DNA from: Rhodococcus spongiicola
GTDB taxonomy: Bacteria; Actinomycetota; Actinomycetes; Mycobacteriales; Mycobacteriaceae
DNA length: 64,000 bases
Assembly: GCF_004011835.1 (NCBI RefSeq)
Contig: NZ_RKLN01000002.1
Span: 663,469-727,468, forward strand
Reading direction: 5' to 3'
Shown here: positions 1-64,000 of the stretch, in pieces
How the letters are laid out: the number at the start of each line of letters is the position of its first letter
Numbering within the stretch: position 1 is the stretch's first letter
Position numbers and translations under genes: made by a program
The notes under the pieces: generated by a model
The model's input: the letters and a program-made list of their open reading frames with translations, nothing else
Databases searched by the model: none
Told to the model about the DNA's origin: nothing

Positions 1-54
1 GTCGTCGGGGTCGAAGCCTTCGTCGCGGATCGCTGCGGCTTCGATCGGGTCCAT
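1..54 (-). CDS. Start of a partial hypothetical protein
   Basis: An ATG at 54 on the minus strand opens a frame running off the left edge and reading MDPIEAAAIRDEGFDPDD. It lies 55 bases downstream of the stop of the preceding minus-strand gene and in the same orientation, so it could be the next gene of that operon. No clear ribosome binding site is visible. Too little is present for any functional call. Confidence 0.25.
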   Translation of the reverse strand, partial: MDPIEAAAIRDEGFDPDD

Positions 55-109
55 GTGGGTTGGACGCGCTGGCTGAGCGATTCGTTCCAACGTCGCACCC
101 AGGGCGACG

Positions 110-484
110 TTACGTGCCCGGCTGGGGTCCGAACTCGCGCAGCACGTCGACGGAGGCGAGCACCCGCACCCTCTTCTGGCGGTGCACGGTCATGTTCGTC
201 TCCTCGATCCGGGTCTCGACCTCCCGGAGAGAGAATCCGTAGATCCGCCCGACGGCAGGCACGGTTACCCACTCGACCTCTGCCAGCACCGGGTCTTCGC
301 GGCCCCAATTGCCGCGCCCGGGGCGGGCCGCCATCCAGGCGTCGATAGTCTCAGGCAGCCAGCCGCGCCGGTCGCCGATCATGGCATCCGGCGGGGGCAG
401 GTGGTAGCTCTCCTTCAGCGAGTCCCGGTGGACCCCGGCCCGCTCGGCGACCTCGGTGCGGGACAGATAGACGGTTGTACTCAT
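110..484 (-). CDS. Small HTH (AlpA/excisionase-like) protein
   Basis: A 124-residue protein. The N-terminal stretch YLSRTEVAERAGVHRDSL followed by a conserved Gly-Trp-Leu-Pro-Glu-Thr-Ile-Asp-Ala-Trp segment is typical of winged-helix AlpA/MerR-like DNA-binding modules. A longer open frame exists upstream, but the ATG at 484 is preferred because it overlaps the stop of the preceding gene (ATGA), implying translational coupling. The C-terminal half (VPAVGRIYGFSLREVETRIEE) contains a second possible helix-turn-helix. It is likely a regulator or directionality factor of the left element; the precise role is unknown. Confidence 0.6.
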   Translation of the reverse strand: MSTTVYLSRTEVAERAGVHRDSLKESYHLPPPDAMIGDRRGWLPETIDAWMAARPGRGNWGREDPVLAEVEWVTVPAVGRIYGFSLREVETRIEETNMTVHRQKRVRVLASVDVLREFGPQPGT

Positions 485-858
485 TCCCTCATCTCCTCTC
501 GTGCGACGGCGTCGTCTGGTACCTGGACGTCCAGGGCGACAAACCCGACCTGGCGGGCGGCGCGGGCGACGATGGCTCGCTCCCACTTGGTCGCGCGCTC
601 GGGCATCGTGAGTTCGTTCATCCCGTCTTGCTCGGTGGCGGTGATAAGCCGTCGGACGGCGGCGTCGAACTCGTCGTGCAGCTCGTAGATGTTGTCCCAC
701 AACGAGACCGGCACCGCGGCGGCACCGGTCTCCATCCGCTGATAGGAGTTGCGGCTCATGCCGATTTGCTCGGCCATCTCGCGCGTGGACAGCCCGAGGT
801 AGTCCCGGGCCGCGCGCAGGCGCCCGGCCCGCCCCCACTCGTATGTCTTCTCGCTCAT
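481..858 (-). CDS. Cro/C1-type HTH regulator
   Basis: A 125-residue protein. Residues about 12-50 (RLRAARDYLGLSTREMAEQIGMSRN, then SYQRMETG) form a classic Cro/C1 or XRE helix-turn-helix. The ATG at 858 is chosen over an upstream start because GAAAGGA lies about ten bases upstream of it. The protein ends in an acidic, helical tail without a recognised domain. Its stop overlaps the start of the next HTH gene, so the two are probably co-translated. Likely a repressor or regulator within the left integrated element. Confidence 0.65.
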   Translation of the reverse strand: MSEKTYEWGRAGRLRAARDYLGLSTREMAEQIGMSRNSYQRMETGAAAVPVSLWDNIYELHDEFDAAVRRLITATEQDGMNELTMPERATKWERAIVARAARQVGFVALDVQVPDDAVAREEMRE

Positions 859-1311
859 CAGGCTGATGTCCTTTCGATCACCTTCCCCGCGCACCACTCT
901 TAGTGCCGACCCGTAGGTCTAGGCGGGGCTATCGGCAGCGTGCTCCAGCGTCCTGCCGACCCGCGTGGATGTCCCGTATTTCCCACGGTGTGTCCCCTAT
1001 AGCCCGCTCCCGCACAGGGGGGCTATTCGGTTTCAGTCTTACGCCCTCCGGGTGCAGCCCGCAGAGGTACCGTCCCATCCGCTTCGCCTCATTGGCCGAA
1101 TATGCCAGATCACGATGCCTCACAACACCATTGACTCGTCCCGTCCCGGAGTCGCGCCCCACTCCTGGCAACGCCGTACAACAAGACCCTTCGCCGCCAT
1201 CGCGGCGGGGCTGATGCTCACAGGAGCCCCAGCCGCGCACGTCGCCCGCCTAGCGTTCGCGGAGATGTGTTTTCGCCGTTCGGGGGAATATCGGCTGCAA
1301 AGCCCCGGGGA
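859..1311. other. 453-base stretch without a supported gene
   Basis: The region lies between the HNH gene and the HTH operon, both on the minus strand. A minus-strand frame (929-1240) exists but has no ribosome binding site or recognisable domain. The stretch presumably contains the promoter of the HTH operon near 860-900. I see no convincing RNA or terminator. Confidence 0.4.
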
Positions 1312-1623
1312 CTACCGCCCCTCCGTGAAGGGGGTCTCCCCCCACCCTTGCCGCGCCTCACCATCGCCGTCCGCGCGGTATCCGGCGTCTGGGAGCCGGT
1401 CTCGGTTGCCGCGGCGCAGGTTGCACCGTAGGTGCGTCGCTTGCAGTGGCCCGGTGTTCGACCCTCCCTTGGAGACCGGGGTGACGTGGTCGGCGCTGGC
1501 GCTCATCGGGTCTGGGTAGGACAGGTCGGGGTCGATCCATTGACCGCATAGCGCGCACACGTCGGAGGTGCGCAGGATCCGGTCGCGGTTGCGGCGGTAG
1601 GTGCGGTGCCCGGTGAGGCTCAT
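1312..1623 (-). CDS. HNH endonuclease
   Basis: A 103-residue protein. A CALC zinc-knuckle Cys pair is followed by ADHVTPVSKGGSNT, the HNH core, then H-L-R-C-N, the second metal-ligand group. This is the compact HNH layout of phage- and element-borne nucleases, which often sit beside packaging or mobility genes. The ATG at 1623 overlaps the stop of the upstream small gene (ATGA), preferred over the ATG six codons further upstream. No terminase follows within the window, so a packaging role is unproven. Confidence 0.8.
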   Translation of the reverse strand: MSLTGHRTYRRNRDRILRTSDVCALCGQWIDPDLSYPDPMSASADHVTPVSKGGSNTGPLQATHLRCNLRRGNRDRLPDAGYRADGDGEARQGWGETPFTEGR

Positions 1624-1802
1624 CGTTTCAGCCGTGCCCAACCGCGCGGCTTGGTCTCGCCGTCCGGTTGGTCGTCGGTGATGTGGAGGTGGATGTGGAT
1701 GCCGCCGCTCGACTGCTGACTAGGCGTCTGTGCGTCGATGCTGTCGGCGATACGGCGCAGAACTCCCGCGGTGATGGATGTGATTGCGTCGATCGGGTTC
1801 AC
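1620..1802 (-). CDS. Small hypothetical protein with His-rich strand
   Basis: A 60-residue protein with a GTG start at 1802 preceded by GAGGAGG four bases away, a strong ribosome binding site. It contains GGIHIHLHI, an alternating His/hydrophobic strand, and a basic C-terminus. It is co-directional with and overlaps the HNH gene (ATGA), so it belongs to the same transcript. No family recognised. Confidence 0.6.
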   Translation of the reverse strand: MNPIDAITSITAGVLRRIADSIDAQTPSQQSSGGIHIHLHITDDQPDGETKPRGWARLKR

Positions 1803-1972
1803 AGCGCCTCCTCAACGCGAATACTCGGGTTCACGCGGCGGCAATGGCGTGGTTGCTCCGAAATGTCGGCGTCTGGTGATAGCTTCCGTCACGCCCGGGG
1901 GGGATCTACTCGCGTTCTTTCGAGATGCCACCGGTGCACCACGTCATACGGAGAACGAGAGAAAGAGATTCC

Positions 1973-2524
1973 TTGATCAAGTCAGTACGTGCCGCTGCCG
2001 CAGCAGCCTTGGCCGCCCCGCTCTTGGCCGCCGCGTTCGCCGCGCCAGCAAACGCCGCACCCAAAGACGTCGCTCTCTCTGTCGATGTCGTGGGCAACGA
2101 CATTGAAGTCATCATCACCAACAACACCCAGGGGTGGATCGCCTGCAACTGGACGGCAACGAGCGGCTTTTTAGGTGACGTCTACTTCCGCTTCATGGAG
2201 CCCGTCCAGCCAGGCGGGGAGTATCGCGAGCCGCTGGTCGTCGCCGATGGCCGCTACGACGTCAGTTGGAACTGCATATCGACACTCAGCATCGAGAAGT
2301 GGGGGAACACGCCGGACACCGGCACGGCCGGTCCGTACTCGTTCACCGCACCGCCTTGCAACATTGCCGGCAGCCTCGGCAGCCTCGGCAGCACCGACTC
2401 GGGCAGCCTCGGCAGCACCGACTTGGGCAGCGGCGGCAGCACCGACTCGGGCAGCCTCGGCAGTGCCAACTCCGGCAGCGGCGGCAGTCTCGGCAGCTTC
2501 TGCGGCAGCCTCGGCGGCTCCTAG
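1973..2524 (+). CDS. Secreted protein with Gly/Ser repeat tail
   Basis: About 183 residues from a TTG start at 1973, with GAAAGAGA just upstream. The N-terminus IKSVRAAAAAALAAPLLAA and an A-N-A site form a clear Sec signal peptide. The middle (residues about 30-125) is a small beta-rich domain with two Cys-containing segments. The tail consists of four 8-residue units of the type GSTDSGSL (2387-2482), then further Gly/Ser stretches and a Cys near the end. It has no recognised family. It sits beside a lipoprotein gene near the element end, a position typical of cargo. Confidence 0.65.
   Translation: MIKSVRAAAAAALAAPLLAAAFAAPANAAPKDVALSVDVVGNDIEVIITNNTQGWIACNWTATSGFLGDVYFRFMEPVQPGGEYREPLVVADGRYDVSWNCISTLSIEKWGNTPDTGTAGPYSFTAPPCNIAGSLGSLGSTDSGSLGSTDLGSGGSTDSGSLGSANSGSGGSLGSFCGSLGGS
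2387..2482. repeat. 24-bp tandem repeat, four units, inside the secreted-protein gene
   Basis: Four in-frame 24-bp units encode GSTDSGSL, GSTDLGSG, GSTDSGSL and GSANSGSG. Units differ at a few bases. Copy number could vary by slippage, altering linker length without a frameshift. Confidence 0.8.
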
Positions 2525-2534
2525 CCGCCCCTTC

Positions 2535-2566
2535 CTGGCCCGGCACCATCACCGGTGTCGGGCCAG
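2535..2566. terminator. Hairpin after the secreted-protein gene
   Basis: CTGGCCCGGCACC (2535-2547) pairs with GGTGTCGGGCCAG (2554-2566) through a 6-base loop with one G-T pair. It starts 10 bases after the stop codon. There is no long U tract. Confidence 0.6.
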
Positions 2567-2746
2567 AAACATGTTCGGGGCCGGTGTTCGGTCGTTCGCC
2601 AGGTAACCCGGCTTTCCGCGTGTGCTGCCGCCAGCTGTCCCAGTTGCGCGGTGGACGTCGATTCCGTGGAAGCCCTCTAGATATGCGACCTCTGTTGTGC
2701 CGGAACCAGATCAGCACTGACGGGGTCTCTCGAATATGGTATGCGC

Positions 2747-3421
2747 ATGGTGAAACGTGTTGTAGTTCTTGTGGCAGCAGGCGTGCTGGCTACCGCGTGC
2801 GGAAGCCCGTCGACCGAAGACTCAGCGACCGTCGCGGCATCGTCGTTGACCAGCCCCACCTCAACAACCGCAGCGCCGACAACGACGGTCAGCCCCGAGG
2901 AAGCGTTGTACTCGGAGTACTACAGCGCACTTAGGGCGGCCGGAATCGACTTCCGGCCTGGCTCCGGTTACTCCGGGACGATGGCCACCGACCAGTCGAT
3001 TTGCGATTGGTTGCGCTCTGGGGAACTGGAGGCGTATGAACTTGCAACCAGGGAAGGGGTCTACTTTCAGGACAATAACGGCCGCCGGATCGCCACTATG
3101 GTCCCAATCCTGTGTCCAGATCAGCAGCCGATCGTGGACCAAGCCATAGCCGGTGACGTTCGAGAAACGACGTTCCGTGGCGGCAAGCGGCTCATCGGAA
3201 ACGGGTTAGAGAGGACTCCGTGGGGGAATTTCTACCTATCGCCTGGCACCTACCAGACGGAGAAGCCTGTCTCGGATTGCTATTGGGAGCGCTCCGACGC
3301 CAACGGCAACATCATCGACAACAACTTCGTCACCCTCGCGCCGTCGGTGACAGTCACGATCGCGCCAACCGACAGCGGTTTCACTGCTGACGGCTGTGGT
3401 ATTTGGAAGTTGGTGGAGTAA
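2747..3421 (+). CDS. Putative lipoprotein, DUF732-like, with CYWER C-terminal domain
   Basis: MVKRVVVLVAAGVLATAC is a lipoprotein signal with its lipidated Cys, followed by a Ser/Thr/Ala-rich linker. The middle (SPEEALYSEYYSALRAAGI to an Ile-Cys-Asp-Trp-Leu-Arg-Ser-Gly segment) resembles the DUF732 helical repeat of actinobacterial exported proteins. The C-terminal part, GTYQTEKPVSDCYWERSDA through a GCGIW ending, is a beta domain common in actinobacterial lipoproteins. An ATG two codons upstream (2741) is an equal alternative. It probably sits on the outer face of the membrane; function unknown. Confidence 0.7.
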   Translation: MVKRVVVLVAAGVLATACGSPSTEDSATVAASSLTSPTSTTAAPTTTVSPEEALYSEYYSALRAAGIDFRPGSGYSGTMATDQSICDWLRSGELEAYELATREGVYFQDNNGRRIATMVPILCPDQQPIVDQAIAGDVRETTFRGGKRLIGNGLERTPWGNFYLSPGTYQTEKPVSDCYWERSDANGNIIDNNFVTLAPSVTVTIAPTDSGFTADGCGIWKLVE

Positions 3422-3530
3422 GAACGCACACCTACCGGTCCGAACGCAGCTGTTCGTTCGTGTGGCTTGGCTCCGCCCCACGACATGCTCGCCAGGCCAA
3501 TGGGTTGTGTTGCCGTGGGGCGGAAGTCGG

Positions 3531-3563
3531 GCGCCCGCCGATCGGGGGAGTGTCGGCGGGCGC
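3531..3563 (+). terminator. Strong hairpin terminator
   Basis: GCGCCCGCCGA (3531-3541) pairs perfectly with TCGGCGGGCGC (3553-3563) across an 11-base loop and is followed by TTT. It would end transcription from the lipoprotein gene. Confidence 0.75.
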
Positions 3564-3846
3564 TTTCCCCTGGGCGCTGGCGTGCTGCTCGCAGGCTTGA
3601 TGCATCGCTAGGGCCTAGCTCCGGACTGGAGAGCTCGGGGGCTGTGAAGTACTCAACGGGCCTCGATTCGGATTCACGTCGTGATGCAACCGGGAGTGAG
3701 CGAGTGGAATATACCGAGCAGCTGCCCGGACGTGAGCTATTCCGAATCCGATGTCCTTAGCCCCACACCCAGTCAGCAATCCCCTCTCGCGGAAGCGCCA
3801 GGGGAGGGGGCTTCCCAATCACCACAACCCCACCCACCGGACCACT

Positions 3847-3880
3847 CCATTGGTCGCGGGTTCGAGCCCCGCCCGCCCCA
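3847..3880 (+). other. tRNA 3' fragment, candidate attachment site
   Basis: The sequence contains a T-arm (GCGGG, TTCGAGC, CCCGC) followed by a 7-base acceptor strand (CCGCCCC) and discriminator A at 3880. No matching GGGGCGG acceptor strand, D-arm or anticodon arm lies upstream at the right distance, so this is not a functional tRNA. The GGTCGCGGGTTCGAGCCCCG stretch resembles actinobacterial tRNA-Lys 3' halves; that assignment is tentative. Best explained as the core duplicated on integration of the left element. Confidence 0.65.
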
Positions 3881-4076
3881 CTTCAACGCCCTCCCTTTGT
3901 TAGCCCCTCCACGTGCTGCGTCCCAAGTCGGCCTCGATGTGGCGCGAAGCCGTGAACTGCGCAAATCTTCCGCTGAGCGGCCGTTTGATGGCTGAACCGA
4001 TAGAACATGTTTCAATTTGCATGATTTGTGGCTATCGTCACAGCCACCGGTACTTAGCTACGGAAGGACGGTTGCA

Positions 4077-5204
4077 ATGAAGACCAAGGGCGCGTTGCTG
4101 TGGGGCGTCAACGAGAAGTGGTCGGTCGAGGAGATCGAGCTCGGTGATCCGGTTGCCGGCGAAGTGCAGATCCGCATGGAAGCGGCCGGCATGTGCCACT
4201 CCGATCACCACATCGTGACGGGCGCGACCCCGATGCCGTCCTACCCGACGATGGGCGGTCACGAAGGTGCCGGCGTGATCACCAAGGTCGGAGAAGGCGT
4301 CACCGATCTCGAGGTCGGCGATCACGTCGTGCTGTCCTTCATTCCGGCCTGTGGCCGCTGTCCCTCGTGTTCGGCCGGTCAATCCAACCTGTGCGACCTC
4401 GGCATGGGCCTGCTTCAAGGCCAGGCAATCTCCGATGGCACGTACCGTATCCAGGCCCGCGGCCAGAACGTGATTCCGATGTGTCTGCTCGGCACGTTTT
4501 CGCCATACATGACGGTTCACGAGACGTCGGTCATCAAGATCGACAAGGACATTCCGTTCGAACTGGCGTCTCTCGTGGGCTGTGGTGTACCGACCGGCTG
4601 GGGTTCGGCCACCCACGTTGCCGATGTGAAGCCGGGCGAGTCCGTCGCGGTCATCGGTGTCGGTGGCGTCGGTATGAGCGCTGTTCAGGGTGCCGTGGCG
4701 TCGGGTGCGCGGCACGTCTTCGCGATCGACCCGGTGCCGTTCAAACGTGAGCAGGCGCTCAAGTTCGGTGCCACGCACGCCTTCCCGTCGATGGAAGAAG
4801 CAATCGGCCCGATCATGGAGATCACCTGGGGTCGGATGTGCCAGAAGACGATCATCACGGTCGGCGAGATGAAGGGCGAGTACATCGACCCTGCCCTCAC
4901 GCTCACCTCGAAGGCCGGTCGCTGCGTCGTCACCGCCATGGGTCACATGGCGGACATGGACGTCAAGCTCAACACCTTCCTGTTCGCGATGCTGCAGAAG
5001 GATCTGCAGGGCAACATCTTCGGTGGCTGCAATGCTCGCGTGGACATCCCGAACCTGATGAACCTGTACAAGGCGGGCCTGCTCAACCTCGATGACATGG
5101 TCACCAAGACCTACTCGCTCGAGCAGGTGAACGAGGGCTACCAGGACATGCTCGACGGCAAGATCATTCGCGGCGTGATCCGCTACACCGAAGCGGACTG
5201 GTAG
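4077..5204 (+). CDS. NDMA-dependent zinc alcohol dehydrogenase
   Basis: A 375-residue medium-chain Zn dehydrogenase. Catalytic-zinc ligands appear in GMCHSDHH (Cys40) and GGHEGAG. The structural-zinc lobe is CGRCPSCSAGQSNLC, and the nucleotide fold is GVGGVGMSAVQG near residue 195. Overall wording matches the actinobacterial NDMA-dependent (mycofactocin-associated) alcohol dehydrogenases, which hold NAD tightly and need an external electron acceptor. The ATG at 4077 has GGAAGGA upstream; an in-frame start 20 codons earlier lacks support. No mycofactocin biosynthesis genes are in the window. Likely cytosolic alcohol oxidation. Confidence 0.9.
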   Translation: MKTKGALLWGVNEKWSVEEIELGDPVAGEVQIRMEAAGMCHSDHHIVTGATPMPSYPTMGGHEGAGVITKVGEGVTDLEVGDHVVLSFIPACGRCPSCSAGQSNLCDLGMGLLQGQAISDGTYRIQARGQNVIPMCLLGTFSPYMTVHETSVIKIDKDIPFELASLVGCGVPTGWGSATHVADVKPGESVAVIGVGGVGMSAVQGAVASGARHVFAIDPVPFKREQALKFGATHAFPSMEEAIGPIMEITWGRMCQKTIITVGEMKGEYIDPALTLTSKAGRCVVTAMGHMADMDVKLNTFLFAMLQKDLQGNIFGGCNARVDIPNLMNLYKAGLLNLDDMVTKTYSLEQVNEGYQDMLDGKIIRGVIRYTEADW

Positions 5205-5238
5205 ATCGTCGATCACATGGCCCTCGTAGTCTGATCGG

Positions 5239-6060
5239 GTGCAGACCCTCGATCGAATCGGGCAATGGCCGGTGAACAACGCCTCGGCCGCCGTCATCTA
5301 CGACGGCGGGCGGGGCGTTTCGCAATTCGGGGGCCAGGAACAGGTCTATCCACTGGCGTCTGTGACGAAGCTACTGTGCGCCTACGCCGCCCTCGTCGCG
5401 GTCGAGGAGGGCGCGATCGACCTCGACCAGCCCGCCGGTCCGCCCGGGGCGACGGTGCGGCATCTGCTGGCGCACGCGTCCGGGCTCGCGTTCGACGAGC
5501 GAACGGTTCAGGCGGAGCCGGGGGTCAAGCGCATCTACTCGAGTGCAGGTTTCGAGGTACTCGCCGACGTCGTCGAGGCCGAGACCGGTATCGCATTTCC
5601 GGATTACCTCGCCGAGGGGGTTCTCGAGCCGCTCGGCATGAGCAGTTCGGCGCTTGTCGGCTCGGCCGGGCATGGCGCCCAGTCCTGTGTCCGCGACCTC
5701 GCGGCATTCGCGGCGGAGTTGCTGCAGCCGACACTGGTCTCGCGCCAGACCCATGCCGAGGCGACCACCGTCCAGTTCCCGGGTCTTGCCGGGCTCCTGC
5801 CGGGCTACGGACCCCAGCGGCCGAACGACTGGGGGCTCGGCTTCGAGATTCGCGACGGCAAGCACCCGCACTGGACCGGTGCCGACAACTCGCCCGCAAC
5901 CTACGGACATTTCGGCCAGTCCGGCACGTTCCTCTGGGTGGATCCACGGGCCGACGCGGCCTGCGTAGTGCTCACCGACCGGGTCTTCGGTGATTGGGCC
6001 AAACCGCTGTGGTCCGAGGTCAGCGACGGGGTGATTGCCGAACTATCGGCACGAGATTGA
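5239..6060 (+). CDS. Serine hydrolase of the beta-lactamase/class C PBP family
   Basis: A 273-residue protein with GTG start. The SxxK motif is S41-V-T-K44; a YSSAGF element (about residue 96) occupies the YxN position, and HFGQSG near residue 217 takes the place of the third (KTG-like) motif. There is no signal peptide, so it is probably a cytosolic esterase- or amidase-like member rather than a wall enzyme. It follows the dehydrogenase by 34 bases on the same strand and may share its transcript. Confidence 0.85.
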   Translation: MQTLDRIGQWPVNNASAAVIYDGGRGVSQFGGQEQVYPLASVTKLLCAYAALVAVEEGAIDLDQPAGPPGATVRHLLAHASGLAFDERTVQAEPGVKRIYSSAGFEVLADVVEAETGIAFPDYLAEGVLEPLGMSSSALVGSAGHGAQSCVRDLAAFAAELLQPTLVSRQTHAEATTVQFPGLAGLLPGYGPQRPNDWGLGFEIRDGKHPHWTGADNSPATYGHFGQSGTFLWVDPRADAACVVLTDRVFGDWAKPLWSEVSDGVIAELSARD

Positions 6061-6202
6061 ACCAATTCACTGTTATCACTGGCGTAACACTGGTATCACA
6101 GTGCACACTAGGGCACTGTGTGTTGTACCGCTGGCACACGGCTCTGGCTCTCTGGCGAGGTCGTTGGGGAAGACGTCCCTCGTCGATGCTGGAGGTGTTG
6201 TA

Positions 6203-6715
6203 GTGCGTTCGTTGAACCAGTTCGTGGATGCGACGACTGGAGTGATCTACGTCCACTCGTCTCCCGCTGCTCTGTGCCCGCATGTCGAATGGGCGCTCAC
6301 GTCGATCCTTGATGCCTGCGCAAACCTGCGCTGGACCGCGCAACCCGCGGCCGTCGGCACGCTCAGAGCAACGTGTGACTGGATGGGCCCGGTTGGCACA
6401 GGAGCCCGGTTGGCGGCAGCAATGCGGGCCTGGCCGCTCCTGCACTTCGAGGTCACCGAGGACCCGAGCGACGGCGTGGACGGCGAACGCTTCAGCCACG
6501 TTCCTGAGTTGGGGCTGTGGCGGGGGAACACCAGCGCGAGCGGCGATGTGGTCATCGGTGAGATGCAATTGCGGGCCCTCATGGAGAAGGGCCGGGACGG
6601 CTTCGCTGCTGCCGTGGAGCATGCGCTGGGAACCGCCTGGGACGATGCACTCGAGCCATATCGGAGTGGGGGAGAGGGAGCCGAGGTGACCTGGCTGCGC
6701 CGGGATGTCGGATAG
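6203..6715 (+). CDS. DUF3145 conserved actinobacterial protein
   Basis: About 170 residues. The opening RSLNQFVDATTGVIYVHSSP and the segments ATCDWMGPVGTGARLA and ALEPYRSGGEGAEVTWL match the DUF3145 family conserved across Mycobacteriales and other actinobacteria. GTG at 6203 is chosen because GGAGG lies seven bases upstream and it coincides with the family N-terminus; the longer open frame upstream is not family sequence. Function unknown. It converges with the FAS-II operon and is separated from it by a terminator. Confidence 0.85.
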   Translation: MRSLNQFVDATTGVIYVHSSPAALCPHVEWALTSILDACANLRWTAQPAAVGTLRATCDWMGPVGTGARLAAAMRAWPLLHFEVTEDPSDGVDGERFSHVPELGLWRGNTSASGDVVIGEMQLRALMEKGRDGFAAAVEHALGTAWDDALEPYRSGGEGAEVTWLRRDVG

Positions 6716-6740
6716 CGCCGCGATGTCGGATAACAGAGAA

Positions 6741-6762
6741 GGGCCCCGCGCTGGCGGGGCCC
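6741..6762. terminator. Terminator between DUF3145 and accD6
   Basis: GGGCCCCGC (6741-6749) pairs perfectly with GCGGGGCCC (6754-6762) around a GCTG loop. It lies between convergent genes and could serve both strands. Confidence 0.75.
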
Positions 6763-6805
6763 CGTGTCGGGATTTGTCGGATTCTGTGCGTCCGAGCGGG
6801 ATGCG

Positions 6806-8239
6806 TCAGAGCGGGATGTTCTTGTGCCGGGCACGCGTTGCGGGGACCGCGGCGAGTGCGCCGGCGAGGACGCTGCGAGTCTTGGCCGGATCGATTGTCT
6901 CGTCGACGACACCGATCGAGATCGCCCGCCCGACGCCGCCCGCGATGGCCTCGTGCTCCTCGGCCAGGCGATCGTGCAGGGCTTCGCGCTCCTCTTCCGG
7001 TGCGGCGGCAAGGGCGCGCTTGTGGAGGATGCCGACGGCCGCCTTGGCGCCCATCACCGCGACCTCGGCCTCGGGCCACGCATAAACCGCGGTTGCGCCG
7101 AGCGCCCGCGAGTTCATCGCGATGTATGCGCCGCCGTAGATCTTCCGCGTCACCAGCGTCACGCGGGGAACGGACGCCTCCGCGAACGCGTGCAGCAGCT
7201 TCGCGCCGCGACGCACGACACCCTCCCACTCCTGGCTGACGCCGGGGAGATAGCCGGGGACATCGACGATGACCACCAGCGGGATACCGAAGGCGTTGCA
7301 CAGGCGTACGAAACGCGCGGACTTCTCCGCGCTCTCGCTGTTGAGGCAACCACCGAGGTGGAGCGGGTTGTTCGCGATCACACCGACCGTGCGGCCGCCG
7401 AGACGGCCCACACCGGTGACGATGCTGCGCGCCCAGTTGGTCTGCAACTCTTCGAAACTCGACTCGCCCTCGACGTTGTCGAGCAGTTCCCGGACGATCG
7501 GGCGCACGTCGTACGCGCGCTTCGCGGATTCCGGCATCAGCTCACGGAGGTCGCGATCGCCGCGTTCGGCGGCGGCGAGGTCGAATTCGCCCTGCTCACT
7601 CATCATCGACACCAGGCGCCGGGCGCGATGGTAGGCGTCGCCCTCGTCGCGGGCCGCGATGTGCGCTACTCCGGACTTCTTGCTGTGCGTATCAGGCCCG
7701 CCGAGCGACTCCATGTCGACCTGCTCGCCGGTCACGCTCTTGACGACGTCCGGGCCGGTGACGAAGACCCGGCCCTCGGGGGCCATGATCACGACATCGG
7801 TGAGAGCAGGGCCGTACGCGGCGCCACCGGCGGCGAAGCCGAGCACGACGGAGATCTGCGGAATCAGACCCGACGCGCGCACCATGGCCTCGAAGACGAG
7901 ACCGACGGCATGGAGGGCCTCGACCCCTTCGGCCAACCGGGCACCACCCGAATGCCACAAGCCGACGACCGGGGCGTTCTCGGCGATCGCGGTATCGATC
8001 GCGTCGACGATGTGTCTACAACCCTCGACGCCCATCGCGCCGCCCATGACGGTGGCGTCGGAGCAATAGGCGATGGTGCGAACGCCGTCGATCTCACCCG
8101 ATGCGGTGAGCACCCCGGATTTGTCCCGGGGATGAAGGGGTACGACGGTTCCGGCATCGAACAGCTTGGCGAGGCGCGCGAGTGGGTCGCGCGGATCGAC
8201 GGATGCTTCGGAGTGCGTCGCGGGGGCCAAGACGGTCAT
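6806..8239 (-). CDS. accD6: Acyl-CoA carboxylase beta subunit (carboxyltransferase), AccD6-type
   Basis: A 477-residue biotin-dependent carboxyltransferase. The two crotonase-like halves are visible: an N-terminal one with GLWHSGGARLAEGVEALHA and GFAAGGAAYGPALTDVVIM, and a C-terminal one with VDVPGYLPGVSQEWEG and RKIYGGAYIAMNSRALGA. It makes malonyl-CoA together with a biotinylated alpha subunit encoded elsewhere. Start ATG has AGGAGGACACG upstream. Being the last gene of fabD-acpM-kasA-accD6 identifies it as the AccD6 type, which feeds malonyl-CoA to fatty/mycolic acid elongation. It differs by position, not by any one motif, from other AccD paralogues. Confidence 0.9.
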   Translation of the reverse strand: MTVLAPATHSEASVDPRDPLARLAKLFDAGTVVPLHPRDKSGVLTASGEIDGVRTIAYCSDATVMGGAMGVEGCRHIVDAIDTAIAENAPVVGLWHSGGARLAEGVEALHAVGLVFEAMVRASGLIPQISVVLGFAAGGAAYGPALTDVVIMAPEGRVFVTGPDVVKSVTGEQVDMESLGGPDTHSKKSGVAHIAARDEGDAYHRARRLVSMMSEQGEFDLAAAERGDRDLRELMPESAKRAYDVRPIVRELLDNVEGESSFEELQTNWARSIVTGVGRLGGRTVGVIANNPLHLGGCLNSESAEKSARFVRLCNAFGIPLVVIVDVPGYLPGVSQEWEGVVRRGAKLLHAFAEASVPRVTLVTRKIYGGAYIAMNSRALGATAVYAWPEAEVAVMGAKAAVGILHKRALAAAPEEEREALHDRLAEEHEAIAGGVGRAISIGVVDETIDPAKTRSVLAGALAAVPATRARHKNIPL

Positions 8240-8280
8240 CGTGTCCTCCTGAGCTAAGCCAATGTTAGGCGGAAGTTAGG

Positions 8281-8310
8281 GGTGGGGACCCCGGGTGCGG
8301 CGTCCCCACC
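8281..8310. promoter_or_regulatory. Hairpin between kasA and accD6
   Basis: GGTGGGGAC (8281-8289) pairs perfectly with GTCCCCACC (8302-8310). It lies in the 97-base gap inside the operon, so it could partly terminate transcription or shield the transcript end. No U tract follows on the minus strand. Confidence 0.5.
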
Positions 8311-8336
8311 CTGCGATCCAGCGAGCTTCGAATGGG

Positions 8337-9584
8337 TTACGCCCGGCCGAAGGCGACAGCAACGTTGTGCCCACCGAAACCGAACGAGTTGTTGATCGCG
8401 AAGTCGATGTCGCCGTACCGGGGTTCACCCTTGACGACGTCGAGATCGATCTCCGGATCCTGGTTGTCCAGATTGAGCGTGGGGGGGATGGCGCCCTCAC
8501 GGACACTCAGGACGGTGAGTACTGCCTCGAGAGCGCCTACGGCGCCGATCGAGTGACCCAGAGCCGACTTGGGCCCGTACACCGCAGGATGCGTGCCGAC
8601 CGCTTCCTTGATGGCGATGCTCTCGGCGATGTCGCCGATCGGCGTTGCGGTCGCATGCGCGTTGACGTGCTTGATGTCGGCCTTGGTGAGACCAGCGGTC
8701 TCGATGGCCCGGGTCATGGCGCGAGCCGCCCCGGTGCCCTCCGGATCGGGCGCCACGATGTGGTAGCCGTCCGAGGTGATGCCTGCGCCCAATACGCGAG
8801 CGTGGATCGTCGCCCCGCGCGCCTTCGCGTGCTCCTCCGTCTCGAGGACCATCATGGCGCCGGCCTCACCGAAGACGAACCCGTCCCGGTCCTTGTCGAA
8901 GGGGCGCGAGGCCGCCTTCGGGTCGTCGTTTCGGGTGCTGAGCGCTCGCATCATGGCGAAGCTCGCGATCGGCACCGAGTCGATGTTGCCCTCGACTCCG
9001 CCCGTGACGACGATGTCCGCGTCACCCATCGCGATCATGCGAAACGCATGAACGATGGCCTCCGACCCGGATGAACACGCCGATACCGGTGTGATGACGC
9101 CGGCTCGTGCGCCCAGTTCGAGCCCGACGGTGGCCGAAGGACCATTCGGCATCACCATCTGAACCGCGAACGGTGACACCTTGCGGTATCCGCCCTTACG
9201 CAGTTTGTCCACGGCGTCGATGAGCGCCTCGCCGCCGCCGAGCCCGGTGCCTATGACAACCCCGAGACGATCCTTGTCGACCTCGGGGCTGCCGGCGTTT
9301 CGCCAGACCTGCCGCCCCAACACCAACGCGAGACGCTCGACGTAGCTCATCCGACGGATCTCGACCCGGCTCAGTGCGTCGTCGAACGGGACCTTCAGTT
9401 GGCCACCGAAACGCACCGGTAGATCGAACTCCTCAACGAATGAGCCGTCGAGCACGTCGATGCCGCTCTCACCGGCAAGCAGGCCCTTCCACGTGCCATC
9501 CACATCTCCGGCGACCGACGTCGTAGCCGCGAGGCTCGTGACGACGATGTTGGGAAATCTCCCTTTGGTAGAAGCGGAAGTCAC
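8337..9584 (-). CDS. kasA: Beta-ketoacyl-ACP synthase KasA (FAS-II)
   Basis: A 415-residue condensing enzyme. The catalytic triad is visible: Cys170 in [12 protein letters not shown], His310 in [10 protein letters not shown], His344 in [12 protein letters not shown], at nearly the same positions as M. tuberculosis KasA. It elongates acyl-AcpM with malonyl-AcpM in mycolic acid synthesis. The GTG at 9584 is chosen because it lies seven bases after the acpM stop and matches the family start; the longer frame overlaps acpM. Only one kas gene is present, so a kasB duplicate is absent at this locus. Confidence 0.93.
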
Positions 9585-9591
9585 GATGGGC

Positions 9592-9903
9592 TCACTCGTC
9601 GTCGTTCTTGGCGGCCTCGAGCTTCGCCTTGACCGCGTCGGCAGCCTCGCCGCCCTCGGCTTCGAGCTTCTGGATGTACGCGACCGCGTCACCGACGGTG
9701 CGCAGGCTGGCCAGATCCTCATCCGGGATCTTCACGCCGTACTTGTCCTCGGTCTGGACGGCGATCTCGACCATGGACAGCGAGTCGATGTCCAGATCGT
9801 CGACGAAGGACTTGTCGATCGTGACCTCGGAGGGCTCGATGCCGGTGACCTCTTCGATGATCTCGGCGAGGCCGGCGATGATGTCTTCCTGGTTGGTGGC
9901 CAC
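9592..9903 (-). CDS. acpM: Meromycolate extension acyl carrier protein
   Basis: A 103-residue acidic carrier protein. [19 protein letters not shown] contains the phosphopantetheine attachment Ser41. The C-terminal extension past residue 80 ([19 protein letters not shown]) is longer than in standard ACPs, as in AcpM. GTG at 9903 has AAAGGAG seven bases upstream, ruling out a longer N-terminus. It carries acyl intermediates between FabD, KasA and the other FAS-II enzymes. Confidence 0.93.
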
Positions 9904-9983
9904 TATGTGGCTCCTTTCTTGGTTGGGTTTCGGTGGGATGGTCGTTGGGCCATCGGTCACGCGCTGGGTGAGCGTGTGGTGTC

Positions 9984-10901
9984 CTAGCCGCCTCCGGTGA
10001 ACTCGGTCAGTGCCGAGAGATCTCCGGGTTCTTTGAGCGCCACGGTCGGTGTGCCGCGCATCTCACGCTTGGCGATCCCGATCAGGGTTCCTGCCGGGGG
10101 GAGTTCCGCGATTGCGGTGACCTGCGCAGCCCGGAGGCTTTCGGTGCACAGGTCCCAGCGCACAGGTCGGGTCACCTGAGCGGCCAGTTTGGTCAGGGCG
10201 TCGGCACCGGAGGTGACCGGCGCGCCATCCGAGTTGGAGAGCACGGTGCGTGCGGGATCGCTGGGTGTGATCCGCGACGCGGCCTCGGCGACGGCGTCCT
10301 GGGCGGGAGCCATGTACCGAGTATGGAACGCACCCGCTACCGGCAGTGCCCGAACGCGGGCTTTCTCGGGCGGGTTCGCGGCCAGTTGCTCGAGCGCGTC
10401 GAGGGATCCCGCTGCGACGATCTGACCCGCCGCGTTGCGGTTGGCGGGCGTGAGATCGAGTTCTTCGAGCCGGGACAAGACGGCGGCCTCGTGACCGCCG
10501 AGGACCGCGGACATTCCGGTGGGTTCGAGCGCACACGCCCTCGCCATCTCCCTGCCTCGGATTGCGGCGAGCAGCACGGCATCGTCGGCGGACAGGACTC
10601 CGGCGATCGCCGCGGCGGCGAGTTCACCCACGGAGTGACCGGCGACGATGGTGTCCTCTGGGACCAGGTCCCGGCGTTCGAGTTCCTCGTATGCGAGGAG
10701 GGCGGCAGCCACTACGAGCGGCTGGGTCACGGCGGTGTCCGTGATCTCCTCGGCCGACGCCGTGGTGCCCAGGCGAACGAGGTCGAGGCCGGATGTCTTC
10801 GACCACAGTGCCATGCGATCGTGTGTGCCCGGCAGCTCCAGCCATGGGCCGAGCATGCCGGGAGTTTGAGAGCCCTGACCCGGGGCAAGCAACGAAATCA
10901 C
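9984..10901 (-). CDS. fabD: Malonyl-CoA:ACP transacylase
   Basis: A 305-residue acyltransferase. The N-terminal LLAPGQGSQTPGM, nucleophile Ser90 in VAGHSVGE, and His193 in GAFHT are the hallmarks of FabD. It loads malonate onto AcpM for KasA. GTG at 10901 is chosen because family members start directly before ISLLAPGQG; the upstream extension has no family character. First gene of the operon that continues through acpM, kasA and accD6; the regulator gene lies just upstream in the same orientation. Confidence 0.93.
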   Translation of the reverse strand: MISLLAPGQGSQTPGMLGPWLELPGTHDRMALWSKTSGLDLVRLGTTASAEEITDTAVTQPLVVAAALLAYEELERRDLVPEDTIVAGHSVGELAAAAIAGVLSADDAVLLAAIRGREMARACALEPTGMSAVLGGHEAAVLSRLEELDLTPANRNAAGQIVAAGSLDALEQLAANPPEKARVRALPVAGAFHTRYMAPAQDAVAEAASRITPSDPARTVLSNSDGAPVTSGADALTKLAAQVTRPVRWDLCTESLRAAQVTAIAELPPAGTLIGIAKREMRGTPTVALKEPGDLSALTEFTGGG

Positions 10902-10967
10902 GCATTCATGGGAACACTGTGAGCGTCGCCCGCGAGATGTTATCGAGGATGAACTCTGCACACATGA

Positions 10968-10986
10968 TTTGTAGGTTTCCTACAAA
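10968..10986. promoter_or_regulatory. Inverted repeat upstream of fabD, candidate regulator site
   Basis: TTTGTAGG (10968-10975) and CCTACAAA (10979-10986) form a perfect 8-bp inverted repeat with a 3-base spacer, 67 bases upstream of the fabD start. It is AT-rich against its surroundings. The adjacent PucR-type regulator is the natural candidate ligand, but that is inference. Confidence 0.5.
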
Positions 10987-11028
10987 ATTGCACGTCGGAG
11001 CCCAAGATCGGAATCGGGGGTCCGAGTG

Positions 11029-12390
11029 TTACGCCCCGACATTCCGGAATGTGAATTTCGGGATAGATGTGTCAGAAGTTGAAGTATGTGTGTTTGTTTG
11101 GGCAAGTCGGCCGACTGTAGCTGCGACGCGGAGCACATACGCGTCGCGCGGGTTTGTCGGATCGCGTCCCGTGATCTCCGAGATTCGCTTCAGGCGGTAC
11201 CGAACGGTGTTTGGATGAACAAACAGCTGACGGGCACAGGCCTCGATGGCGCCGCCGGAGTCCAGATAGGCGTCGAGGGTCTCCGAGAGTGCAGTTCCGG
11301 CGACCGAGAGCGGATGGATCAGGCGCTCGTTGAGCGCGACGACCGCCGCGGTGTCTCCGAGTAGGGCACGTTCGGGAAGCAGATCCGCGGCGAACACCGG
11401 CCGGGGTGCGCCGCGCCAGCCGACGACTGCTTCCATTCCGGCCAGCGCCTCGACCGCGCTGAAGTGAGCAGCCCCGAGGGTCGGGGTGGTGGGGCCGATC
11501 ACGACCGCACCGCCGGAGAAGCTCTCCATCAACTCGTCCATGAACTTGCGCGCGCCCCTACTGCCGTGCAACTCGCCGCTGACCACCATCACGAGCAGTT
11601 CACCCTGGACCACGGCCAGCGCGGCCCGGCCGTGTTTCTGTGCGGTGCTGTGCACCGTGCCGATCACTGACACGCTCTCCTCGGGTGGGGGCGTGCCGAC
11701 GATCACCGTGGCCTGCGCGGTCGCGTCCCAGTTCAGTGTCGCGGCCCGTGACTGCAGGTCGGATCCGGTGTCACCACGGACCACTGCGTCGACGACCAGC
11801 GCTTCGAGTCGGGTGTCCCATGCCCCGCGGGACTCAGCGGCACCCGCGTATACGGCCGCGGCCGCAAAGCCCAGCTCACGGCCGTAGCGCAGGATCGACT
11901 CGGTGAGCGCGACGAGCTGTTGGTCGTTGCGCGCGAGCGCGGGCAGCCGCTGCTCGAAGAACTCCATTGCCACTCGCACCATGTCGACCGTCTGACGCAA
12001 CGTCAGGCGTCGGGCGAGATCCTGCGGAATCACCTGGAATGCGTCGATGCTGAAACCGATATCGGTATCGGCGTCGGAGAGCCACTCTAGAAAATTGACC
12101 ACGGATGTCTGCACGAGCATTTGCACGCTTGCGCGCTGCTCGGCGTCGAGGTCGGCGAAGAACGGCAGCTGATCCTGCATCGAGGCGATCGCCTCGGTGG
12201 AGAGCCGACCCGAGAACTGCTTGACCCGACGCAGCAGCGCATCGGGCAGGGAGTCACGGCTCGGCCTGCTCGAGGTGTTCTGGGCGGATGGCTGGTAGCG
12301 CGTGCGACGTGGACGCAGCGGAGATGAAGCCTCCGTGCCGGCCGGTTGAGGCGGGGAGGTGGGGGAACTCTCCGGCTGATCCACTGTCAT
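11029..12390 (-). CDS. PucR/CdaR-type regulator of fatty acid synthesis (FasR-like)
   Basis: A 453-residue protein. The C-terminus (LDAYLDSGGAIEACARQLFV then HPNTVRYRLKRISEITG) is the PucR-type helix-turn-helix; the middle is a GGDEF-like/CdaR regulatory region, and the first 50 residues are disordered. It sits directly upstream of fabD, as do the Streptomyces coelicolor activator FasR and its mycobacterial counterpart Rv2242, so activation of the FAS operon is the likely role. ATG at 12390 is taken as start, though no good ribosome binding site precedes it. Confidence 0.85.
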   Translation of the reverse strand: MTVDQPESSPTSPPQPAGTEASSPLRPRRTRYQPSAQNTSSRPSRDSLPDALLRRVKQFSGRLSTEAIASMQDQLPFFADLDAEQRASVQMLVQTSVVNFLEWLSDADTDIGFSIDAFQVIPQDLARRLTLRQTVDMVRVAMEFFEQRLPALARNDQQLVALTESILRYGRELGFAAAAVYAGAAESRGAWDTRLEALVVDAVVRGDTGSDLQSRAATLNWDATAQATVIVGTPPPEESVSVIGTVHSTAQKHGRAALAVVQGELLVMVVSGELHGSRGARKFMDELMESFSGGAVVIGPTTPTLGAAHFSAVEALAGMEAVVGWRGAPRPVFAADLLPERALLGDTAAVVALNERLIHPLSVAGTALSETLDAYLDSGGAIEACARQLFVHPNTVRYRLKRISEITGRDPTNPRDAYVLRVAATVGRLAQTNTHTSTSDTSIPKFTFRNVGA

Positions 12391-12461
12391 GAGAAGGAAC
12401 TTACGCCCGTAGCCGGCACGAGGCCTCGCGGACACTCGTGCCGGCTCCGGGTGCGTGCTTT

Positions 12462-12495
12462 GTCGGTCCCACGTGTCGGTCCCACGTGTCGGTCC
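12462..12495. repeat. 13-bp tandem repeat in the aceE/fasR gap
   Basis: Unit GTCGGTCCCACGT occurs at 12462-12474 and 12475-12487, with a partial third copy to 12495. It lies between the aceE stop and the fasR-like start. Confidence 0.8.
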
Positions 12496-12512
12496 TGCTG
12501 GTTGGTGCAGCC

Positions 12513-15404
12513 CTACGCCACGCCGGGGTCCGATGTCTGCTCCGGTGCGGCGAGAACGTCGTCTATCCGGTAGCGCGCGGCCGCCTCGACAGCCTTGGAA
12601 CGGTCGAGTTCGCCCGTCTCTGCAAGGGCAGAGAGCACCGCGACTGCGATGGACTCCGCGTCCACGTTGAAGTACCGGCGGGCAGCCGGTCGGGTGTCGG
12701 AGAAACCGAATCCGTCGGTTCCCAACGTCGTGTACGGGCCCGGTACCCACTGGCGGATCTGGTCCGGCACCGCCCGCATCCAGTCCGATGCGGCGACGAA
12801 CGGACCCGGAGCCTGCGCCAGGACCTTGGCGATGTACGGCTGCGGGGCGTCGATGCCAGGCTTGTGCAGCGCCTCCCGATCACACTCGAGGCCCTCACGC
12901 CGCAACTCGCCCCACGACGTCACCGACCACACATCTGCGGCGACGCCCCACTCCTCGCCGAGCAGTTCCTGGGCGCGCAGCCCCTCGGGCATCGTGACGC
13001 CCGAGACGAGGATCTGGGCACGCGGTACAGGGCGTCCCGCCGCGTCGCCAGGGATCGCTGCCGCCTTGTAGAGGTAGATGCCCCGAAGCAGGCCGTCGAC
13101 GTCGAGGTCCTCGGGCTCGGCAGGCTGGATGTAGGGCTCGTTGTAGACAGTGAGGTAGTAGAAGATGTTCTCGCCGCCGAATCCCGGCACCGTCGTTCCG
13201 TCCGGGTTCCGGGTTCCGCCGTACATGCGACGTAGGCCGTCCCGGATGATGTGCGCGATCTCGTACGAGAACGCCGGATCGTAGGAGACCGCGGCCGGGT
13301 TGGTCGAGGCGAGCAGCAGCGAGTGACCGTCGGCGTGTTGCAAGCCCTCGCCGGTGAGCGTCGTTCGGCCTGCGGTCGCGCCGAGCACGAAGCCGCGAGC
13401 CATTTGGTCCGCTGCCGCCCACAGGCCGTCGCCGGTCCGCTGGAAGCCGAACATGGAGTAGAAGATGTACACCGGGATCATCGGCTCGCCGTGCGTGGCG
13501 TACGACGTCCCCGCCGCTGTGAACGACGCCGTCGAACCAGCCTCGTTGATGCCCTCGTGCAGGATCTGGCCCACCACGCTCTCCTTGTAGGCGAGCATCA
13601 GTTCGGCGTCGACGGACGTGTACAGCTGACCGTTGGGGTTGTAGATCTTCAGAGAGGGGAACCACGAGTCCATCCCGAACGTGCGCGCCTCGTCCGGGAT
13701 GATCGGCACGATACGGTGACCGATCTCCTTGTCCCGCAACAATTCCTTGAGCACGCGAACGGTCGCCATCGTGGTGGCGACGTCCTGCTTGCCCGAACCC
13801 TTGAGGACAGGAGCGTACGCCTTGTCGTCCGGAAGCGTCAGCGGTGCGGCGTCGGTGCGCCGAGAGGGGAGGAATCCGCCGAGGGCCTTGCGACGCTCCA
13901 GCATGTACTGGATCTCCGGCGAATTCGGCCCCGGGTGGTAGTACGGCGGCAGATAGGGGTCCTTCTCGAGTTCCTCGTCGGAGATCGGGATGCGCTGGAT
14001 GTCGCGGAAGCGCTTGAGATCGTCCAGCGTGAGCTTCTTCATCTGGTGGGTCGCGTTGCGGCCCTCGAAGTGCTTGCCCAGCGTGTAGCCCTTGATGGTG
14101 TGGGCGAGGATCACGGTCGGCTGGCCTTTGTGCGCCATCGCGGCGGCGTACGCCGCGTAGATCTTGCGGTAGTCGTGGCCGCCGCGCTTGAGGTTCCAGA
14201 TCTCCTGGTCGGTGAGACCGGCGACCAAGGCCTTGGTCCGCGGGTCGCGTCCGAAGAAGTGCTCGCGGACGAAGGCACCGTCATTGGCCTTGTACGTCTG
14301 GTAATCACCGTCGGGTGTCTCGTTCATCAGGTTGACGAGAGCGCCGTCCTTGTCGGCGTGGAGAAGCGCATCCCACTCGCGACCCCACACGACCTTGATG
14401 ACGTTCCAGCCGGTGCCGCGGAAGAACGACTCGAGTTCCTGGATGATCTTGCCGTTGCCGCGCACCGGGCCGTCGAGACGCTGCAGGTTGCAGTTGACCA
14501 CGAACGTCAGGTTGTCGAGGCCTTCGGTGGCCGCGACGTGTGCGAGACCGCGCGATTCCGGCTCGTCCATCTCCCCGTCGCCGAGGAACGCCCACACGTG
14601 CTGGTCGGACGTGTCCTTGATGCCCCGGTCGTGCAGGTAGTGGTTGAAACGCGCCTGGTAGATGGCGTTCATGGGGCCCAGGCCCATCGACACCGTCGGG
14701 AATTCCCAGAAGTCGGGGAGCAGCCGCGGGTGCGGATACGACGGAAGGCCGCCGCCGGACTTCGCGTGGCTGGCCTCCTGGCGGAACCCGTCGAGTTGCT
14801 CGGCGTCGATGCGGCCCTCGAGGAAGGCGCGAGCGTAGATGCCGGGCGAGGCGTGGCCCTGGACGAAAATGTGGTCGCCACCGCCCGGGTGGTCCTTGCC
14901 GCGGAAGAAGTGATTGAAGCCGACCTCGTACAACGCTGCCGAGGAGGCGTAGGTCGAGATGTGGCCGCCGACGCCTACGCCGGGACGCTGTGCGCGATGA
15001 ACCATGATTGCGGCGTTCCAGCGGATCCAGGCGCGGTACCGACGCTCGACTTCCTCGTCGCCGGGGAACCACGGCTCGTTCTCGGTGGGGATCGTGTTGA
15101 CATAGTCGGTGGACGTCAGTGCGGGGATGGCGACGTGTTTCTCACCGGCGCGCTCGAGCAGGCGCAGCATCAGATAGCGAGCGCGGGAGTGACCAGCCCG
15201 AGCGAGCAAGCCATCGAACGATTCGAGCCACTCGTTCGTCTCGTCCGGATCGATGTCCGGCAGATAGGAGGCCACCCCTTCACGGATGACGCGTACCCGA
15301 CCGTCGGATCCGGGTGCGTGTGCAGCGGATGACGAGGACTCCCCGGAGATGCGTGGCGTGTCGGCATTCGGTGAAGTCGCGGGCCCCTGGATCAGGTCTG
15401 ACAA
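12513..15404 (-). CDS. aceE: Pyruvate dehydrogenase E1 component (homodimeric type)
   Basis: A 963-residue thiamine-diphosphate enzyme, the length of actinobacterial AceE. The ThDP motif starts at GDG (275-277) and runs through [15 protein letters not shown] to [29 protein letters not shown] and [14 protein letters not shown] are typical of the homodimeric E1. It decarboxylates pyruvate and acetylates the lipoyl group of E2; the partial acyltransferase gene at the right end of the window and lipA/lipB belong to the same process. Start is TTG at 15404, six bases after GAGGAG. Confidence 0.95.
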
Positions 15405-15769
15405 GGTGTGCTCCTCGTTGTGGTGAGACGCGTGGTGTCGCGTCCGCTCCGTACGGACCGTCCTTGTTGGGACGTCCGAGTTTCCCTATGAATATGGCGC
15501 AACTCTCATCTTTCACCATCCGAGCGGGAGGATCACCCCCACCGCCGTACTTCGGTACTCGGCGCGTCGCGACCAGATGTGATCTCGTCGGTTTGCCCTG
15601 ATCGAGGCGATCTGCCGGGCCTTCCGCACACTTTCTCGAGATTTTCGGGTTCGTCGGCTTGCGCGAATGGCTTCGACCATGTTCGCTTTCATCTACTGAT
15701 CGAGGCACGCTCGATCCCGACCCGATGTGCGTGATACCCGCACCCCACCGAACAAAGGAGGACACCACC
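15405..15769. other. Divergent promoter region between aceE and the DUF3052 gene
   Basis: 365 bases without a gene separate the divergent starts. AAAGGAGG at 15754-15761 is the ribosome binding site of the right gene and GAGGAG that of aceE. I see no operator I can name. Confidence 0.5.
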
Positions 15770-16192
15770 GTGGTCGCCGCGGCGGACGCTCAGAACTTCG
15801 TTCAGAAGCTTGGCATTACCCACGACATGGTGGTTCAGGAACTGGGCTGGGACGAGGACACCGATGACGAACTGCGCGTAGCGGTGGAGGACGCCATCGG
15901 TGGAGAGATGGTCGACGAGGACTCCGACGAGGTCGTGGACGTCGTGCTGCTGTGGTGGCGGGACGGTGACGGCGATCTGGTCGATGCGTTGATGGATGCA
16001 ATCGGTCCGCTCTCCGACGACGGCTTCGTGTGGGTCCTCACCCCCAAGACAGGGCAGCCGGGGCACGTCGAGCCCAGCGAGATCGCCGAATCGGCGCCCA
16101 CCGCGGGGCTGACGCAGACCTCCGCGTCGAACCTCGGGTCGTGGAGCGGTAGTCGACTGGTTCAGCCGAAGGCTCGCGCCCCGAAACGCTGA
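15770..16192 (+). CDS. DUF3052 conserved protein
   Basis: A 140-residue acidic protein. [39 protein letters not shown] and [13 protein letters not shown] match the DUF3052 family; its orthologue lies next to ahpE in M. tuberculosis (Rv2239c), as here. GTG at 15770 follows AAAGGAGG by eight bases; the upstream open frame is not conserved sequence. Cytosolic, function unknown. Confidence 0.88.
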
Positions 16193-16301
16193 TCGAGAGC
16201 GCTCATCACGCTCGATGTCCCTTTCCGGTTCATCCGCCTCATCCACGCGGCGTAGGTTTGTCGTGGCGGATGCGCTGACATATCCGACGTTAGGACCACG
16301 T

Positions 16302-16766
16302 ATGCCTCTCGAGGTGGGCGCCATCGCGCCCGATTTCACACTCAAGGATCAAGACAACCAGGAAGTCACCCTGTCGGATTTCCGCGGCAAGAAGAACGTT
16401 CTGCTCGTCTTCTACCCACTGGCCTTCACCGGTGTGTGCCAGGGCGAGCTGTGCCGCGTGCGCGACGAGCTGCCCAAGTTCCAGAACGACGCCGCCGAGA
16501 TCCTCGCGATCTCGGTCGGGCCGTCGCCGACTCACAAGATCTGGGCGGCCGAACAGGGCTACACGTTCCCGCTGCTGTCGGACTTCTGGCCGCACGGCGC
16601 TGTCGCCCAGGCATATGAGGTATTCAACGACGCGCTCGGTTTCGCTAATCGCGGCACGTTCGCGATCGACAAGGACGGCATCATCCGATTCGCCGAGATG
16701 AACGGTCCCGGCGAGCCCCGTGACCAGGCGGCTTGGGAGAAAGCGCTCACCGCGCTAAAGTCCTGA
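16302..16766 (+). CDS. ahpE: Peroxiredoxin AhpE
   Basis: A 154-residue thioredoxin-fold peroxidase. The peroxidatic site is [12 protein letters not shown] with Cys46, and [32 protein letters not shown] is diagnostic of AhpE. It reduces peroxides and peroxynitrite in the cytosol. A second Cys at position 51 gives a C-x4-C spacing, unlike the 1-Cys M. tuberculosis enzyme (which reads CQGELD) and like PrxQ/BCP. ATG at 16302 matches the family start. Neighbour DUF3052 is conserved in the same order. Confidence 0.9.
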
Positions 16767-16797
16767 TGCGGTTCCGGCGGTTAGACCGCCGGGTCTG

Positions 16798-16869
16798 GGG
16801 CGTGTAGCTCAGTGGTAGAGCTCTGGTTTTACACACCAGCGGTCGGGGGTTCGAAACCCTCCGCGCCCA
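16798..16869 (+). tRNA. tRNA-Val (anticodon TAC)
   Basis: A 72-nt cloverleaf: acceptor GGGCGTG/CGCGCCC, D-arm GCTC..GAGC, anticodon stem CTGGT/ACCAG with loop TTTACAC (anticodon TAC), T-arm with TTCGAAA loop, discriminator A at 16869. The CCA is not encoded. Its 3' end is the left attachment site of the adjacent element, and the tRNA remains intact. Confidence 0.95.
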
Positions 16870-16870
16870 C
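16849..16870 (+). other. Left attachment site (attL core)
   Basis: The 22-bp core starts GTTCGAAACCCTCCGCG and is the T-loop to the end of tRNA-Val plus one base. It is identical to 23718-23739. Confidence 0.9.
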
Positions 16871-16920
16871 TCAACAGATTGGCTCCGGTCTGCGTGTAAG
16901 TGCAGGTCGGAGCCATTCTT

Positions 16921-18048
16921 TTACGAACCTCGGGCGCGGTCTGCCCACATTTTGCCCACACTTGCCCGAGATCGAGCGTCACTGAGTGCGGTCGCCACTG
17001 CCTCGAGGTCGTCGTCGAACAGGTCGGCGTAGACGTCCAACGTCATTGCGGCGGAAGCGTGTCCGAGCATCCTCTGTACTGCCTTCACGTTCGCGCCAGC
17101 TGAGACTGCCAGTGACGCCGCAGTGTGCCGTAGATCGTGGGGAGTGACTCGAGCGATACCCGCGGCCGTGACGGCCTTGTCGAACCAACCGGACTTGGTA
17201 TGCGGCCGACTGAGATGGTTGCCGGCCTCGTCGGGGAATACGAGTGCGTCGCGGGCTCGTCCCTCGCATTGGCGGGCAAGATATGGAATCAGGAAGTCGG
17301 GGAGCGGGACTGTGCGCCGCTTGTGTCCCTTGGTTGTCCCGACGACGATCTGATTGCCGATCTCGACGGCGTTCTCGTCGACTGTTGCGCGGCGCCGTAG
17401 CAGGTCGAGGTCGCGCACGCGCATTCCTGTTGCCTCGCCCCAGCGCACGCCGGTATAGGCGAGCATGTAGATCAGGGTCTCGTGCTCGCCTGCTGCGCGC
17501 GCGAGTAGAGCCACCTGCTCGTGATCGAGGTAGACGTGTCGTTTCTTCCGCTTGCGTGGCAACTTAACACCGCGTGCCGGATTCGATGCGATGAGGCGAT
17601 CGCGTACGGCGTCGTCGAGGATCGACCCGAGAACTTGGTACGTCCGAATGACCACGGTTGCACCGACGGGCTTCTCGCCGTCGGCGCCACGTCGGAGATC
17701 CGAAACCCATTGCTGGACTGCGCTTGTCTTGATGTCCGAGAGGCGGACGCCGCCCCATCGGGGCTGTACGCGGAGCCGCCAGGCGACCTCGATGGGCCGA
17801 TAGGCGCTTGGTTTCAGGTGCGTTTGACGACCGAGCCAGTCGGGTCCGAGTTCGTCGATCGTCGTACGGGCGTCAGCTGGCGAGATGTATTCGCCGCGGA
17901 GCTTCGAAACCTCGGTAGTCGCGGCGAATGCCTCTGCGTCACGCTTGGTTCGAAACCCGCGCTTGTCGGTCTGCTTTCGGTCGGGCGTGCGGTATCGGAC
18001 GCGGTAGCGCTTGCCGGCCTTTGTCTCGTAGCTCTCAATCGTCGCCAT
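16921..18048 (-). CDS. int: Tyrosine integrase
   Basis: A 375-residue tyrosine recombinase with all active-site residues: Arg202 (TGVRWGEA), Lys240, His304 and Arg307 (HDLRH), His330 (LGHAS) and Tyr340 (LDVYADLF). An AP2-like arm-binding N-terminus (residues 1-45) and SAM-like core-binding domain precede it. It ends 51 bases from the tRNA-Val gene and is expected to recombine the 22-bp core. ATG at 18048 is preferred over one 12 bases upstream for ribosome-binding spacing; the gene start overlaps the repressor gene by 14 bases, so both are on one transcript. Confidence 0.95.
   Translation of the reverse strand: MATIESYETKAGKRYRVRYRTPDRKQTDKRGFRTKRDAEAFAATTEVSKLRGEYISPADARTTIDELGPDWLGRQTHLKPSAYRPIEVAWRLRVQPRWGGVRLSDIKTSAVQQWVSDLRRGADGEKPVGATVVIRTYQVLGSILDDAVRDRLIASNPARGVKLPRKRKKRHVYLDHEQVALLARAAGEHETLIYMLAYTGVRWGEATGMRVRDLDLLRRRATVDENAVEIGNQIVVGTTKGHKRRTVPLPDFLIPYLARQCEGRARDALVFPDEAGNHLSRPHTKSGWFDKAVTAAGIARVTPHDLRHTAASLAVSAGANVKAVQRMLGHASAAMTLDVYADLFDDDLEAVATALSDARSRASVGKMWADRARGS
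16946..16970 (-). repeat. GTGGGCA direct repeats near attL
   Basis: On the minus strand two GTGGGCA copies and one degenerate CGGGCA occur about one helical turn apart, inside the last codons of the integrase gene. A near-identical set lies by the right end (23608-23633). They look like integrase arm-type binding sites. Confidence 0.5.
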
Positions 18049-18538
18049 GTCGCCGGTCATTCCTGCGCTCGAAGAACTCCAAAAGAGTATTGATCATCTT
18101 GCGTTCGTTCTCCGGCGTGTCCGCGGTCTCTTCCTCAAACTTCCACTCCGGGCGGGCCCGCATCATCCAATCAAGGTCGATCACGGGCCAGCCTGGGCGG
18201 CCTGCACTCTCGGCAACAATCCACAGCCAGAGCTGGCGGGCGGTGGCGGTACCGACGCCGGTCGCTTCCACCTCAGCCTCACCACCCTCGGCGACTGGCA
18301 TGAGGAGGGTCGCGGGGCTGACGTCCAGAGCGATGGCCAGCGCCAGCAGGTCGTCAACGTCGATTCGGCGAGATCCGTTCTCGATATCGCTTAGCGAGGT
18401 GTGCGCGATCCTGCGACCGGCTGCGTCCATGCGCTCGGCCAGGTCGCGGAGCGTGAGGCGCTGAGTCCTGCGGAGCCGCTTCACGTTCTCGCGGACGGTA
18501 TGGCCGGTGGTGTCGAGTTCGACGCGTCGAATTGGCAT
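18035..18538 (-). CDS. Cro/C1-type repressor of the element
   Basis: A 167-residue protein. VRENVKRLRRTQRLTLRDLA followed by ERMDAAGRRIAHTSLSDIENGSRR is an XRE-family helix-turn-helix (residues about 14-70). The rest includes a Trp-rich segment (ARQLWLWIVAESAG) without a known domain. It is divergent from the excisionase gene and upstream of integrase, the usual immunity-repressor position. ATG at 18538 is chosen because further upstream the frame has no HTH-family character. Its 3' end overlaps the integrase start. Confidence 0.85.
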   Translation of the reverse strand: MPIRRVELDTTGHTVRENVKRLRRTQRLTLRDLAERMDAAGRRIAHTSLSDIENGSRRIDVDDLLALAIALDVSPATLLMPVAEGGEAEVEATGVGTATARQLWLWIVAESAGRPGWPVIDLDWMMRARPEWKFEEETADTPENERKMINTLLEFFERRNDRRHGDD

Positions 18539-18649
18539 GTTCCGGATTCTATGTCCCTTGGTGTGGCCAACAGTGCATCGCTGTGCTTCTATAGGAATTG
18601 GCATCACAGGGCCACATTGGCCGGATATCCGGACGGAAGGAATGAAGAG
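18539..18649. promoter_or_regulatory. Divergent control region repressor/excisionase
   Basis: The 111-base gap between repressor and excisionase starts contains the perfect palindrome CCGGATATCCGG (18621-18632) and GGCCA/TGGCC elements around 18569-18621. It probably holds both promoters and the repressor operators. Assignment of individual boxes is inference. Confidence 0.5.
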
Positions 18650-18868
18650 ATGGGCGACGTTGCGAAGCGGCCACCGTTGGCCACGGCGGCAGAGGTCGCG
18701 GAGTACCGGCGCACGACGGAAGCGACCCTTGCGCAGGAGCGGTACAGGGGCATTGGCCCGCGCTACAAGAAGCTCGGTAAACGCGTGTTCTACGACTGGG
18801 CGGATGTCTACGCCTGGGTTGACGCGCACAGCTGTCAGCGGACCGACGACGCGGCGACGGCGAAGTGA
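18650..18868 (+). CDS. xis: Excisionase-like HTH protein
   Basis: A 72-residue protein. ATAAEVAEYRRTTEATLAQE then YKKLGKRVFYDWADVYAWVD is the HTH_17/AlpA-type winged helix of small excisionases. ATG at 18650 follows GGAAGGA. It is the first gene of the rightward transcript, directly facing the repressor, so it probably serves as recombination directionality factor and/or activator. Confidence 0.8.
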   Translation: MGDVAKRPPLATAAEVAEYRRTTEATLAQERYRGIGPRYKKLGKRVFYDWADVYAWVDAHSCQRTDDAATAK

Positions 18869-18892
18869 TGGGAAGGGCGACGCCCGGCCCAC

Positions 18893-19219
18893 GTGCGGAT
18901 GGGGCCGGGCGTCAAACAACGCCTTGGAAGGCTGATTCGGTTGATTGATCGGTGGATCGAAACCGGCCACGAGCGTAGAGCACGGGCCGGACAGCGTCTA
19001 ACTCCGCTCGAATGCGGGTGTGCTGACCCTGCCCAGCACCAGTGCCGTGCCTCGCGGGTGTCGGGGCTCGCGACATTGTCCGCGGCGGTACACCTCGCAC
19101 GGGCGGACCTGCGCGGATTGTTCGACGTCGACGAACTTCGCGGAGCGCGACGGTACGCGACCTGCGCGGAAGAACGGGCCGTGCTCGAGCGACTGGCAAC
19201 AACTGCGGAGGTTTCATAG
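18893..19219 (+). CDS. Small hypothetical protein upstream of the AAA+ gene
   Basis: About 108 residues from GTG 18893 (an ATG two codons later is possible). It is Arg-rich at the N-terminus and contains ECGCADPAQHQC, a Cys/His cluster that could bind metal. Its stop overlaps the start of the AAA+ gene by one base, so it is co-translated with it. Not recognised; a primase-accessory or loader role would fit the position but is unproven. Confidence 0.6.
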   Translation: MRMGPGVKQRLGRLIRLIDRWIETGHERRARAGQRLTPLECGCADPAQHQCRASRVSGLATLSAAVHLARADLRGLFDVDELRGARRYATCAEERAVLERLATTAEVS

Positions 19220-20391
19220 TGGTGAACGCTCTACCAGTTGGGCGTGACTACCCTGACGCGGTTTGGGTCGACCAGGACGGACCGATCCCGTTCGTGGGCG
19301 CGGCAGAACAAGAAACGGACAGGGCAGAACATGAAACGGCCGGCTGGCGGCGTCCTCGCGTGTGGAACGCGCTAGAGCTGGCGGAAGCTCGCCAAGTTGA
19401 TTGGCTGGCGGCGCATCGGCTCCCCTCTGCGTCAGTCTCGTACATGGTCGGGCCTGAAGGCATCGGAAAATCGCTGTTCCTGGTTTGGCTTACAGCGGTG
19501 ATCACCACGGGTAAACCGTTCCCCGCGTTCGGGATTCCCGCACGCAATCCTCAGACCGTCGTCCTGGTGCTCACTGAGGATGACTGGGCTACCGTCGCGC
19601 GGCCGCGGCTCGAGGTCGCTGGCGCGGATCTGGCACACGTGCGGGTGATCTGCGAGGACAGAGACGGATCCGGCACGCCGACGTTCCCTCTGCACATGGA
19701 TGTCGTCGCGGACGCCTCCACGGACGCGGCGCTGGTGATCGTTGACGCGTGGGCCGACACACTCCCCGGTGGGCAACCGGTCAAGGATCCTCAGAACGCG
19801 CGGAAAGTGCTGCATCCGTGGAAAGAGCTTGCAACGCGTACCGGAGTTGCTGTGCTGCTCACGGGCCATACGAACCGCGAGAAGGGGAGCAACGTCCGCA
19901 ACGCCTACGGGCTCACCGGGGAGATTCGGAAGAAGGCGCGCATGACCGTGCTCGCACAACCGGACCCCGACGAGGACGGGGTACTAGTGATCGGGCCGGA
20001 AAAGTCGAACCTCACGGCCGGTGTCCCGGCGTCCAAGTTCCAGATCCGATCCGTCCAGGTATTCGATCCAACCGACGCGAGCGACGGCACGGTCCCGTGC
20101 CTCGAATGGATCGGCGACGCCAACGCGAACGCCCGCGACTTCTACGCCGACGCGGCAGAGGACGCCGAAGGAGGTGGCGACGCGCCCCGGTCGACCGGCC
20201 AGGCATGGCTCGAAGACTTCCTGACCGAAGCGGGGAAGGCGACGGCGAAGGAGGTGAAGGCTGCCGCGGCGAAGGCAGACATATCGCTACGGACCTTGCA
20301 ACGCGCGGCGAAGAAGGTCGGCGTGGTGTACACGAACGAGGGCTTCCCGCGGGTCTCGCACTGGTCGCTACCTCAGTCGCGCCATGAGTAG
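19219..20391 (+). CDS. AAA+ (RepA/RadA-like) replication-type ATPase
   Basis: A 390-residue ATPase of the AAA_25/RecA-like class. Walker A is GPEGIGKS (78-85), Walker B is ALVIVDAW, and LLTGHTNREKG with YGLTGEIRKKARM form the sensor region. The C-terminus (TAKEVKAAAAKADISLRTLQ) is a winged helix. Such proteins are common in actinobacterial integrated elements in the place of a replicative helicase or initiator. GTG at 19219 or 19222, seven or ten bases after GGAGG. The origin-like repeat array begins inside its last codons, supporting a replication role. Confidence 0.8.
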   Translation: MVNALPVGRDYPDAVWVDQDGPIPFVGAAEQETDRAEHETAGWRRPRVWNALELAEARQVDWLAAHRLPSASVSYMVGPEGIGKSLFLVWLTAVITTGKPFPAFGIPARNPQTVVLVLTEDDWATVARPRLEVAGADLAHVRVICEDRDGSGTPTFPLHMDVVADASTDAALVIVDAWADTLPGGQPVKDPQNARKVLHPWKELATRTGVAVLLTGHTNREKGSNVRNAYGLTGEIRKKARMTVLAQPDPDEDGVLVIGPEKSNLTAGVPASKFQIRSVQVFDPTDASDGTVPCLEWIGDANANARDFYADAAEDAEGGGDAPRSTGQAWLEDFLTEAGKATAKEVKAAAAKADISLRTLQRAAKKVGVVYTNEGFPRVSHWSLPQSRHE

Positions 20392-20516
20392 CCGGTGCTT
20401 CTACGTGTGGCGCCACTGGCGCAACTGGGCTTTACCAGGGGAAATGCAGTCGCGCCACGTGGCGCGACTGGACAGTCGCGCCACAGCGGAGATACGGCGC
20501 GACTACTGGCGCGACA
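20374..20516. repeat. Origin-like array of CAGTCGCGCCAC repeats and palindromes
   Basis: Copies of CAGTCGCGCCAC in both orientations: 20374-20385 (11/12), 20447-20458, inverted at 20459-20470 (together a perfect 24-bp palindrome), 20473-20484, and inverted shorter copies at 20496-20504 and 20507-20515. GTGGCGCCAC (20407-20416) is a further 10-bp palindrome. The array starts in the last codons of the AAA+ gene and fills the non-coding gap after it, as iterons of satellite replication origins do. Confidence 0.7.
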
Positions 20517-20578
20517 GCGCGGGAAGGCTGCCGCGGCACCGCTCCGCGCTGCCTTGCCATCGAACAGAAGGGAACCGT

Positions 20579-20713
20579 ATGAGTAGGGGCTTTCCCATCA
20601 CAGAGAACCGAGCCCGCGGCCCCGACCGGGGTGGGGCTGGTCCTCTCCCTCCGATCGGGGGGTACCCATCGCGCGCGGGGATGAGTTCAGCAATCGAGAG
20701 AAAGGCGAGGTAG
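20579..20713 (+). CDS. Small hypothetical protein (44 residues)
   Basis: ATG at 20579 with GAAGGGA six bases upstream. The product is basic and Pro/Gly-rich (MSRGFPITENRARGPDRGGA). Its TAG overlaps the GTG of the next small gene by one base, suggesting a real translated unit. No family recognised. Confidence 0.45.
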   Translation: MSRGFPITENRARGPDRGGAGPLPPIGGYPSRAGMSSAIERKAR

Positions 20714-20874
20714 TGGGCGAGAACGTGAGTGCTTTCGAGGATGACGGCGCGGTGGCGGTTGTCGATGTTCCGGCTGGCGAGGTGTGGGCGGATAGCGGCT
20801 GGTACGGGTCGGTCGGTGATCTGCGGTCCTATGCAGGCGTCGTGCATATCGGACGGTTTGGGGGTCGTCGATGA
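20713..20874 (+). CDS. Small hypothetical protein (53 residues)
   Basis: GTG at 20713 in a TAGTG overlap with the previous gene, with AAAGGCGAGG upstream. The product is acidic at the start and ends VWADSGWYGSVGDLR then SYAGVVHIGRFGGRR, with several Trp and Tyr. Its TGA lies within an ATGA that could start another frame (20871 onward), but that frame runs antisense to the next minus-strand gene. Unknown function; a satellite regulatory or capsid-interference protein is only a guess. Confidence 0.5.
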   Translation: MGENVSAFEDDGAVAVVDVPAGEVWADSGWYGSVGDLRSYAGVVHIGRFGGRR

Positions 20875-20970
20875 GGGGCGCGGACGGTATGCCGGGGTCT
20901 GACGAGATTCGGTTAATGCTGCTCAGGATAATTCCGGAGTCGAATCGGGAACGGACGGGGCGACGAGGGG

Positions 20971-21300
20971 CTACTCGGTCGGCCCGCCGACAACTGGAGA
21001 TTTTAGAGCGGGCATTTGGTCGAAATACCCCTTCATTTCGGCCTCGTACTCCGGGTAGTAGTCCCCGGACAGGAACTCCTCGCGTAGTAGGTCGTGGAGG
21101 GCGACCGGGATCGGGAGATGCAGGCGTGCCGCGTGTCGGAGCATGTCGTAGACCGCGGTCTCAGGGAATCCGTCGCGTACCAAGGTCCGTACCATACTTA
21201 CGACACCGGGCGGGAGAATGTCCTGCAGGGCGTCGTACAGTGGCTCAGCACAAGGGGATTCCTCCCGCAGTCGCCGTCGAAACTCCGTTTCGTCGAACAC
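20971..21300 (-). CDS. Hypothetical protein on the opposite strand, before the capsid gene
   Basis: A 109-residue acidic protein from GTG 21300 with AAGGGG upstream. It reads FDETEFRRRLREESPCAEPL and then LRHAARLHLPIPVALHDLLR, mostly helical, with an ending GYFDQMPALKSPVVGG. It is transcribed against the replication and capsid genes, so it may be an independently expressed cargo or regulatory gene. Not recognised. A plus-strand frame covers the same bases but has less protein-like composition. Confidence 0.55.
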   Translation of the reverse strand: MFDETEFRRRLREESPCAEPLYDALQDILPPGVVSMVRTLVRDGFPETAVYDMLRHAARLHLPIPVALHDLLREEFLSGDYYPEYEAEMKGYFDQMPALKSPVVGGPTE

Positions 21301-21625
21301 CCCACACCCCTTAGAAGCCGTCGACACCGAACCCAGTCCGACTCTCCGCCTCATCGGTGCGCTTCTGAGATGCTTGAGCTGGAACCGGTGTCAGGCTTGT
21401 CTGACTACCCCGCTATCTAACCCGGACCTCGCCATCTTCGGCAAGGGGTTTGTGTCCGTCTCCTCGATCCCGCGGCAGAGCGTCGCCCGGTACTACACGC
21501 TCGACGTTCGGCGCTCCACTACGCGGTCGGCCGGCGCCCGGGTTTTGTTTGGTGTTGAACGGGATCCTGTGGTCGGCGAATCTGTCACGGACGGCAAAGG
21601 ACCAGGACAGAAGGCGGAAACCACT
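21301..21625. other. Region between the minus-strand gene and the capsid gene
   Basis: 325 bases with no supported gene. It must hold the promoter of the minus-strand gene and probably one for the capsid gene. The capsid frame stays open upstream, but its translation there lacks capsid character. Confidence 0.4.
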
Positions 21626-22771
21626 GTGGGACTCCTCGAGGTGCTCAAGGCGAAGCAACAGCGGGCGGCGGAACTGGCGGCGCAGTCGGGCGAATACAGC
21701 GCCGACGAACTCGCGGAAGCGCAGGAACTCGCTGTCGGGATTCCGGAACTCAAGTCGCGCATAGAGGCGGACGAGAAGGTCCGGCAGGCGCTGGCCGATA
21801 TGAAGGCGGGCGGTGACCCTGACGACCCGGAACCCTGGGGCGGCGCTGGAAAGCGGGGATATCTGCGGCTCAAGGGTGATGCGCTCGCCTCGCGGCTAGC
21901 TCACGGGATGCTCAGCGGCCCTGAGTTCGGGCGTAAGGCTCTCGCCCCTGCCGGTGAGTCGGTGGCTCCGGTGCAGGTCGAGACCACGCCTGTGCCAGAA
22001 GGTCGGCCTGTGGCGGGCCTGCTTGATCTCGTTCCCGCCGTGCTCAATTCCTCGGCGCGGTTCGAGTACCTGCGACAGACAACGCGGGAGTACCTAGCGG
22101 CTCCGGTCACGGTCGGCGCGGTCAAACCCACCTCGCGGGTTGGGTTGTCCCGTGAGGCCGGCGACCTTCAGGTCATCGCTCACCTGTCCGAGCCGATAGA
22201 CAACTACCTGCTCACGGACTTCCCCAGCCTTGAGATGTTCGTGCGGGACGAGCTGGTGCATGGTCTCGCCCAGGCGCTCGAGAAGCAGATTCTCAGCGGT
22301 GACGGTATGGCGCCGAACCTGCGCGGCATCCTCGGCACTGAGGGCATCCGGGAACAGGCGTTCGCGGTTGATGCGATCACTTCGGCGCGTAAGGCGATTA
22401 CCCAGCTCGAGGCGCAGGGGCTCGAACCGTCCGGGTTCTGCTTCAGTCCTGCCGACTGGGAAGCGATCGAGCTGGCGCGTACTAGCGGCTCCGGTGCGCT
22501 CGAGCTGGTGGACTCTCCGGTGGATCGTGCGGCGCGGCGCCTTCACGGTGTCCCTGTGGCGGTCTCGGCTGGTCTCGAGGATGGGCGCGGCGTGCTGGTG
22601 TCGTCCGGATCGGTGGCGCTGCGCGTCGACGCGGGTATCGCTGTCCGGTGGTCCGAGAACGTCGGCAACAGCTTCGAGAAGAACGAGATTCGCGCGCGTG
22701 CCGAGCTGCGGGCAGCTACCCAGATTCAGCGTCCGTCCGGGGTGGTCGTGGTCGAGACTGCCGCGGCGTAG
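21626..22771 (+). CDS. HK97-fold major capsid protein
   Basis: A 381-residue protein. Residues about 1-50 (GLLEVLKAKQQRAAELAAQS, ELKSRIEADEKVRQAL) form a helical delta/scaffold-like region. The rest has the HK97 coat layout: TTPVPEGRPVAGLLDLVPAV, FEYLRQTTREYLAAPVTVG, LTDFPSLEMFVRDELVHGLA, QALEKQILSGDG (E-loop and spine helix), and a C-terminal HGVPVAVSAGLEDGRGVLVS domain. GTG at 21626 is the probable start. No prohead protease, portal or terminase gene accompanies it. Its last 87 bases are duplicated downstream. Confidence 0.85.
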   Translation: MGLLEVLKAKQQRAAELAAQSGEYSADELAEAQELAVGIPELKSRIEADEKVRQALADMKAGGDPDDPEPWGGAGKRGYLRLKGDALASRLAHGMLSGPEFGRKALAPAGESVAPVQVETTPVPEGRPVAGLLDLVPAVLNSSARFEYLRQTTREYLAAPVTVGAVKPTSRVGLSREAGDLQVIAHLSEPIDNYLLTDFPSLEMFVRDELVHGLAQALEKQILSGDGMAPNLRGILGTEGIREQAFAVDAITSARKAITQLEAQGLEPSGFCFSPADWEAIELARTSGSGALELVDSPVDRAARRLHGVPVAVSAGLEDGRGVLVSSGSVALRVDAGIAVRWSENVGNSFEKNEIRARAELRAATQIQRPSGVVVVETAAA

Positions 22772-22780
22772 CTACTCGCG
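22685..22780. repeat. 96-bp direct repeat, copy 1 (capsid 3' end)
   Basis: Runs from GAGATTCGCGCGCGTGCC through the capsid stop to GTAGCTACTCGCG. It matches 23382-23477 at 89 of 96 positions by hand alignment without gaps. Copy 1 is the true end of the capsid gene and also supplies the stop codon of the opposing cargo gene. Confidence 0.9.
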
Positions 22781-23239
22781 AAATTCGGGCAGCGTGCCCT
22801 CGCCGCTCTCAGCCTGCTTCTTCCACGGCGAGTACTTCCTCAATAATGCGTGAAGACCGCCGAGGATCCAGAAGCCCGTCCCGGCCAAGAAGGACACGCC
22901 CATCCATTGAATGCGCCTCTCCCATGCATCCGCGCACAACTGGGTGTTGGCGAAAGGCGTGTCAAAGCCGTTGGACACACTGCCACAGGCGAACGGTCCG
23001 GCCGTGAGGTCGGGGAGGAACAGCAGTATAGGGATGAGGAACATCCCAGCGAGTGCTAGAGAGCCAAGAGCCTTCTCAATGTTCGAAGACGGGCTCTCGT
23101 CGTGTACCTTGAAGAACTTCTCGTTTCGCCGCTGTGGGCGGGAGCGCGTGCGGTTGCTCCACCGGGTGCCGTCCCAGTACCGCTTGGGGTGCTTGCCGGA
23201 GGGATCGGGATACCAGCCAGCGGGCGGCAAAAAAGTCAT
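22772..23239 (-). CDS. DUF2510 membrane protein, satellite cargo
   Basis: A 155-residue protein. The N-terminus PAGWYPDPSGKHPKRYWDGT is a DUF2510 module, found in many actinobacterial membrane and phage-encoded proteins. Two hydrophobic segments follow (SLALAGMFLIPILLFLPDL and MGVSFLAGTGFWILGGLHAL), with two Cys between them. ATG at 23239. It is convergent with the capsid gene and lies between two 96-bp repeats, the position of a mobile cargo or moron gene. Superinfection exclusion or another membrane defence would suit its form but is inference. Confidence 0.75.
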   Translation of the reverse strand: MTFLPPAGWYPDPSGKHPKRYWDGTRWSNRTRSRPQRRNEKFFKVHDESPSSNIEKALGSLALAGMFLIPILLFLPDLTAGPFACGSVSNGFDTPFANTQLCADAWERRIQWMGVSFLAGTGFWILGGLHALLRKYSPWKKQAESGEGTLPEFRE

Positions 23240-23381
23240 GAGTGCATCAAATCAGGAGGGCCAACCTCGGGTTCGTGCCAGGGGTGCTGATGCCGAGCCA
23301 CTGACTCGTTGCGTGGCCGTTCTCCTGCCAGGAGTCGGTCGATCACCGGACTCAGGTTCAGGCGCTGCCAGCGAGAGTCTT

Positions 23382-23477
23382 GAGATTCGTGCGGGTGCCG
23401 AGCTGCGGGCAGCTACCCAGATTCAGCGTCCGTCCGGCGTGGTCGTGGTCGAGACGACGGCCGCGTAGCTACTCGCG
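23382..23477. repeat. 96-bp direct repeat, copy 2 (truncated capsid 3' end)
   Basis: Encodes in frame the last 28 capsid residues (IRAGAELRAATQIQRPSG to the stop) without the rest of the gene. Seven substitutions separate it from copy 1. It is followed directly by the terminator. Confidence 0.9.
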
Positions 23478-23514
23478 GCCGTCCCGACACCTGGTCCTGG
23501 TTGGGACGGCCGCG
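23474..23514 (+). terminator. Terminator after the second capsid-end copy
   Basis: CGCGGCCGTCCC (23474-23485) pairs perfectly with GGGACGGCCGCG (23503-23514). It overlaps the end of repeat copy 2, suggesting it was originally the capsid gene's own terminator, separated from it by the cargo insertion. Confidence 0.75.
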
Positions 23515-23607
23515 TCCTCGCCGGATCGGGGTGTGAGGCTGTGGACTGCCATCGGGTCACTGAAGACGGGTCGTTCAGGCTAGTTTGCCGCGGTTGGATG
23601 CCGTGCC

Positions 23608-23633
23608 CACACTTTGCCCACACTTGCCCACGT
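23608..23633 (-). repeat. GTGGGCA direct repeats near attR
   Basis: Three GTGGGCA copies spaced 10-11 bases apart on the minus strand, nearly identical to the set at 16946-16970. Read in frame they give ASVGKVWA, matching the integrase C-terminal ASVGKMWA. Either arm-type integrase sites or a relic of an integrase gene end. Confidence 0.5.
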
Positions 23634-23717
23634 ATTCGCATGATCTAGCGTGATCTGTTGTGATGCGTTTATGCAGGTAGATGGTATTTTGACGGTCTGA
23701 CCTGGCGGTGGCTGAGA

Positions 23718-23739
23718 GTTCGAAACCCTCCGCGCCCAC
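23718..23739 (+). other. Right attachment site (attR core)
   Basis: A 22-bp copy of the tRNA-Val 3' end, starting GTTCGAAACCCTCCGCG, with no tRNA body upstream. Confidence 0.9.
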
Positions 23740-23853
23740 CCACGAAACCCAGCTGGATTGGGCTTCCGGGTTCTCTCGACAACGGCCTGGTGCACCTGCG
23801 GGCTGCGTTGGCGGACTCACTCGACTCGCTTGGTGGGGGGACCGCCGACTCGA

Positions 23854-24999
23854 TCAGGCGTGTTCGTGAAGAGCACCCCACTCAGGGAACGGGTCGGCAT
23901 AGCTGGTCCAGGCTTTCGCGCCTTCGGCACGCTCGGCATCGGTCAGCAGCGCGCTCTCCAGCTGTGCCCGCAGCTGATCCCGGTCCAGCTTCACCCCGAT
24001 GAACACCACTTCCTGGCCGGGCGGCATGTCGAGCGAGGACCACCACCCGGCCGGCTCGAAGGTCAGGTTCGGGCCGGCCTGCGACCAGATCGCCGCAAGT
24101 TCGGGTCGGCTGGCGATCCAGCAGAATCCCTTGCTGCGCAACACCCTCCGCAATCCGCTCAGCACATCTGCTAGACGCTGCGGGTGGAACGGCCGATCAG
24201 CGGTGAAGGTGAGACTACTGATGCCGTACTCTTCGGTTTCCGGAGTATGAGTCCCGGTCAGCTCGTCCTGCCAGCCCTCGGCGGTCGCGGCATCCACCGG
24301 ATCGTATCGACCGGTATCCAGCACCATGTCCAGTTCGACGACTCCGTTCCGGGTGCGGATGACCTCGGCCCGGGGGTTCATCCGGCGCACCATGGCCTCC
24401 ACCGCGCCGGCTAGCGACTCGCTCACCAGATCGGTTTTGTTGATCAGCAAGACATCGGCGAATTCCACCTGATCGGACAGTAGGTCGGCGATTCCACGCT
24501 CGTCACCTTCGCCGGCCTGCAGATCCCGAGCAGCCAGCGACTCGCCCTCGGCGATCTCCGTCAGGAAGGTGGAGGCATCCACGACGGTCACCATGGTGTC
24601 CAGCCGGGCCAGCTCGCCGAGCGAAAACCCGTCCTCGAACTCCCATTCAAAGGATGCCGCGACGGGCATCGGCTCGGAGATGCCGGTGGATTCGATCACC
24701 AACTGATCGAAACGCCCCTCCCGGGCCAAGCGCCCGACAGCTTCGATCAGGTCCTCGCGCAACGTGCAGCAGATACAGCCATTGGTCAGTTCGACGAGCT
24801 TCTCCTGCGTGCGATCCAAGTGCCCCTGCCCGGCCACGAGCGCAGCATCGATATTCACCTCGCTCATATCGTTCACGATCACCGCGACCCGCCGCCCCTC
24901 CCGGTTGGCGAGGATGTGGTTGAGCAGCGTCGTCTTCCCGGCTCCGAGAAATCCGGAGAGCACGGTCACGGGCAATCGATTTGGCACGGAGGCAGTCAT
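23854..24999 (-). CDS. COG0523 (CobW/ZigA-type) GTPase, probable zinc metallochaperone
   Basis: A 381-residue G3E GTPase. Walker A is GAGKTT (19-24), the metal-binding CxCC motif is Cys75/77/78 (NGCICCTL), and LLINKTDLV is the guanine-specificity motif. The C-terminal CobW domain includes [17 protein letters not shown]0523 proteins deliver or allocate metals, often Zn under starvation. A Zur-like box immediately precedes the start codon, supporting zinc-responsive control. ATG at 24999. It lies just outside the satellite's right end and reads towards it. Confidence 0.85.
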
Positions 25000-25002
25000 C
25001 CA

Positions 25003-25025
25003 TTAATGATAACCATTATCGATAA
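25003..25025. promoter_or_regulatory. Zur-like operator upstream of the COG0523 gene
   Basis: An AT-rich, near-palindromic box with core TGATAACCATTATCG, standing out from the GC-rich flanks. It has the GATAA/TTATC symmetry of zinc uptake regulator sites and begins four bases before the start codon, so a bound repressor would block transcription start or a short leader. Gene content and position support Zur over Fur. Confidence 0.65.
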
Positions 25026-25486
25026 CTGGGCAACCGCGGTGCCCTGCCAATCCGCAGGCGCCGTCGTCAACACGAACACCACGGCTGTGAACACTGCCCG
25101 CTCGTCGACTGGCGCGGTCCCGCCGCCTTGTTGTCTGGGCGCGAACGAGGGGGCACCTGTTTCACGCTGTCCCTCAACGTATCCGGGACCAGCCTCTGCG
25201 CAAGCCTGTCGACCCCCGGGGTATGGCGGGGCACCAAGGTGCTGCGCTTGTTGCGCAGCGCTTCCGATGCGCGGGACAAGAAGCCGGTACGCCTGACGAG
25301 GGCAGCGCACGTACGTTAGACGAACCCGCAAAGCAGTTGGTACACAGGCACATCGAAAGTCAGTTCCGGTTAGCAGTGGTTCCCTGCCCAGCCGTGGGAG
25401 GATTTTCGGCCCGCGACGACCTGCTGCGGCATATCCTGGGCTCCAGGATTCTTGCAGACTCCAGACCCTCTTCGTGGGAGAAGCCG
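25026..25486. other. Intergenic region, no gene recognised
   Basis: About 460 bases between the Zur-like box and the flavodoxin-fold gene. A minus-strand frame (24996-25517) crosses it and the zinc box, has no ribosome binding site and is not protein-like. TGCTGCGC/GCGCAGC at about 25240-25260 forms a small hairpin. It may contain decayed sequence from an earlier insertion, but I cannot identify it. Confidence 0.4.
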
Positions 25487-26218
25487 ATGGCCGATTCATC
25501 GCCGAGAGACGACGCACCGCGCTTCAGCGGCCTGCGTGCCCTGTACGTCAACTGCACGTTGAAGCGATCTCCGGAAGTGAGTAATACCCAGGGACTCATC
25601 GATCGCAGCGTTCGTGTGATGGAAAACGAAGGCGTCACGGTCGATCAGATCCGTGCTGTCGATCACGACATAGCGACTGGCGTCTACCCGGACATGACCG
25701 AGCACGGATGGTCGAGCGACGAGTGGCCGCAACTTTTCCGACGCGTATTGGACGCCGACATCCTGGTACTGGCTGGGCCGATCTGGCTGGGCGACAACGC
25801 CTCCGTCACCAAGCTGGTGATCGAACGGCTCTACGGTTGCTCGTCAATTCTCAACGATCGGGGTCAGTACGCCTACTACGGCCGAGCGGGCGGGTGTCTG
25901 ATCACCGGCAACGAGGACGGCGTCAAGCACTGCGCTATGAACATTCTCTACAGCCTCCAGCATCTCGGATACGTAATCCCGCCGCAGGCGGACGCCGGGT
26001 GGATCGGTGAGGCCGGGCCTGGCCCGTCGTACCTCGACGAGGGGTCCGGTGGTCCCGAAAACGACTTCACCAATCGCAACATGACCTTCATGACCTACAA
26101 CCTGATGCACACCGCCGCGATGTTGAAGAAGGCGGGAGGCTTCCCAGCATTCGGAAATCAGCGATCGGAATGGGATGCCGGTTGCCGGCCCGACTTCGCG
26201 AACCCGGATTATCGCTGA
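25487..26218 (+). CDS. Flavodoxin-fold NAD(P)H-dependent FMN reductase-like protein
   Basis: A 243-residue protein. RALYVNCTLKRSPEVSNTQG is the phosphate-binding loop of the flavodoxin/NQO fold, and ILVLAGPIWLGDNASVTKLV is the conserved PxWL element that packs against FMN. The C-terminal half (GNEDGVKHCAMNILYSLQHL) is typical of actinobacterial flavodoxin-family proteins. ATG at 25487 has GGGAGAAG upstream. It is a single gene, cytosolic; electron donor and substrate cannot be told from sequence. Confidence 0.8.
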   Translation: MADSSPRDDAPRFSGLRALYVNCTLKRSPEVSNTQGLIDRSVRVMENEGVTVDQIRAVDHDIATGVYPDMTEHGWSSDEWPQLFRRVLDADILVLAGPIWLGDNASVTKLVIERLYGCSSILNDRGQYAYYGRAGGCLITGNEDGVKHCAMNILYSLQHLGYVIPPQADAGWIGEAGPGPSYLDEGSGGPENDFTNRNMTFMTYNLMHTAAMLKKAGGFPAFGNQRSEWDAGCRPDFANPDYR

Positions 26219-26408
26219 GACAACACGGCCAACCGCCGTTCCACTGGTGAGTCTTCCGGGCCCCGCACCCATCGGGAGTGGGTAGGTGAATCGAAACCTG
26301 TTGTCCCTACCGAACGTTCATGCCGGTCTACGGTCGTGAGTCCGCGAGTCCCTTTTCCGCCCTCGTCTCCCGTGTCGCAGACGTTCGTTCGCGGCTAGGG
26401 TCGTGGGG

Positions 26409-27299
26409 GTGGACACAGTGAGAACACCTGACGAATGCTTCACGGACCTACCGGGGTTTCCGTGGAGCCCCCACTATGCAGAGACATCGGACGGCCTGCG
26501 AATGGGCTATATCGACGAGGGACCGAAGGACGGTCCGGTGGTGCTCCTGCTGCACGGAGAACCGAGCTGGTCGTATCTGTACCGGCGCATGATCCCCGTC
26601 CTCGTCGACGCCGGCATGCGCGTGATCGCCCCGGACCTGATCGGGTTCGGACGCAGCGACAAGCCCACCGAGGTATCCGACTACACCTACGCGCGGCACG
26701 TCGAATGGATGCGATCGTTCCTGTTCGATGCCCTGGACCTGCACGACATCACAATGTTCTGCCAGGACTGGGGAGGGCTGATCGGTCTGCGACTGGTCGG
26801 TGAGCATCCTGAGCGTTTCGCCCGCGTCTGCGCATCCAACACCGGGCTTCCGGACGGGACCCGGAAACTTCCGGAGGCGTGGCAGATTTTCCGCAACTTC
26901 GTCGCGAGCACCCCCGACCTGCCGATCGGCAATCTGATCTCCGGTGGGTGCACGGAACCGCTGACCCCGGAGGTGACCGCAGCTTACGAGGCCCCGTTTC
27001 CCGACGCCTCCTACAAGGCCGGTGCCCGGGCGTTCCCCGACCTCATTCCGCAGGACGAGGACAACGTCGCCACCCCGGACAATCGGGCGGCATGGGCCAC
27101 GTTGGCGAAATTCGACAAGCCGTTTCTGTGCCTGTTCTCCGACAAGGATCCCATCACCGCAGGAGGCGAACGGGCCCTGATCGGCAAGATTGCCGGTGCC
27201 GCCGGGCAACCGCACCGGACCATCGAGGGCGGTGGCCATTTCGTGCAGGAGGATCGCGGGGGCGTCCTCGCCGAAGCGCTTATCGCTTGGATGCGGTAG
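26409..27299 (+). CDS. Haloalkane dehalogenase
   Basis: A 296-residue alpha/beta hydrolase. LLLHGEPSWSYLYRRM is the oxyanion loop, the nucleophile is Asp120 in FCQDWGG (with the halide-binding Trp next to it), and the catalytic His is near 277 in EGGGHF. Overall it resembles the DhmA/Rv2296 haloalkane dehalogenases that hydrolyse carbon-halogen bonds to alcohols. GTG at 26409 is chosen because it matches that family's MD-RTPD start. It stands alone in a 1.1-kb interval, converging with the second COG0523 gene. Substrate range cannot be inferred. Confidence 0.88.
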   Translation: MDTVRTPDECFTDLPGFPWSPHYAETSDGLRMGYIDEGPKDGPVVLLLHGEPSWSYLYRRMIPVLVDAGMRVIAPDLIGFGRSDKPTEVSDYTYARHVEWMRSFLFDALDLHDITMFCQDWGGLIGLRLVGEHPERFARVCASNTGLPDGTRKLPEAWQIFRNFVASTPDLPIGNLISGGCTEPLTPEVTAAYEAPFPDASYKAGARAFPDLIPQDEDNVATPDNRAAWATLAKFDKPFLCLFSDKDPITAGGERALIGKIAGAAGQPHRTIEGGGHFVQEDRGGVLAEALIAWMR

Positions 27300-27358
27300 C
27301 CCACGAAGCGGTTCCGGCATCGTCAGCGGCCGAAATGGCAGGAGAACCCGCCTGAACG

Positions 27359-28393
27359 TCAGGTCGCAACGAGGCAATGTTCGAATAGCCGGTGCAGACG
27401 CTGCGTGTCCAAAGCGGACGTTCCTATCGCCACGATCTCGCTATGGGTCGCGGTTGCTTTCGTGGCTGAGGGGACGAGTTCCGACCGTCGCCCGACGGAC
27501 TGCAGCAGCATGGGTTGCGGGGTATCGCCGGCAACGCGCACAAAGCCCTTGCAACGGTAGACCTCGCCGGGCAAGTCGCGGCGGATCATCTCTTGAAGTG
27601 ATCGTGGGTCGAACAAGCGATCGGTCCGAAAGGTCCACGTTTGAAACTGTTCCCTATGGCTGAGTTGCGGCTGCGGTTGTTCGAGGCTGTGGGGTTGTTC
27701 GAAGCTTGGCTCCCGTCCCTCGCATCGGATCCCGAGCAGGATCTCCAGCGGGACATCGGCTCGGACGGCCTCCACTGTCCGAACGCGATCCATCATCGTG
27801 TTGATCCACTGCCGCACCCATGCCGCGGTTGCGGGTCCGGCCAGGTCGACCTTGTTGAGTACAACCAGGTCCGCGAAACCGATCTGGCGCGCTTTGAGCA
27901 TCAACAAGTCGGGGGCCTCGTCGAGGTGTTCGAAGATCTGCTCTGTGTCCACCACACAAGTGACTCCGTCCAGCCGAACCCAGTCGGGTCGCTGCGAGCC
28001 GGCGAACGTCGCCCAGATGCTGGCCGGGTCGGCCACGCCACTGGCTTCCAGAATGATGTGCTCCGGGGGTGTCGCACAATTGACGAGACGCTCGACCGCC
28101 CCGAGCAGGTCGTCGCGGATCTCACAACAGACGCAGCCGTTGGCCAGGCTGATCATGTCGTCTGCGACGCCGACCACAAGGTCGGCGTCGATGTTGATCG
28201 ATCCGAAGTCGTTGACCAAGACCGCGGCGCGCAGACCATGATCGCCGCCCAGGAGCCGGTTCAACAGCGTGGTTTTCCCCGCACCCAAGAACCCGGTGAT
28301 TATCGTCAGCGGAGTCGCGCCGGAGACGACGCTGCCGGAATCGACCCTGGCGGCCGTATCCGGTCCCGGGGCCGACGACGTGTCAGGACTCAT
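27359..28393 (-). CDS. Second COG0523 GTPase
   Basis: A 344-residue G3E GTPase: [12 protein letters not shown] (Walker A, 35-46), CxCC at Cys87/89/90 (NGCVCCEI), VVLNKVDL. The linker near residue 220 is rich in Gln/Pro/Ser and the C-terminus (RCKGFVRVAGD) is a short CobW domain. The ATG at 28393 overlaps the end of the MBL-fold gene by 11 bases, giving tight translational coupling. This suggests it serves as metallochaperone or activator for that enzyme. Confidence 0.85.
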   Translation of the reverse strand: MSPDTSSAPGPDTAARVDSGSVVSGATPLTIITGFLGAGKTTLLNRLLGGDHGLRAAVLVNDFGSINIDADLVVGVADDMISLANGCVCCEIRDDLLGAVERLVNCATPPEHIILEASGVADPASIWATFAGSQRPDWVRLDGVTCVVDTEQIFEHLDEAPDLLMLKARQIGFADLVVLNKVDLAGPATAAWVRQWINTMMDRVRTVEAVRADVPLEILLGIRCEGREPSFEQPHSLEQPQPQLSHREQFQTWTFRTDRLFDPRSLQEMIRRDLPGEVYRCKGFVRVAGDTPQPMLLQSVGRRSELVPSATKATATHSEIVAIGTSALDTQRLHRLFEHCLVAT

Positions 28394-29690
28394 CGGGATC
28401 GATTCCACGAGCCCGTAGCATTTCGCGTGGATCGATCTTGAAGCCGTCGGCCGGCCAGCTCTGGACGGGTTCGCGGTCGGCGTCAGGCGGGTAGTACTTG
28501 TGCGGATCGATTTCCATCTCCCGCAGGAATGCTTGCTGTTGCTCCTCGCGAGGCAGTTCCGGACGCGGCAGTTCCAGTTCGGACGGCAGCGGCGAGGGCA
28601 GCAGCCACCGGGGGTCGAGCGGTGCGATCGCGGCGCCGTCCGGTATCGCAGCCTCCCTGGACCAGATCCGGTCCTTGGTCACGTTGACAACCTGGATGTC
28701 GGGCCCGCCGAACTGGAACAGTCCCTCGTAGTTCGCTCGGACCTCGGCAACCGACTCAGCGTCCAGTGCCGCTCCGCCGGCCTCATAGTGGACGATCATT
28801 CCCATCCGCGGTTGGACCTTGTTCATCAGATAACCCGCGGCGTAGTACATGGTGTGCCACGAATCGATCGTGTACTTGGCCAACTCCTCCGGGACGCCGA
28901 ACTTCAACGACATCAGCGACGGTGTGTCGATCTGTCCCTCGGTGATGAATACGTCGCAACCGGCGGCATATTTCTCGGTTTTCTCGTCGGGACGACCGTC
29001 GCCGGTCCACACCACCGAGAGCCCGGCATCTTCCCAGTCGAGGCGGTAGGCGGAGGCTCCGTCCTTGACGTGGGAACGCGGCCAGTGCCGTACTACGATG
29101 CCGTCCTGGTCGTAGCAGACACCGTTCTCTTCCCTCCAGTCGAACTCGGTGACGTCCATTTCGTAGCCGGCCGAGATCGTCGCGTGCAGGAAGTTCTCCT
29201 CGTGCCAGCGCATCATCTCCCGCATGTGCTTGGCCATGTGCTTGATCCCCAACTCGGGCGTCGCCCCCGACGGGCCGTACAGGCGCAACGGCTGCCACCG
29301 TCCTGCCCATGCCGTGAACGGGTACATGTACGGCAGATCGGCGTAGTGATCGCCATGCAGGTGACTGATGAAGATGTCATTGATGAAGATCGGTGGCACC
29401 TGCATGGCCAATGCGTTCTTCACGCTTCCGTTGCCCATATCGAAGAAGAACCGTCGTGGCTGGGGCTGGCCGTTGCCGCACTCGACCAGGATGCACGTGC
29501 CGGCCTGGCTGCGAGTCGGCGGCCACGGGGTGCTGCCCAAGATGCTGATGCGCATCTCGCCCTCGGGCAGGATCTCGGTCCCCGGGGAGTAGAAGTTCCG
29601 GTTGTTGATCGAGGTCATCGGCCGGTAATAGTCGGGAAGACTGACTCCGCCGCCGGGGCGGGCACCGTAGGGATTGTCTGGCTGGGTCAT
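28383..29690 (-). CDS. MBL-fold metallo-hydrolase
   Basis: A 435-residue protein. The metal motif HLHGDH (His110, His112, Asp114, His115) follows a DMGNGSVKNAL beta-lactamase-fold strand; WTGDGRPD supplies a further ligand. It has a long C-terminal extension (LPREEQQQAFLREMEIDPHK). The form is that of large MBL hydrolases of the type some pipelines name after GntH of guanitoxin synthesis; I regard that name as uncertain and see no other guanitoxin gene. Likely binds two Zn or Fe ions. It is coupled to a COG0523 GTPase gene. Confidence 0.8.
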   Translation of the reverse strand: MTQPDNPYGARPGGGVSLPDYYRPMTSINNRNFYSPGTEILPEGEMRISILGSTPWPPTRSQAGTCILVECGNGQPQPRRFFFDMGNGSVKNALAMQVPPIFINDIFISHLHGDHYADLPYMYPFTAWAGRWQPLRLYGPSGATPELGIKHMAKHMREMMRWHEENFLHATISAGYEMDVTEFDWREENGVCYDQDGIVVRHWPRSHVKDGASAYRLDWEDAGLSVVWTGDGRPDEKTEKYAAGCDVFITEGQIDTPSLMSLKFGVPEELAKYTIDSWHTMYYAAGYLMNKVQPRMGMIVHYEAGGAALDAESVAEVRANYEGLFQFGGPDIQVVNVTKDRIWSREAAIPDGAAIAPLDPRWLLPSPLPSELELPRPELPREEQQQAFLREMEIDPHKYYPPDADREPVQSWPADGFKIDPREMLRARGIDPDES

Positions 29691-29897
29691 CGCTCCTCCA
29701 AGTGAGCGTCGCTAGCCGTGGTTGAGGTCATTATCGCCAACGCCTCAGGCGTGCGGGGCCGCTCCGGGAGACCTGACGTTGTTCGTCACGGTTGTCGACC
29801 TGGGTCAAGGCAAAAACGTCAAGGCAAAACCCTGTGGTTATGGGCCGAATAGCAGAGATACTGGAATCGCAGGCCGCAATCCGAACGGACATCGAGT

Positions 29898-30467
29898 GTG
29901 AACGACGAACTCGACCCGACAGCAATCGACATCGAGATCGACCCGATGCGTCAGCACCTGGTCGGCATCACCGCGCATGGTCACATCCCCTTCGACGTCC
30001 CGGTCATCAGCGAGATCGCCCCTAACCTGTGGCAGGGAGGCTGCCGCAACGGTTTGGTGTTGCCGGAGTTCGTCACCCACCTGGTATCGCTGTATCCCTG
30101 GGAGCAGTACGAGGTGTCTCACGCCATCGGTTCCGAGATGTACGTCCGGATGTACGACAGCTGCGAGCAGGGGTTCGATCAGGTCGATGCGCTCGCGGCC
30201 TGGGTGAACTCCTGCCGGCGGACAGGCACGGTCCTCGTCCACTGCCAAGTGGGGCTCAACCGCTCGAGCCTCGTAGCCGCCCGGGCGCTGGTGTTGTCGG
30301 GTGAGGCGGACCCGCCCGGCGCGATCGCCCTGCTGCGGGCGCGGCGATCTGCAGCCTGCCTGTGCAACGAGGCGTTCGAGACGTGGCTCCTGACCGGGAA
30401 GGTGCCGACCGAGGGCTCAGCGCTTCCCGCGTCAGACCCTGCGTCGGATCCCGACGACGCCCAGTAG
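29898..30467 (+). CDS. Dual-specificity protein phosphatase-like enzyme
   Basis: A 189-residue protein. The P-loop VHCQVGLNRSS has Cys116 and Arg122 of the cysteine-based phosphatases, with Asp87 in MYDSCEQG a candidate general acid. The preceding APNLWQGG and LVSLYPWEQYE strands fit a DSP/PTP core. It is cytosolic and probably dephosphorylates Ser/Thr/Tyr phosphoproteins or a small phosphate ester. GTG at 29898. Its 3' end is followed by the cobD gene after 77 bases. Confidence 0.8.
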   Translation: MNDELDPTAIDIEIDPMRQHLVGITAHGHIPFDVPVISEIAPNLWQGGCRNGLVLPEFVTHLVSLYPWEQYEVSHAIGSEMYVRMYDSCEQGFDQVDALAAWVNSCRRTGTVLVHCQVGLNRSSLVAARALVLSGEADPPGAIALLRARRSAACLCNEAFETWLLTGKVPTEGSALPASDPASDPDDAQ

Positions 30468-30544
30468 TCGCCCGATCCCGGAGGTGCCGGCGATCGCAGG
30501 CCACCCCCGAGTCGACAGAAATCCGGATTGATAGAAATGGTGTC

Positions 30545-31546
30545 GTGTCTCGGTCAGGCCCTAGAGTTCCCGCCCGGCGTTCCCGCCCCTGGTCGCGGGC
30601 GGCTGGTCTTCTGCTCGGCTACGCTGCCGACCGCGCGTTCGGTGATCCGAGACGCTGGCATCCGGTGGCCGGATTCGGGTTCACCGCAATGGCTTTGGAG
30701 AACCGTACCTTCGCCGACAGCCGGCTGTGGGGGACTGCACACGCTGCTGTTCTCGTCGGCTCCACCGCGGCGGCCGGTGTCTTGGCAGAGCGTGTCGGCG
30801 CTCGAGCCGGTTGGGTCGGGGAGGCAATGATGACCACGGTGGCCACCTGGACGGTCCTCGGTGGTGCCTCACTCGCGAGTACCGGCCGCACGATGGCGCG
30901 GCATCTCGAAGCCGATGATCTCGCTGCGGCGCGGGCTCTGTTGCCGTCGCTGTGCGGTCGTGATCCGAGCGTCCTCGACGCCGACGGACTCGCCCGCGCG
31001 AGCCTGGAATCGGTGGCCGAAAACACCTCCGACGCCACGGTCGGCGCCTTGTTCTGGGGAGCTGTGGCGGGCGTTCCCGGCCTGGTCGCATACCGCGCCT
31101 CGAATACCCTCGACGCGATGATCGGGTACCGGTCGCCCAAGTACCGACGATTCGGCTGGGCTGCGGCTCGTTGGGACGATGTCGTCAACCTTGTCCCGGC
31201 CCGAATCGCCGGCGCGCTGACCGTCGCTGCCGCGCCCCTCGTCGCAGGCTCGCCCCGCGCGGCCCTTCGGGCGTGGTGGACAGACGCGTCCAACCATCCC
31301 AGCCCCAACGCCGGGGTGGCCGAGGCCGCGGCGGCCGGTGCGCTCGGAGTGCAGTTGGGGGGTCGGACGGAGTATGCGCACGGTGTGGAGCTACGCCCGG
31401 CGCTGGGATCAGGGCGCGAACCGGCGCTCGCCGATCTGGAACGGGCGGTGCGATTGTCCACGGCCGTCCAGACGGCCGCGGCCATCGGTGCGGCTGTTCT
31501 CGCCTGGGGCTTCGGACGCAGCGGGAATCGCTGCCGGTCGGATTGA
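30545..31546 (+). CDS. cobD: Cobalamin biosynthesis protein CobD/CbiB
   Basis: A 333-residue membrane protein. DRAFGDPRRWHPVAGFGFTA is the signature N-terminus, ESVAENTSDATVGALFWGAV and YRASNTLDAMIGYRSPKYRR the conserved core, and SNHPSPNAGVAEAAAAGALG the C-terminal motif of adenosylcobinamide-phosphate synthase. It joins cobyric acid to aminopropanol (phosphate) in the membrane. GTG at 30545 matches the mycobacterial start; a longer frame overlaps the phosphatase gene. In M. tuberculosis the orthologue also lies by the SURF1-ptpA block. Confidence 0.9.
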   Translation: MSRSGPRVPARRSRPWSRAAGLLLGYAADRAFGDPRRWHPVAGFGFTAMALENRTFADSRLWGTAHAAVLVGSTAAAGVLAERVGARAGWVGEAMMTTVATWTVLGGASLASTGRTMARHLEADDLAAARALLPSLCGRDPSVLDADGLARASLESVAENTSDATVGALFWGAVAGVPGLVAYRASNTLDAMIGYRSPKYRRFGWAAARWDDVVNLVPARIAGALTVAAAPLVAGSPRAALRAWWTDASNHPSPNAGVAEAAAAGALGVQLGGRTEYAHGVELRPALGSGREPALADLERAVRLSTAVQTAAAIGAAVLAWGFGRSGNRCRSD

Positions 31547-31694
31547 AGAAACAGGCCTGTCGGACAGCGATTTTCGCGTTCGAGGAGCCGCGGTTTCGAG
31601 GATCCACGGCCTTGGTGCCTCGTAGCCGGGAAGCCTCGTAGCCTGGACGCGGAGCGTCCGGCCGGGCCGGCGCTCACGTGTGTCGAGAGGATCG

Positions 31695-34151
31695 ATGGTG
31701 AGCACGGTCGACGAGCTCGCGTCCATGCCGTTGGAGACGGCGTTGTCGGAACTTGGCAGCGCTCGCTACGGGCTGGACGGCGTCGAGGCTCGACGGCGTC
31801 TGGCCGAGGTCGGACCCAACGCGCTTCCGGAGGCCCGCCGCAACCCGGTTCTCGAGTTCCTCGGGTACTTCTGGGCCCCGATTCCCTGGATGATCGAGGC
31901 AGCTCTGGTGCTGTCCCTGCTGGTCGGTCACTGGGCCGACGCCGCGATCATTGCGGTGCTCTTGCTGATGAATGGGGTGGTGGCCTTCTTCGAGGAGCAT
32001 CAGGCCGCCGGGGCGATCGCCGCCCTGAAGGACCGACTCGCCCGCAACGCATTGGTACGGCGGGACGGGGAATGGTCCAACATCGCTGTAAGTGACCTGG
32101 TTCCCGGAGACGTCATCCGGATCCAACTCGGCGACGTCGTACCCGCCGATGCGCGAATCCTGGACGACACCTCGGTCGAGGTCGATCAGTCGACCCTCAC
32201 CGGAGAGTCGCTTCCGGTACTCCGTGGCCGCGGCGACGTCGTGCCGTCGGGGTCGGTTGTCGTGCGTGGGGTGTCCGATGCCCTCGTCTACGCCACTGGG
32301 CGGAGTTCCCTCTTCGGCAGGACCGCGGAGCTCGTCGCGACCGCGGGAACAGTCAGCCACTTTCAGCGAGCAGTTCTGCGAATCGGAAACTACCTGATCG
32401 TTCTGGCACTGGCGTTGGTGATACTGACGACGGTGGTTTCACTGCTTCGTGGCAACCCGGCACTCGAGACGCTCGCGTTCGCGCTCGTTGTCACGATCGC
32501 CGCGGTTCCCGTCGCCCTGCCGGCGGTGCTGACGGTGACCATGGCCATCGGCGCGCGGCGGCTCGCCCGGGAGAAGGCAGTGGTCACCCACCTGCCCGCG
32601 GTCGAAGAACTCGGTGGGATGGATGTGCTGTGCTCCGACAAGACCGGGACGCTCACCGAGAACGCGCTCGCTGTGGCCGAGTGCTGGCTCCCACCCTCGG
32701 GGACGCGGGACCAGTTGTTCGAAACGGCGGCGCTCGCTTCGCTATCCGAGGGCAGCGACGCGATCGACCGCGCGGTGCTTGCGGCGAGCCCGCCACCGGT
32801 CGGCTATCACGTTGACGAGTTCGTTCCGTTCGATCCCGTCGTCAAGCGCTCGGAGGCGACCGTAACCCTCGCAGAGGGAACATCGGTGAGCGCCACCAAG
32901 GGGGCGCCGCAGGTGATCGGGTCCCTGTGCGCACACGACCCGGCAGCCGCGCGGCTGGCCGGCGTCGTCGACGACTTCGCCGATCAAGGCTATCGCTCAC
33001 TCGCGGTAGCCCGGCGGGTACCGGCAGACGGTCAATGGTGCGTCGTGGGTGTCCTTGCCCTCGCCGATCCGCCACGCAGCGACTCGGCGTCGACGATCAC
33101 CGAAGCCCGTGCGCTGGGCATCGACGTGAAGATGGTCACCGGTGACCAGGTCGCGATCGGGCGGGAGGTCGCCCGCCGGATCGGACTGGGGGAGGACATC
33201 CGTCCGGCAGAGGTCCTCACCGCGCTAGGGCCCGACGATGCAGCGCTTGCCGACACCGTCGAGTCGGTGGACGGTTTCGCGCAGGTCGTCCCCGAACACA
33301 AGCACCTGATCGTGCGGTCCCTGCAGTTTCGGGGACACATCGTCGGGATGACGGGCGACGGCGTCAACGACGCCCCCGCCCTCCAACAGGCAGATGCCGG
33401 CATTGCGGTGTCCGGAGCCACAGACGCGTCCCGGGCCGCAGCCGATATCGTGCTGCTCGCGCCGGGGCTGTCGGTGATCGTTCGGGCGGTTCGACAGGCT
33501 CGCGAGATCTTCAGCCGAATGACGAGCTACGCCACCTATCGGATCGCCGAGACGATCAGGGTCCTGCTGCTCATCTGTCTCGCGATCGTGGTGATGAACT
33601 TCTACCCGGTCACCGCGGTGATGATCGTGTTCCTTGCCCTGCTCAACGACGGCGCGATCCTCGCCATCGCGTACGACCGCGTGCGCGCCGCGGCCAGACC
33701 GGCAGCCTGGGACATGCGCAGTGTCCTGATCCTTGCCACCACGATCGGGGTGCTAGGGGTGGCGGAGACGTTTCTTCTCTTCGCCTTCGCGCACGGGGTA
33801 ATCGGAGTCGACGAGGAGGTCATTCGCTCCCTCATCTACCTGAAGCTGTCGGTGTCGGGGCACCTGACAATCTTCGTCACACGTACCCGCGGTCCGTTCT
33901 GGTCGCGGCCCCGCCCCGCCCCGGTCCTAGCCTTCGCGGTAATCGGAACCCAGGTGATCGCCACGCTCATCGCGGTCCACGGCCTGCTGATGACTCCGCT
34001 CGGATGGGGATGGGCCGTGGCGGTGTGGGTGTACGCGCTCGCGTGGTTCCTGGTGGAGGATCGGGTCAAACTCCTCGCCGTGCGCCGACTGCACCTCTTC
34101 GGCGGGGAGGTATGCGGCCGCGCCGACGCCGCTCAGCGTCGTTTGCCGTAG
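31695..34151 (+). CDS. P-type ATPase, plasma-membrane H+-ATPase-like
   Basis: An 818-residue P-type ATPase. Signature motifs: TGES (169-172) actuator, PVALP (272-276) in M4, phosphorylated Asp315 in DKTGTLT, and MTGDGVNDAPALQQADAGIA hinge. The N-terminal cation-transporter domain and the M4 sequence match the P3A proton-pumping class rather than heavy-metal P1B pumps (no CPC). Six or more membrane segments follow at the C-terminus. ATG at 31695 after GAGAGGA. Its 3' end overlaps the convergent SURF1 gene by 19 bases. Ion specificity is inferred from the class only. Confidence 0.85.
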   Translation: MVSTVDELASMPLETALSELGSARYGLDGVEARRRLAEVGPNALPEARRNPVLEFLGYFWAPIPWMIEAALVLSLLVGHWADAAIIAVLLLMNGVVAFFEEHQAAGAIAALKDRLARNALVRRDGEWSNIAVSDLVPGDVIRIQLGDVVPADARILDDTSVEVDQSTLTGESLPVLRGRGDVVPSGSVVVRGVSDALVYATGRSSLFGRTAELVATAGTVSHFQRAVLRIGNYLIVLALALVILTTVVSLLRGNPALETLAFALVVTIAAVPVALPAVLTVTMAIGARRLAREKAVVTHLPAVEELGGMDVLCSDKTGTLTENALAVAECWLPPSGTRDQLFETAALASLSEGSDAIDRAVLAASPPPVGYHVDEFVPFDPVVKRSEATVTLAEGTSVSATKGAPQVIGSLCAHDPAAARLAGVVDDFADQGYRSLAVARRVPADGQWCVVGVLALADPPRSDSASTITEARALGIDVKMVTGDQVAIGREVARRIGLGEDIRPAEVLTALGPDDAALADTVESVDGFAQVVPEHKHLIVRSLQFRGHIVGMTGDGVNDAPALQQADAGIAVSGATDASRAAADIVLLAPGLSVIVRAVRQAREIFSRMTSYATYRIAETIRVLLLICLAIVVMNFYPVTAVMIVFLALLNDGAILAIAYDRVRAAARPAAWDMRSVLILATTIGVLGVAETFLLFAFAHGVIGVDEEVIRSLIYLKLSVSGHLTIFVTRTRGPFWSRPRPAPVLAFAVIGTQVIATLIAVHGLLMTPLGWGWAVAVWVYALAWFLVEDRVKLLAVRRLHLFGGEVCGRADAAQRRLP

Positions 34152-35128
34152 CGGTCAGCCAATCTCGCCTCGGACTCGGTGAGCTGAGCGACCGGCGCAG
34201 CGGACTTCCCACGCCACTTCCGACGGGTCGGCAGCTGGAAGTCGTCGCCACCGTCTGTTTTCGCGGAATTCTCCATGGCCACTGTGCCATTCTCCGTGGC
34301 CTCTGTATCGGCATGGTCCGGGGCCATCGCAGACGAGTCCGCTGCTGAGTCAGTTGCTGGGGGCGGTGCGGCCGCCGCCGCGGTGGTTGCCCGCGCCTTT
34401 CGGCGCTCCCGCAGCTCGGCGCGGATGAAGTAGGCCAGGCCCAGCGGTGCCATGATCCCGAACGCGAGCCACTGCAGGCCGTACGACAGGTACGGTCCCG
34501 CGTCGAGTTGCGGCAGAGGGATCGTGCCCAGCCCGCCCGGCTGGCCGTCGTCCAGTTGCAGGTATCCGCTGACGAGGTCGGTACCGATGAACTGGCCGAT
34601 CTGATCGGAGTCGATGTAGTACACCTGCCTGGTCCCGGACTCGGTGATCGGATCCTTGCCGGGAACCGTGCCCTCGGACATACGGATCCGGCCCTCGAGG
34701 GTCACCTGGCCGTCCGGGGGCGCGGGGATAGGCGGGGGCTGGGAGCCCTCGGCCGGGCGCACATAGCCGCGGTTGACGAGCATGGTCTGCCCGTCGGTCA
34801 AGCGCAGCGGCGTCAGCACCTCGAATGCCGGCTTCTCCTCGATCGAACGTAGCCGCACGAGCAGGTCGCTGTCGGGGATGTACGTACCCGTTGCGGTGAC
34901 CTTGCGCCACTCGTCACCCGGCGTCGGGCCCGTCCCGCTGACCAGCGAGTCGATCGGGACAGCGTCGGCGTCGATGGACTGTTCGAGCAGGCTGTTGCGC
35001 TCGGACGTCTGGGTGTTCTTGCCTAGCTGCCACGGCGCCAGCACCGTGAAGCACATGAAGGCGAAACCGGCCACGACGGCTGCCAACGCGAGCCAGCCCG
35101 GCCGCAATAGAAACTTCAGCCTTCCCAC
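34133..35128 (-). CDS. SURF1-family cytochrome oxidase assembly protein
   Basis: A 331-residue protein with membrane segments near residues 10-30 (LALAAVVAGFAFMCFTVLA) and 215-240 (LSYGLQWLAFGIMAPLGLAY). Between them is the SURF1 domain: APWQLGKNTQTSERN, VTATGTYIPDSDLLVRLR, TMLVNRGYVRPAEG. The cytoplasmic tail is Ala/Thr-rich and then basic. It assists assembly of the haem-copper oxidase. GTG at 35128 follows GGAG. Order SURF1-ptpA-HAD is as in M. tuberculosis Rv2235-Rv2232. Confidence 0.88.
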   Translation of the reverse strand: MGRLKFLLRPGWLALAAVVAGFAFMCFTVLAPWQLGKNTQTSERNSLLEQSIDADAVPIDSLVSGTGPTPGDEWRKVTATGTYIPDSDLLVRLRSIEEKPAFEVLTPLRLTDGQTMLVNRGYVRPAEGSQPPPIPAPPDGQVTLEGRIRMSEGTVPGKDPITESGTRQVYYIDSDQIGQFIGTDLVSGYLQLDDGQPGGLGTIPLPQLDAGPYLSYGLQWLAFGIMAPLGLAYFIRAELRERRKARATTAAAAAPPPATDSAADSSAMAPDHADTEATENGTVAMENSAKTDGGDDFQLPTRRKWRGKSAAPVAQLTESEARLADRYGKRR

Positions 35129-35156
35129 GGCTCCTACCGTACTGGCTGGCGGCAGA

Positions 35157-35618
35157 TCAGTTCTGCCGCACCCAGGCAAGCAGGCCGGGCACCGCGGCCT
35201 CGATCTGATCGCGGACGAGTTCGAAATCGGCCATGTCGCCGTAGTAGGGATCCGGGACCGAGTCTCCGTCCGCCCCTGGGTCGAAGCTACGCAGCAGCCG
35301 ACATCGGTCGCTGGGTACGCCTAGCTGGGCCAGGATCCGGTCGTGGCCGCGATCGAGAGGAACGACCAGGTCAGCAGACAGATGATCGTCGCCGACTTGC
35401 GCGGCGCGGTGTCCGATCGAGTAGCCGGCGGCCTCGAGCACTCGGTCGGTCCGCGGGTCTGCGCCGGCACCGACGTGATAGCCGTGGGTGCCGGCACTGG
35501 TGACCCGAACCTGATCGCCCAGGCCCTCGCGAGACACATGGTCGGCGAAGATCCGCTCCGCCATCGGCGAGCGGCAGATGTTTCCGGTGCACACGAATGT
35601 GATGTGAATCGCCGTCAT
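35157..35618 (-). CDS. ptpA: Low-molecular-weight protein tyrosine phosphatase
   Basis: A 153-residue phosphatase. The P-loop VCTGNICRSPMAE holds Cys10 and Arg16; the general acid is in VPDPYYGD. It matches mycobacterial PtpA. It is one base downstream of the HAD gene and 28 bases upstream of the SURF1 gene, within one transcript. In M. tuberculosis PtpA is phosphorylated by the neighbouring PtkA; the same pair is present here. Confidence 0.92.
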   Translation of the reverse strand: MTAIHITFVCTGNICRSPMAERIFADHVSREGLGDQVRVTSAGTHGYHVGAGADPRTDRVLEAAGYSIGHRAAQVGDDHLSADLVVPLDRGHDRILAQLGVPSDRCRLLRSFDPGADGDSVPDPYYGDMADFELVRDQIEAAVPGLLAWVRQN

Positions 35619-35619
35619 G

Positions 35620-36321
35620 TCAGCCCGCCTGCATGAGAATTCTTCCCAGGTCCGCCACGGTCGGCGCGGACCAACGGGCTTCGCGTGCCTCCTCCGCGGA
35701 GCCGTAGCCCCACTCGACGAACACAGTCGGGATGCCCCAGCGCGCCGCGCCGAGGACGTCGTGCTCCCGGTCGCCGATCATCACGACATCAGCAGCTGTG
35801 CCACCGGTCGCCGGTACCCCGAGCCCGCGGAGCACGTGCGCAATGACATCGGCCTTGGCGCGTCGCGAACCGTCGGCGGTGGCCCCGCCGATCACCTCGA
35901 AGTAGGGGGCGAGACCGAAGTGTTCGAGGATGCGGATCGCGAACTTCTCAGTCTTCGACGTCGCGACGGCGAGCGTGACGCCGGCAGCTTGTACCGTCGC
36001 CAACATCGGCTCGATGCCGTTGTAGACCTCGTTCTCGGACCAGCCGACCGCGTCGTACCGCTCTAAGTACGCGGCCAGCGCCGCCGCCGTGCCCTTCTCG
36101 TCCAACCCCATCGCACGCATCGAGTCCAAGAGTGGCGGACCAATGACCGTCGCCAGCATCTCGGCGGTGGGTTCCGGGCCGCCGACGGCAGCGAGGGCGT
36201 GTCGGAAGCCGTTGTGGATGCCGAGCGCGGAGTCTGTGAGGGTGCCGTCCAGGTCGAACAGCATCACCGGGGCCAGGGGGTCCGACGAGGAGGATGAGAA
36301 GGATGCCGCGGGGGATGTCAC
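35620..36321 (-). CDS. HAD-family hydrolase, PtkA orthologue
   Basis: A 233-residue HAD protein. MLFDLDGTLTDSALGI is motif I, VATSKTEKFA motif II, and VVMIGDREHDVLGA motif IV; the cap domain is alpha-helical, as in phosphoglycolate phosphatases. M. tuberculosis PtkA (Rv2232) from the same locus is described as a tyrosine kinase with a HAD fold, so the activity could be kinase or phosphatase. The first 17 residues are a Ser-rich tail. GTG at 36321. Divergent from cobC. Confidence 0.85.
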   Translation of the reverse strand: MTSPAASFSSSSSDPLAPVMLFDLDGTLTDSALGIHNGFRHALAAVGGPEPTAEMLATVIGPPLLDSMRAMGLDEKGTAAALAAYLERYDAVGWSENEVYNGIEPMLATVQAAGVTLAVATSKTEKFAIRILEHFGLAPYFEVIGGATADGSRRAKADVIAHVLRGLGVPATGGTAADVVMIGDREHDVLGAARWGIPTVFVEWGYGSAEEAREARWSAPTVADLGRILMQAG

Positions 36322-36407
36322 CGCTCTATTGTGCTGTCACCATTCGGACCACCGGCGCCGGGGACGCGTCCCGGCATTCACCTGCGCGCACCGTAGGCTC
36401 GACGGCT

Positions 36408-37466
36408 ATGGAATCCGGATCGGGATCGACGGCGGACGCCCTTGCGCGCTTGCGGCACCACGGTGACGCCGAGGTCGCTCCCGGTCTGCTCGATTTCGCG
36501 GTCAATGTGCAGGGTGACGGACCGCCGGAGTGGTTGCGGCGCAGGCTCGCCGACGCCGTCGCGGGCCTGGGCCCCTATCCCAGCGCCGACGCCGGCAGGC
36601 GAGCGCGGGAGCAGGTCGCTGTCCGTCACGGCAGGACACCTGCGGAGGTGTTACCGCTCGCCGGAGGCGCCGAGGGGTTCGCGATGCTGCCCCGACTCGG
36701 TGTGCGTGAGGCCGCGTTGATTCATCCGTCGTTCACCGAGCCGGAATTGGCACTACGGGAAGCTGGGGTCGCGGTGACGCGCGTGACGCTCGACGCGCCG
36801 TTCCGTCTCGACCCGTCCGCGGTACCCGACTCCGCCGACCTCGTCGTGCTCGGCAACCCAACCAACCCGACCTCGGTGCTGCACCCGGTCGCCGACGTGC
36901 TCGCGCTGCGGCGGCCGGGCCGCATCCTGGTGGTCGACGAGGCGTTCATGGATGCGGTGCCCGGGGAGACCGAATCGGTCGCGGGTCGCTCGCTGCCCGA
37001 CGTGCTGGTGCTGCGGAGTCTGACGAAGACGTGGGCGCTCGCTGGCCTCCGGTGCGGGTACGCCCTCGGGCATCCCGACCTCCTGGAACGGCTGGTGCGG
37101 GGCCGGGCGCACTGGCCGGTCGGGAGCCTGCAACTCGAGGCGATCACCGCCTGTAGCGAGCCCGCGGCGGTGGCTGAGGCGCAGGAGAAGGCGCGGCGGG
37201 TCGGCACGGATCGCGCCGTCGCAGTCGCGTTGCTGCGTGAAGCTGGGATCGAGGTCCGCACACCCGCCGCGGCGCCGTTCCTGCTGTTGCGGCTGCCGGA
37301 CGGGGAACGCATGCGGGCTCACCTGCGTTGGCGGGGCATCGCGGTGCGCCGCTGCGATACCTTTCCGGGCTTGGGCCCCGACTTCCTGCGAATCGCGGTC
37401 CGGCCGCGAACACTGACCGAGCAGTTGATCGAAGCTATGCGCGAGCTGACGAGGGAGATGCTGTGA
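36408..37466 (+). CDS. cobC: CobC-type pyridoxal-phosphate aminotransferase/decarboxylase
   Basis: A 352-residue fold-type I PLP enzyme. [31 protein letters not shown] and [20 protein letters not shown] (PLP Lys in SLTKTW) are the class-I aminotransferase motifs. It matches the cobalamin-locus enzyme (Rv2231c) thought to decarboxylate threonine phosphate to aminopropanol phosphate, the substrate of CobD. ATG at 36408. Its TGA overlaps the next GTG (GTGA). Confidence 0.85.
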
Positions 37467-38635
37467 CCCCGACCCCGGCGACCCCGACCCCGACCCCGAC
37501 CCCGCCGACCCCGACACTGGCAGACGTGATCGGGGTCCTCGATGCGGCGTACCCACCGGCGTTGGCCGAGCCGTGGGATTCGGTCGGCCTGGTGGCCGGC
37601 GACCCCGCGGACGAGGTCCGCGAGGTCGTGGTTGCGGTCGACGCGACCGCCGCTGTCGTCGACGAGGCGCTCGATTCGGGTGCGCAACTGCTGGTGGTGC
37701 ATCACCCGCTGCTGCTGCGTGGCGTCGACACTGTGGGCGCCCACACCCCCAAGGGGGCACTGCTGCACCGCCTGATCCGCGGCGGCTGCGCGCTGTTCAC
37801 CGCCCACACCAACGCCGACCGTGCCGACCCAGGTGTGTCCGATGCGCTCGCCGGGGCACTCGGCTTGGTCGACACCCGCCCGCTCGTCCCGATTCCGGGC
37901 GTGGTGACCGACAAGTGGGTGGTGATGGTGCCGTCCCCAGAAACCACCCGGGTGCGTGCGGCGCTGTTCGACGCCGGCGCCGGTCAACTCGGCCACTATT
38001 GCGAGTGCAGTTGGAAGGTGACCAGTGAGGGGCAGTTCCGTCCGCTGGCCGGTGCGAGTCCGGCGAGGGGCACCGTGGGTGATCTCGAGGTGGTCGTCGA
38101 GGACCGGGTCGAGGTGATCGCGCCGCGCTCGGCGCGGTCGTCGATTCTGCGGGCGCTGCTCGCCGCACACCCGTACGAGGAGCCGGCGTTCGACGTGTTC
38201 GAGACCGCCGATCTTCCCGGTCGCCGCGGGCTCGGGCGCATCGGCGAGCTGCCGCACCCCCAGACTCTGCAGGAGTTCACCGCGCGGGTCGCGGCGGCGC
38301 TGCCTCGAACGGAATGGGGTGTGCGGGCGGCCGGGGATCCCGAACGGAACATCCGCACGGTCGCGGTGTGTGGCGGGTCCGGGGACTCGCTCCTCGACAC
38401 CGTCACCAAGCTCCGCGCCGACGTCTACGTCACAGCCGACCTGCGGCACCACCCGGCGGACGAGCACCTGCGCAAGGGAGGTCCCGCGCTCGTCGACGTC
38501 GCGCACTGGGCCAGCGAGCAGCCGTGGTGCGCGCAGGCGAAGGACGTGCTCGACGCCCGGTTCGCGGACGTTGACGGTTGGGATGTGCATGTCACGGGTT
38601 TACGGACCGATCCGTGGACCGTTGCCTGTTACTGA
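37463..38635 (+). CDS. NIF3/YqfO-like dinuclear metal-binding protein
   Basis: A 390-residue protein. After a Pro/Thr-repeat N-terminus (about 17 residues of TP dipeptides) come [28 protein letters not shown] and [14 protein letters not shown], the metal-binding motifs of the NIF3 family, with the PII-like insertion between ([15 protein letters not shown]). Orthologue of Rv2230c. Function is unsettled in the family; GTP cyclohydrolase-like or metal-related roles have been proposed. The start GTG overlaps the cobC stop. Confidence 0.88.
37466..37520. repeat. ACCCCG/GACCCC hexamer tract at the start of the NIF3 gene
   Basis: An almost pure run of ACCCCG-type hexamers encodes Thr-Pro repeats just after the start codon. 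Slippage in units of six would keep the frame. Confidence 0.75.
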
Positions 38636-38788
38636 CGGGGCGGCCGATGTGGTCGGTAGAGGGTGTTTTCGGGGGTACGGTTGACTTCTGATCTCGGGTC
38701 GCTCGAGCACCATGAAGGCCCGAACACCCTGAAATACCAGAACACCGCAGAACCAGAACACCGCAGAACACAGCAGGAGCTTCCACGC

Positions 38789-39526
38789 GTGAACGTCGAC
38801 CCCACAGTGCAGTCCAAGCTTCTTCAGCTCGCCGGTGCGGACACCGAGCTGGCACAGCTCGCGCACCGTCGCTCGACCCTGCCCGAGCAGGCGGAGGTGG
38901 AACGGCTCGAGGCCGAGCGACTCTCTCGGAAGGACGCGGCGGTGGCCGTGGAGATCGTGCTCGATGACCTGGATCGCGACATCAAGAAGCTCGAGGGTGA
39001 GGTGGACGCCGTCCGTCAGCGTGAGGCGCGTGACCGCAAACTGCTCGAGGGCGGCACGCTGGCCCCGAAGCAGCTGTCGGAGTTGCAGCACGAACTCGGC
39101 AGCCTCGAGCGACGCCAGAGTGTGCTCGAGGACGAGTTGCTAGAGGTAATGGAACGGCGGGAGGCGTCGCAGGCCGACCACGATCACGCCGGCGCCCGAC
39201 TGACAAAGGCTGAGGACGAGTTGATCGACGCCGAGCGCCGTCGAGACGACGCGGTCGCCGACCTCGAGAGCGCATGCCAGCGGTCCGAGGCCGACCGTAC
39301 GGCCCTGGTCGGGCAGATCCCCGCGGACCTTTTGGCGATCTACGAGAAGCAGCTCGAGCGGCGAGGTGTCGGGGCGGCACTGTTGCAGGCACGGCGTTGT
39401 GGCGCGTGCCGGATCGAGATCGACCGCGGCGAGATCGCGCGCATCGCCGCGACACCCGCGGACGTCGTGGTCCGCTGCCCCGAGTGCGGCGCAATCATGG
39501 TGCGAACCAAGGAGTCTGGTCTGTGA
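38789..39526 (+). CDS. Coiled-coil zinc-ribbon protein (DUF164/CT398-like)
   Basis: A 245-residue protein. Residues about 10-180 form a long heptad coiled coil (LEAERLSRKDAAVAVEIVLD, LSELQHELGSLERRQ). The C-terminus holds a zinc ribbon with CGAC and CPEC pairs. Orthologue of Rv2229c. GTG at 38789 after CAGGAGC. Probably a nucleic-acid or protein adaptor. Its TGA overlaps the GTG of the RNase H gene, so the two are co-translated. Confidence 0.88.
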   Translation: MNVDPTVQSKLLQLAGADTELAQLAHRRSTLPEQAEVERLEAERLSRKDAAVAVEIVLDDLDRDIKKLEGEVDAVRQREARDRKLLEGGTLAPKQLSELQHELGSLERRQSVLEDELLEVMERREASQADHDHAGARLTKAEDELIDAERRRDDAVADLESACQRSEADRTALVGQIPADLLAIYEKQLERRGVGAALLQARRCGACRIEIDRGEIARIAATPADVVVRCPECGAIMVRTKESGL

Positions 39527-40641
39527 CCCATGAACGAGTCGTGGTCGAGGCCGACGGCGGTTCGCGGGGCAATCCGGGCCCGGCGGGCTACGGTGCGGTG
39601 GTCTTCGACGCCGACCATCGCCGTGTCCTCGCCGAACGCCGCGAGTTCCTCGGTGTGGCCACCAACAACGTCGCCGAGTACCGGGGGCTGATCGCGGGTC
39701 TGACCGCCGCTCGCGACCTTGGAGCGCACGAGGTGGACGTGCGGATGGACTCGAAGCTCGTCGTCGAGCAGATGTCGGGGCGGTGGAAGGTCAAGCACTC
39801 CGACATGATTCCGCTGGCACAGCGGGCAGGGGAGTTGGCCGGATCGTTTGCGCGGGTGACCTACACGTGGATCCCGCGCAGCGAGAACCCCCACGCCGAC
39901 CGTCTCGCAAACGAGGCGATGGACGGTGCGGACTCGATCACGTCGGGTTTCGCGGCTGAGGACGGAACCGAAGAAACCCCGGCCCCACAGCCCGCCTCCA
40001 CTTCGGCTGCGGGCTGGACGGGTACGGTGGGCGCCCCGACCCGCATGCTTCTGCTGCGTCACGGCCAAACCGAACTCTCGGTCGAGCGCCGCTACTCAGG
40101 TCGAGGCAACCCGCCGCTCACAGCCCAGGGTCGTTCCCAGGCGCTGGCGGTCGCCGAGCGGGTTACGGCAACGGGCGCGATCGCGGCCGTCGTGTCGTCG
40201 CCGCTGGGACGGGCGCGAGAAACCGCCGAGGCGGCGGCCCGCGCGCTCGCGTTGCCGGTCACGGTCCACGACGGGCTGGCGGAGACGGACTTCGGTAAGT
40301 GGGAGGGCCTGACGTTCGGCGAGGCGGCCCAGCGCGACCCCGAGCTGCATCGACGGTGGCTGTCGGATACTGCAGTGCGGCCTCCCGGGGGAGAGAGCTT
40401 CGACGAGGTCCGGGCACGGATCGAATCCGTCCGCGATGACCTGACCGCCGCGTACACGGGGTCCAACATCCTGGTCGTGACTCACGTGACACCGATCAAG
40501 ACGCTGCTCCAGCTGGCACTCGGTGTGGGGCCGTCGCTGCTGTATCGCCTGCACCTGGATCCCGCGTCGCTCAGCATCGCCGAGTTCTATCCAGACGGCG
40601 GCTCGTCGGTGCGGCTGGTCAACGATACGTCGCACTTGTAG
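39523..40641 (+). CDS. Bifunctional RNase H / acid phosphatase
   Basis: A 372-residue fusion. Residues 1-135 are RNase HI: VEADGGSRGNPGPAGYGAVV (first Asp), VAEYRGLIAGL (Glu), RMDSKLVVEQM (Asp), ENPHADRLANEAM (last Asp). After a Pro/Ala/Ser linker, residues about 170-372 form a phosphoglycerate-mutase-type phosphatase with MLLLRHGQTELS and VVTHVTPIK. It matches M. tuberculosis Rv2228c, where the phosphatase part has cobalamin-phosphate (CobC) activity. Start GTGA overlap with the zinc-ribbon gene. Confidence 0.92.
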   Translation: MTHERVVVEADGGSRGNPGPAGYGAVVFDADHRRVLAERREFLGVATNNVAEYRGLIAGLTAARDLGAHEVDVRMDSKLVVEQMSGRWKVKHSDMIPLAQRAGELAGSFARVTYTWIPRSENPHADRLANEAMDGADSITSGFAAEDGTEETPAPQPASTSAAGWTGTVGAPTRMLLLRHGQTELSVERRYSGRGNPPLTAQGRSQALAVAERVTATGAIAAVVSSPLGRARETAEAAARALALPVTVHDGLAETDFGKWEGLTFGEAAQRDPELHRRWLSDTAVRPPGGESFDEVRARIESVRDDLTAAYTGSNILVVTHVTPIKTLLQLALGVGPSLLYRLHLDPASLSIAEFYPDGGSSVRLVNDTSHL

Positions 40642-41074
40642 GGCCGTCGTCCCGCCGAGGTAGCCCGACACCGAGGAATACCAGCGCGACCCCACCGACG
40701 ATATGGAGCCAGCTCGACGCACGGTCGATCGGCATGAAGTTCGATGCGCTGTCGGCGTCGATGACCAGCCCGAAGACGCCCAGAAGAACGGCCAGCAGAC
40801 CGGCGCCGATGAGGAATATCTCGGCTGAGGCCAGCGTGCGCGACATGGCGAGTCCCACGATCCCGGCCGTGATGCGCGCGACGTTGGTCAGGACCGACAC
40901 ATCCATCCATCCGAACAGTTCGGCCTCGGTTCCGGGTCCTGCCCAGGCGATGCCGTCCAGTTCGGAGGTGAGGCCGGGGACGAAACCGAGAAACCCGATC
41001 AACAGAATTGCGGCCGCGACGGCGGTCGTTACAAGTTGCGTTGTGGTCCGGGCGAGGCCCTCGGGCCGGTCCAT
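40619..41074 (-). CDS. DUF4383 four-helix membrane protein
   Basis: A 151-residue protein with four hydrophobic segments (VTTAVAAAILLIGFLGFVP, ITAGIVGLAMS, IFLIGAGLLAVLLGVFGLV, LHIVGGVALVFLGVGLP) and the WLHIVGG element of DUF4383. Integral membrane protein, function unknown. It converges with the RNase H gene and overlaps its 3' end by 23 bases. Confidence 0.8.
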   Translation of the reverse strand: MDRPEGLARTTTQLVTTAVAAAILLIGFLGFVPGLTSELDGIAWAGPGTEAELFGWMDVSVLTNVARITAGIVGLAMSRTLASAEIFLIGAGLLAVLLGVFGLVIDADSASNFMPIDRASSWLHIVGGVALVFLGVGLPRRDDGPTSATYR

Positions 41075-41443
41075 CGTCCCACCTCCGGTGCCGCACGCTG
41101 AGTGCCCACGCTGTCTGGTGGCTGGGTACCCATTCTTCGCCGATTCAGCACGTGAGGTTTCAGATTGGCCGCCCGGTCGACGTCAGGCGTAGCCTGGTTG
41201 GTTGTGAACGCCCTGTTGACCTGTCGCCGCTACGTCGACAACTGTCTACAGGCCAGCGCGGTCTGTCACGTTTGACGCCCCGACCTCTGGTGTCCGGGGC
41301 GCGGCCCTGAATGTTCGAGCCCTGAATGTTTGGCCCGGAATCTTCGAGTTCGTAATTCTCGAGTATTCCTCGCGCCCATCTCACGCCCGTGCGCGTAGTT
41401 CGTCGTGTACCGACTTCTCCACACCTCTACCCGAAAGGCCCCC
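41075..41443. other. Intergenic region between DUF4383 and the symporter gene
   Basis: 369 bases with no supported gene. It holds a 12-bp direct repeat GCCCTGAATGTT (41304-41315 and 41319-41330) and AT-rich sequence near 41340-41370 that may be part of a promoter for the symporter gene. Confidence 0.4.
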
Positions 41444-42847
41444 ATGTCGGCCGCCACCTTCGATGCGCCCCGGCGTGTCCTGCCCAAGTGGGCAAAGTCC
41501 TTCGGTCCGCAGATCGTCGCCGGTCTGATCCTCGGTGTCATCCTCGGTCTGGTGGCCCGGTCGATGCCCGACGCTGCGGACGGCAATGAGAATTGGCTCA
41601 TCGGAACCGTCGCGACGATCGGCTCCAGCTACGTCTCGCTGCTTACCGTCGCGGTGATCCCGCTGATCTTCACCGCTGTCGTCAGTTCCATCGCGAACCT
41701 ACGCAACGTCGCCAATGCGGCGCGTCTGGCGGTCCAGACACTCTTGTGGTTCGCGATCACCGCCTTCATCGCCGTGCTTGTCGGCATCACGATCGGCCTG
41801 ATCACCCAGCCCGGTGCCCACACCACGGTCGACGCAACGAACGCGACAGAGCCCAGCAGTTCCGGATCGTGGTGGGCATTCCTCACCGGGCTCGTGCCGC
41901 AGAACTTCCTCGGCCTCGGGGCGCAGACGGAGGTCTCCGGTGACAGTGTCTCGTCGTTGACGGCGACCACGTCGCTGAGCTTCAACGTGCTGCAGTTGCT
42001 CGTGGTGGCGATCGCGATCGGTATCGCTGCGCTCAAGGTAGGGGAGAAGGCAGAGCCCTTCCTGAACTTCAACGCAGCGCTTCTCGCGATCGTCCAGAAG
42101 GTGCTGTGGTGGATCATCCGCCTGGCTCCGATCGGCACTGCGGCTTTGATCGCCAGGGCCGTCGCCACCTATGGCTGGGATGCCATCGGCCAGCTCGGTG
42201 TATTCACCGTCGCCGTGTACCTCGGTCTCGCCGTAATCTTCCTCTTGGTGTACCCGATTCTGGTTCGTGCGCACGGACTTTCGGTGAAGAGCTTCTACTC
42301 CGGGGTGTGGCCGGCAACGCAACTCGGCTTCGTCTCCCGCTCCTCGATCGGCACCTTGCCGCTGACCGAACGGGTCACCGAACGGAACCTCGGTGTGCCA
42401 CGCGAGTACGCGTCGTTCGCGGTGCCACTAGGAGCGACGACCAAGATGGACGGCTGCGCCGCGGTGTATCCCGCGATCGCGGCGATCTTCGTCGCCGAGT
42501 TCTACGGTGTGCCCCTGGGTCTGACCGACTACCTGCTGATCATCGTGGTATCAGTCATCGGATCGGCCGCGACGGCCGGCACCACCGGCGCGACGGTGAT
42601 GCTCACCTTGACCCTGTCCACCCTCGGCCTGCCGCTCGCCGGTGTCGGTCTGCTGCTCGCCGTGGAGCCGATCGTCGACATGGGCCGCACCGCCGTCAAC
42701 GTCACCGGGCAGGCGCTCGTGCCGACCATCGTGGCCAAGCGGGAGAAGATCCTCGACGAGTCGCTCTACAACGCTCCCCGGAAGGGCGACCCGTTCGCCG
42801 ACGAGGCGCTCGAGCCGGTCCCGGTCCCGGCCCCAGCCACCGTGTGA
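41444..42847 (+). CDS. Dicarboxylate/glutamate:cation symporter (DAACS/SLC1 family)
   Basis: A 467-residue membrane transporter with about eight hydrophobic segments. FVSRSSIGTLPLTERVTERN (HP1 serine-rich loop), ASFAVPLGATTKMDGCAAVY (TM7 with NMDGT-like KMDGC) and GLLLAVEPIVDMGRTAVNVTG (TM8, substrate-binding Asp/Arg/Asn) are diagnostic of SLC1-type symporters. It would import C4-dicarboxylates or acidic amino acids. The usual NMDGT is KMDGC, so substrate could differ. ATG at 41444 with a GAAAGG element upstream. Confidence 0.88.
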   Translation: MSAATFDAPRRVLPKWAKSFGPQIVAGLILGVILGLVARSMPDAADGNENWLIGTVATIGSSYVSLLTVAVIPLIFTAVVSSIANLRNVANAARLAVQTLLWFAITAFIAVLVGITIGLITQPGAHTTVDATNATEPSSSGSWWAFLTGLVPQNFLGLGAQTEVSGDSVSSLTATTSLSFNVLQLLVVAIAIGIAALKVGEKAEPFLNFNAALLAIVQKVLWWIIRLAPIGTAALIARAVATYGWDAIGQLGVFTVAVYLGLAVIFLLVYPILVRAHGLSVKSFYSGVWPATQLGFVSRSSIGTLPLTERVTERNLGVPREYASFAVPLGATTKMDGCAAVYPAIAAIFVAEFYGVPLGLTDYLLIIVVSVIGSAATAGTTGATVMLTLTLSTLGLPLAGVGLLLAVEPIVDMGRTAVNVTGQALVPTIVAKREKILDESLYNAPRKGDPFADEALEPVPVPAPATV

Positions 42848-42871
42848 CAGCCACAGCGTGACAGCCACAGC
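42844..42871. repeat. 14-bp tandem repeat at the symporter stop
   Basis: GTGACAGCCACAGC occurs twice head to tail, overlapping the stop codon, in the short gap between convergent genes. Confidence 0.8.
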
Positions 42872-42878
42872 CTGACCG

Positions 42879-44159
42879 TCACAGGACGAGCCACAGCGTC
42901 GTCGTCGCCGCGATGATGGCCAGCGGGGTGGTTGCCAGCCCGAGCCTGGTGAACGTGCCGAGCTCCGGGCGGCATCCACCGTCAGTAGCGACACGCCGCC
43001 ACAGCATCATCGCGAGCGACCCGATGTAGGTGAGGTTCGGTCCGAGATTGACCCCGATAAGTAGGGCCAGCACCAGGCCGGTCGGCGCGCCGGACCCGAG
43101 CGCTGCCAGCAGCAGCAGGGTCGCGGGGAGGTTATTGAGCAGGTTCGCCGCGACCGCCGCAATCCCGGCTGTCAAGAGCATGCCGAGCAGGCTCGCCTCG
43201 GTGGGAAGCCGGTCACCGAGCCAATCACCCACCGGACCGGCCGAAATACCGGCCACCACGACGCCCAGGGCGAGCACGAACGCGCAGAACCACAGGTCTG
43301 CGGCGAAGACGATGCGACGCGGCGTCGTGAGGCCATCACGCAGCGCCGGCACCGCCAGCACCGCGGCACCTGCGGCCGCGATCCAGACCGGAGCGATCCC
43401 GACGAGGCCGCCGAGTGCGAACCCGACCAGCGTGGCCGCCAGAACCGAGAGCGCCAGGACCGGCGCCGGCTGAACCGGTGTCTCGGAAAGCGGTGTTTCG
43501 GAATGTGGTACTTCGGGCGGCGGTGTGTCGGAAGGAACGGGTTCGGTGACTGGATCGGCCAGATCACGGCGGAAGAACACCAGGAAGACCGCGAGTTCGA
43601 TCGCCACGGTGACCAGCCACGGCAGCGCCATTACCGCCGTGAAGTGGATGAACGTGAGCCCAGTCGCGGAGAAGGCGATGAGATTCGTCAAATTCGACAC
43701 CGGCAGGAGCGTCGATGCCGAATTCGACAGGTGCGCGGTTGCGTATGCGTGCGGCCGCACCTGCATCCGCAGCGCCCGAGCCGCGCGGATGACGACTGGC
43801 GTCAGCAGCACCACCGTCGCATCGAGGCTCAGAACCGCGGTGGTGACAGCGGCGACGGCGAACACGAGCGTGAGCAGTCGGCGCGGATCGCCGCCTCCAC
43901 TCCGGGTGAGCACGGACGCGACCCAGCTGAACACACCCAACGCGTCGATGAAATGAGCCAGCACCAGGATCGCAGCCAGGAATCCGACGGTGGGCGCCAA
44001 TTCGGTGATCTCGTCCCATGCCTGCCCGGGTGTCACCACGCCGAGCGCGAGCGCGATCGCGGCGGCGGGACCGGCGACCACGATCTCCGGCAGGCCGTGC
44101 GGTCGCACGATTGCGAAGACCAACACGGCGGCCACCAGCGTCACCGCGACAACCGTCAC
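42879..44159 (-). CDS. ArsB/NhaD-superfamily (ion transporter) permease
   Basis: A 426-residue membrane protein with about eleven hydrophobic segments in two repeats, split by a hydrophilic loop rich in Pro/Glu/Thr (residues 200-230). ATVVLLTPVVIRAARAL, SNSASTLLPVSNLTNLIAFS and ANLLNNLPATLLLLAALGSG are the conserved half-helix motifs of the ArsB/CitM superfamily. Such permeases export arsenite or exchange Na+ or organic anions. No arsR or arsC is nearby, so the substrate is open. GTG at 44159. Confidence 0.8.
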   Translation of the reverse strand: MTVVAVTLVAAVLVFAIVRPHGLPEIVVAGPAAAIALALGVVTPGQAWDEITELAPTVGFLAAILVLAHFIDALGVFSWVASVLTRSGGGDPRRLLTLVFAVAAVTTAVLSLDATVVLLTPVVIRAARALRMQVRPHAYATAHLSNSASTLLPVSNLTNLIAFSATGLTFIHFTAVMALPWLVTVAIELAVFLVFFRRDLADPVTEPVPSDTPPPEVPHSETPLSETPVQPAPVLALSVLAATLVGFALGGLVGIAPVWIAAAGAAVLAVPALRDGLTTPRRIVFAADLWFCAFVLALGVVVAGISAGPVGDWLGDRLPTEASLLGMLLTAGIAAVAANLLNNLPATLLLLAALGSGAPTGLVLALLIGVNLGPNLTYIGSLAMMLWRRVATDGGCRPELGTFTRLGLATTPLAIIAATTTLWLVL

Positions 44160-44182
44160 CGCCGAATGATGCCACGCCGCGT

Positions 44183-44710
44183 CTAGCCGAGCAGTTTGAC
44201 CAGCGTTCGGAGGTTACGGGTGGTGGTCACGGCCTTGAGTTTCGGCTTGCCGATGTTCTTGCCGAAGATGCTGTCGAGAGTCCGACCACGCTCGACCTCC
44301 CAGTACACGACGCCGTCGCCGCCCTCGATCCGCTCGATCGCCGGATCGAGGGTGCCCTGCAGCGCAAGTAACTCGGTAAGCACATCCGATTGCGGCGCGA
44401 ACATCACGTACGGCTGCCAGCCGAAGCGGTCGGGATCGAACGGGTACGCCTCGACGATCTGGGCCACGGTGTCGATGTCCAGCACGAATACCCAGGCCTC
44501 GTAGGCGAATGCCGCCCGCAGGGCGGCCTCGATGGTGGACTTCAGTGCCGTGACGTTCGCCGCGTCCGAGGTGAACAGCACGTTGCCCGAAGCGAGTACC
44601 GTCTTGACGTCGTCGAACCCGAGCTCGGCGAAGACCCTTCGAAGGTCGGCCATCTTGATGTTGATGTCACCGACATTGATGCCGCGCAGGAGCGCCACGT
44701 ACCGGGTCAT
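44183..44710 (-). CDS. DUF1697 protein
   Basis: A 175-residue protein. YVALLRGINVGDINIKMADL, TVLASGNVLFTS and KPKLKAVTTTRNLRTLVKL are the DUF1697 family motifs, with a cytosolic alpha/beta fold. Function unknown. It lies 23 bases upstream of the permease gene in the same direction. Confidence 0.85.
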   Translation of the reverse strand: MTRYVALLRGINVGDINIKMADLRRVFAELGFDDVKTVLASGNVLFTSDAANVTALKSTIEAALRAAFAYEAWVFVLDIDTVAQIVEAYPFDPDRFGWQPYVMFAPQSDVLTELLALQGTLDPAIERIEGGDGVVYWEVERGRTLDSIFGKNIGKPKLKAVTTTRNLRTLVKLLG

Positions 44711-44829
44711 GCGACGAAACTACTATTTTCGAGCGGCTGTCTCTCCGCGACTCTCTCCCGGCGAAACCGAGACGCGGAAGGCCGCCGGTTGATTCGGTCC
44801 GATGCGCTTCACCCAGTAGGCTTGTCATG

Positions 44830-45257
44830 CGGACGAGTTGGCCGGGCGGCCGCGGCGACGGGAACCGACATCCACGAGTTGTCAGGCCCGGAGCCGAGGA
44901 AAGTCCGGACTCCACAGAGCAGGGCGGTTGCTAACGGCAACCCGGGGTGACCCGCGGGACAGTGCCACAGAAAACAGACCGCCGACGCCGTGCGTCGGTG
45001 AGGGTGAAAAGGTGCGGTAAGAGCGCACCAGCGTTCCAGGTGACTGGGGCGGCTCGGTAAACCCCGCCCGGAGCAAGGTTGAAGGCCGCACTGGTGACCT
45101 CCGGGACACCGGTGCGGCTGCGCAGGTGTTCGAGGGCTGCTCGTCCGAGCCTGCGGGTGAACCGCTCGAGGTACCCGGTGACGGTGTGCCCAGATGGATG
45201 GTCGCCACCCGGCGCTTGCGCCGGGGACAGGATCCGGCTTACAAGCCGACTCGTCCG
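44830..45257 (+). ncRNA. rnpB: RNase P RNA (class A)
   Basis: The 5' end CGGACGAGTTGGCCGGG pairs with the 3' end CGACTCGTCCG. The conserved P4/J regions are present: GAGGAAAGTCCGGACTCC, CAGGGCGGTTGCTAACGGC, GGACAGTGCCACAGAAAACAG, GGTGAAAAGGTGCGGTAAGA and GACAGGATCCGGCTTACA. This is the catalytic RNA that matures tRNA 5' ends. It is followed by a strong terminator. Ends are given to within a few bases. Confidence 0.95.
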
Positions 45258-45274
45258 CCCGAACCGAATACGAC

Positions 45275-45300
45275 GAAGGCCCCGGAAACCCGGGGCCTTC
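45275..45300 (+). terminator. rnpB terminator
   Basis: GAAGGCCCCGG (45275-45285) pairs perfectly with CCGGGGCCTTC (45290-45300) around AAAC. Confidence 0.85.
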
Positions 45301-45312
45301 GTGGTCTGCGTC

Positions 45313-45417
45313 TTAGAAGTGGCCGCCGATCGGGTTCACGACGAGAAGCTTGGCCCAGTACTCGGCTGCCGTGGGTCCGAGGTGCGGGAGCAGGGTCTCG
45401 AAGAGGAGGTTGGACAT
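45313..45417 (-). CDS. Predicted 34-residue peptide
   Basis: ATG at 45417 is preceded by CGGAG at a proper distance. The product MSNLLFETLLPHLGPTAAEY continues WAKLLVVNPIGGHF: amphipathic, aromatic-containing, and not low-complexity. It ends just beyond the rnpB terminator, which would stop transcription from either side. No family recognised; a longer frame upstream exists but lacks support. Confidence 0.45.
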   Translation of the reverse strand: MSNLLFETLLPHLGPTAAEYWAKLLVVNPIGGHF

Positions 45418-45626
45418 GCGGTACTCCGATCTTTGACGCGACGCGTCGAGATGTTGGTAACGGGGTGCTCCGGTAACGCGGAGGCGTCGACGAGATTGCG
45501 CCGTACATGCATAGGTTATCAGCAGCAGTCGCTTTATCACAGATCTATATATTTTTGTTAGCGCAACAGTCACTTCGCGTTCACTATGCAGTGGTGGCTG
45601 TGCCGGTCACCGGGCAGACTGAGGAC

Positions 45627-45809
45627 ATGCGCGACGACAAACAGTGGTACTTCGACCTCTCCGACGGCTCGGTCCACCAGGGCAAAGACAGCGATGTCTT
45701 CAACCGGATGGGTCCATACCCGGACAGGGCGAGCGCGGAACGTGCGCTGCAGATCGCGGCCGAACGGAACAAGGCCGCGGACGACGCCGACGACGAGTGG
45801 AACAACTGA
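45627..45809 (+). CDS. Small conserved SPOR-like protein
   Basis: A 60-residue protein. DKQWYFDLSDGSVHQGKDSD followed by MGPYPDRASAERALQIAAER has the pattern of small actinobacterial proteins related to SPOR repeats. ATG at 45627; GAGGAC lies close upstream. Cytosolic and acidic. Function unknown; converges with the CHAD gene. Confidence 0.65.
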   Translation: MRDDKQWYFDLSDGSVHQGKDSDVFNRMGPYPDRASAERALQIAAERNKAADDADDEWNN

Positions 45810-45827
45810 GCCTGTTGCCCGTCGGTG

Positions 45828-46721
45828 TCAGCTCCGGAAATCGAGCTCTCGGTGCGCCCGGCGAATCGCTTGGACATGACCCGGCAGTTCCGCGGTGGCT
45901 CGGCCGGCCCGTTGTTCCTCGATCGCATACAGGAGTCCGTAGGTGAAGGTGTCCTCGCCGTCGTCTCGGGCCCGTGCGGCGGTGTCGATGATCCAATTTC
46001 TGGCGAGTACGCCGTCCTGATGGTCGCCGAGCACCGTCTGGAGCGATTTGGCCGCGGTGGCCAGGTCTGTCGCGGACGGTTCGGTCCCCGCTACGGCCTC
46101 GGCTGCGTAGCGCAGTTTCTTGGCACGCTTGCGGACCCGGTGCAACGCCGGTCCGATGTCCGGGGATTCGTCCCGGGGGTGCGCGAGCACCTTCCGTGCG
46201 GCCTTGCGTAGCTGGCGGTATGCCTTGTCGAGCCCGCCACGAAGCGTCATCTCCGCCGGGACCGGGTGGGCGCCGGACGTGACCTCGTCGAGCAGCGCGC
46301 ACAGGGCGGCGTACCTCGCCCCGCCGAGCGCTTCGACGGCGTGCGCGTGAGAGGCCCTGTACAGGTCTTCTTGAGTCCCGACCAACCTCTGGTTCACCGA
46401 GCCGAGCACGAGATCGGCCGGCTGGGTGTCGATCAATTCCGAGAAGTGCTCGGCGAGCACTTCCGCGTCCCGGGCCTCGCCGAGAACTGATCCGAGCCAA
46501 CGCAGTTCGTCACGGGCCGTGGCAGTCGCCTTGGGTGGGAAGGCGCGCCGGAAGGAGCCGAGCAGGCTGCGAAGCCGCCGCGCGGACACGCGCATTTGGT
46601 GCACCGAGTCCGGAGCGGACACACGGACGTCGGCAACGAGCGACGTGAGCCGCTCGTAGTGCTGCCGCGTCGCCGGGACAATGACGTCGGCGACAGCGGT
46701 GCCGTGCGTCGATGCTCCCAC
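45828..46721 (-). CDS. CHAD-domain protein
   Basis: A 297-residue helical protein. VHQMRVSARRLRSLLGSFRR and LHRVRKRAKKLRYAAEAVAG are the two conserved His/Arg/Lys-rich helices of the CHAD domain, which binds inorganic polyphosphate in studied members. Unlike the longer mycobacterial Rv2226, no N-terminal CYTH domain is present. ATG at 46721. Confidence 0.88.
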   Translation of the reverse strand: MGASTHGTAVADVIVPATRQHYERLTSLVADVRVSAPDSVHQMRVSARRLRSLLGSFRRAFPPKATATARDELRWLGSVLGEARDAEVLAEHFSELIDTQPADLVLGSVNQRLVGTQEDLYRASHAHAVEALGGARYAALCALLDEVTSGAHPVPAEMTLRGGLDKAYRQLRKAARKVLAHPRDESPDIGPALHRVRKRAKKLRYAAEAVAGTEPSATDLATAAKSLQTVLGDHQDGVLARNWIIDTAARARDDGEDTFTYGLLYAIEEQRAGRATAELPGHVQAIRRAHRELDFRS

Positions 46722-46763
46722 AGTTCTGGTCTACCAGTACGGATCGCGCGCGTCGATGGAAGA

Positions 46764-46810
46764 CGTCAGACGTCGATGTAGGCCGTCAGACGTCGATGTA
46801 AGCCGTCAAA
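46764..46810. repeat. 20-bp tandem repeat between CHAD and pip genes
   Basis: Units 46764-46783 and 46784-46803 read CGTCAGACGTCGATGTAGGC and the same with AGC at the end, plus a partial third unit. The repeat reaches the pip stop codon. Confidence 0.8.
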
Positions 46811-47762
46811 CACCGAAACGATCCGTGGCCGCTACGAGATGGTGGGTGATGCCGGGTTCGGCAGCGGCGTGGCCGGCATCATCGACGATGTGCAGTTCGG
46901 ACCCTGGCCACGCTCGGTGCAGTTCCCATGCACTCGTCACGGGACAGACCACGTCGTAGCGACCTTGCACGATAACGCCCGGAAGGGACTCCAGCGCGCC
47001 TGCTTCGCGTAGCAGTTCTCCCTCGTCGATGAAGCCGCCGTTGCGAAAGTAGTGGTTCTCGATCCGTGCGAACGCCAACGCAAATCGCGGATCGGAGGTC
47101 TCTTGGACGCGTTCGGGATTCGGAAGCAGCGTACTCGTCGTGCCCTCCCAGCCGGACCATGCGATCGCTGCGCGTAGCGCGACATCGGGGTCGTCGGCGT
47201 GCAGCAGACGGTGGTACGCCTCGACGAGATCGCCCGAACGTTCCTCGTATGGAACCGGAGCCAGGAATTGCTCCCAACGCTCGGGGAACATGTGAGCTGC
47301 CCCGCCGTTGTAGTACCAGTCGATCTCGCTGCGGCGCAGCAGAAAGATCCCGCGTAGCACAAGTTCGGTGACCCGCTCGGGGAATCGCTGTGCGTACGTG
47401 AGTGCGAGCGTCGACCCCCAGGACCCGCCGAAGACCTGCCAGCGATCGACACCGAGATGCCTTCGGAGTGCTTCGATGTCGGCTATGAGGTGATCGGTGG
47501 TGTTCACCGACAAGTCCGCACCGTCGGCGACGTGAGGTGTCGAGCGACCACAGCCGCGTTGGTCGAAAAGCGTGATGCGATAGGCGTCCGGGTCGAAGAA
47601 CTGGCGATGCACGGGGTCGGTGCCGCCGCCCGGGCCACCGTGTAGGAAGACGACGGGTTTGCCACCGGGATTGCCGCTGACCTCCCAGTACACCCGTTGG
47701 TTGTCGCCGACCGCGAGGAAGCCCCTCTCGTGTGGCGAGATCGGCGGATAGAGCGTCCGCAC
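46806..47762 (-). CDS. pip: Proline iminopeptidase
   Basis: A 318-residue alpha/beta hydrolase of family S33. VVFLHGGPGGGTDPVHRQFF is the oxyanion loop, FGGSWGSTLAL the nucleophile elbow, and VDDAGHAAAEPG carries the His; VQGRYDVVCP contains the Asp. It removes N-terminal proline from peptides in the cytosol. GTG at 47762, three bases after the lipoprotein gene's stop, so co-transcribed with it. Confidence 0.9.
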   Translation of the reverse strand: MRTLYPPISPHERGFLAVGDNQRVYWEVSGNPGGKPVVFLHGGPGGGTDPVHRQFFDPDAYRITLFDQRGCGRSTPHVADGADLSVNTTDHLIADIEALRRHLGVDRWQVFGGSWGSTLALTYAQRFPERVTELVLRGIFLLRRSEIDWYYNGGAAHMFPERWEQFLAPVPYEERSGDLVEAYHRLLHADDPDVALRAAIAWSGWEGTTSTLLPNPERVQETSDPRFALAFARIENHYFRNGGFIDEGELLREAGALESLPGVIVQGRYDVVCPVTSAWELHRAWPGSELHIVDDAGHAAAEPGITHHLVAATDRFGV

Positions 47763-47765
47763 GGC

Positions 47766-48212
47766 TCAGAATCCGATCAGAGCGGACGCCAGCGTCGGGA
47801 TCTCGAGCGCGTCGAGCGCGCCCTGGCGTACCTGCGGGCACTGCGCGGAGGTGATCGTGTCGACTCGCTCGCGGTCGCCGGCGAGCGCGAGCAGGTCGAC
47901 GCCGTTCGCGGTGGCCCAGGAGATGACGACGGTGTTGAGCCCACTCTTGCCGAGCGTCGGCGGGTAGGTACGCCAGTTCTGCAACTGTGACTCCATGTCC
48001 GAGCACAGCTGTACAGCTTGGGCGTCGGTGACCCCGGAGGCCGAGTTGCTCCCGCCGCCGTCCGGCGTCGGGGCTGCCGCAGACGTCGATTCTGTGGTCT
48101 GGGCCGCGTTACCGGGTGTCGGGGACGGATCGTTGCTGCACCCGCCGACGAGTGCGGCGAGCGCAGCTGTGGCGGCTATGGCGGCCGCGAGGCGTCCTCG
48201 GCGTGCGGTCAT
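47766..48212 (-). CDS. Putative lipoprotein of unknown function
   Basis: A 148-residue protein. AIAATAALAALVGGC is a lipoprotein signal with lipobox LVGGC. A Thr/Ser/Pro/Gly linker follows, then a small domain with two Cys (VQLCSDMESQLQNW and SAQCPQVRQGALDAL). ATG at 48212 has CGAGG upstream; the longer frame upstream reads through the panB terminator. Surface-anchored; function unknown. Confidence 0.75.
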   Translation of the reverse strand: MTARRGRLAAAIAATAALAALVGGCSNDPSPTPGNAAQTTESTSAAAPTPDGGGSNSASGVTDAQAVQLCSDMESQLQNWRTYPPTLGKSGLNTVVISWATANGVDLLALAGDRERVDTITSAQCPQVRQGALDALEIPTLASALIGF

Positions 48213-48275
48213 CGTGCACCTCGGTTCTCTCGGGGACCGACTTCGCGGTCCGGAATGTCGAGTGTGCCAAAGTTT

Positions 48276-48310
48276 CGGGACGCCGGCCTGTTTCTTCGGC
48301 CGGCGTCCCG
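48276..48310 (-). terminator. panB terminator
   Basis: CGGGACGCCGGCC (48276-48288) pairs perfectly with GGCCGGCGTCCCG (48298-48310) around a 9-base loop, between panB and the lipoprotein gene. Confidence 0.8.
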
Positions 48311-48360
48311 CCGGGTGTCTTCGGCCGGTGTCCCTCGCCCGGGACGCAGCAGCCGGTGCG

Positions 48361-49209
48361 TCAGAAGCTGTGCTCGGCCGCCGGGAACGTACCGGCGGCG
48401 ACCTCTGCGGCATAGGCTGCGGCCGCGGCGCGCAGGGCCGAGCCGACCTCGCCGAACTGCTTCACGAACTTCGGCGGTTTGCCACTGGTGAAGCCGGTCA
48501 TGTCCTGCCACACCAGCACCTGGGCGTCACACTCGCTGCCGGCGCCGATGCCGACCGTCGGAATGGTGAGCTTGCGCGTCACCTGACCGGCGAGTTCGGC
48601 GGGAACCATCTCCATCACCACCGAGAACGCGCCGGCCTCCTGGACCGCGATTGCGTCGGCGATGAGCTGCTCGGCGCCGTCACCGCGGCCCTGGACCCGG
48701 AAGCCGCCGAGGGTGTTCACGGACTGCGGGGTGAACCCGATGTGGGCCTGGACCGGAATCCCGGCGGCCGTGAGGGCAGCGATCTGCGGGGCCACCCGTT
48801 CACCGCCCTCGAGCTTCACGGCGTGGGCCTGCCCCTCCTTCATGAAGCGGAATGCAGTCTCGAGTGCCTGCTGCGGCGACGCCTCATAGCTGCCGAACGG
48901 CAGGTCGGCGATCACGAGGGCGTGCGGTGCGCCGCGCACGACGCCGCGGACCAGGGGAATCATCTCGTCGATCGTGACCGGCACTGTGGTGTCGTAGCCG
49001 TACACCACGTTCGCGGCCGAGTCGCCGACGAGTAGCACCGGGATCCCAGCCTCCTCGAAGAGGCGGGCGGTGGAGTAGTCGTAGGCCGTCAACTCCGCCC
49101 AGCGGGTGCCCTCGGCCTTCATCGCCTGCAAGTGATGTATCCGGGTCCTGCGCCTTGGCGCATCGGTAGGGGTGGTGCCGGTCGAACCGTATGGAGCGGT
49201 CTCGGACAT
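48361..49209 (-). CDS. panB: 3-methyl-2-oxobutanoate hydroxymethyltransferase
   Basis: A 282-residue TIM-barrel enzyme. [61 protein letters not shown] and [20 protein letters not shown] are PanB signatures. First step of pantothenate synthesis. ATG at 49209 has AAAGGGAC upstream. Divergent from the peptidase gene, as in M. tuberculosis (Rv2225). Confidence 0.95.
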
Positions 49210-49394
49210 CGTTGTCCCTTTCTGCCTCGAGGCCCGCCTGGCGGGTCCCCGGGTTGGGTGATGATGGGGTTCAGTCTGCCACCGTGTCGTAGGGCGACGA
49301 AGAGCGGCCTCGGTGCCGTTGATCACACTGGTTGGTCGTGTTCCGAGCGTTTGTCGCGGTGTTCGTCGAGATTCGGCGTGGCACGATCGAAGAC

Positions 49395-50939
49395 ATGCAG
49401 CCGAGACCTCGATTGCTTTTGGCCACCGCGATGGGCGCGGTGGCCGTGCTCGTCGTCGGATGCACCCTAGGGACGGCTCGGCAGGGACCGGAATCGTCGC
49501 GCGGGGCGGGTGTGATCCCAGCCGGACTCGAGTCGTTCTACGCCCAGCAGGTCGAGTGGGGGTCGTGTGACGGCTTCGCGACGGACGGGGACGATCTGAA
49601 GCCGACTCTCGAGTGCGCCAGGGTCACCGTGCCCCTCGACTACGGCAACCCGGCCGGGGCCACCGCGCAGATCGCGATCTCGCGTTCGCCCGCGACCGGT
49701 GACCGGCTCGGGTCGCTGCTCGTCAATCCAGGTGGCCCCGGCGGTTCGGGTCTGAGTCTGGCGTCAATTGCCGACGGAACCGAGGTCGCGCAGCGGTTCG
49801 ACGTCATCGGATTCGACCCGCGCGGTGTCGGAGCGTCCACGCCACAGGTTCGATGCCTGACGCCCCAGGAAATCGACGCTGAGCGCAGCGATCCCGACGT
49901 CGACATGAGCCCGGAGGGGATCGCCCGCACCGAGGAGAAGAACCGAACCTACGCGGAGCGCTGCGCGCAGCGGTCCGGGCTGTCGCTGCTGGCGCACGTC
50001 GGGACGCGAGACGTCGTGCGCGACATGGACGTCATCCGCTCCGTGCTCGGCGACGCCGAGCTCAACTATCTCGGGTTCTCCTACGGCACCCGGATCGGCA
50101 CCGAATACGCCGAGACCTTTCCGGAGAACGTGCGTGCGATGGTCCTCGACGGGGCGGTCGATCGTGAGCAGAGCCCCGTCGATGAGACGGTCTTGCAGGG
50201 GGCAGGCTTCCAGCAGGCGTTCGATGCGTTCGCGACCGAGTGCACGCAATCTCCGGACTGCCCCCTGGGAACTGATCCTGCGGCGGCGAACACACGGTTC
50301 CGGGCTCTGGTCGACCCGCTCGTCACGCAGCCGGCGGCGACGACGGATCCTCGGGGTCTGAGCTACGAGGACGCGGTCACCGGCGTGCTGCAGGCGCTGT
50401 ACACGCCGAGCTTGTGGACGTCCCTGCGGGGCGGCCTGACCGAGCTGACCGAAGGGCGCGGGAATTCGCTCCTGCTGCTCGCAGACCGGTATGCGGGTCG
50501 ACTGGATGACGGCAGCTACTCGAATCTCGAGGACGCCTTCAACGCAGTCCGCTGTGTCGACGACCCCCCACTGGTCGATCGCGGCGTCGTCGGGGAGATG
50601 GACACCCGGTACCGCCAGGCGGCGCCGTTCCTCGACGACGGCCGCGGCACCGGAAACGCCCCACTGGATGCGTGCGCGTTCTGGGCGGTACCGCCGACGG
50701 GTGGACCAAGCGACATCGAAGTGTGGGGATTGCCTCCCGTCGTCGTGGTGTCGACCACCGAGGATCCGGCGACTCCGTACCAGGCGGGAGTCGACCTGGC
50801 CAAGCGACTCGGGGCAGCGCTCATCTCTTACCGGGGCGCCCAGCACACCGCGACTTTCGACGGGGTCGCGTGCGTGGACGATCCGATCACCGCATATCTC
50901 GTGGAACTGGCCGCACCCGAGCCCGACTTGACCTGTTGA
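49395..50939 (+). CDS. Lipoprotein alpha/beta-hydrolase, tripeptidyl-aminopeptidase/CaeA-like
   Basis: A 514-residue protein. Lipoprotein signal with lipobox LVVGC near residue 23. [17 protein letters not shown] is the oxyanion region, [16 protein letters not shown] the nucleophile elbow, and [20 protein letters not shown] with GAQHTATF the Asp/His part; the TAP-like C-terminal domain is present. It matches the Rv2223c/Rv2224c surface hydrolases. Probably acts on peptides or esters at the cell envelope. ATG at 49395. One copy here against two in M. tuberculosis. Confidence 0.88.
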
Positions 50940-51006
50940 GACGCGACACGTGGCGAAATTCCGCGATGTAACACAGATTTAACGGAGTTTGCCTAGTCTC
51001 GCGGGC

Positions 51007-52347
51007 ATGGATCGCCAAAAGGAGTTCGTGCTTCGCACCCTCGAAGAGCGCGATATTCGGTTCGTTCGGTTGTGGTTCACCGACGTGCTCGGCTACCTCA
51101 AGTCGGTGGCGATCGCGCCCGCGGAACTGGAAGGCGCCTTCGAAGAGGGCATCGGCTTCGACGGGTCCGCGATCGAGGGCTTCTCGCGTGTTTCGGAGGC
51201 CGATACCGTCGCGATGCCGGACGCCTCGACGTTCCAGATCCTGCCGTGGGCACACAAGGACGGTGCCCAGCACTCGGCGCGCATGTTCTGCGACATTGCG
51301 ATGCCCGACGGCACGCCGTCGTGGGCGGACCCCCGCAACGTCCTGCGTCGCCAGCTGAACAAGGCCAGCGATCTGGGTTTCTCGTGTTATGTGCATCCGG
51401 AGATCGAGTTCTTCCTGCTCGAGAACGGTCCGATCGACGGTCACCCGCCCGTGCCCGCCGACAGCGGCGGTTACTTCGATCAAGCGGTCCATGACCGGGC
51501 CCCGAGCTTCCGTCGACACGCGATCGACGCGCTCGAATCGATGGGCATCTCGGTGGAGTTCAGCCACCACGAGGCCGCGCCCGGCCAGCAGGAGATCGAT
51601 CTCCGCTACGCCGACGCCCTGTCGATGGCCGACAACGTGATGACGTTCCGCTACGTCGTCAAGGAGGTCGCGATCGAGGAGGGCGTGCGCGCCTCGTTCA
51701 TGCCGAAGCCGTTCAGCGATCAGGCCGGCTCGGCGATGCACACGCACATGAGCCTGTTCGAGGGTGACACCAACGCGTTCCACAACCCCGACGATCCGAT
51801 GCAACTGTCGGAGACCGGTAAGGCCTTCATCGCCGGAGTCCTCGAGCACGCAAGCGAGATCAGCGCCGTCACCAACCAATGGGTGAACTCCTACAAGCGT
51901 CTGGTCCAAGGCGGCGAGGCTCCGACCGCAGCTACCTGGGGACCGTCCAACCGGTCGGCGTTGATCCGCGTGCCGATGTACACGCCGAACAAGGCGTCGT
52001 CTCGTCGCGTCGAGATCCGCAGCCCCGATTCGGCCTGTAACCCCTACCTGACATTCGCGGTCCTGCTCGCCGCCGGTCTGCGTGGCATCGAAAAGGGCTA
52101 CGACCTGCCTCCCCAGGCGGAGGATGACGTGTGGTCGCTCACCGAGGCCGAGCGCCGGGCGATGGGATACCGACCACTGCCCGGAAGCCTCGCCGAAGCG
52201 CTACGGGAGATGGAGACGTCCGAGTTGGTCGCCGAGGCGCTCGGCGAGCACGTGTTCGACTTCTTCCTCCGCAACAAGCGGCGCGAGTGGGCGGATTACC
52301 GCAGCCAGGTCACTCCCTTCGAACTGAAGGCCTACCTCGGCCTGTAA
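51007..52347 (+). CDS. glnA2: Type I glutamine synthetase homologue GlnA2
   Basis: A 446-residue protein nearly collinear with M. tuberculosis GlnA2 from MDRQKEFVLRTLEERDIRFV onwards. Active-site motifs include GFDGSAIEGF, HPEIEFFLLENG, FSHHEAAPGQQEIDL, SFMPKPFSDQAGSAMHTHMS and EIRSPDSACNPYL. It lacks the adenylylated Tyr segment found in GlnA1. In related actinobacteria GlnA2 is not the main enzyme and may act on other amines. ATG at 51007. 93 bases upstream of glnE, likely one transcript. Confidence 0.92.
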   Translation: MDRQKEFVLRTLEERDIRFVRLWFTDVLGYLKSVAIAPAELEGAFEEGIGFDGSAIEGFSRVSEADTVAMPDASTFQILPWAHKDGAQHSARMFCDIAMPDGTPSWADPRNVLRRQLNKASDLGFSCYVHPEIEFFLLENGPIDGHPPVPADSGGYFDQAVHDRAPSFRRHAIDALESMGISVEFSHHEAAPGQQEIDLRYADALSMADNVMTFRYVVKEVAIEEGVRASFMPKPFSDQAGSAMHTHMSLFEGDTNAFHNPDDPMQLSETGKAFIAGVLEHASEISAVTNQWVNSYKRLVQGGEAPTAATWGPSNRSALIRVPMYTPNKASSRRVEIRSPDSACNPYLTFAVLLAAGLRGIEKGYDLPPQAEDDVWSLTEAERRAMGYRPLPGSLAEALREMETSELVAEALGEHVFDFFLRNKRREWADYRSQVTPFELKAYLGL

Positions 52348-52440
52348 GGGGCCGACTGATCAACTCGATCCCGAAGAGGTGAACGCCGTGTCCCATCCGG
52401 CTGGTCCACACATTCGTGACGACGTCCAGGTTGAGAAGAG

Positions 52441-55400
52441 ATGGTGAGGCCGCCGTACGCCAGGTCGGCCGTGCCGGGCGTCGGCCGACTTGGGTTGATC
52501 GAGCCGACCGCGCCCGGGGAACTCGACGCGCTCGGGTGGTCCAACCTCGACGGGGTCGAGCTTCTGTGGGCGCTGTCGCGAGCCCCGAATGCCGATCTCG
52601 CTCTGCGTACGCTTGTGCGGCTGCAGGAGGGATTGGGCGACGAGTGGACGGAGCTCGACACCGCACTGCGTTCGGACCGTCGATTGCGTGGCAGGCTGTT
52701 CGGATTGATCGGCGCCTCCAGCGCTTTCGGTGACCACTTGGTGGCGGACCCGTCGTCGTGGAAACTGCTGGCCGGAGACATGATGTTGCCCTCCAAGGAG
52801 GAGCTGACGAGACGTCTTCTCGCGTGCGTCGGGGCAGTTCCCGAGACGGGCCCGAACGCCTCACCGATGCTCTACCGATCCACCCTGACGGGGCCCGAAG
52901 CTATTTCTGCACTTCGCAAATGCTATCGCGACCAGTTGATGGTCCTGGCCGCCGCCGACCTCGCCGCCATCGTCGAGAACGAGCCTGTGATCCCTTACCA
53001 GACTGTGGGACATCAGCTGTCCGACATGGCCGATGCCGCCCTCACGGCCGCGCTGGCGGTGGCTGTCACGGCGGTGTGCCCGGACGAGCCGTGTCCGGTG
53101 CGGATCGCGGTGATCGCGATGGGAAAGTGCGGTGCCCGCGAGCTCAACTACGTCAGCGACGTCGACGTCGTGTTCGTCGCGGAACCGTCCAACGCGGTGG
53201 CAAGCCGCATCGCCGGCGAGATGATGCGCGTCGGATCGTCCGCCTTCTTCGAGGTCGACGCTGCCCTGCGTCCGGAGGGCAAGCGCGGCGAACTGGTGCG
53301 CACCCTCGAATCGCACGTCGCCTACTACGAGCGGTGGGCCAAGACCTGGGAGTTCCAGGCACTGCTGAAGGCCCGTCCGATGACCGGAGACGTCGAGCTG
53401 GGGCAACAGTACACAGACGCATTGGGCCCGATGGTGTGGGCGGCGGCCGAGCGTGAGGACTTCGTTCCCGAGGTGCAGGCCATGCGGCGACGCGTCGAGG
53501 CCTCGGTGCCGCCGGAACTGCGCGAGCGCGAACTCAAGCTGGGGCGCGGCAGCCTGCGTGATGTCGAGTTCGCCGTTCAGCTGCTCCAACTGGTTCACGG
53601 CCGTGCCGACACGTCACTGCGGGTGATGAGCACGATCGACGCCCTGACCGCACTCGCGGCCGGCGGCTACGTCGGACGCGAAGACGCGGCCAACCTCACC
53701 GCGTCGTACGAGTTCCTGCGGTTGCTCGAACACCGCCTCCAGCTCCAGAGGCTCAAGCGCACGCACACGTTGCCGCCACCGGAGGACGAGGAGGCGCTGC
53801 GGTGGCTCGCCCGCGCGGCCCACATGCGTCCGAACGGACGTCACGACGCCCTGGGCGTGCTGGACGCGGAGATCAAGCGGAACTCGCACCGGGTGCGGCG
53901 CCTGCACGCCAAGCTGTTCTACCGGCCGCTGCTCGAGTCGGTGGCCCGAATCGACAAGGAGGCGCTGCGGCTCAGTCCGGACGCGGCCGTCCGGCAGTTG
54001 GCGGCACTCGGCTACTCGGCACCCCAGAACGCCCTCGGACATCTCACCGCGCTCACCCGCGGTGCGTCCCGGAAGGGGCGCATCCAGGCGCTGCTGCTGC
54101 CTACCCTGCTCGAATGGCTCGGGGACACGCCGGATCCCGACGCCGGCCTGCTCGCGTACCGTCGGCTGTCGGATGCACTCGTCGACGCCACCTGGTTCCT
54201 GCGGCTGCTGCGCGACGAGGCGTCGGTGGCGCAGCGGCTCATGACCGTTCTCGGTTCGTCTGCGTACGTTCCGGATCTGTTGATCAAGGCACCCGACGTC
54301 ATACGGCTTCTCGCGGACGGCCCGTCCGGTCCGCGACTGCTCGAGCCGCACCCCGAAGACGTGGCGCGCGGCATCCTGTCGTCGTCCGCGCGCTACGTCG
54401 AGCCGGTCCGGGCGGTCGGCGCGGCGCGTTCCCTGCGCCGGTACGAATTGGCGCGCGTCGCGAGCGCGGACATCCTCGGCATGCTCGATGTCCCGCAGGT
54501 GTGCCGGGCGCTGTCCTCGGTCTGGGCCGCCGTGCTCAACGCCGCGCTCGCCGCGGTGATCCGGGCGAGCGAAGCGGAAATGGGTGGACCCGCGCCCGCC
54601 ACGTTCGCGGTGATCGGCATGGGCCGGCTCGGCGGCGGCGAACTGGGCTACGGCTCCGATGCGGACGTGCTGTTCGTATGCGAACCACGCCCCGGCGTCG
54701 ATGAAACACAGGCAGTCAAGTGGGCCAACCTGATCGGCGACCGAGTGCGAACGTTGCTCGGGGCTCCCAGCACCGATCCACCGCTGGTGGTGGATACCGG
54801 ACTGCGGCCCGAGGGACGTAGTGGCCCGCTGGTTCGGACGCTGGCCTCGTACCAGGCGTACTACGCGCAGTGGGCGCAGTCCTGGGAGGTCCAGGCGCTG
54901 TTGCGGGCACACACCGTCGCGGGCGACGCCGACCTCGGACTGCGGTTCCTGAAGATGATCGACAAGACTCGGTACCCCGAGGGTGGGGTGTCAGAGCAAG
55001 CCGTCCACGAAATAAGGCGGATCAAGGCCCGCGTCGACTCCGAGCGGCTGCCGCGCGGTGCGGATCCTGCCACGCACACCAAGCTCGGCCGTGGCGGCCT
55101 CGCCGACATCGAGTGGACCGTGCAGCTGATCCAACTACGGCACGCCCACGAGATCCCGTCCCTTCACAACACGTCGACTCTCCAGACGCTCGATGCGATC
55201 GGCGCGGCGGAGCTGCTGAGCGAGACCGACATCAAACTGCTGCGCGACGCGTGGCTCACCGCAACCAAGGCCCGCAACGCCCTCGTCCTCGTCCGCGGCA
55301 AACCGACCGACCAACTGCCGGGTCCGGGGAAGGTGCTCTCGGCGGTCGCGCAGGTGGCGGGCTCGCTGGACGGGGACCCGAACGAGTTCCTCGACAACTA

Positions 55401-55458
55401 CCTGCGGGTCACCCGGCGGGCGAAGGCCGTCGTACAGCGGGTGTTCGGGGGAGAGTGA
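52441..55458 (+). CDS. glnE: Glutamine synthetase adenylyltransferase
   Basis: A 1005-residue bifunctional enzyme. N-terminal half: [20 protein letters not shown] (nucleotidyltransferase G-S/D-x-D) and [19 protein letters not shown]-terminal half: [20 protein letters not shown] and [18 protein letters not shown]. The halves remove and add AMP on GlnA1 Tyr406, in response to nitrogen status. ATG at 52441 (GTG one codon later possible). Its gene is followed after eight bases by the convergent GntR gene. Confidence 0.95.
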
Positions 55459-55465
55459 CTGACGG

Positions 55466-56152
55466 TCACCCGCTCGCGAAGAGGCGGATCCGCTGCTCCC
55501 GGCTGTGCTCGAGGTGGGCTCGCATGTGTTCGCGTGCGGCCTTCGCGTCCCGGGCGCGCAACGCGTCGAGGATGTGCTCGTGCTCGGAATTGAGCAGTTC
55601 CGGTTCGCCGTAGTTCGACGGTGGGCCGCTGTCGTAGATCCGCAACTGGGTGGTCAAGCGTACGAGCAGGGTCGTGATCGTCGCGTTGTGGGCGGCCTGC
55701 CAGAGTGCCTCGTGGAACCGGAAGTTATCCACGCGGGCAGCGGTGTCGTCGTTGGTATGGCAGCACGTGTCGTGCAGTCGTTCGAGGCGGGCCATGTCGA
55801 GGTCGGTGTGTCGAAGTGCAGCCGCACCAGCGGCCTCCGATTCCAGTGCTACCCGTGCCGCATAGATTTCGATGACGTCTTCGGGGGTTCCGGAGCGCAC
55901 CCGGAAACCGCGCGCCGCACGTTCGAGCAAGCCGTCGTGGGCGAGCCAGTTGAGGGCCTCTCGAATCGGCGTGCGAGATGCACCGTAGGTCTCGCTCAGC
56001 TGCGTCTCGTGCAACGCCGCACCTTGTGGGAACTTGCCTTCGAGGATGTCGGCGCGCAGTCGCAGGTATTGCTTGGACGTCTGGTCGGAGCGGCCTGAGG
56101 TGCCCGAAGGCAGCAGCACGCCCAGATCTGCCAGGTCGTCCTCGCGCGTCAT
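55466..56152 (-). CDS. GntR-family regulator (FadR subfamily, FCD domain)
   Basis: A 228-residue protein. The winged helix (QYLRLRADILEGKFPQGAAL, ETQLSETYGASRTPIREALN) is followed by an all-helical FCD effector domain with Asp/His metal ligands (FRFHEALWQAAHN, HEHILDALRARD). ATG at 56152. Divergent from the monooxygenase-like gene, whose promoter it might control. Effector unknown. Confidence 0.85.
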   Translation of the reverse strand: MTREDDLADLGVLLPSGTSGRSDQTSKQYLRLRADILEGKFPQGAALHETQLSETYGASRTPIREALNWLAHDGLLERAARGFRVRSGTPEDVIEIYAARVALESEAAGAAALRHTDLDMARLERLHDTCCHTNDDTAARVDNFRFHEALWQAAHNATITTLLVRLTTQLRIYDSGPPSNYGEPELLNSEHEHILDALRARDAKAAREHMRAHLEHSREQRIRLFASG

Positions 56153-56376
56153 CGTTGTCCCATCTCTATCGGCCCCGTGTTCGGACGTGCCGATTATGCC
56201 ACCGCCTACGGTCGAATACTCACGTATACGCGAGCGGTTTGTGCTTCCCGGTAGCTGTGTTCTTGCATCGAGGGGCACTCGTCATGGCGCTCCACGGGTC
56301 CGAGGCGACGCACGTTGACTCGGTCGATGCCACCGAGAACAGTAAGAGAGGTATCGGTCTCTTTGGGAGGTGCTCG

Positions 56377-56679
56377 ATGGTCAGCGCAGCGCTGCTGGTG
56401 CGAGTGGAAGCCAAACGTGGCAAGGAGGCCGAGGTCGCGGAGTTCCTCGAGAGCGCCTTGGCGCTCGTGCAGGAGGAACCGGACACCACAGCCTGGTTCG
56501 CGCTTCGCTTCGGCCCCGCGACCTTCGGCATATTCGATGTATTCCCCGACGACAAGGGGCGGCAGGCGCACCTCGCCGGACGGGTCGCGGAGGCGCTGAT
56601 GGCACGGGCCGACGAATTGTTCGTCGGTCACCCCACCATCACGAACGTCGACGTACTGGCGAGCAAGCTGCCCGAGTGA
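56377..56679 (+). CDS. Antibiotic biosynthesis monooxygenase-like protein
   Basis: A 100-residue dimeric ferredoxin-like fold protein. ALLVRVEAKRGKEAEVAEFL then TTAWFALRFGPATFGIFDVF is the ABM pattern. GGGAGG lies about six bases before the ATG at 56377. Divergent from the GntR gene. Substrate unknown; many such proteins are small oxygenases or simply ligand binders. Confidence 0.75.
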   Translation: MVSAALLVRVEAKRGKEAEVAEFLESALALVQEEPDTTAWFALRFGPATFGIFDVFPDDKGRQAHLAGRVAEALMARADELFVGHPTITNVDVLASKLPE

Positions 56680-57119
56680 CGGGCCAATCCTTCGGCTGCC
56701 CCGCCGCTCCAGGGGCGTAGACGCCCGTCCCAGTGTCATGGTTCCGCAGTGCGGACGCCCGAAATGTCCGTTGCCGAGCCGTTATCTTTCGAGCCCGATC
56801 ATCGTGATTTTCGAGCCCTGACGTTATTCAATGCCCTGATTACCTGGCGAGTGTCTGTCGGCTGTATCACGAACCTGGCAGTTCGTCGGGATTCGAAATT
56901 CTTGGGCAGTGCTGCACGAATTACCGGCTCAGACGGCTTTTTCGGTTGACTTTTCGACGGATCGTCGAGCTCCAGTAGGTATACCCCCCATACCTGACTA
57001 GGTACCCACCCCGGTAGATATGCGGATGTCTCGATTAGATAACGACGGAACTCTGGGTTGTGCCCGATCACCGATGCCACGGAGGTGTCGGACCGCATGT
57101 AAGACCCGGAGGACCTCGA
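56680..57119. other. Long leader region before the NlpC/P60 gene
   Basis: 440 bases without a supported gene. A short conspicuous stretch at about 56977-57015 contains TATACCCCCCATACC and GGTACCCACCCCGG, C-rich with A/T-flanked ends. It could be a regulatory site. I looked for a c-di-AMP riboswitch, which often precedes such genes, and could not find its conserved blocks. Confidence 0.35.
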
Positions 57120-57650
57120 ATGGCCAAGCACCGCGCACAGAAGAAGACCCGACTGACCCGCACCACCCGTGGACTGGTGCTAGGTGCCGTCACCGCCGGC
57201 GCTCTGGTGATCCCGGTCGCCCCCGCGATGGCACAGCCCTTCGACTTTCTGAACTGGGGCGCCAACGTGATCCAGCCGAACTCGGGCGGCTCCGTGGGCC
57301 AGCCGAACTCGAAGGGGCAGGCTGTCGCTAATGCCGCGAAGTCCAAGCTCGGCTCCCCATACGTGTGGGGCGCGACGGGTCCGAGTTCGTTCGACTGCTC
57401 GGGACTGGTCCAGTGGGCCCACAAGCAGGCCGGCGTCTCCGTCCCCCGGGTCAGCTACGACCAGATCGCCGGCGGCACCCCGGTGTCCAAGGCCAACCTG
57501 CAGCCGGGTGACGTCGTCTCGTTCTACGGGGCCAACCACATCGGCATCTACGCCGGCGACGGCCAGGTTGTCCACGCCCCGACCTCGGGCGACGTCGTGA
57601 AGATCTCGCCGGTGGACTCGATGCCCTTCGACGGGGCGACCCGCTACTGA
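57120..57650 (+). CDS. Secreted NlpC/P60 peptidoglycan hydrolase
   Basis: A 176-residue protein. The signal peptide ends IPVAPAMA about residue 38. A short linker (WGANVIQPNSGGSVGQPNS) leads to the NlpC/P60 domain: Cys93 in SSFDCSGL, His in GANHIGIYAG, and VVHAP for the third catalytic position. It would cut the stem peptide of peptidoglycan outside the membrane. ATG at 57120 has GGAGG upstream. It is short compared with RipA-type enzymes: no N-terminal coiled coil. Confidence 0.88.
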   Translation: MAKHRAQKKTRLTRTTRGLVLGAVTAGALVIPVAPAMAQPFDFLNWGANVIQPNSGGSVGQPNSKGQAVANAAKSKLGSPYVWGATGPSSFDCSGLVQWAHKQAGVSVPRVSYDQIAGGTPVSKANLQPGDVVSFYGANHIGIYAGDGQVVHAPTSGDVVKISPVDSMPFDGATRY

Positions 57651-57668
57651 TCCAAGCGTCCCTCGACG

Positions 57669-57711
57669 CGAAACGAGCCCGTCACCCTGCAGGGGTGACG
57701 GGCTCGTTTCG
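57669..57711. terminator. Bidirectional terminator between nlpC and glnA1
   Basis: A 19-bp perfect stem (57669-57687 with 57693-57711, left arm starting CGAAACGAGCCCGTC) around TGCAG, between convergent genes, with T-rich sequence on the right arm. Confidence 0.85.
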
Positions 57712-57759
57712 TCGAATCCGTAGTCCGAACCTATCCGTAGTTCGTATCTACTGAACGGC

Positions 57760-59196
<1,437 letters not shown>

Positions 59197-59272
59197 GTTG
59201 GTGCTCCTTCAGTCGGTTACCTGCCGGTTGAGTTGCGGCGGTTTCGTCGAGGCACGACGCTAGATAGCTGGT

Positions 59273-59310
59273 GTTGCCCGTTAGTCAACCTTATGTTTCG
59301 CGGGTGTTAC
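59273..59310 (-). promoter_or_regulatory. GlnR-type box upstream of glnA1
   Basis: On the minus strand four half-sites GTAAC, GAAAC, TTGAC and GCAAC are each separated by exactly six bases (plus-strand positions 59306-59310, 59295-59299, 59284-59288, 59273-59277). This matches the a-site/b-site pattern of actinobacterial GlnR. It lies 77 bases upstream of the glnA1 start. Confidence 0.8.
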
Positions 59311-59440
59311 ACGTCGGAGTTGACTTGGTTATTCGCACGAACGGGCGATGTGACCCTTTCCGTACCGAACAGGTGTGACGCGCAGCACCGATGCCGATTG
59401 GGGCGCGGTGCTCGTCGCGGCGCCGCCTATCCTGGACGGC

Positions 59441-59917
59441 ATGGCACGTATGACCGGTTCCTGGCTCTCTGGCCCCTCCGCTGCACTGCCGAAGGGGCAG
59501 ACCGAAGCGCAAGCCTATCGGGGTGAACTACTGGGTTTGCCGGCGGACGGACCCGGTTCGCTGGCCGCGCTCGGACGGCGCGTCCTGGCTCTGGCGGTCG
59601 ACTGGTTCACCGCGGCGGGTGTCGTGATGCTCCTGATCGGTGAGGCGCCGCTCGAGAACCCGCGGATCGGCACCTACACCCTCATGTTGTGGTTCCTGGT
59701 CGGCGTCGCCTGCGTATCGCTGTTCTCGTTCACGCCCGGTCAGTACATGTTGGGACTGCAGGTCGCTCGCGTCGACGCCCCGGCCAAGGTCGGTTTCCTG
59801 AGGGCGCTCGGCCGTCAGGCGCTGATGGTGTTCATCGTTCCTGCGGTCATCACCGACGTCGACGGGCGCGGCATGCACGATCGTGCAACTGGCACGGCAC
59901 TCGTCCGCATGCGCTGA
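59441..59917 (+). CDS. RDD-family membrane protein
   Basis: A 158-residue protein with three hydrophobic segments. The first RDD element is LAALGRRVLALAVDWFTAAG, and FTPGQYMLGLQVARVDAPAKVGF is the second conserved part. ATG at 59441. Orthologue of Rv2219A, lying as there beside glnA1 and the DUF4191 gene. Function unknown. Confidence 0.85.
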   Translation: MARMTGSWLSGPSAALPKGQTEAQAYRGELLGLPADGPGSLAALGRRVLALAVDWFTAAGVVMLLIGEAPLENPRIGTYTLMLWFLVGVACVSLFSFTPGQYMLGLQVARVDAPAKVGFLRALGRQALMVFIVPAVITDVDGRGMHDRATGTALVRMR

Positions 59918-59933
59918 GCACACACATCAACGA

Positions 59934-59990
59934 CGAATGTCACATCGGTTGGCCGGACCGAATTGCCGGACCGAACCGATGTGACATTCG
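59934..59990. terminator. Large hairpin between convergent genes
   Basis: A 17-bp perfect stem (59934-59950 with 59974-59990, left arm CGAATGTCACATCGGTT), 23-base loop containing two GCCGGACCG-type repeats. It lies between the RDD and DUF4191 genes. Confidence 0.75.
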
Positions 59991-60010
59991 ATTACCCGTG
60001 AGTGGAGGTG

Positions 60011-60766
60011 TCAGCGGCGGCGAATCGTGCGCTGCATGCCCTTCATCTTGGCGCCCGGAGGCAGAGGGCCCTTCGGCGTTGCGGCGCCGGCGCGTCCGCC
60101 GAGTGCCGCCAGCCGGGACTCGATCGAGTCCATGCGCTTGGTGTTGATGTTGCGCGGCAGCTTGTTCAGCCGCTTTGTGAGCTGTGAGAGCGGCACCTGG
60201 CCCTCGTCGTTACCGACGACGAAATCGTAAATGGGGGTGTCGCCGACCAGTCGCGCAGTCTTCTTCTTCTCCTGTGCGAGCAGACCCTTGACACGCTGCG
60301 GCGAGCCCTCGGCGATAAGGATCACGCCGGGGCGACCGATCACGCGGTGCACCGCATCGAGTTGCGTGGTGCCCGCGACGGCATTGGTGACGCGCCACGC
60401 GCCTTGCATGTTGTCGAGCGCCCACGCCGCGGCACCGGCCTGCCCCTCGGCCTTGCCGTACACCGTCTTCTGGACCCGCCTCCCGAAGATGATGAAGCCG
60501 AATAGGACGCCGACGAGGATGCCGATCGGCAGCAGGAACCACTGGATACCGAAGATCAGGCCGACCACGAAGAACAAGAGCGCACTCAGCACAACGGCGC
60601 CGATGATCAGCGGGAGCAGCAGCTTGTCTTCCTTGCGCTGCATCTGGAACGCCTGCCAGAGCTGAGTCCGGCGTTCCTTCGACGCCTGCTTGCGGGCTGC
60701 CTTCGCCGCCGCCTTGGCTTCCTTACTCGCTTTGCCCGCTTTTCCGGATTTACTGCCGTTCGCCAT
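60011..60766 (-). CDS. DUF4191 membrane protein
   Basis: A 251-residue protein. A Lys/Ala-rich N-terminus (residues 1-35) precedes two hydrophobic segments (LLLPLIIGAVVLSALLFFVV and GIQWFLLPIGILVGVLFGF). The soluble C-terminal half includes GAAAWALDNMQGAWRVTNAV and GVILIAEGSPQRVKGLLAQE. Orthologue of Rv2219. Downstream of lipA in the same orientation with a 59-base gap. Function unknown. Confidence 0.85.
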   Translation of the reverse strand: MANGSKSGKAGKASKEAKAAAKAARKQASKERRTQLWQAFQMQRKEDKLLLPLIIGAVVLSALLFFVVGLIFGIQWFLLPIGILVGVLFGFIIFGRRVQKTVYGKAEGQAGAAAWALDNMQGAWRVTNAVAGTTQLDAVHRVIGRPGVILIAEGSPQRVKGLLAQEKKKTARLVGDTPIYDFVVGNDEGQVPLSQLTKRLNKLPRNINTKRMDSIESRLAALGGRAGAATPKGPLPPGAKMKGMQRTIRRR

Positions 60767-60825
60767 ACCTCACAGGATACGTCCCGCACCGCGCACCACA
60801 CGCGCGCGGTGAGCGGACGTACACG

Positions 60826-61839
60826 TCAGACGCGTGCGAGACGCTCGAGTACCGAACTGGCTTCCTGGGAAGCGGTGCCGTCCGTGGCGAGGTGTGCCTG
60901 TCCCGCCGGCAGCGGCCGTCCGTGGTGGGCCATCGCCTGGGCGTAGAGACGTCCGGCGCGGTACGAGGAGCGCACCAGCGGTCCCGCCATGACGCCCGCG
61001 AAGCCGATCTCCTCGGCCGCCTTCGAATGCTCGACGAACTCCTCCGGCTTCACCCAACGTTCGACCGGATGGTGCCGCGGTGACGGACGCAGGTACTGCG
61101 TGATGGTGATGATGTCGCAGCCGGCCTCGTGCAGGTCCACCATTGCCTGGTGCACCTCCTCGGGGGTCTCGCCCAAACCGAGGATGAGGTTGGACTTGGT
61201 GACCAGGCCGGACTCGCGGGCGGCGCTGATCACGCCTAGCGAACGCTCGTAGCGGAACGCGGGACGGATCCGCCTGAAGATGCGCGGCACCGTCTCGAGG
61301 TTGTGTGCGAGCACCTCCGGACGCGACTCGAACACCTCGGTCAGTAGATCGGGCTTGCCGTTGAAGTCGGGGATCAGGTTCTCGACGCCTGTACCCGGAT
61401 TCATCGCGTGGATCTGCCGGACCGTCTCCGCGTACAGCCACGCACCGCCGTCGGGCAGGTCGTCGCGGGCGACGCCGGTGATCGTCGAGTACCGCAGGCC
61501 CATAGCCTTGACGCTTTCCGCGACACGGCGGGGTTCGTCCCGATCCAGCTCGGCGGGCTTTCCGGTATCGATCTGACAGAAATCGCAACGGCGTGTGCAC
61601 TGTTCGCCACCGATGAGGAACGTGGCCTCGCGGTCCTCCCAACACTCGTAGATGTTGGGGCAGCCCGCTTCCTCGCAGACGGTGTGCAAGCCTTCGCTTT
61701 TCACCAAGCCCTTGAGCTCGGTGTACTCCGGGCCCATCTTCGCGCGGGTCCGGATCCACTCGGGCTTGCGCTCGATCGGGGTTTCCGCGTTTCGGATCTC
61801 GATGCGGAGCAGCTTCCGTCCGTCTGGGGCGACACTCAC
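60826..61839 (-). CDS. lipA: Lipoyl synthase
   Basis: A 337-residue radical-SAM enzyme. The auxiliary cluster ligands are Cys55/60/66 ([12 protein letters not shown]) and the SAM-cluster ligands Cys81/85/88 (CTRRCDFC). [18 protein letters not shown] and [19 protein letters not shown] are typical. It inserts two sulphurs into octanoyl groups made by LipB on E2 domains. GTG at 61839; the much longer upstream frame overlaps lipB. Confidence 0.95.
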
Positions 61840-61892
61840 GAAGTTGATCGTACGCCTGACCGGATCTCGCACTCGGGGCTGGGCAGGGCGGT

Positions 61893-62765
61893 TCAGCCGA
61901 ACCGGGTGGTGGTGAACTCGGGCGCCTGAGGTGCGCTGTCGTGTGTCACCCGCTCTATGTCGTCGCGCGTCGTGCGCTCTATGTCGTCGCGCGTCGTGCG
62001 CTCTATGTCGTCGCGCGTCGTGCGCTCTATGTCCTTGAAGGTGACCGGGAGGCTTCCGTCCAGGGCTGCCATGACCGCCTCGGTGACCGCGGGGGTGACC
62101 TCGCCGACTGTGACATCGCGGCCGAGTTCGCGCGAGAGGGTCGTCACGCCGGCGTCGTGGATACCGCACGGAACGATGTTGTCGAAACCGTTCAGTGCCG
62201 CGTTGCAGTTCAGGGCGAAGCCGTGGAGCGTGACTCCGCGCTGGACTCGCACACCGATCGCGGCGACCTTGCGTTCGGGCACCCGCCGGCCGTCGACCGA
62301 TGCGGCGGGCAGCCACACACCTGAGCGGCCCTCGACCCGCCCGCACGTCAGACCGAGGTCGGTGCAGACAGTGATCAGCGCCTCTTCGATCCGCCGCACG
62401 TAGCTGACGACGTCGACGGGTTCGGCGAGCTTCACGATGGGGTAGCCGACCAGCTGGCCCGGGCCGTGCCAGGTGATCTTGCCACCACGGTCGACGTCGA
62501 TGACCGGGGTGCCGTCGACTGGCCGATCCTCCGGAGCGGTTCGGCGTCCGGCCGTGTAGACGGCGGGATGCTCGAGGAGGAGCAACGTATCCGGTCCCAC
62601 GCCGTCCGCGCGAGCCGTGGCGAGCGTTCGCTGGTGCTGCCAGGCCTGCATGTAGTCGATGCGGCCGAGGACTTCAACGGACATCGGCTGGGAACTGGAT
62701 CGGGCCGACGCGGTGGTACTGCGCATGGGATAGACGTTACGCCCGCCGACCCGATGGTCCGTCAC
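61893..62765 (-). CDS. lipB: Lipoate-protein ligase B (octanoyltransferase) with repeat tail
   Basis: A 290-residue protein. [34 protein letters not shown], catalytic Lys166 in [10 protein letters not shown] and Cys200 in NIVPCGIHD identify LipB. The C-terminal 46 residues carry four 8-residue units DIERTTRD (last one DIERVTHD), absent from typical LipB proteins, which end near residue 240. It transfers octanoate from ACP to E2 lipoyl domains. The GTG at 62765 overlaps the epimerase stop (GTGA); an ATG at 62726 is the alternative. Confidence 0.92.
61938..62033. repeat. 24-bp tandem repeat inside lipB
   Basis: Four in-frame units; the first three are near-identical (minus-strand unit GACATAGAGCGCACGACGCG plus four bases) and the last is degenerate. 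Encodes DIERTTRD repeats at residues 245-276. Confidence 0.9.
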
Positions 62766-63652
62766 GGCTCGAGTGCGTATGCGAGTGCGGCATCGATGGT
62801 CGGGTGCAGGAACGAGAATCCAGCCTGTTCGAGCGCGGTCGGGACGGCGCGTTGGCCGGTCAGTACTGCCTCCCGACCGAACTCACCGATCAGTGCGGTA
62901 ACCGCGAATCCCGGCACCATCCACGGTGCTGGGCGGTGGAGTGCGCGCCCCATGGCCGCACTGAACCGTGCATTCGTTACGGGTTCCGGTGCGCACAGGT
63001 TCACCGGCCCTTGGACGTCGCCGTGGGTCAGGACGAACTCGATCGCCGCCACCTCGTCGGCGAGGGTGATCCACGACATGTATTGGCGGCCGCTCCCGAG
63101 TCGGCCACCGAGCCCGAGCGAGTACAGCGGCCGCAACCGGCCGAGCATCCCGCCGCGTGGCGACAGTACGGTCGCGGTGCGGATCGACACGGTACGGACC
63201 CCGCCGTCGTACGCCGGGGTAGTCGCGTCCTCCCAGTCCTGGCACACCTGCGCCAGGAATCCGCTGCCCGACGGCGAGCGCTCGTCGACGATCCGGTCCT
63301 TGGTGTCGCCGTAGTACCCGACGGCGCTGCCGTTGACGAGGACCGGCACCTCTGCCTCGACCACCGCGTGCGCCAGCACGTCCGTCGTGGTGAGTCGACT
63401 GTCGCGGATGGCCTGCTTGTAGGCCCCCGACCAACGCTTGTCGCCGATGCCCGCGCCGCACAGGTTGACTACCGCGTCGGCGCCGCGCAGTGCGCCCGGG
63501 TCGAGCATGCCCGACTCCGGATTCCACTCGAACTCGTCGCGGCCAACAGGTGTGCGTCGCACCAGACGTGCGACGTCGTGGCCATCGTCGCGCAGGGTCT
63601 CGACGAGCGTCTTCCCGATCAGGCCGGACGATCCGGCGACGATCACACGCAT
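62762..63652 (-). CDS. TIGR01777-family NAD-dependent epimerase/dehydratase
   Basis: A 296-residue Rossmann protein. [20 protein letters not shown] is the GxxGxxG nucleotide motif; [18 protein letters not shown] holds the Tyr/Ser region and [12 protein letters not shown] the following helix; C-terminal DUF1731 domain ([20 protein letters not shown]). Orthologue of Rv2216. Function unknown, conserved beside lipB and the E2 gene. ATG at 63652. Confidence 0.88.
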
Positions 63653-63665
63653 GGCGTCCTCCTAG

Positions 63666-63710
63666 CTCTCGAACACACCGCTCTCGAACACACCGCTGTC
63701 GAACACACCG
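63666..63710. repeat. 15-bp tandem repeat upstream of the epimerase gene
   Basis: Three units of TCTCGAACACACCGC (third with a G substitution) lie between the epimerase start and the E2 terminator. Confidence 0.8.
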
Positions 63711-63744
63711 AGGGGCACCATCCCTGGCGAGATGGTGCCCCTCG
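63709..63744 (-). terminator. Terminator after the E2 gene
   Basis: CGAGGGGCACCAT (63709-63721) pairs perfectly with ATGGTGCCCCTCG (63732-63744) around a 10-base loop. It is 35 bases downstream of the acyltransferase stop codon. Confidence 0.85.
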
Positions 63745-63778
63745 GTGGCGTATCACGTCGAGTTCTTGGCCCGGCGCC

Positions 63779-64000
63779 CTACAGGCCGAGGTCGGCCTCG
63801 AACGCCGCCTCCTCGAGGCGCTGCTTGATCGTCGTCAGGAAGCGACCGGCGTCCGCGCCGTCGACCAGGCGGTGGTCATAGGTCAGCGGCAGGTAGCACA
63901 TCGAGCGGACGCCGATGGACTCGTTGCCGTTCTCGTCCTGCAAGACGACCGGGCGCTTGACGATCGCGCCGGTACCCAGCATCGCCGCCTGCGGTGGAAC
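63779..64000 (-). CDS. Dihydrolipoamide acyltransferase (E2), C-terminal part
   Basis: Partial gene, running off the right edge; the last 73 codons are present. [15 protein letters not shown] is the catalytic HxxxDG motif of E2 acyltransferases, preceded by [20 protein letters not shown]. By position it is the orthologue of Rv2215 (DlaT/SucB), the E2 of pyruvate and 2-oxoglutarate dehydrogenase complexes and the lipoylated substrate of LipA/LipB. The lipoyl domain lies outside the window. Confidence 0.92.

Follow-up and report, generated by a model that had tools for sequence, protein, structure and literature searches.

What kind of mobile element carries the gene for a phage shell and no other recognised structural gene? 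The question is raised by a 6.89-kb element at a tRNA-Val gene of a Prescottella/Rhodococcus-group genome, bounded at both ends by an exact 22-bp repeat and located in a 64,000-nucleotide stretch of Rhodococcus spongiicola DNA (the window). Its content comprises an integrase, a repressor, an excisionase-like protein, an AAA_25 ATPase, an iteron cluster and a single HK97-type major capsid protein (MCP). On balance, we consider it more likely than not that this is an integrase-plus-capsid phage satellite, which brings its own shell and would make use of a helper phage.

The preliminary description of the locus proposed integration at tRNA-Val with exact 22-bp ends, and this was confirmed by ARAGORN, which places a tRNA-Val(tac) gene at 16798..16870 on the forward strand, and by the direct repeats that form the attL (16849..16870) and attR (23718..23739) cores on the same strand. 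An arm-type repeat, TGCCCACA..., is present near the left end (16942..16967; direct repeat D6, 96%; tandem unit of 11) and again near the right end (23604..23631; direct repeat and tandem unit), and the two are likely candidates for integrase arm sites. The ends of another element, L060, are also flanked by a pair of repeats resembling these. In the three loci examined for an empty site (L159, L161 and L163), homology to the window ends exactly at 16870, the end of the tRNA, and resumes far downstream, so that the left breakpoint is established without a joined empty site; a clean joined site was found neither in these loci nor in R. xishaensis. The latter has a scar with the 3′ end of an integrase gene, 82% identical over 221 nt, and its homology resumes at 25253. 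Among 80 loci retrieved with AhpE, a related integrase or a scar lies by the tRNA in six, and the capsid of the satellite family in none.

The integration, excision and repression module that had been proposed is supported by family matches. On the reverse strand lie a tyrosine integrase of 375 aa (16921..18048, or 16921-18060 in a longer reading; Phage_integrase, 6.3e-27) and an HTH repressor (18035..18541; HTH_3, 8e-10), which are 61.5 and 48% identical, respectively, to the integrase and repressor of the sister satellite L033. They are followed on the forward strand by an excisionase-like protein of 72 aa (18650..18868; PHROG 66, 7.9e-8) with blastp matches in 11 relatives, an ORF of 108 aa lacking a family match (18893..19219) and a replication-type ATPase of 390 aa (19219..20391; AAA_25, 2.6e-21). 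The ATPase matches the C-terminal part of a PHROG DNA polymerase/primase family (5.5e-16) and is 48% identical to that of the related element L043; a comparison with solved structures gave no match. Eight iteron-like decamers on both strands form a candidate origin at 20375..20516, and the decamer TGGCGCGACT, allowing at most one mismatch, has only 11 matches in the window, 8 of which fall in this interval. The AAA_25 match and the decamer cluster agree with the earlier reading of a replication-type ATPase next to an origin-like array, the cluster being a putative origin. Two further small ORFs precede the capsid gene: a weak one of 53 aa (20713..20874, forward; coding score only 6.3) and one of 109 aa (20971..21300, reverse; coding score 17.9), for which no family match was obtained even in a longer reading.

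The MCP (381 aa from a GTG, 21626..22771, forward strand, in an open frame that extends further upstream) has a predicted HK97 fold, and its family profile covers almost all of HK97 gp5 (3qpr), the delta-domain part included. The 3′ end of the gene is duplicated on the forward strand as a 96-bp repeat, with copy 1 at 22685..22780 and a remnant copy 2 at 23382..23477 (93% identical), the latter followed by a terminator-like inverted repeat (23474..23514; repeat I10, 93% complementary). Between the copies lies a cargo gene on the reverse strand, encoding a DUF2510-domain protein of 155 aa (22772..23239; 1.3e-10) with hydrophobic segments discerned by eye and a 74% paralog on contig C24 of the host genome. 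In 13 relatives the capsid gene is preceded by a small gene that the window element lacks, a point against the satellite reading; a c13-like small protein had no match in phages. The shell might instead be a nanocompartment, an encapsulin-like structure serving the host, yet this is very improbable given the mobile setting of the gene, and only the family 3 encapsulin model responded to the element proteins, at 16.3 bits against a cut-off of 180.

We searched the element for the genes that a phage head would need beside its capsid. No portal (PHROG 12 and PF05133), large terminase (TerL; PHROG 9 and PHROG 2) or head maturation protease (PF04586) was detected, in line with the earlier observation that these genes were not visible, and in these targeted searches the MCP stands as the sole recognised structural gene. 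No element protein has a family match to a small terminase, a connector or an HNH protein, small divergent proteins being able to escape such searches. The preliminary description had likened the element to capsid-forming satellites that borrow only tails from a helper. Its integrative, satellite-like character holds, but borrowing would probably not be confined to tails: as no portal, TerL or protease was detected, these would have to be borrowed as well, so that the element is not simply a small actinobacterial capsid-forming PICI (cf-PICI).

If the capsid-only state were a private accident, the relatives of the element should look different from it. Among 301 genomes searched, we found 49 related capsid places. 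A portal lies near 2 of the 33 closest, a protease near 8 and TerL near none, whereas 10 of the 12 most distant places have a portal and 11 have TerL. PHROG 12 and PHROG 9 were searched in all 43 genomes, and PHROG 2, PF05133 and PF04586 in 33 of the 43; weak PHROG 2 rows, all more than 15 kb from any counted capsid, were omitted from the neighbourhood count. Absence is weak at places near contig ends (L010/L262, L023/L064, L024/L053 and L067), and two of the family listings cover 25 of 126 and 25 of 134 families, which is not proof of absence. The relatives share a similar gene order, mostly without portal or TerL, and many have intact ends. The preliminary description would have been refuted had related loci turned out to be longer prophages with complete head and tail genes; this is not so for the close relatives, and the window element is no one-off deletion. 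Moreover, 25 att-bounded elements, the window element included, span only 6.9-13.1 kb (median 9.0 kb); three of them (L038, L060 and L062) have repeats without a tRNA found by ARAGORN, and one (L061) has no predicted integrase. If the T=7 shell of HK97 holds 39.7 kb, scaling by volume gives a T=3 shell room for about 11 kb, and 23 of the 25 are shorter than this.

These data bear on a second explanation, that of a worn-down prophage in which the capsid gene was kept by chance. In its favour, the capsid 3′ end is duplicated around an intervening gene, and decay does occur among relatives, as seen in the capsid fragments of the related elements L055 and L068 and the integrase scar of R. xishaensis. 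However, many relatives share the same content with intact ends, and independent decays would retain different genes each time. In the capsid tree, a single branch (support 97/85) parts 30 satellites from 23 phages and prophages, 28 of the satellites falling in a 100/98 group; in a larger tree, 34 rows are parted from 23 by one branch (99/93). Eight short, truncated or long-branched rows (L071, L260, L067, L262, L079, L064, L053 and L061) were dropped before both trees, together with L078, a copy of L047, and a quick tree retaining the eight gave the same split (97). Of the 23 phage or prophage rows, 3 are named phages, 10 are prophages in which both portal and TerL occur, and the other 10 are viral contigs, which count as phage by their collection. 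Among these contigs, home-made profiles detected a portal in six, TerL in four and neither in L107, L121, L137 and L147. The same profiles found neither gene in the additional satellite rows L271 and L272 or in the plasmids L276 and L312. The capsid is under purifying selection in the relatives: of seven pairs tried, six yielded a dN/dS, and it lay between 0.20 and 0.45 (the window capsid lies outside these pairs). Finally, blastn against 50,697 phage records matched only the integrase region in six Gordonia phage records, covering at most 7% of the element, and neither blastn nor the capsid trees revealed close complete relatives or DNA similarity marking a recently shrunken prophage. Single-protein scans returned no named capsid relatives in genome contigs and no capsid matches in viral contigs; an alignment scan of the viral contigs kept 80 of 303 loci, twelve of which were inspected, and ten entered the trees as phage rows. 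We conclude that decay is largely refuted as the cause of the capsid-only state, and a worn-down prophage is quite unlikely.

A selected capsid could also serve as an anti-phage decoy, entering the heads of an invading phage during assembly or poisoning them and so protecting host and element, while mobility is provided by other means. Prophage proteins are known to defend their host by blocking virion assembly, with tails as the target in the case described in PMC10884400, a strong match to the SoFic defence adjoins the capsid gene in L045, and a lone MCP occurs on the conjugative plasmid pWTY27, where packaging may not be the purpose. Against this, satellite capsids are only 26-33% identical to phage capsids among the 40 phage matches listed (all 787 records are below 60%), which makes mixed shells less likely, and the protease kept at 8 of the 33 closest places suggests a shell that matures. 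Small-terminase matches in L043, L059 and L062 and a homolog in L063 also weigh against a decoy, which we regard as rather unlikely. The small-terminase matches of L043, L059 and L062, a tape measure gene carried by L037 and the Gp37-like siphovirus tail gene of L049 point to siphoviruses as probable helpers of satellites.

To our knowledge, described satellites either use or remodel the head of their helper or carry a fuller set of head and packaging genes. The cf-PICIs (e.g. EcCI2) resemble the element in having their own HK97-type capsid and in an expected dependence on helper tails. The integrase-plus-capsid kind is already in print, and the element is no isolated case: candidate Mycobacterium PICIs, proposed in 2023 as regions with an integrase and an MCP, some at tRNA genes, include phiRv1 and phiRv2, with no helper demonstrated in the relevant part of that report (PMC10654092). 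The element has both defining features, integration machinery and an MCP gene. Members depicted there with a tyrosine integrase lie at tRNA genes, and some carry helicases; the element differs in its Prescottella/Rhodococcus-group origin and its size of only 6.9 kb, the likeness being one of published description. The actinobacterial satellites MulchRoom and MiniFlayer also have their own capsid gene, but PMC10690885 describes them as having the complete module for head formation and packaging and no recognised replicase.

How might such a satellite work? As a lysogen, it would be held silent at tRNA-Val by the HTH repressor. Upon induction of, or infection by, a siphovirus helper, the integrase and excisionase-like protein would free a 6.9-kb circle, which may then replicate from the iterons by means of the AAA_25 ATPase. 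The element would supply the HK97-type capsid protein, with its N-terminal helices possibly acting as a built-in scaffold for a small shell, and the helper the portal, terminase, head protease and tail. Head size would be set by the shell protein of the element, so that the satellite fits and the helper genome does not. We tentatively propose, with somewhat less than even confidence, that a lone capsid gene represents a distinct satellite strategy, in which only the shell is swapped and a small head forms around the helper portal and terminase; it may extend from Mycobacteriales to Streptomyces, in integrated elements or in circles and plasmids, with single packaging or tail genes added in some. 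If one capsid gene suffices, a foreign shell must accept the portal, terminase and protease of the helper, which would challenge the idea that head parts are closely matched, allow the control of head size to be tested through a single gene and explain the role of small integrase-plus-capsid elements of actinobacteria.

The host genome also carries an apparently complete prophage (contig C1), a possible helper. The longest word it shares with the element is 16 nt, compared with 15-18 nt in six control stretches of the window (the last shorter). As no shared DNA rises above the controls, a packaging site in common with this prophage was rejected, which counts against the satellite reading. Co-residence is no proof of a helper, since in a strain described in the relevant part of PMC11389934, none of 17 prophages mobilised the resident cf-PICI.

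Relatives of the element also occur as circles. The closest capsid found (56% identical) is on the plasmid unnamed1 of R. pyridinivorans Y6 (NZ_CP096036.1), recorded as a free circle made up of two copies of a 6.83-kb unit. Each unit has a single capsid gene and a single tyrosine recombinase, as in the element, but the recombinase and the replication-type genes are different. The Streptomyces plasmid pWTY27 (NC_013667.2; PMC3583192) encodes a lone HK97-type MCP (38% identity over 78% of the query) and differs in being conjugative, with traA/traB and a resolvase-type recombinase; PLSDB software types it as non-mobilizable. A lone capsid on this conjugative plasmid is not explained by satellite life.

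Circular relatives, the plasmid-type replication module and pWTY27 would suit a plasmid-like integrative element that spreads by conjugation or rides on conjugative plasmids, with the capsid as a passenger. A 31-bp imperfect dyad at 20528..20558 (forward strand), common to Rhodococcus and Prescottella plasmids and to L033, points the same way: it occurs in 47 plasmid records, all from these two genera and 37 typed conjugative, and mobF lies 3.9 kb downstream of it in pDF03 and 6.4 kb downstream in a plasmid of R. ruber Y14. However, no relaxase, TraB or coupling-protein match was found among the element proteins, pNit has no annotated mobF within 7 kb of the site, and on small plasmids the site lies near replication genes or elsewhere. 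Only 2 of 27 places of the site are, by coordinates, inside satellites examined (the window element and L033), and selection on the capsid in relatives does not suit a passenger; a plasmid-like element is accordingly given little likelihood. As a strong hairpin, the site was rejected, its DNA folding z-scores in three copies (-0.74, -0.77 and -0.20) being unsupportive. Across the 27 places, which are not mutually independent, positions 9 and 25 of the site are complementary in 24, a value reached by none of 5000 shuffles.

Exact 22-bp copies of the tRNA-Val(tac) 3' end bound the element (16849-23739). Directly inside both ends (16942 and 23604) is a TGCCCACA repeat, as expected for integrase arm sites, a putative role. 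Genes for an integrase and an HTH repressor come first, on the minus strand. They are followed by an excisionase-like gene, an unknown ORF, an AAA_25 ATPase gene, an iteron cluster, small ORFs and the capsid gene; a DUF2510 gene, again on the minus strand, comes last. The overall frequency of the decamer TGGCGCGACT in the window is no higher than chance; 8 of its 11 matches (≤1 mismatch) cluster in 142 bp spanning the 3' end of the ATPase gene and the sequence just beyond it. The capsid 3' end is duplicated, the DUF2510 gene lying between two 96-bp copies that differ by 7 mismatches, and a terminator-like repeat directly follows the second copy. We infer that this gene, which has a paralog (74%) on contig C24 of the host genome, is cargo that entered through recombination where the capsid gene ends. 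The ends, the gene set and the lone capsid reported in the preliminary description were all confirmed.

Capsid matches, own genome counted, were found at 49 places in 43 of 301 family genomes (E 1e-10 or better) and, at E 1e-20 or better, in 14 of 397 order genomes and 5 of 396 phylum genomes. Forty stretches of relatives were fetched and their genes mapped with a home-made gene finder. Integrase, repressor and excisionase usually come first, followed by a replication gene, small genes and the capsid. Direct repeats bound 24 of the 40 relatives and the window element, and 22 of these 25 are located at tRNA genes (Val, Ser, Arg, Gly, Ala, Gln, Pro, Thr and His); one relative, L040, occupies the same tRNA-Val next to AhpE. 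The bounded elements measure 6.9-13.1 kb (median 9.0), the window's being the smallest. Two related elements of 12.6-13.1 kb (L062 and L063), both in one genome, have a divergent capsid pair (55%) and, by eye, IS21-like genes.

It had been considered that related loci might simply be longer prophages, with the element a unique deletion among them. To evaluate this, matches to portal (PHROG 12, PF05133), large terminase (TerL; PHROG 9, PHROG 2) and S78 protease (PF04586) were compared with the capsid places. At the 33 places with E < 1e-40, a portal was found within 15 kb in only two (L047 and L050), TerL in none, and a protease within 3 kb in eight, with a protease-capsid fusion in at least L044 and L050. 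Four places with E 1e-40 to 1e-24, two of them fragments, had neither portal nor TerL. At the 12 places above 1e-24, portal (10/12) and TerL (11/12) occur as expected of prophages, the exceptions being genomes G214 (neither) and G168 (TerL only). The capsid-only state is therefore a property of the group, and a unique deletion from a longer prophage does not account for the element.

For the capsid phylogeny, phage rows were drawn from phage and viral collections, and also from the same genomes, by their match to the element's capsid family. One branch splits 30 satellite from 23 phage or prophage capsids (97/85; 96% of 200 bootstrap trees), and 28 of the 30 satellite capsids form one group (100/98). 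A second tree splits 34 satellite from 23 phage or prophage capsids (99/93), and the split is unchanged when truncated rows are retained. In a later check, 4 of the 10 viral contigs among these rows showed no portal or TerL, so that they are taken as complete phages from their collection. Phage capsids share 26-33% identity with that of the element in the best 40 of 787 matching phage records, and a closer phage capsid may be as yet unsampled. Capsid dN/dS (NG86) was 0.36, 0.22, 0.28, 0.38, 0.20 and 0.45 in six pairs drawn from relatives only, the window in none, and 0.11-0.67 for the integrase in four of those pairs.

Some single relatives carry additional genes. A small terminase is present in L043, L059 and L062, with a homologous protein in L063, an HNH gene in L048, and a match to SoFic defence in L045. 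Directly after the capsid, the otherwise capsid-only L037 has a tape measure protein gene (582-4859), and the otherwise capsid-only L049 a gene for a siphovirus Gp37-like tail protein (10529-12220) with 51% identity to a minor tail protein of Rhodococcus phage REQ3. These additions are compatible with siphovirus helpers. A conserved small gene (c13-like protein) is located 5' of the capsid, mostly immediately adjoining, in 13 loci (E < 1e-3); no copy occurs in the window, and one member searched against the phage collection gave no match.

The most likely reading is a satellite that would bring only its shell, a putative function for an element whose anatomy and family are strongly documented. 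In a 2023 Mycobacterium survey, candidate PICI are defined by an integrase and a major capsid protein, and phiRv1 and phiRv2 are placed among PICI-like elements whose helper lacks experimental proof (PMC10654092). The element has both genes, outside Mycobacterium, and differs from the capsid-forming PICI as described in PMC10690885. According to an actinobacterial prophage survey, its elements of <15 kb may be satellites, with experiments lagging behind (PMC10023795). Elements of this kind have been noticed before, and the present one is a small example; it merits testing because most of the group is capsid-only. A literature search covering mainly freely available papers found none that treats capsid-only satellites as a strategy in their own right.

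Related genes are also present on circular replicons. The nearest capsid identified (56%) lies on plasmid unnamed1 of R. pyridinivorans Y6 (NZ_CP096036.1; 13,649 bp), a record made of two head-to-tail copies (99.77%) of a 6.82-6.83-kb capsid-only unit. Each unit has a single gene for a tyrosine recombinase and a single capsid gene, which in one copy is split into two reading frames; the record reflects either a true dimer or an assembly doubling, and in both cases gives the unit as circular. The 15.9-kb circle pDJL3 of R. qingshengii encodes a related integrase, an AAA_25 ATPase, TerL and a tape measure protein; a capsid was not recognised on it, and it is possibly a complementary type of satellite. 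Streptomyces pWTY27 has traA, traB and a lone capsid, which its authors called unexpected (PMC3583192) and which clusters in the tree with the capsid of an element from another family of the order.

The segment 20526-20570 matches small Rhodococcus plasmids. Its 31-bp core (20528-20558), an imperfect dyad, was found (≤2 mismatches) at 27 places in 16 of 301 family genomes, against one for the reversed control, and positions 9 and 25 are complementary in 24 of the 27. A sister satellite (L033) has the core, which occurs in 47 of 72,556 plasmid records, all from Rhodococcus or Prescottella, and in none of 50,697 phage records. The chromosomal DUF2510 paralog on C24 has a copy at a distance of about 1.3 kb, and so does its R. 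xishaensis counterpart. As a guess, the site could be oriT-like or a replication site.

AhpE, encoded upstream of the tRNA, has 95% identity to its Rhodococcus xishaensis counterpart and 94-95% to those of Prescottella species. The tRNA-Val site was used previously, since in R. xishaensis this tRNA bears a scar made of an integrase 3' end (L158, 10571-10800; 82% identity over 221 nt). The host genome (3.97 Mb) contains on contig C1, at about 403.5-438.5 kb, an apparently complete siphovirus-type prophage, whose terminase, portal and protease were confirmed with PHROGs and whose capsid is 30% identical to that of the element. Finally, we noted phage-like pieces at the left edge of the window (1-2600). 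They comprise an HNH-like ORF, judged by eye (1312-1623), a small ORF (1620-1802) that is 43% like an ORF preceding the terminase of the C1 prophage, and a gene for a secreted-type protein with several relatives in the surroundings of that prophage.
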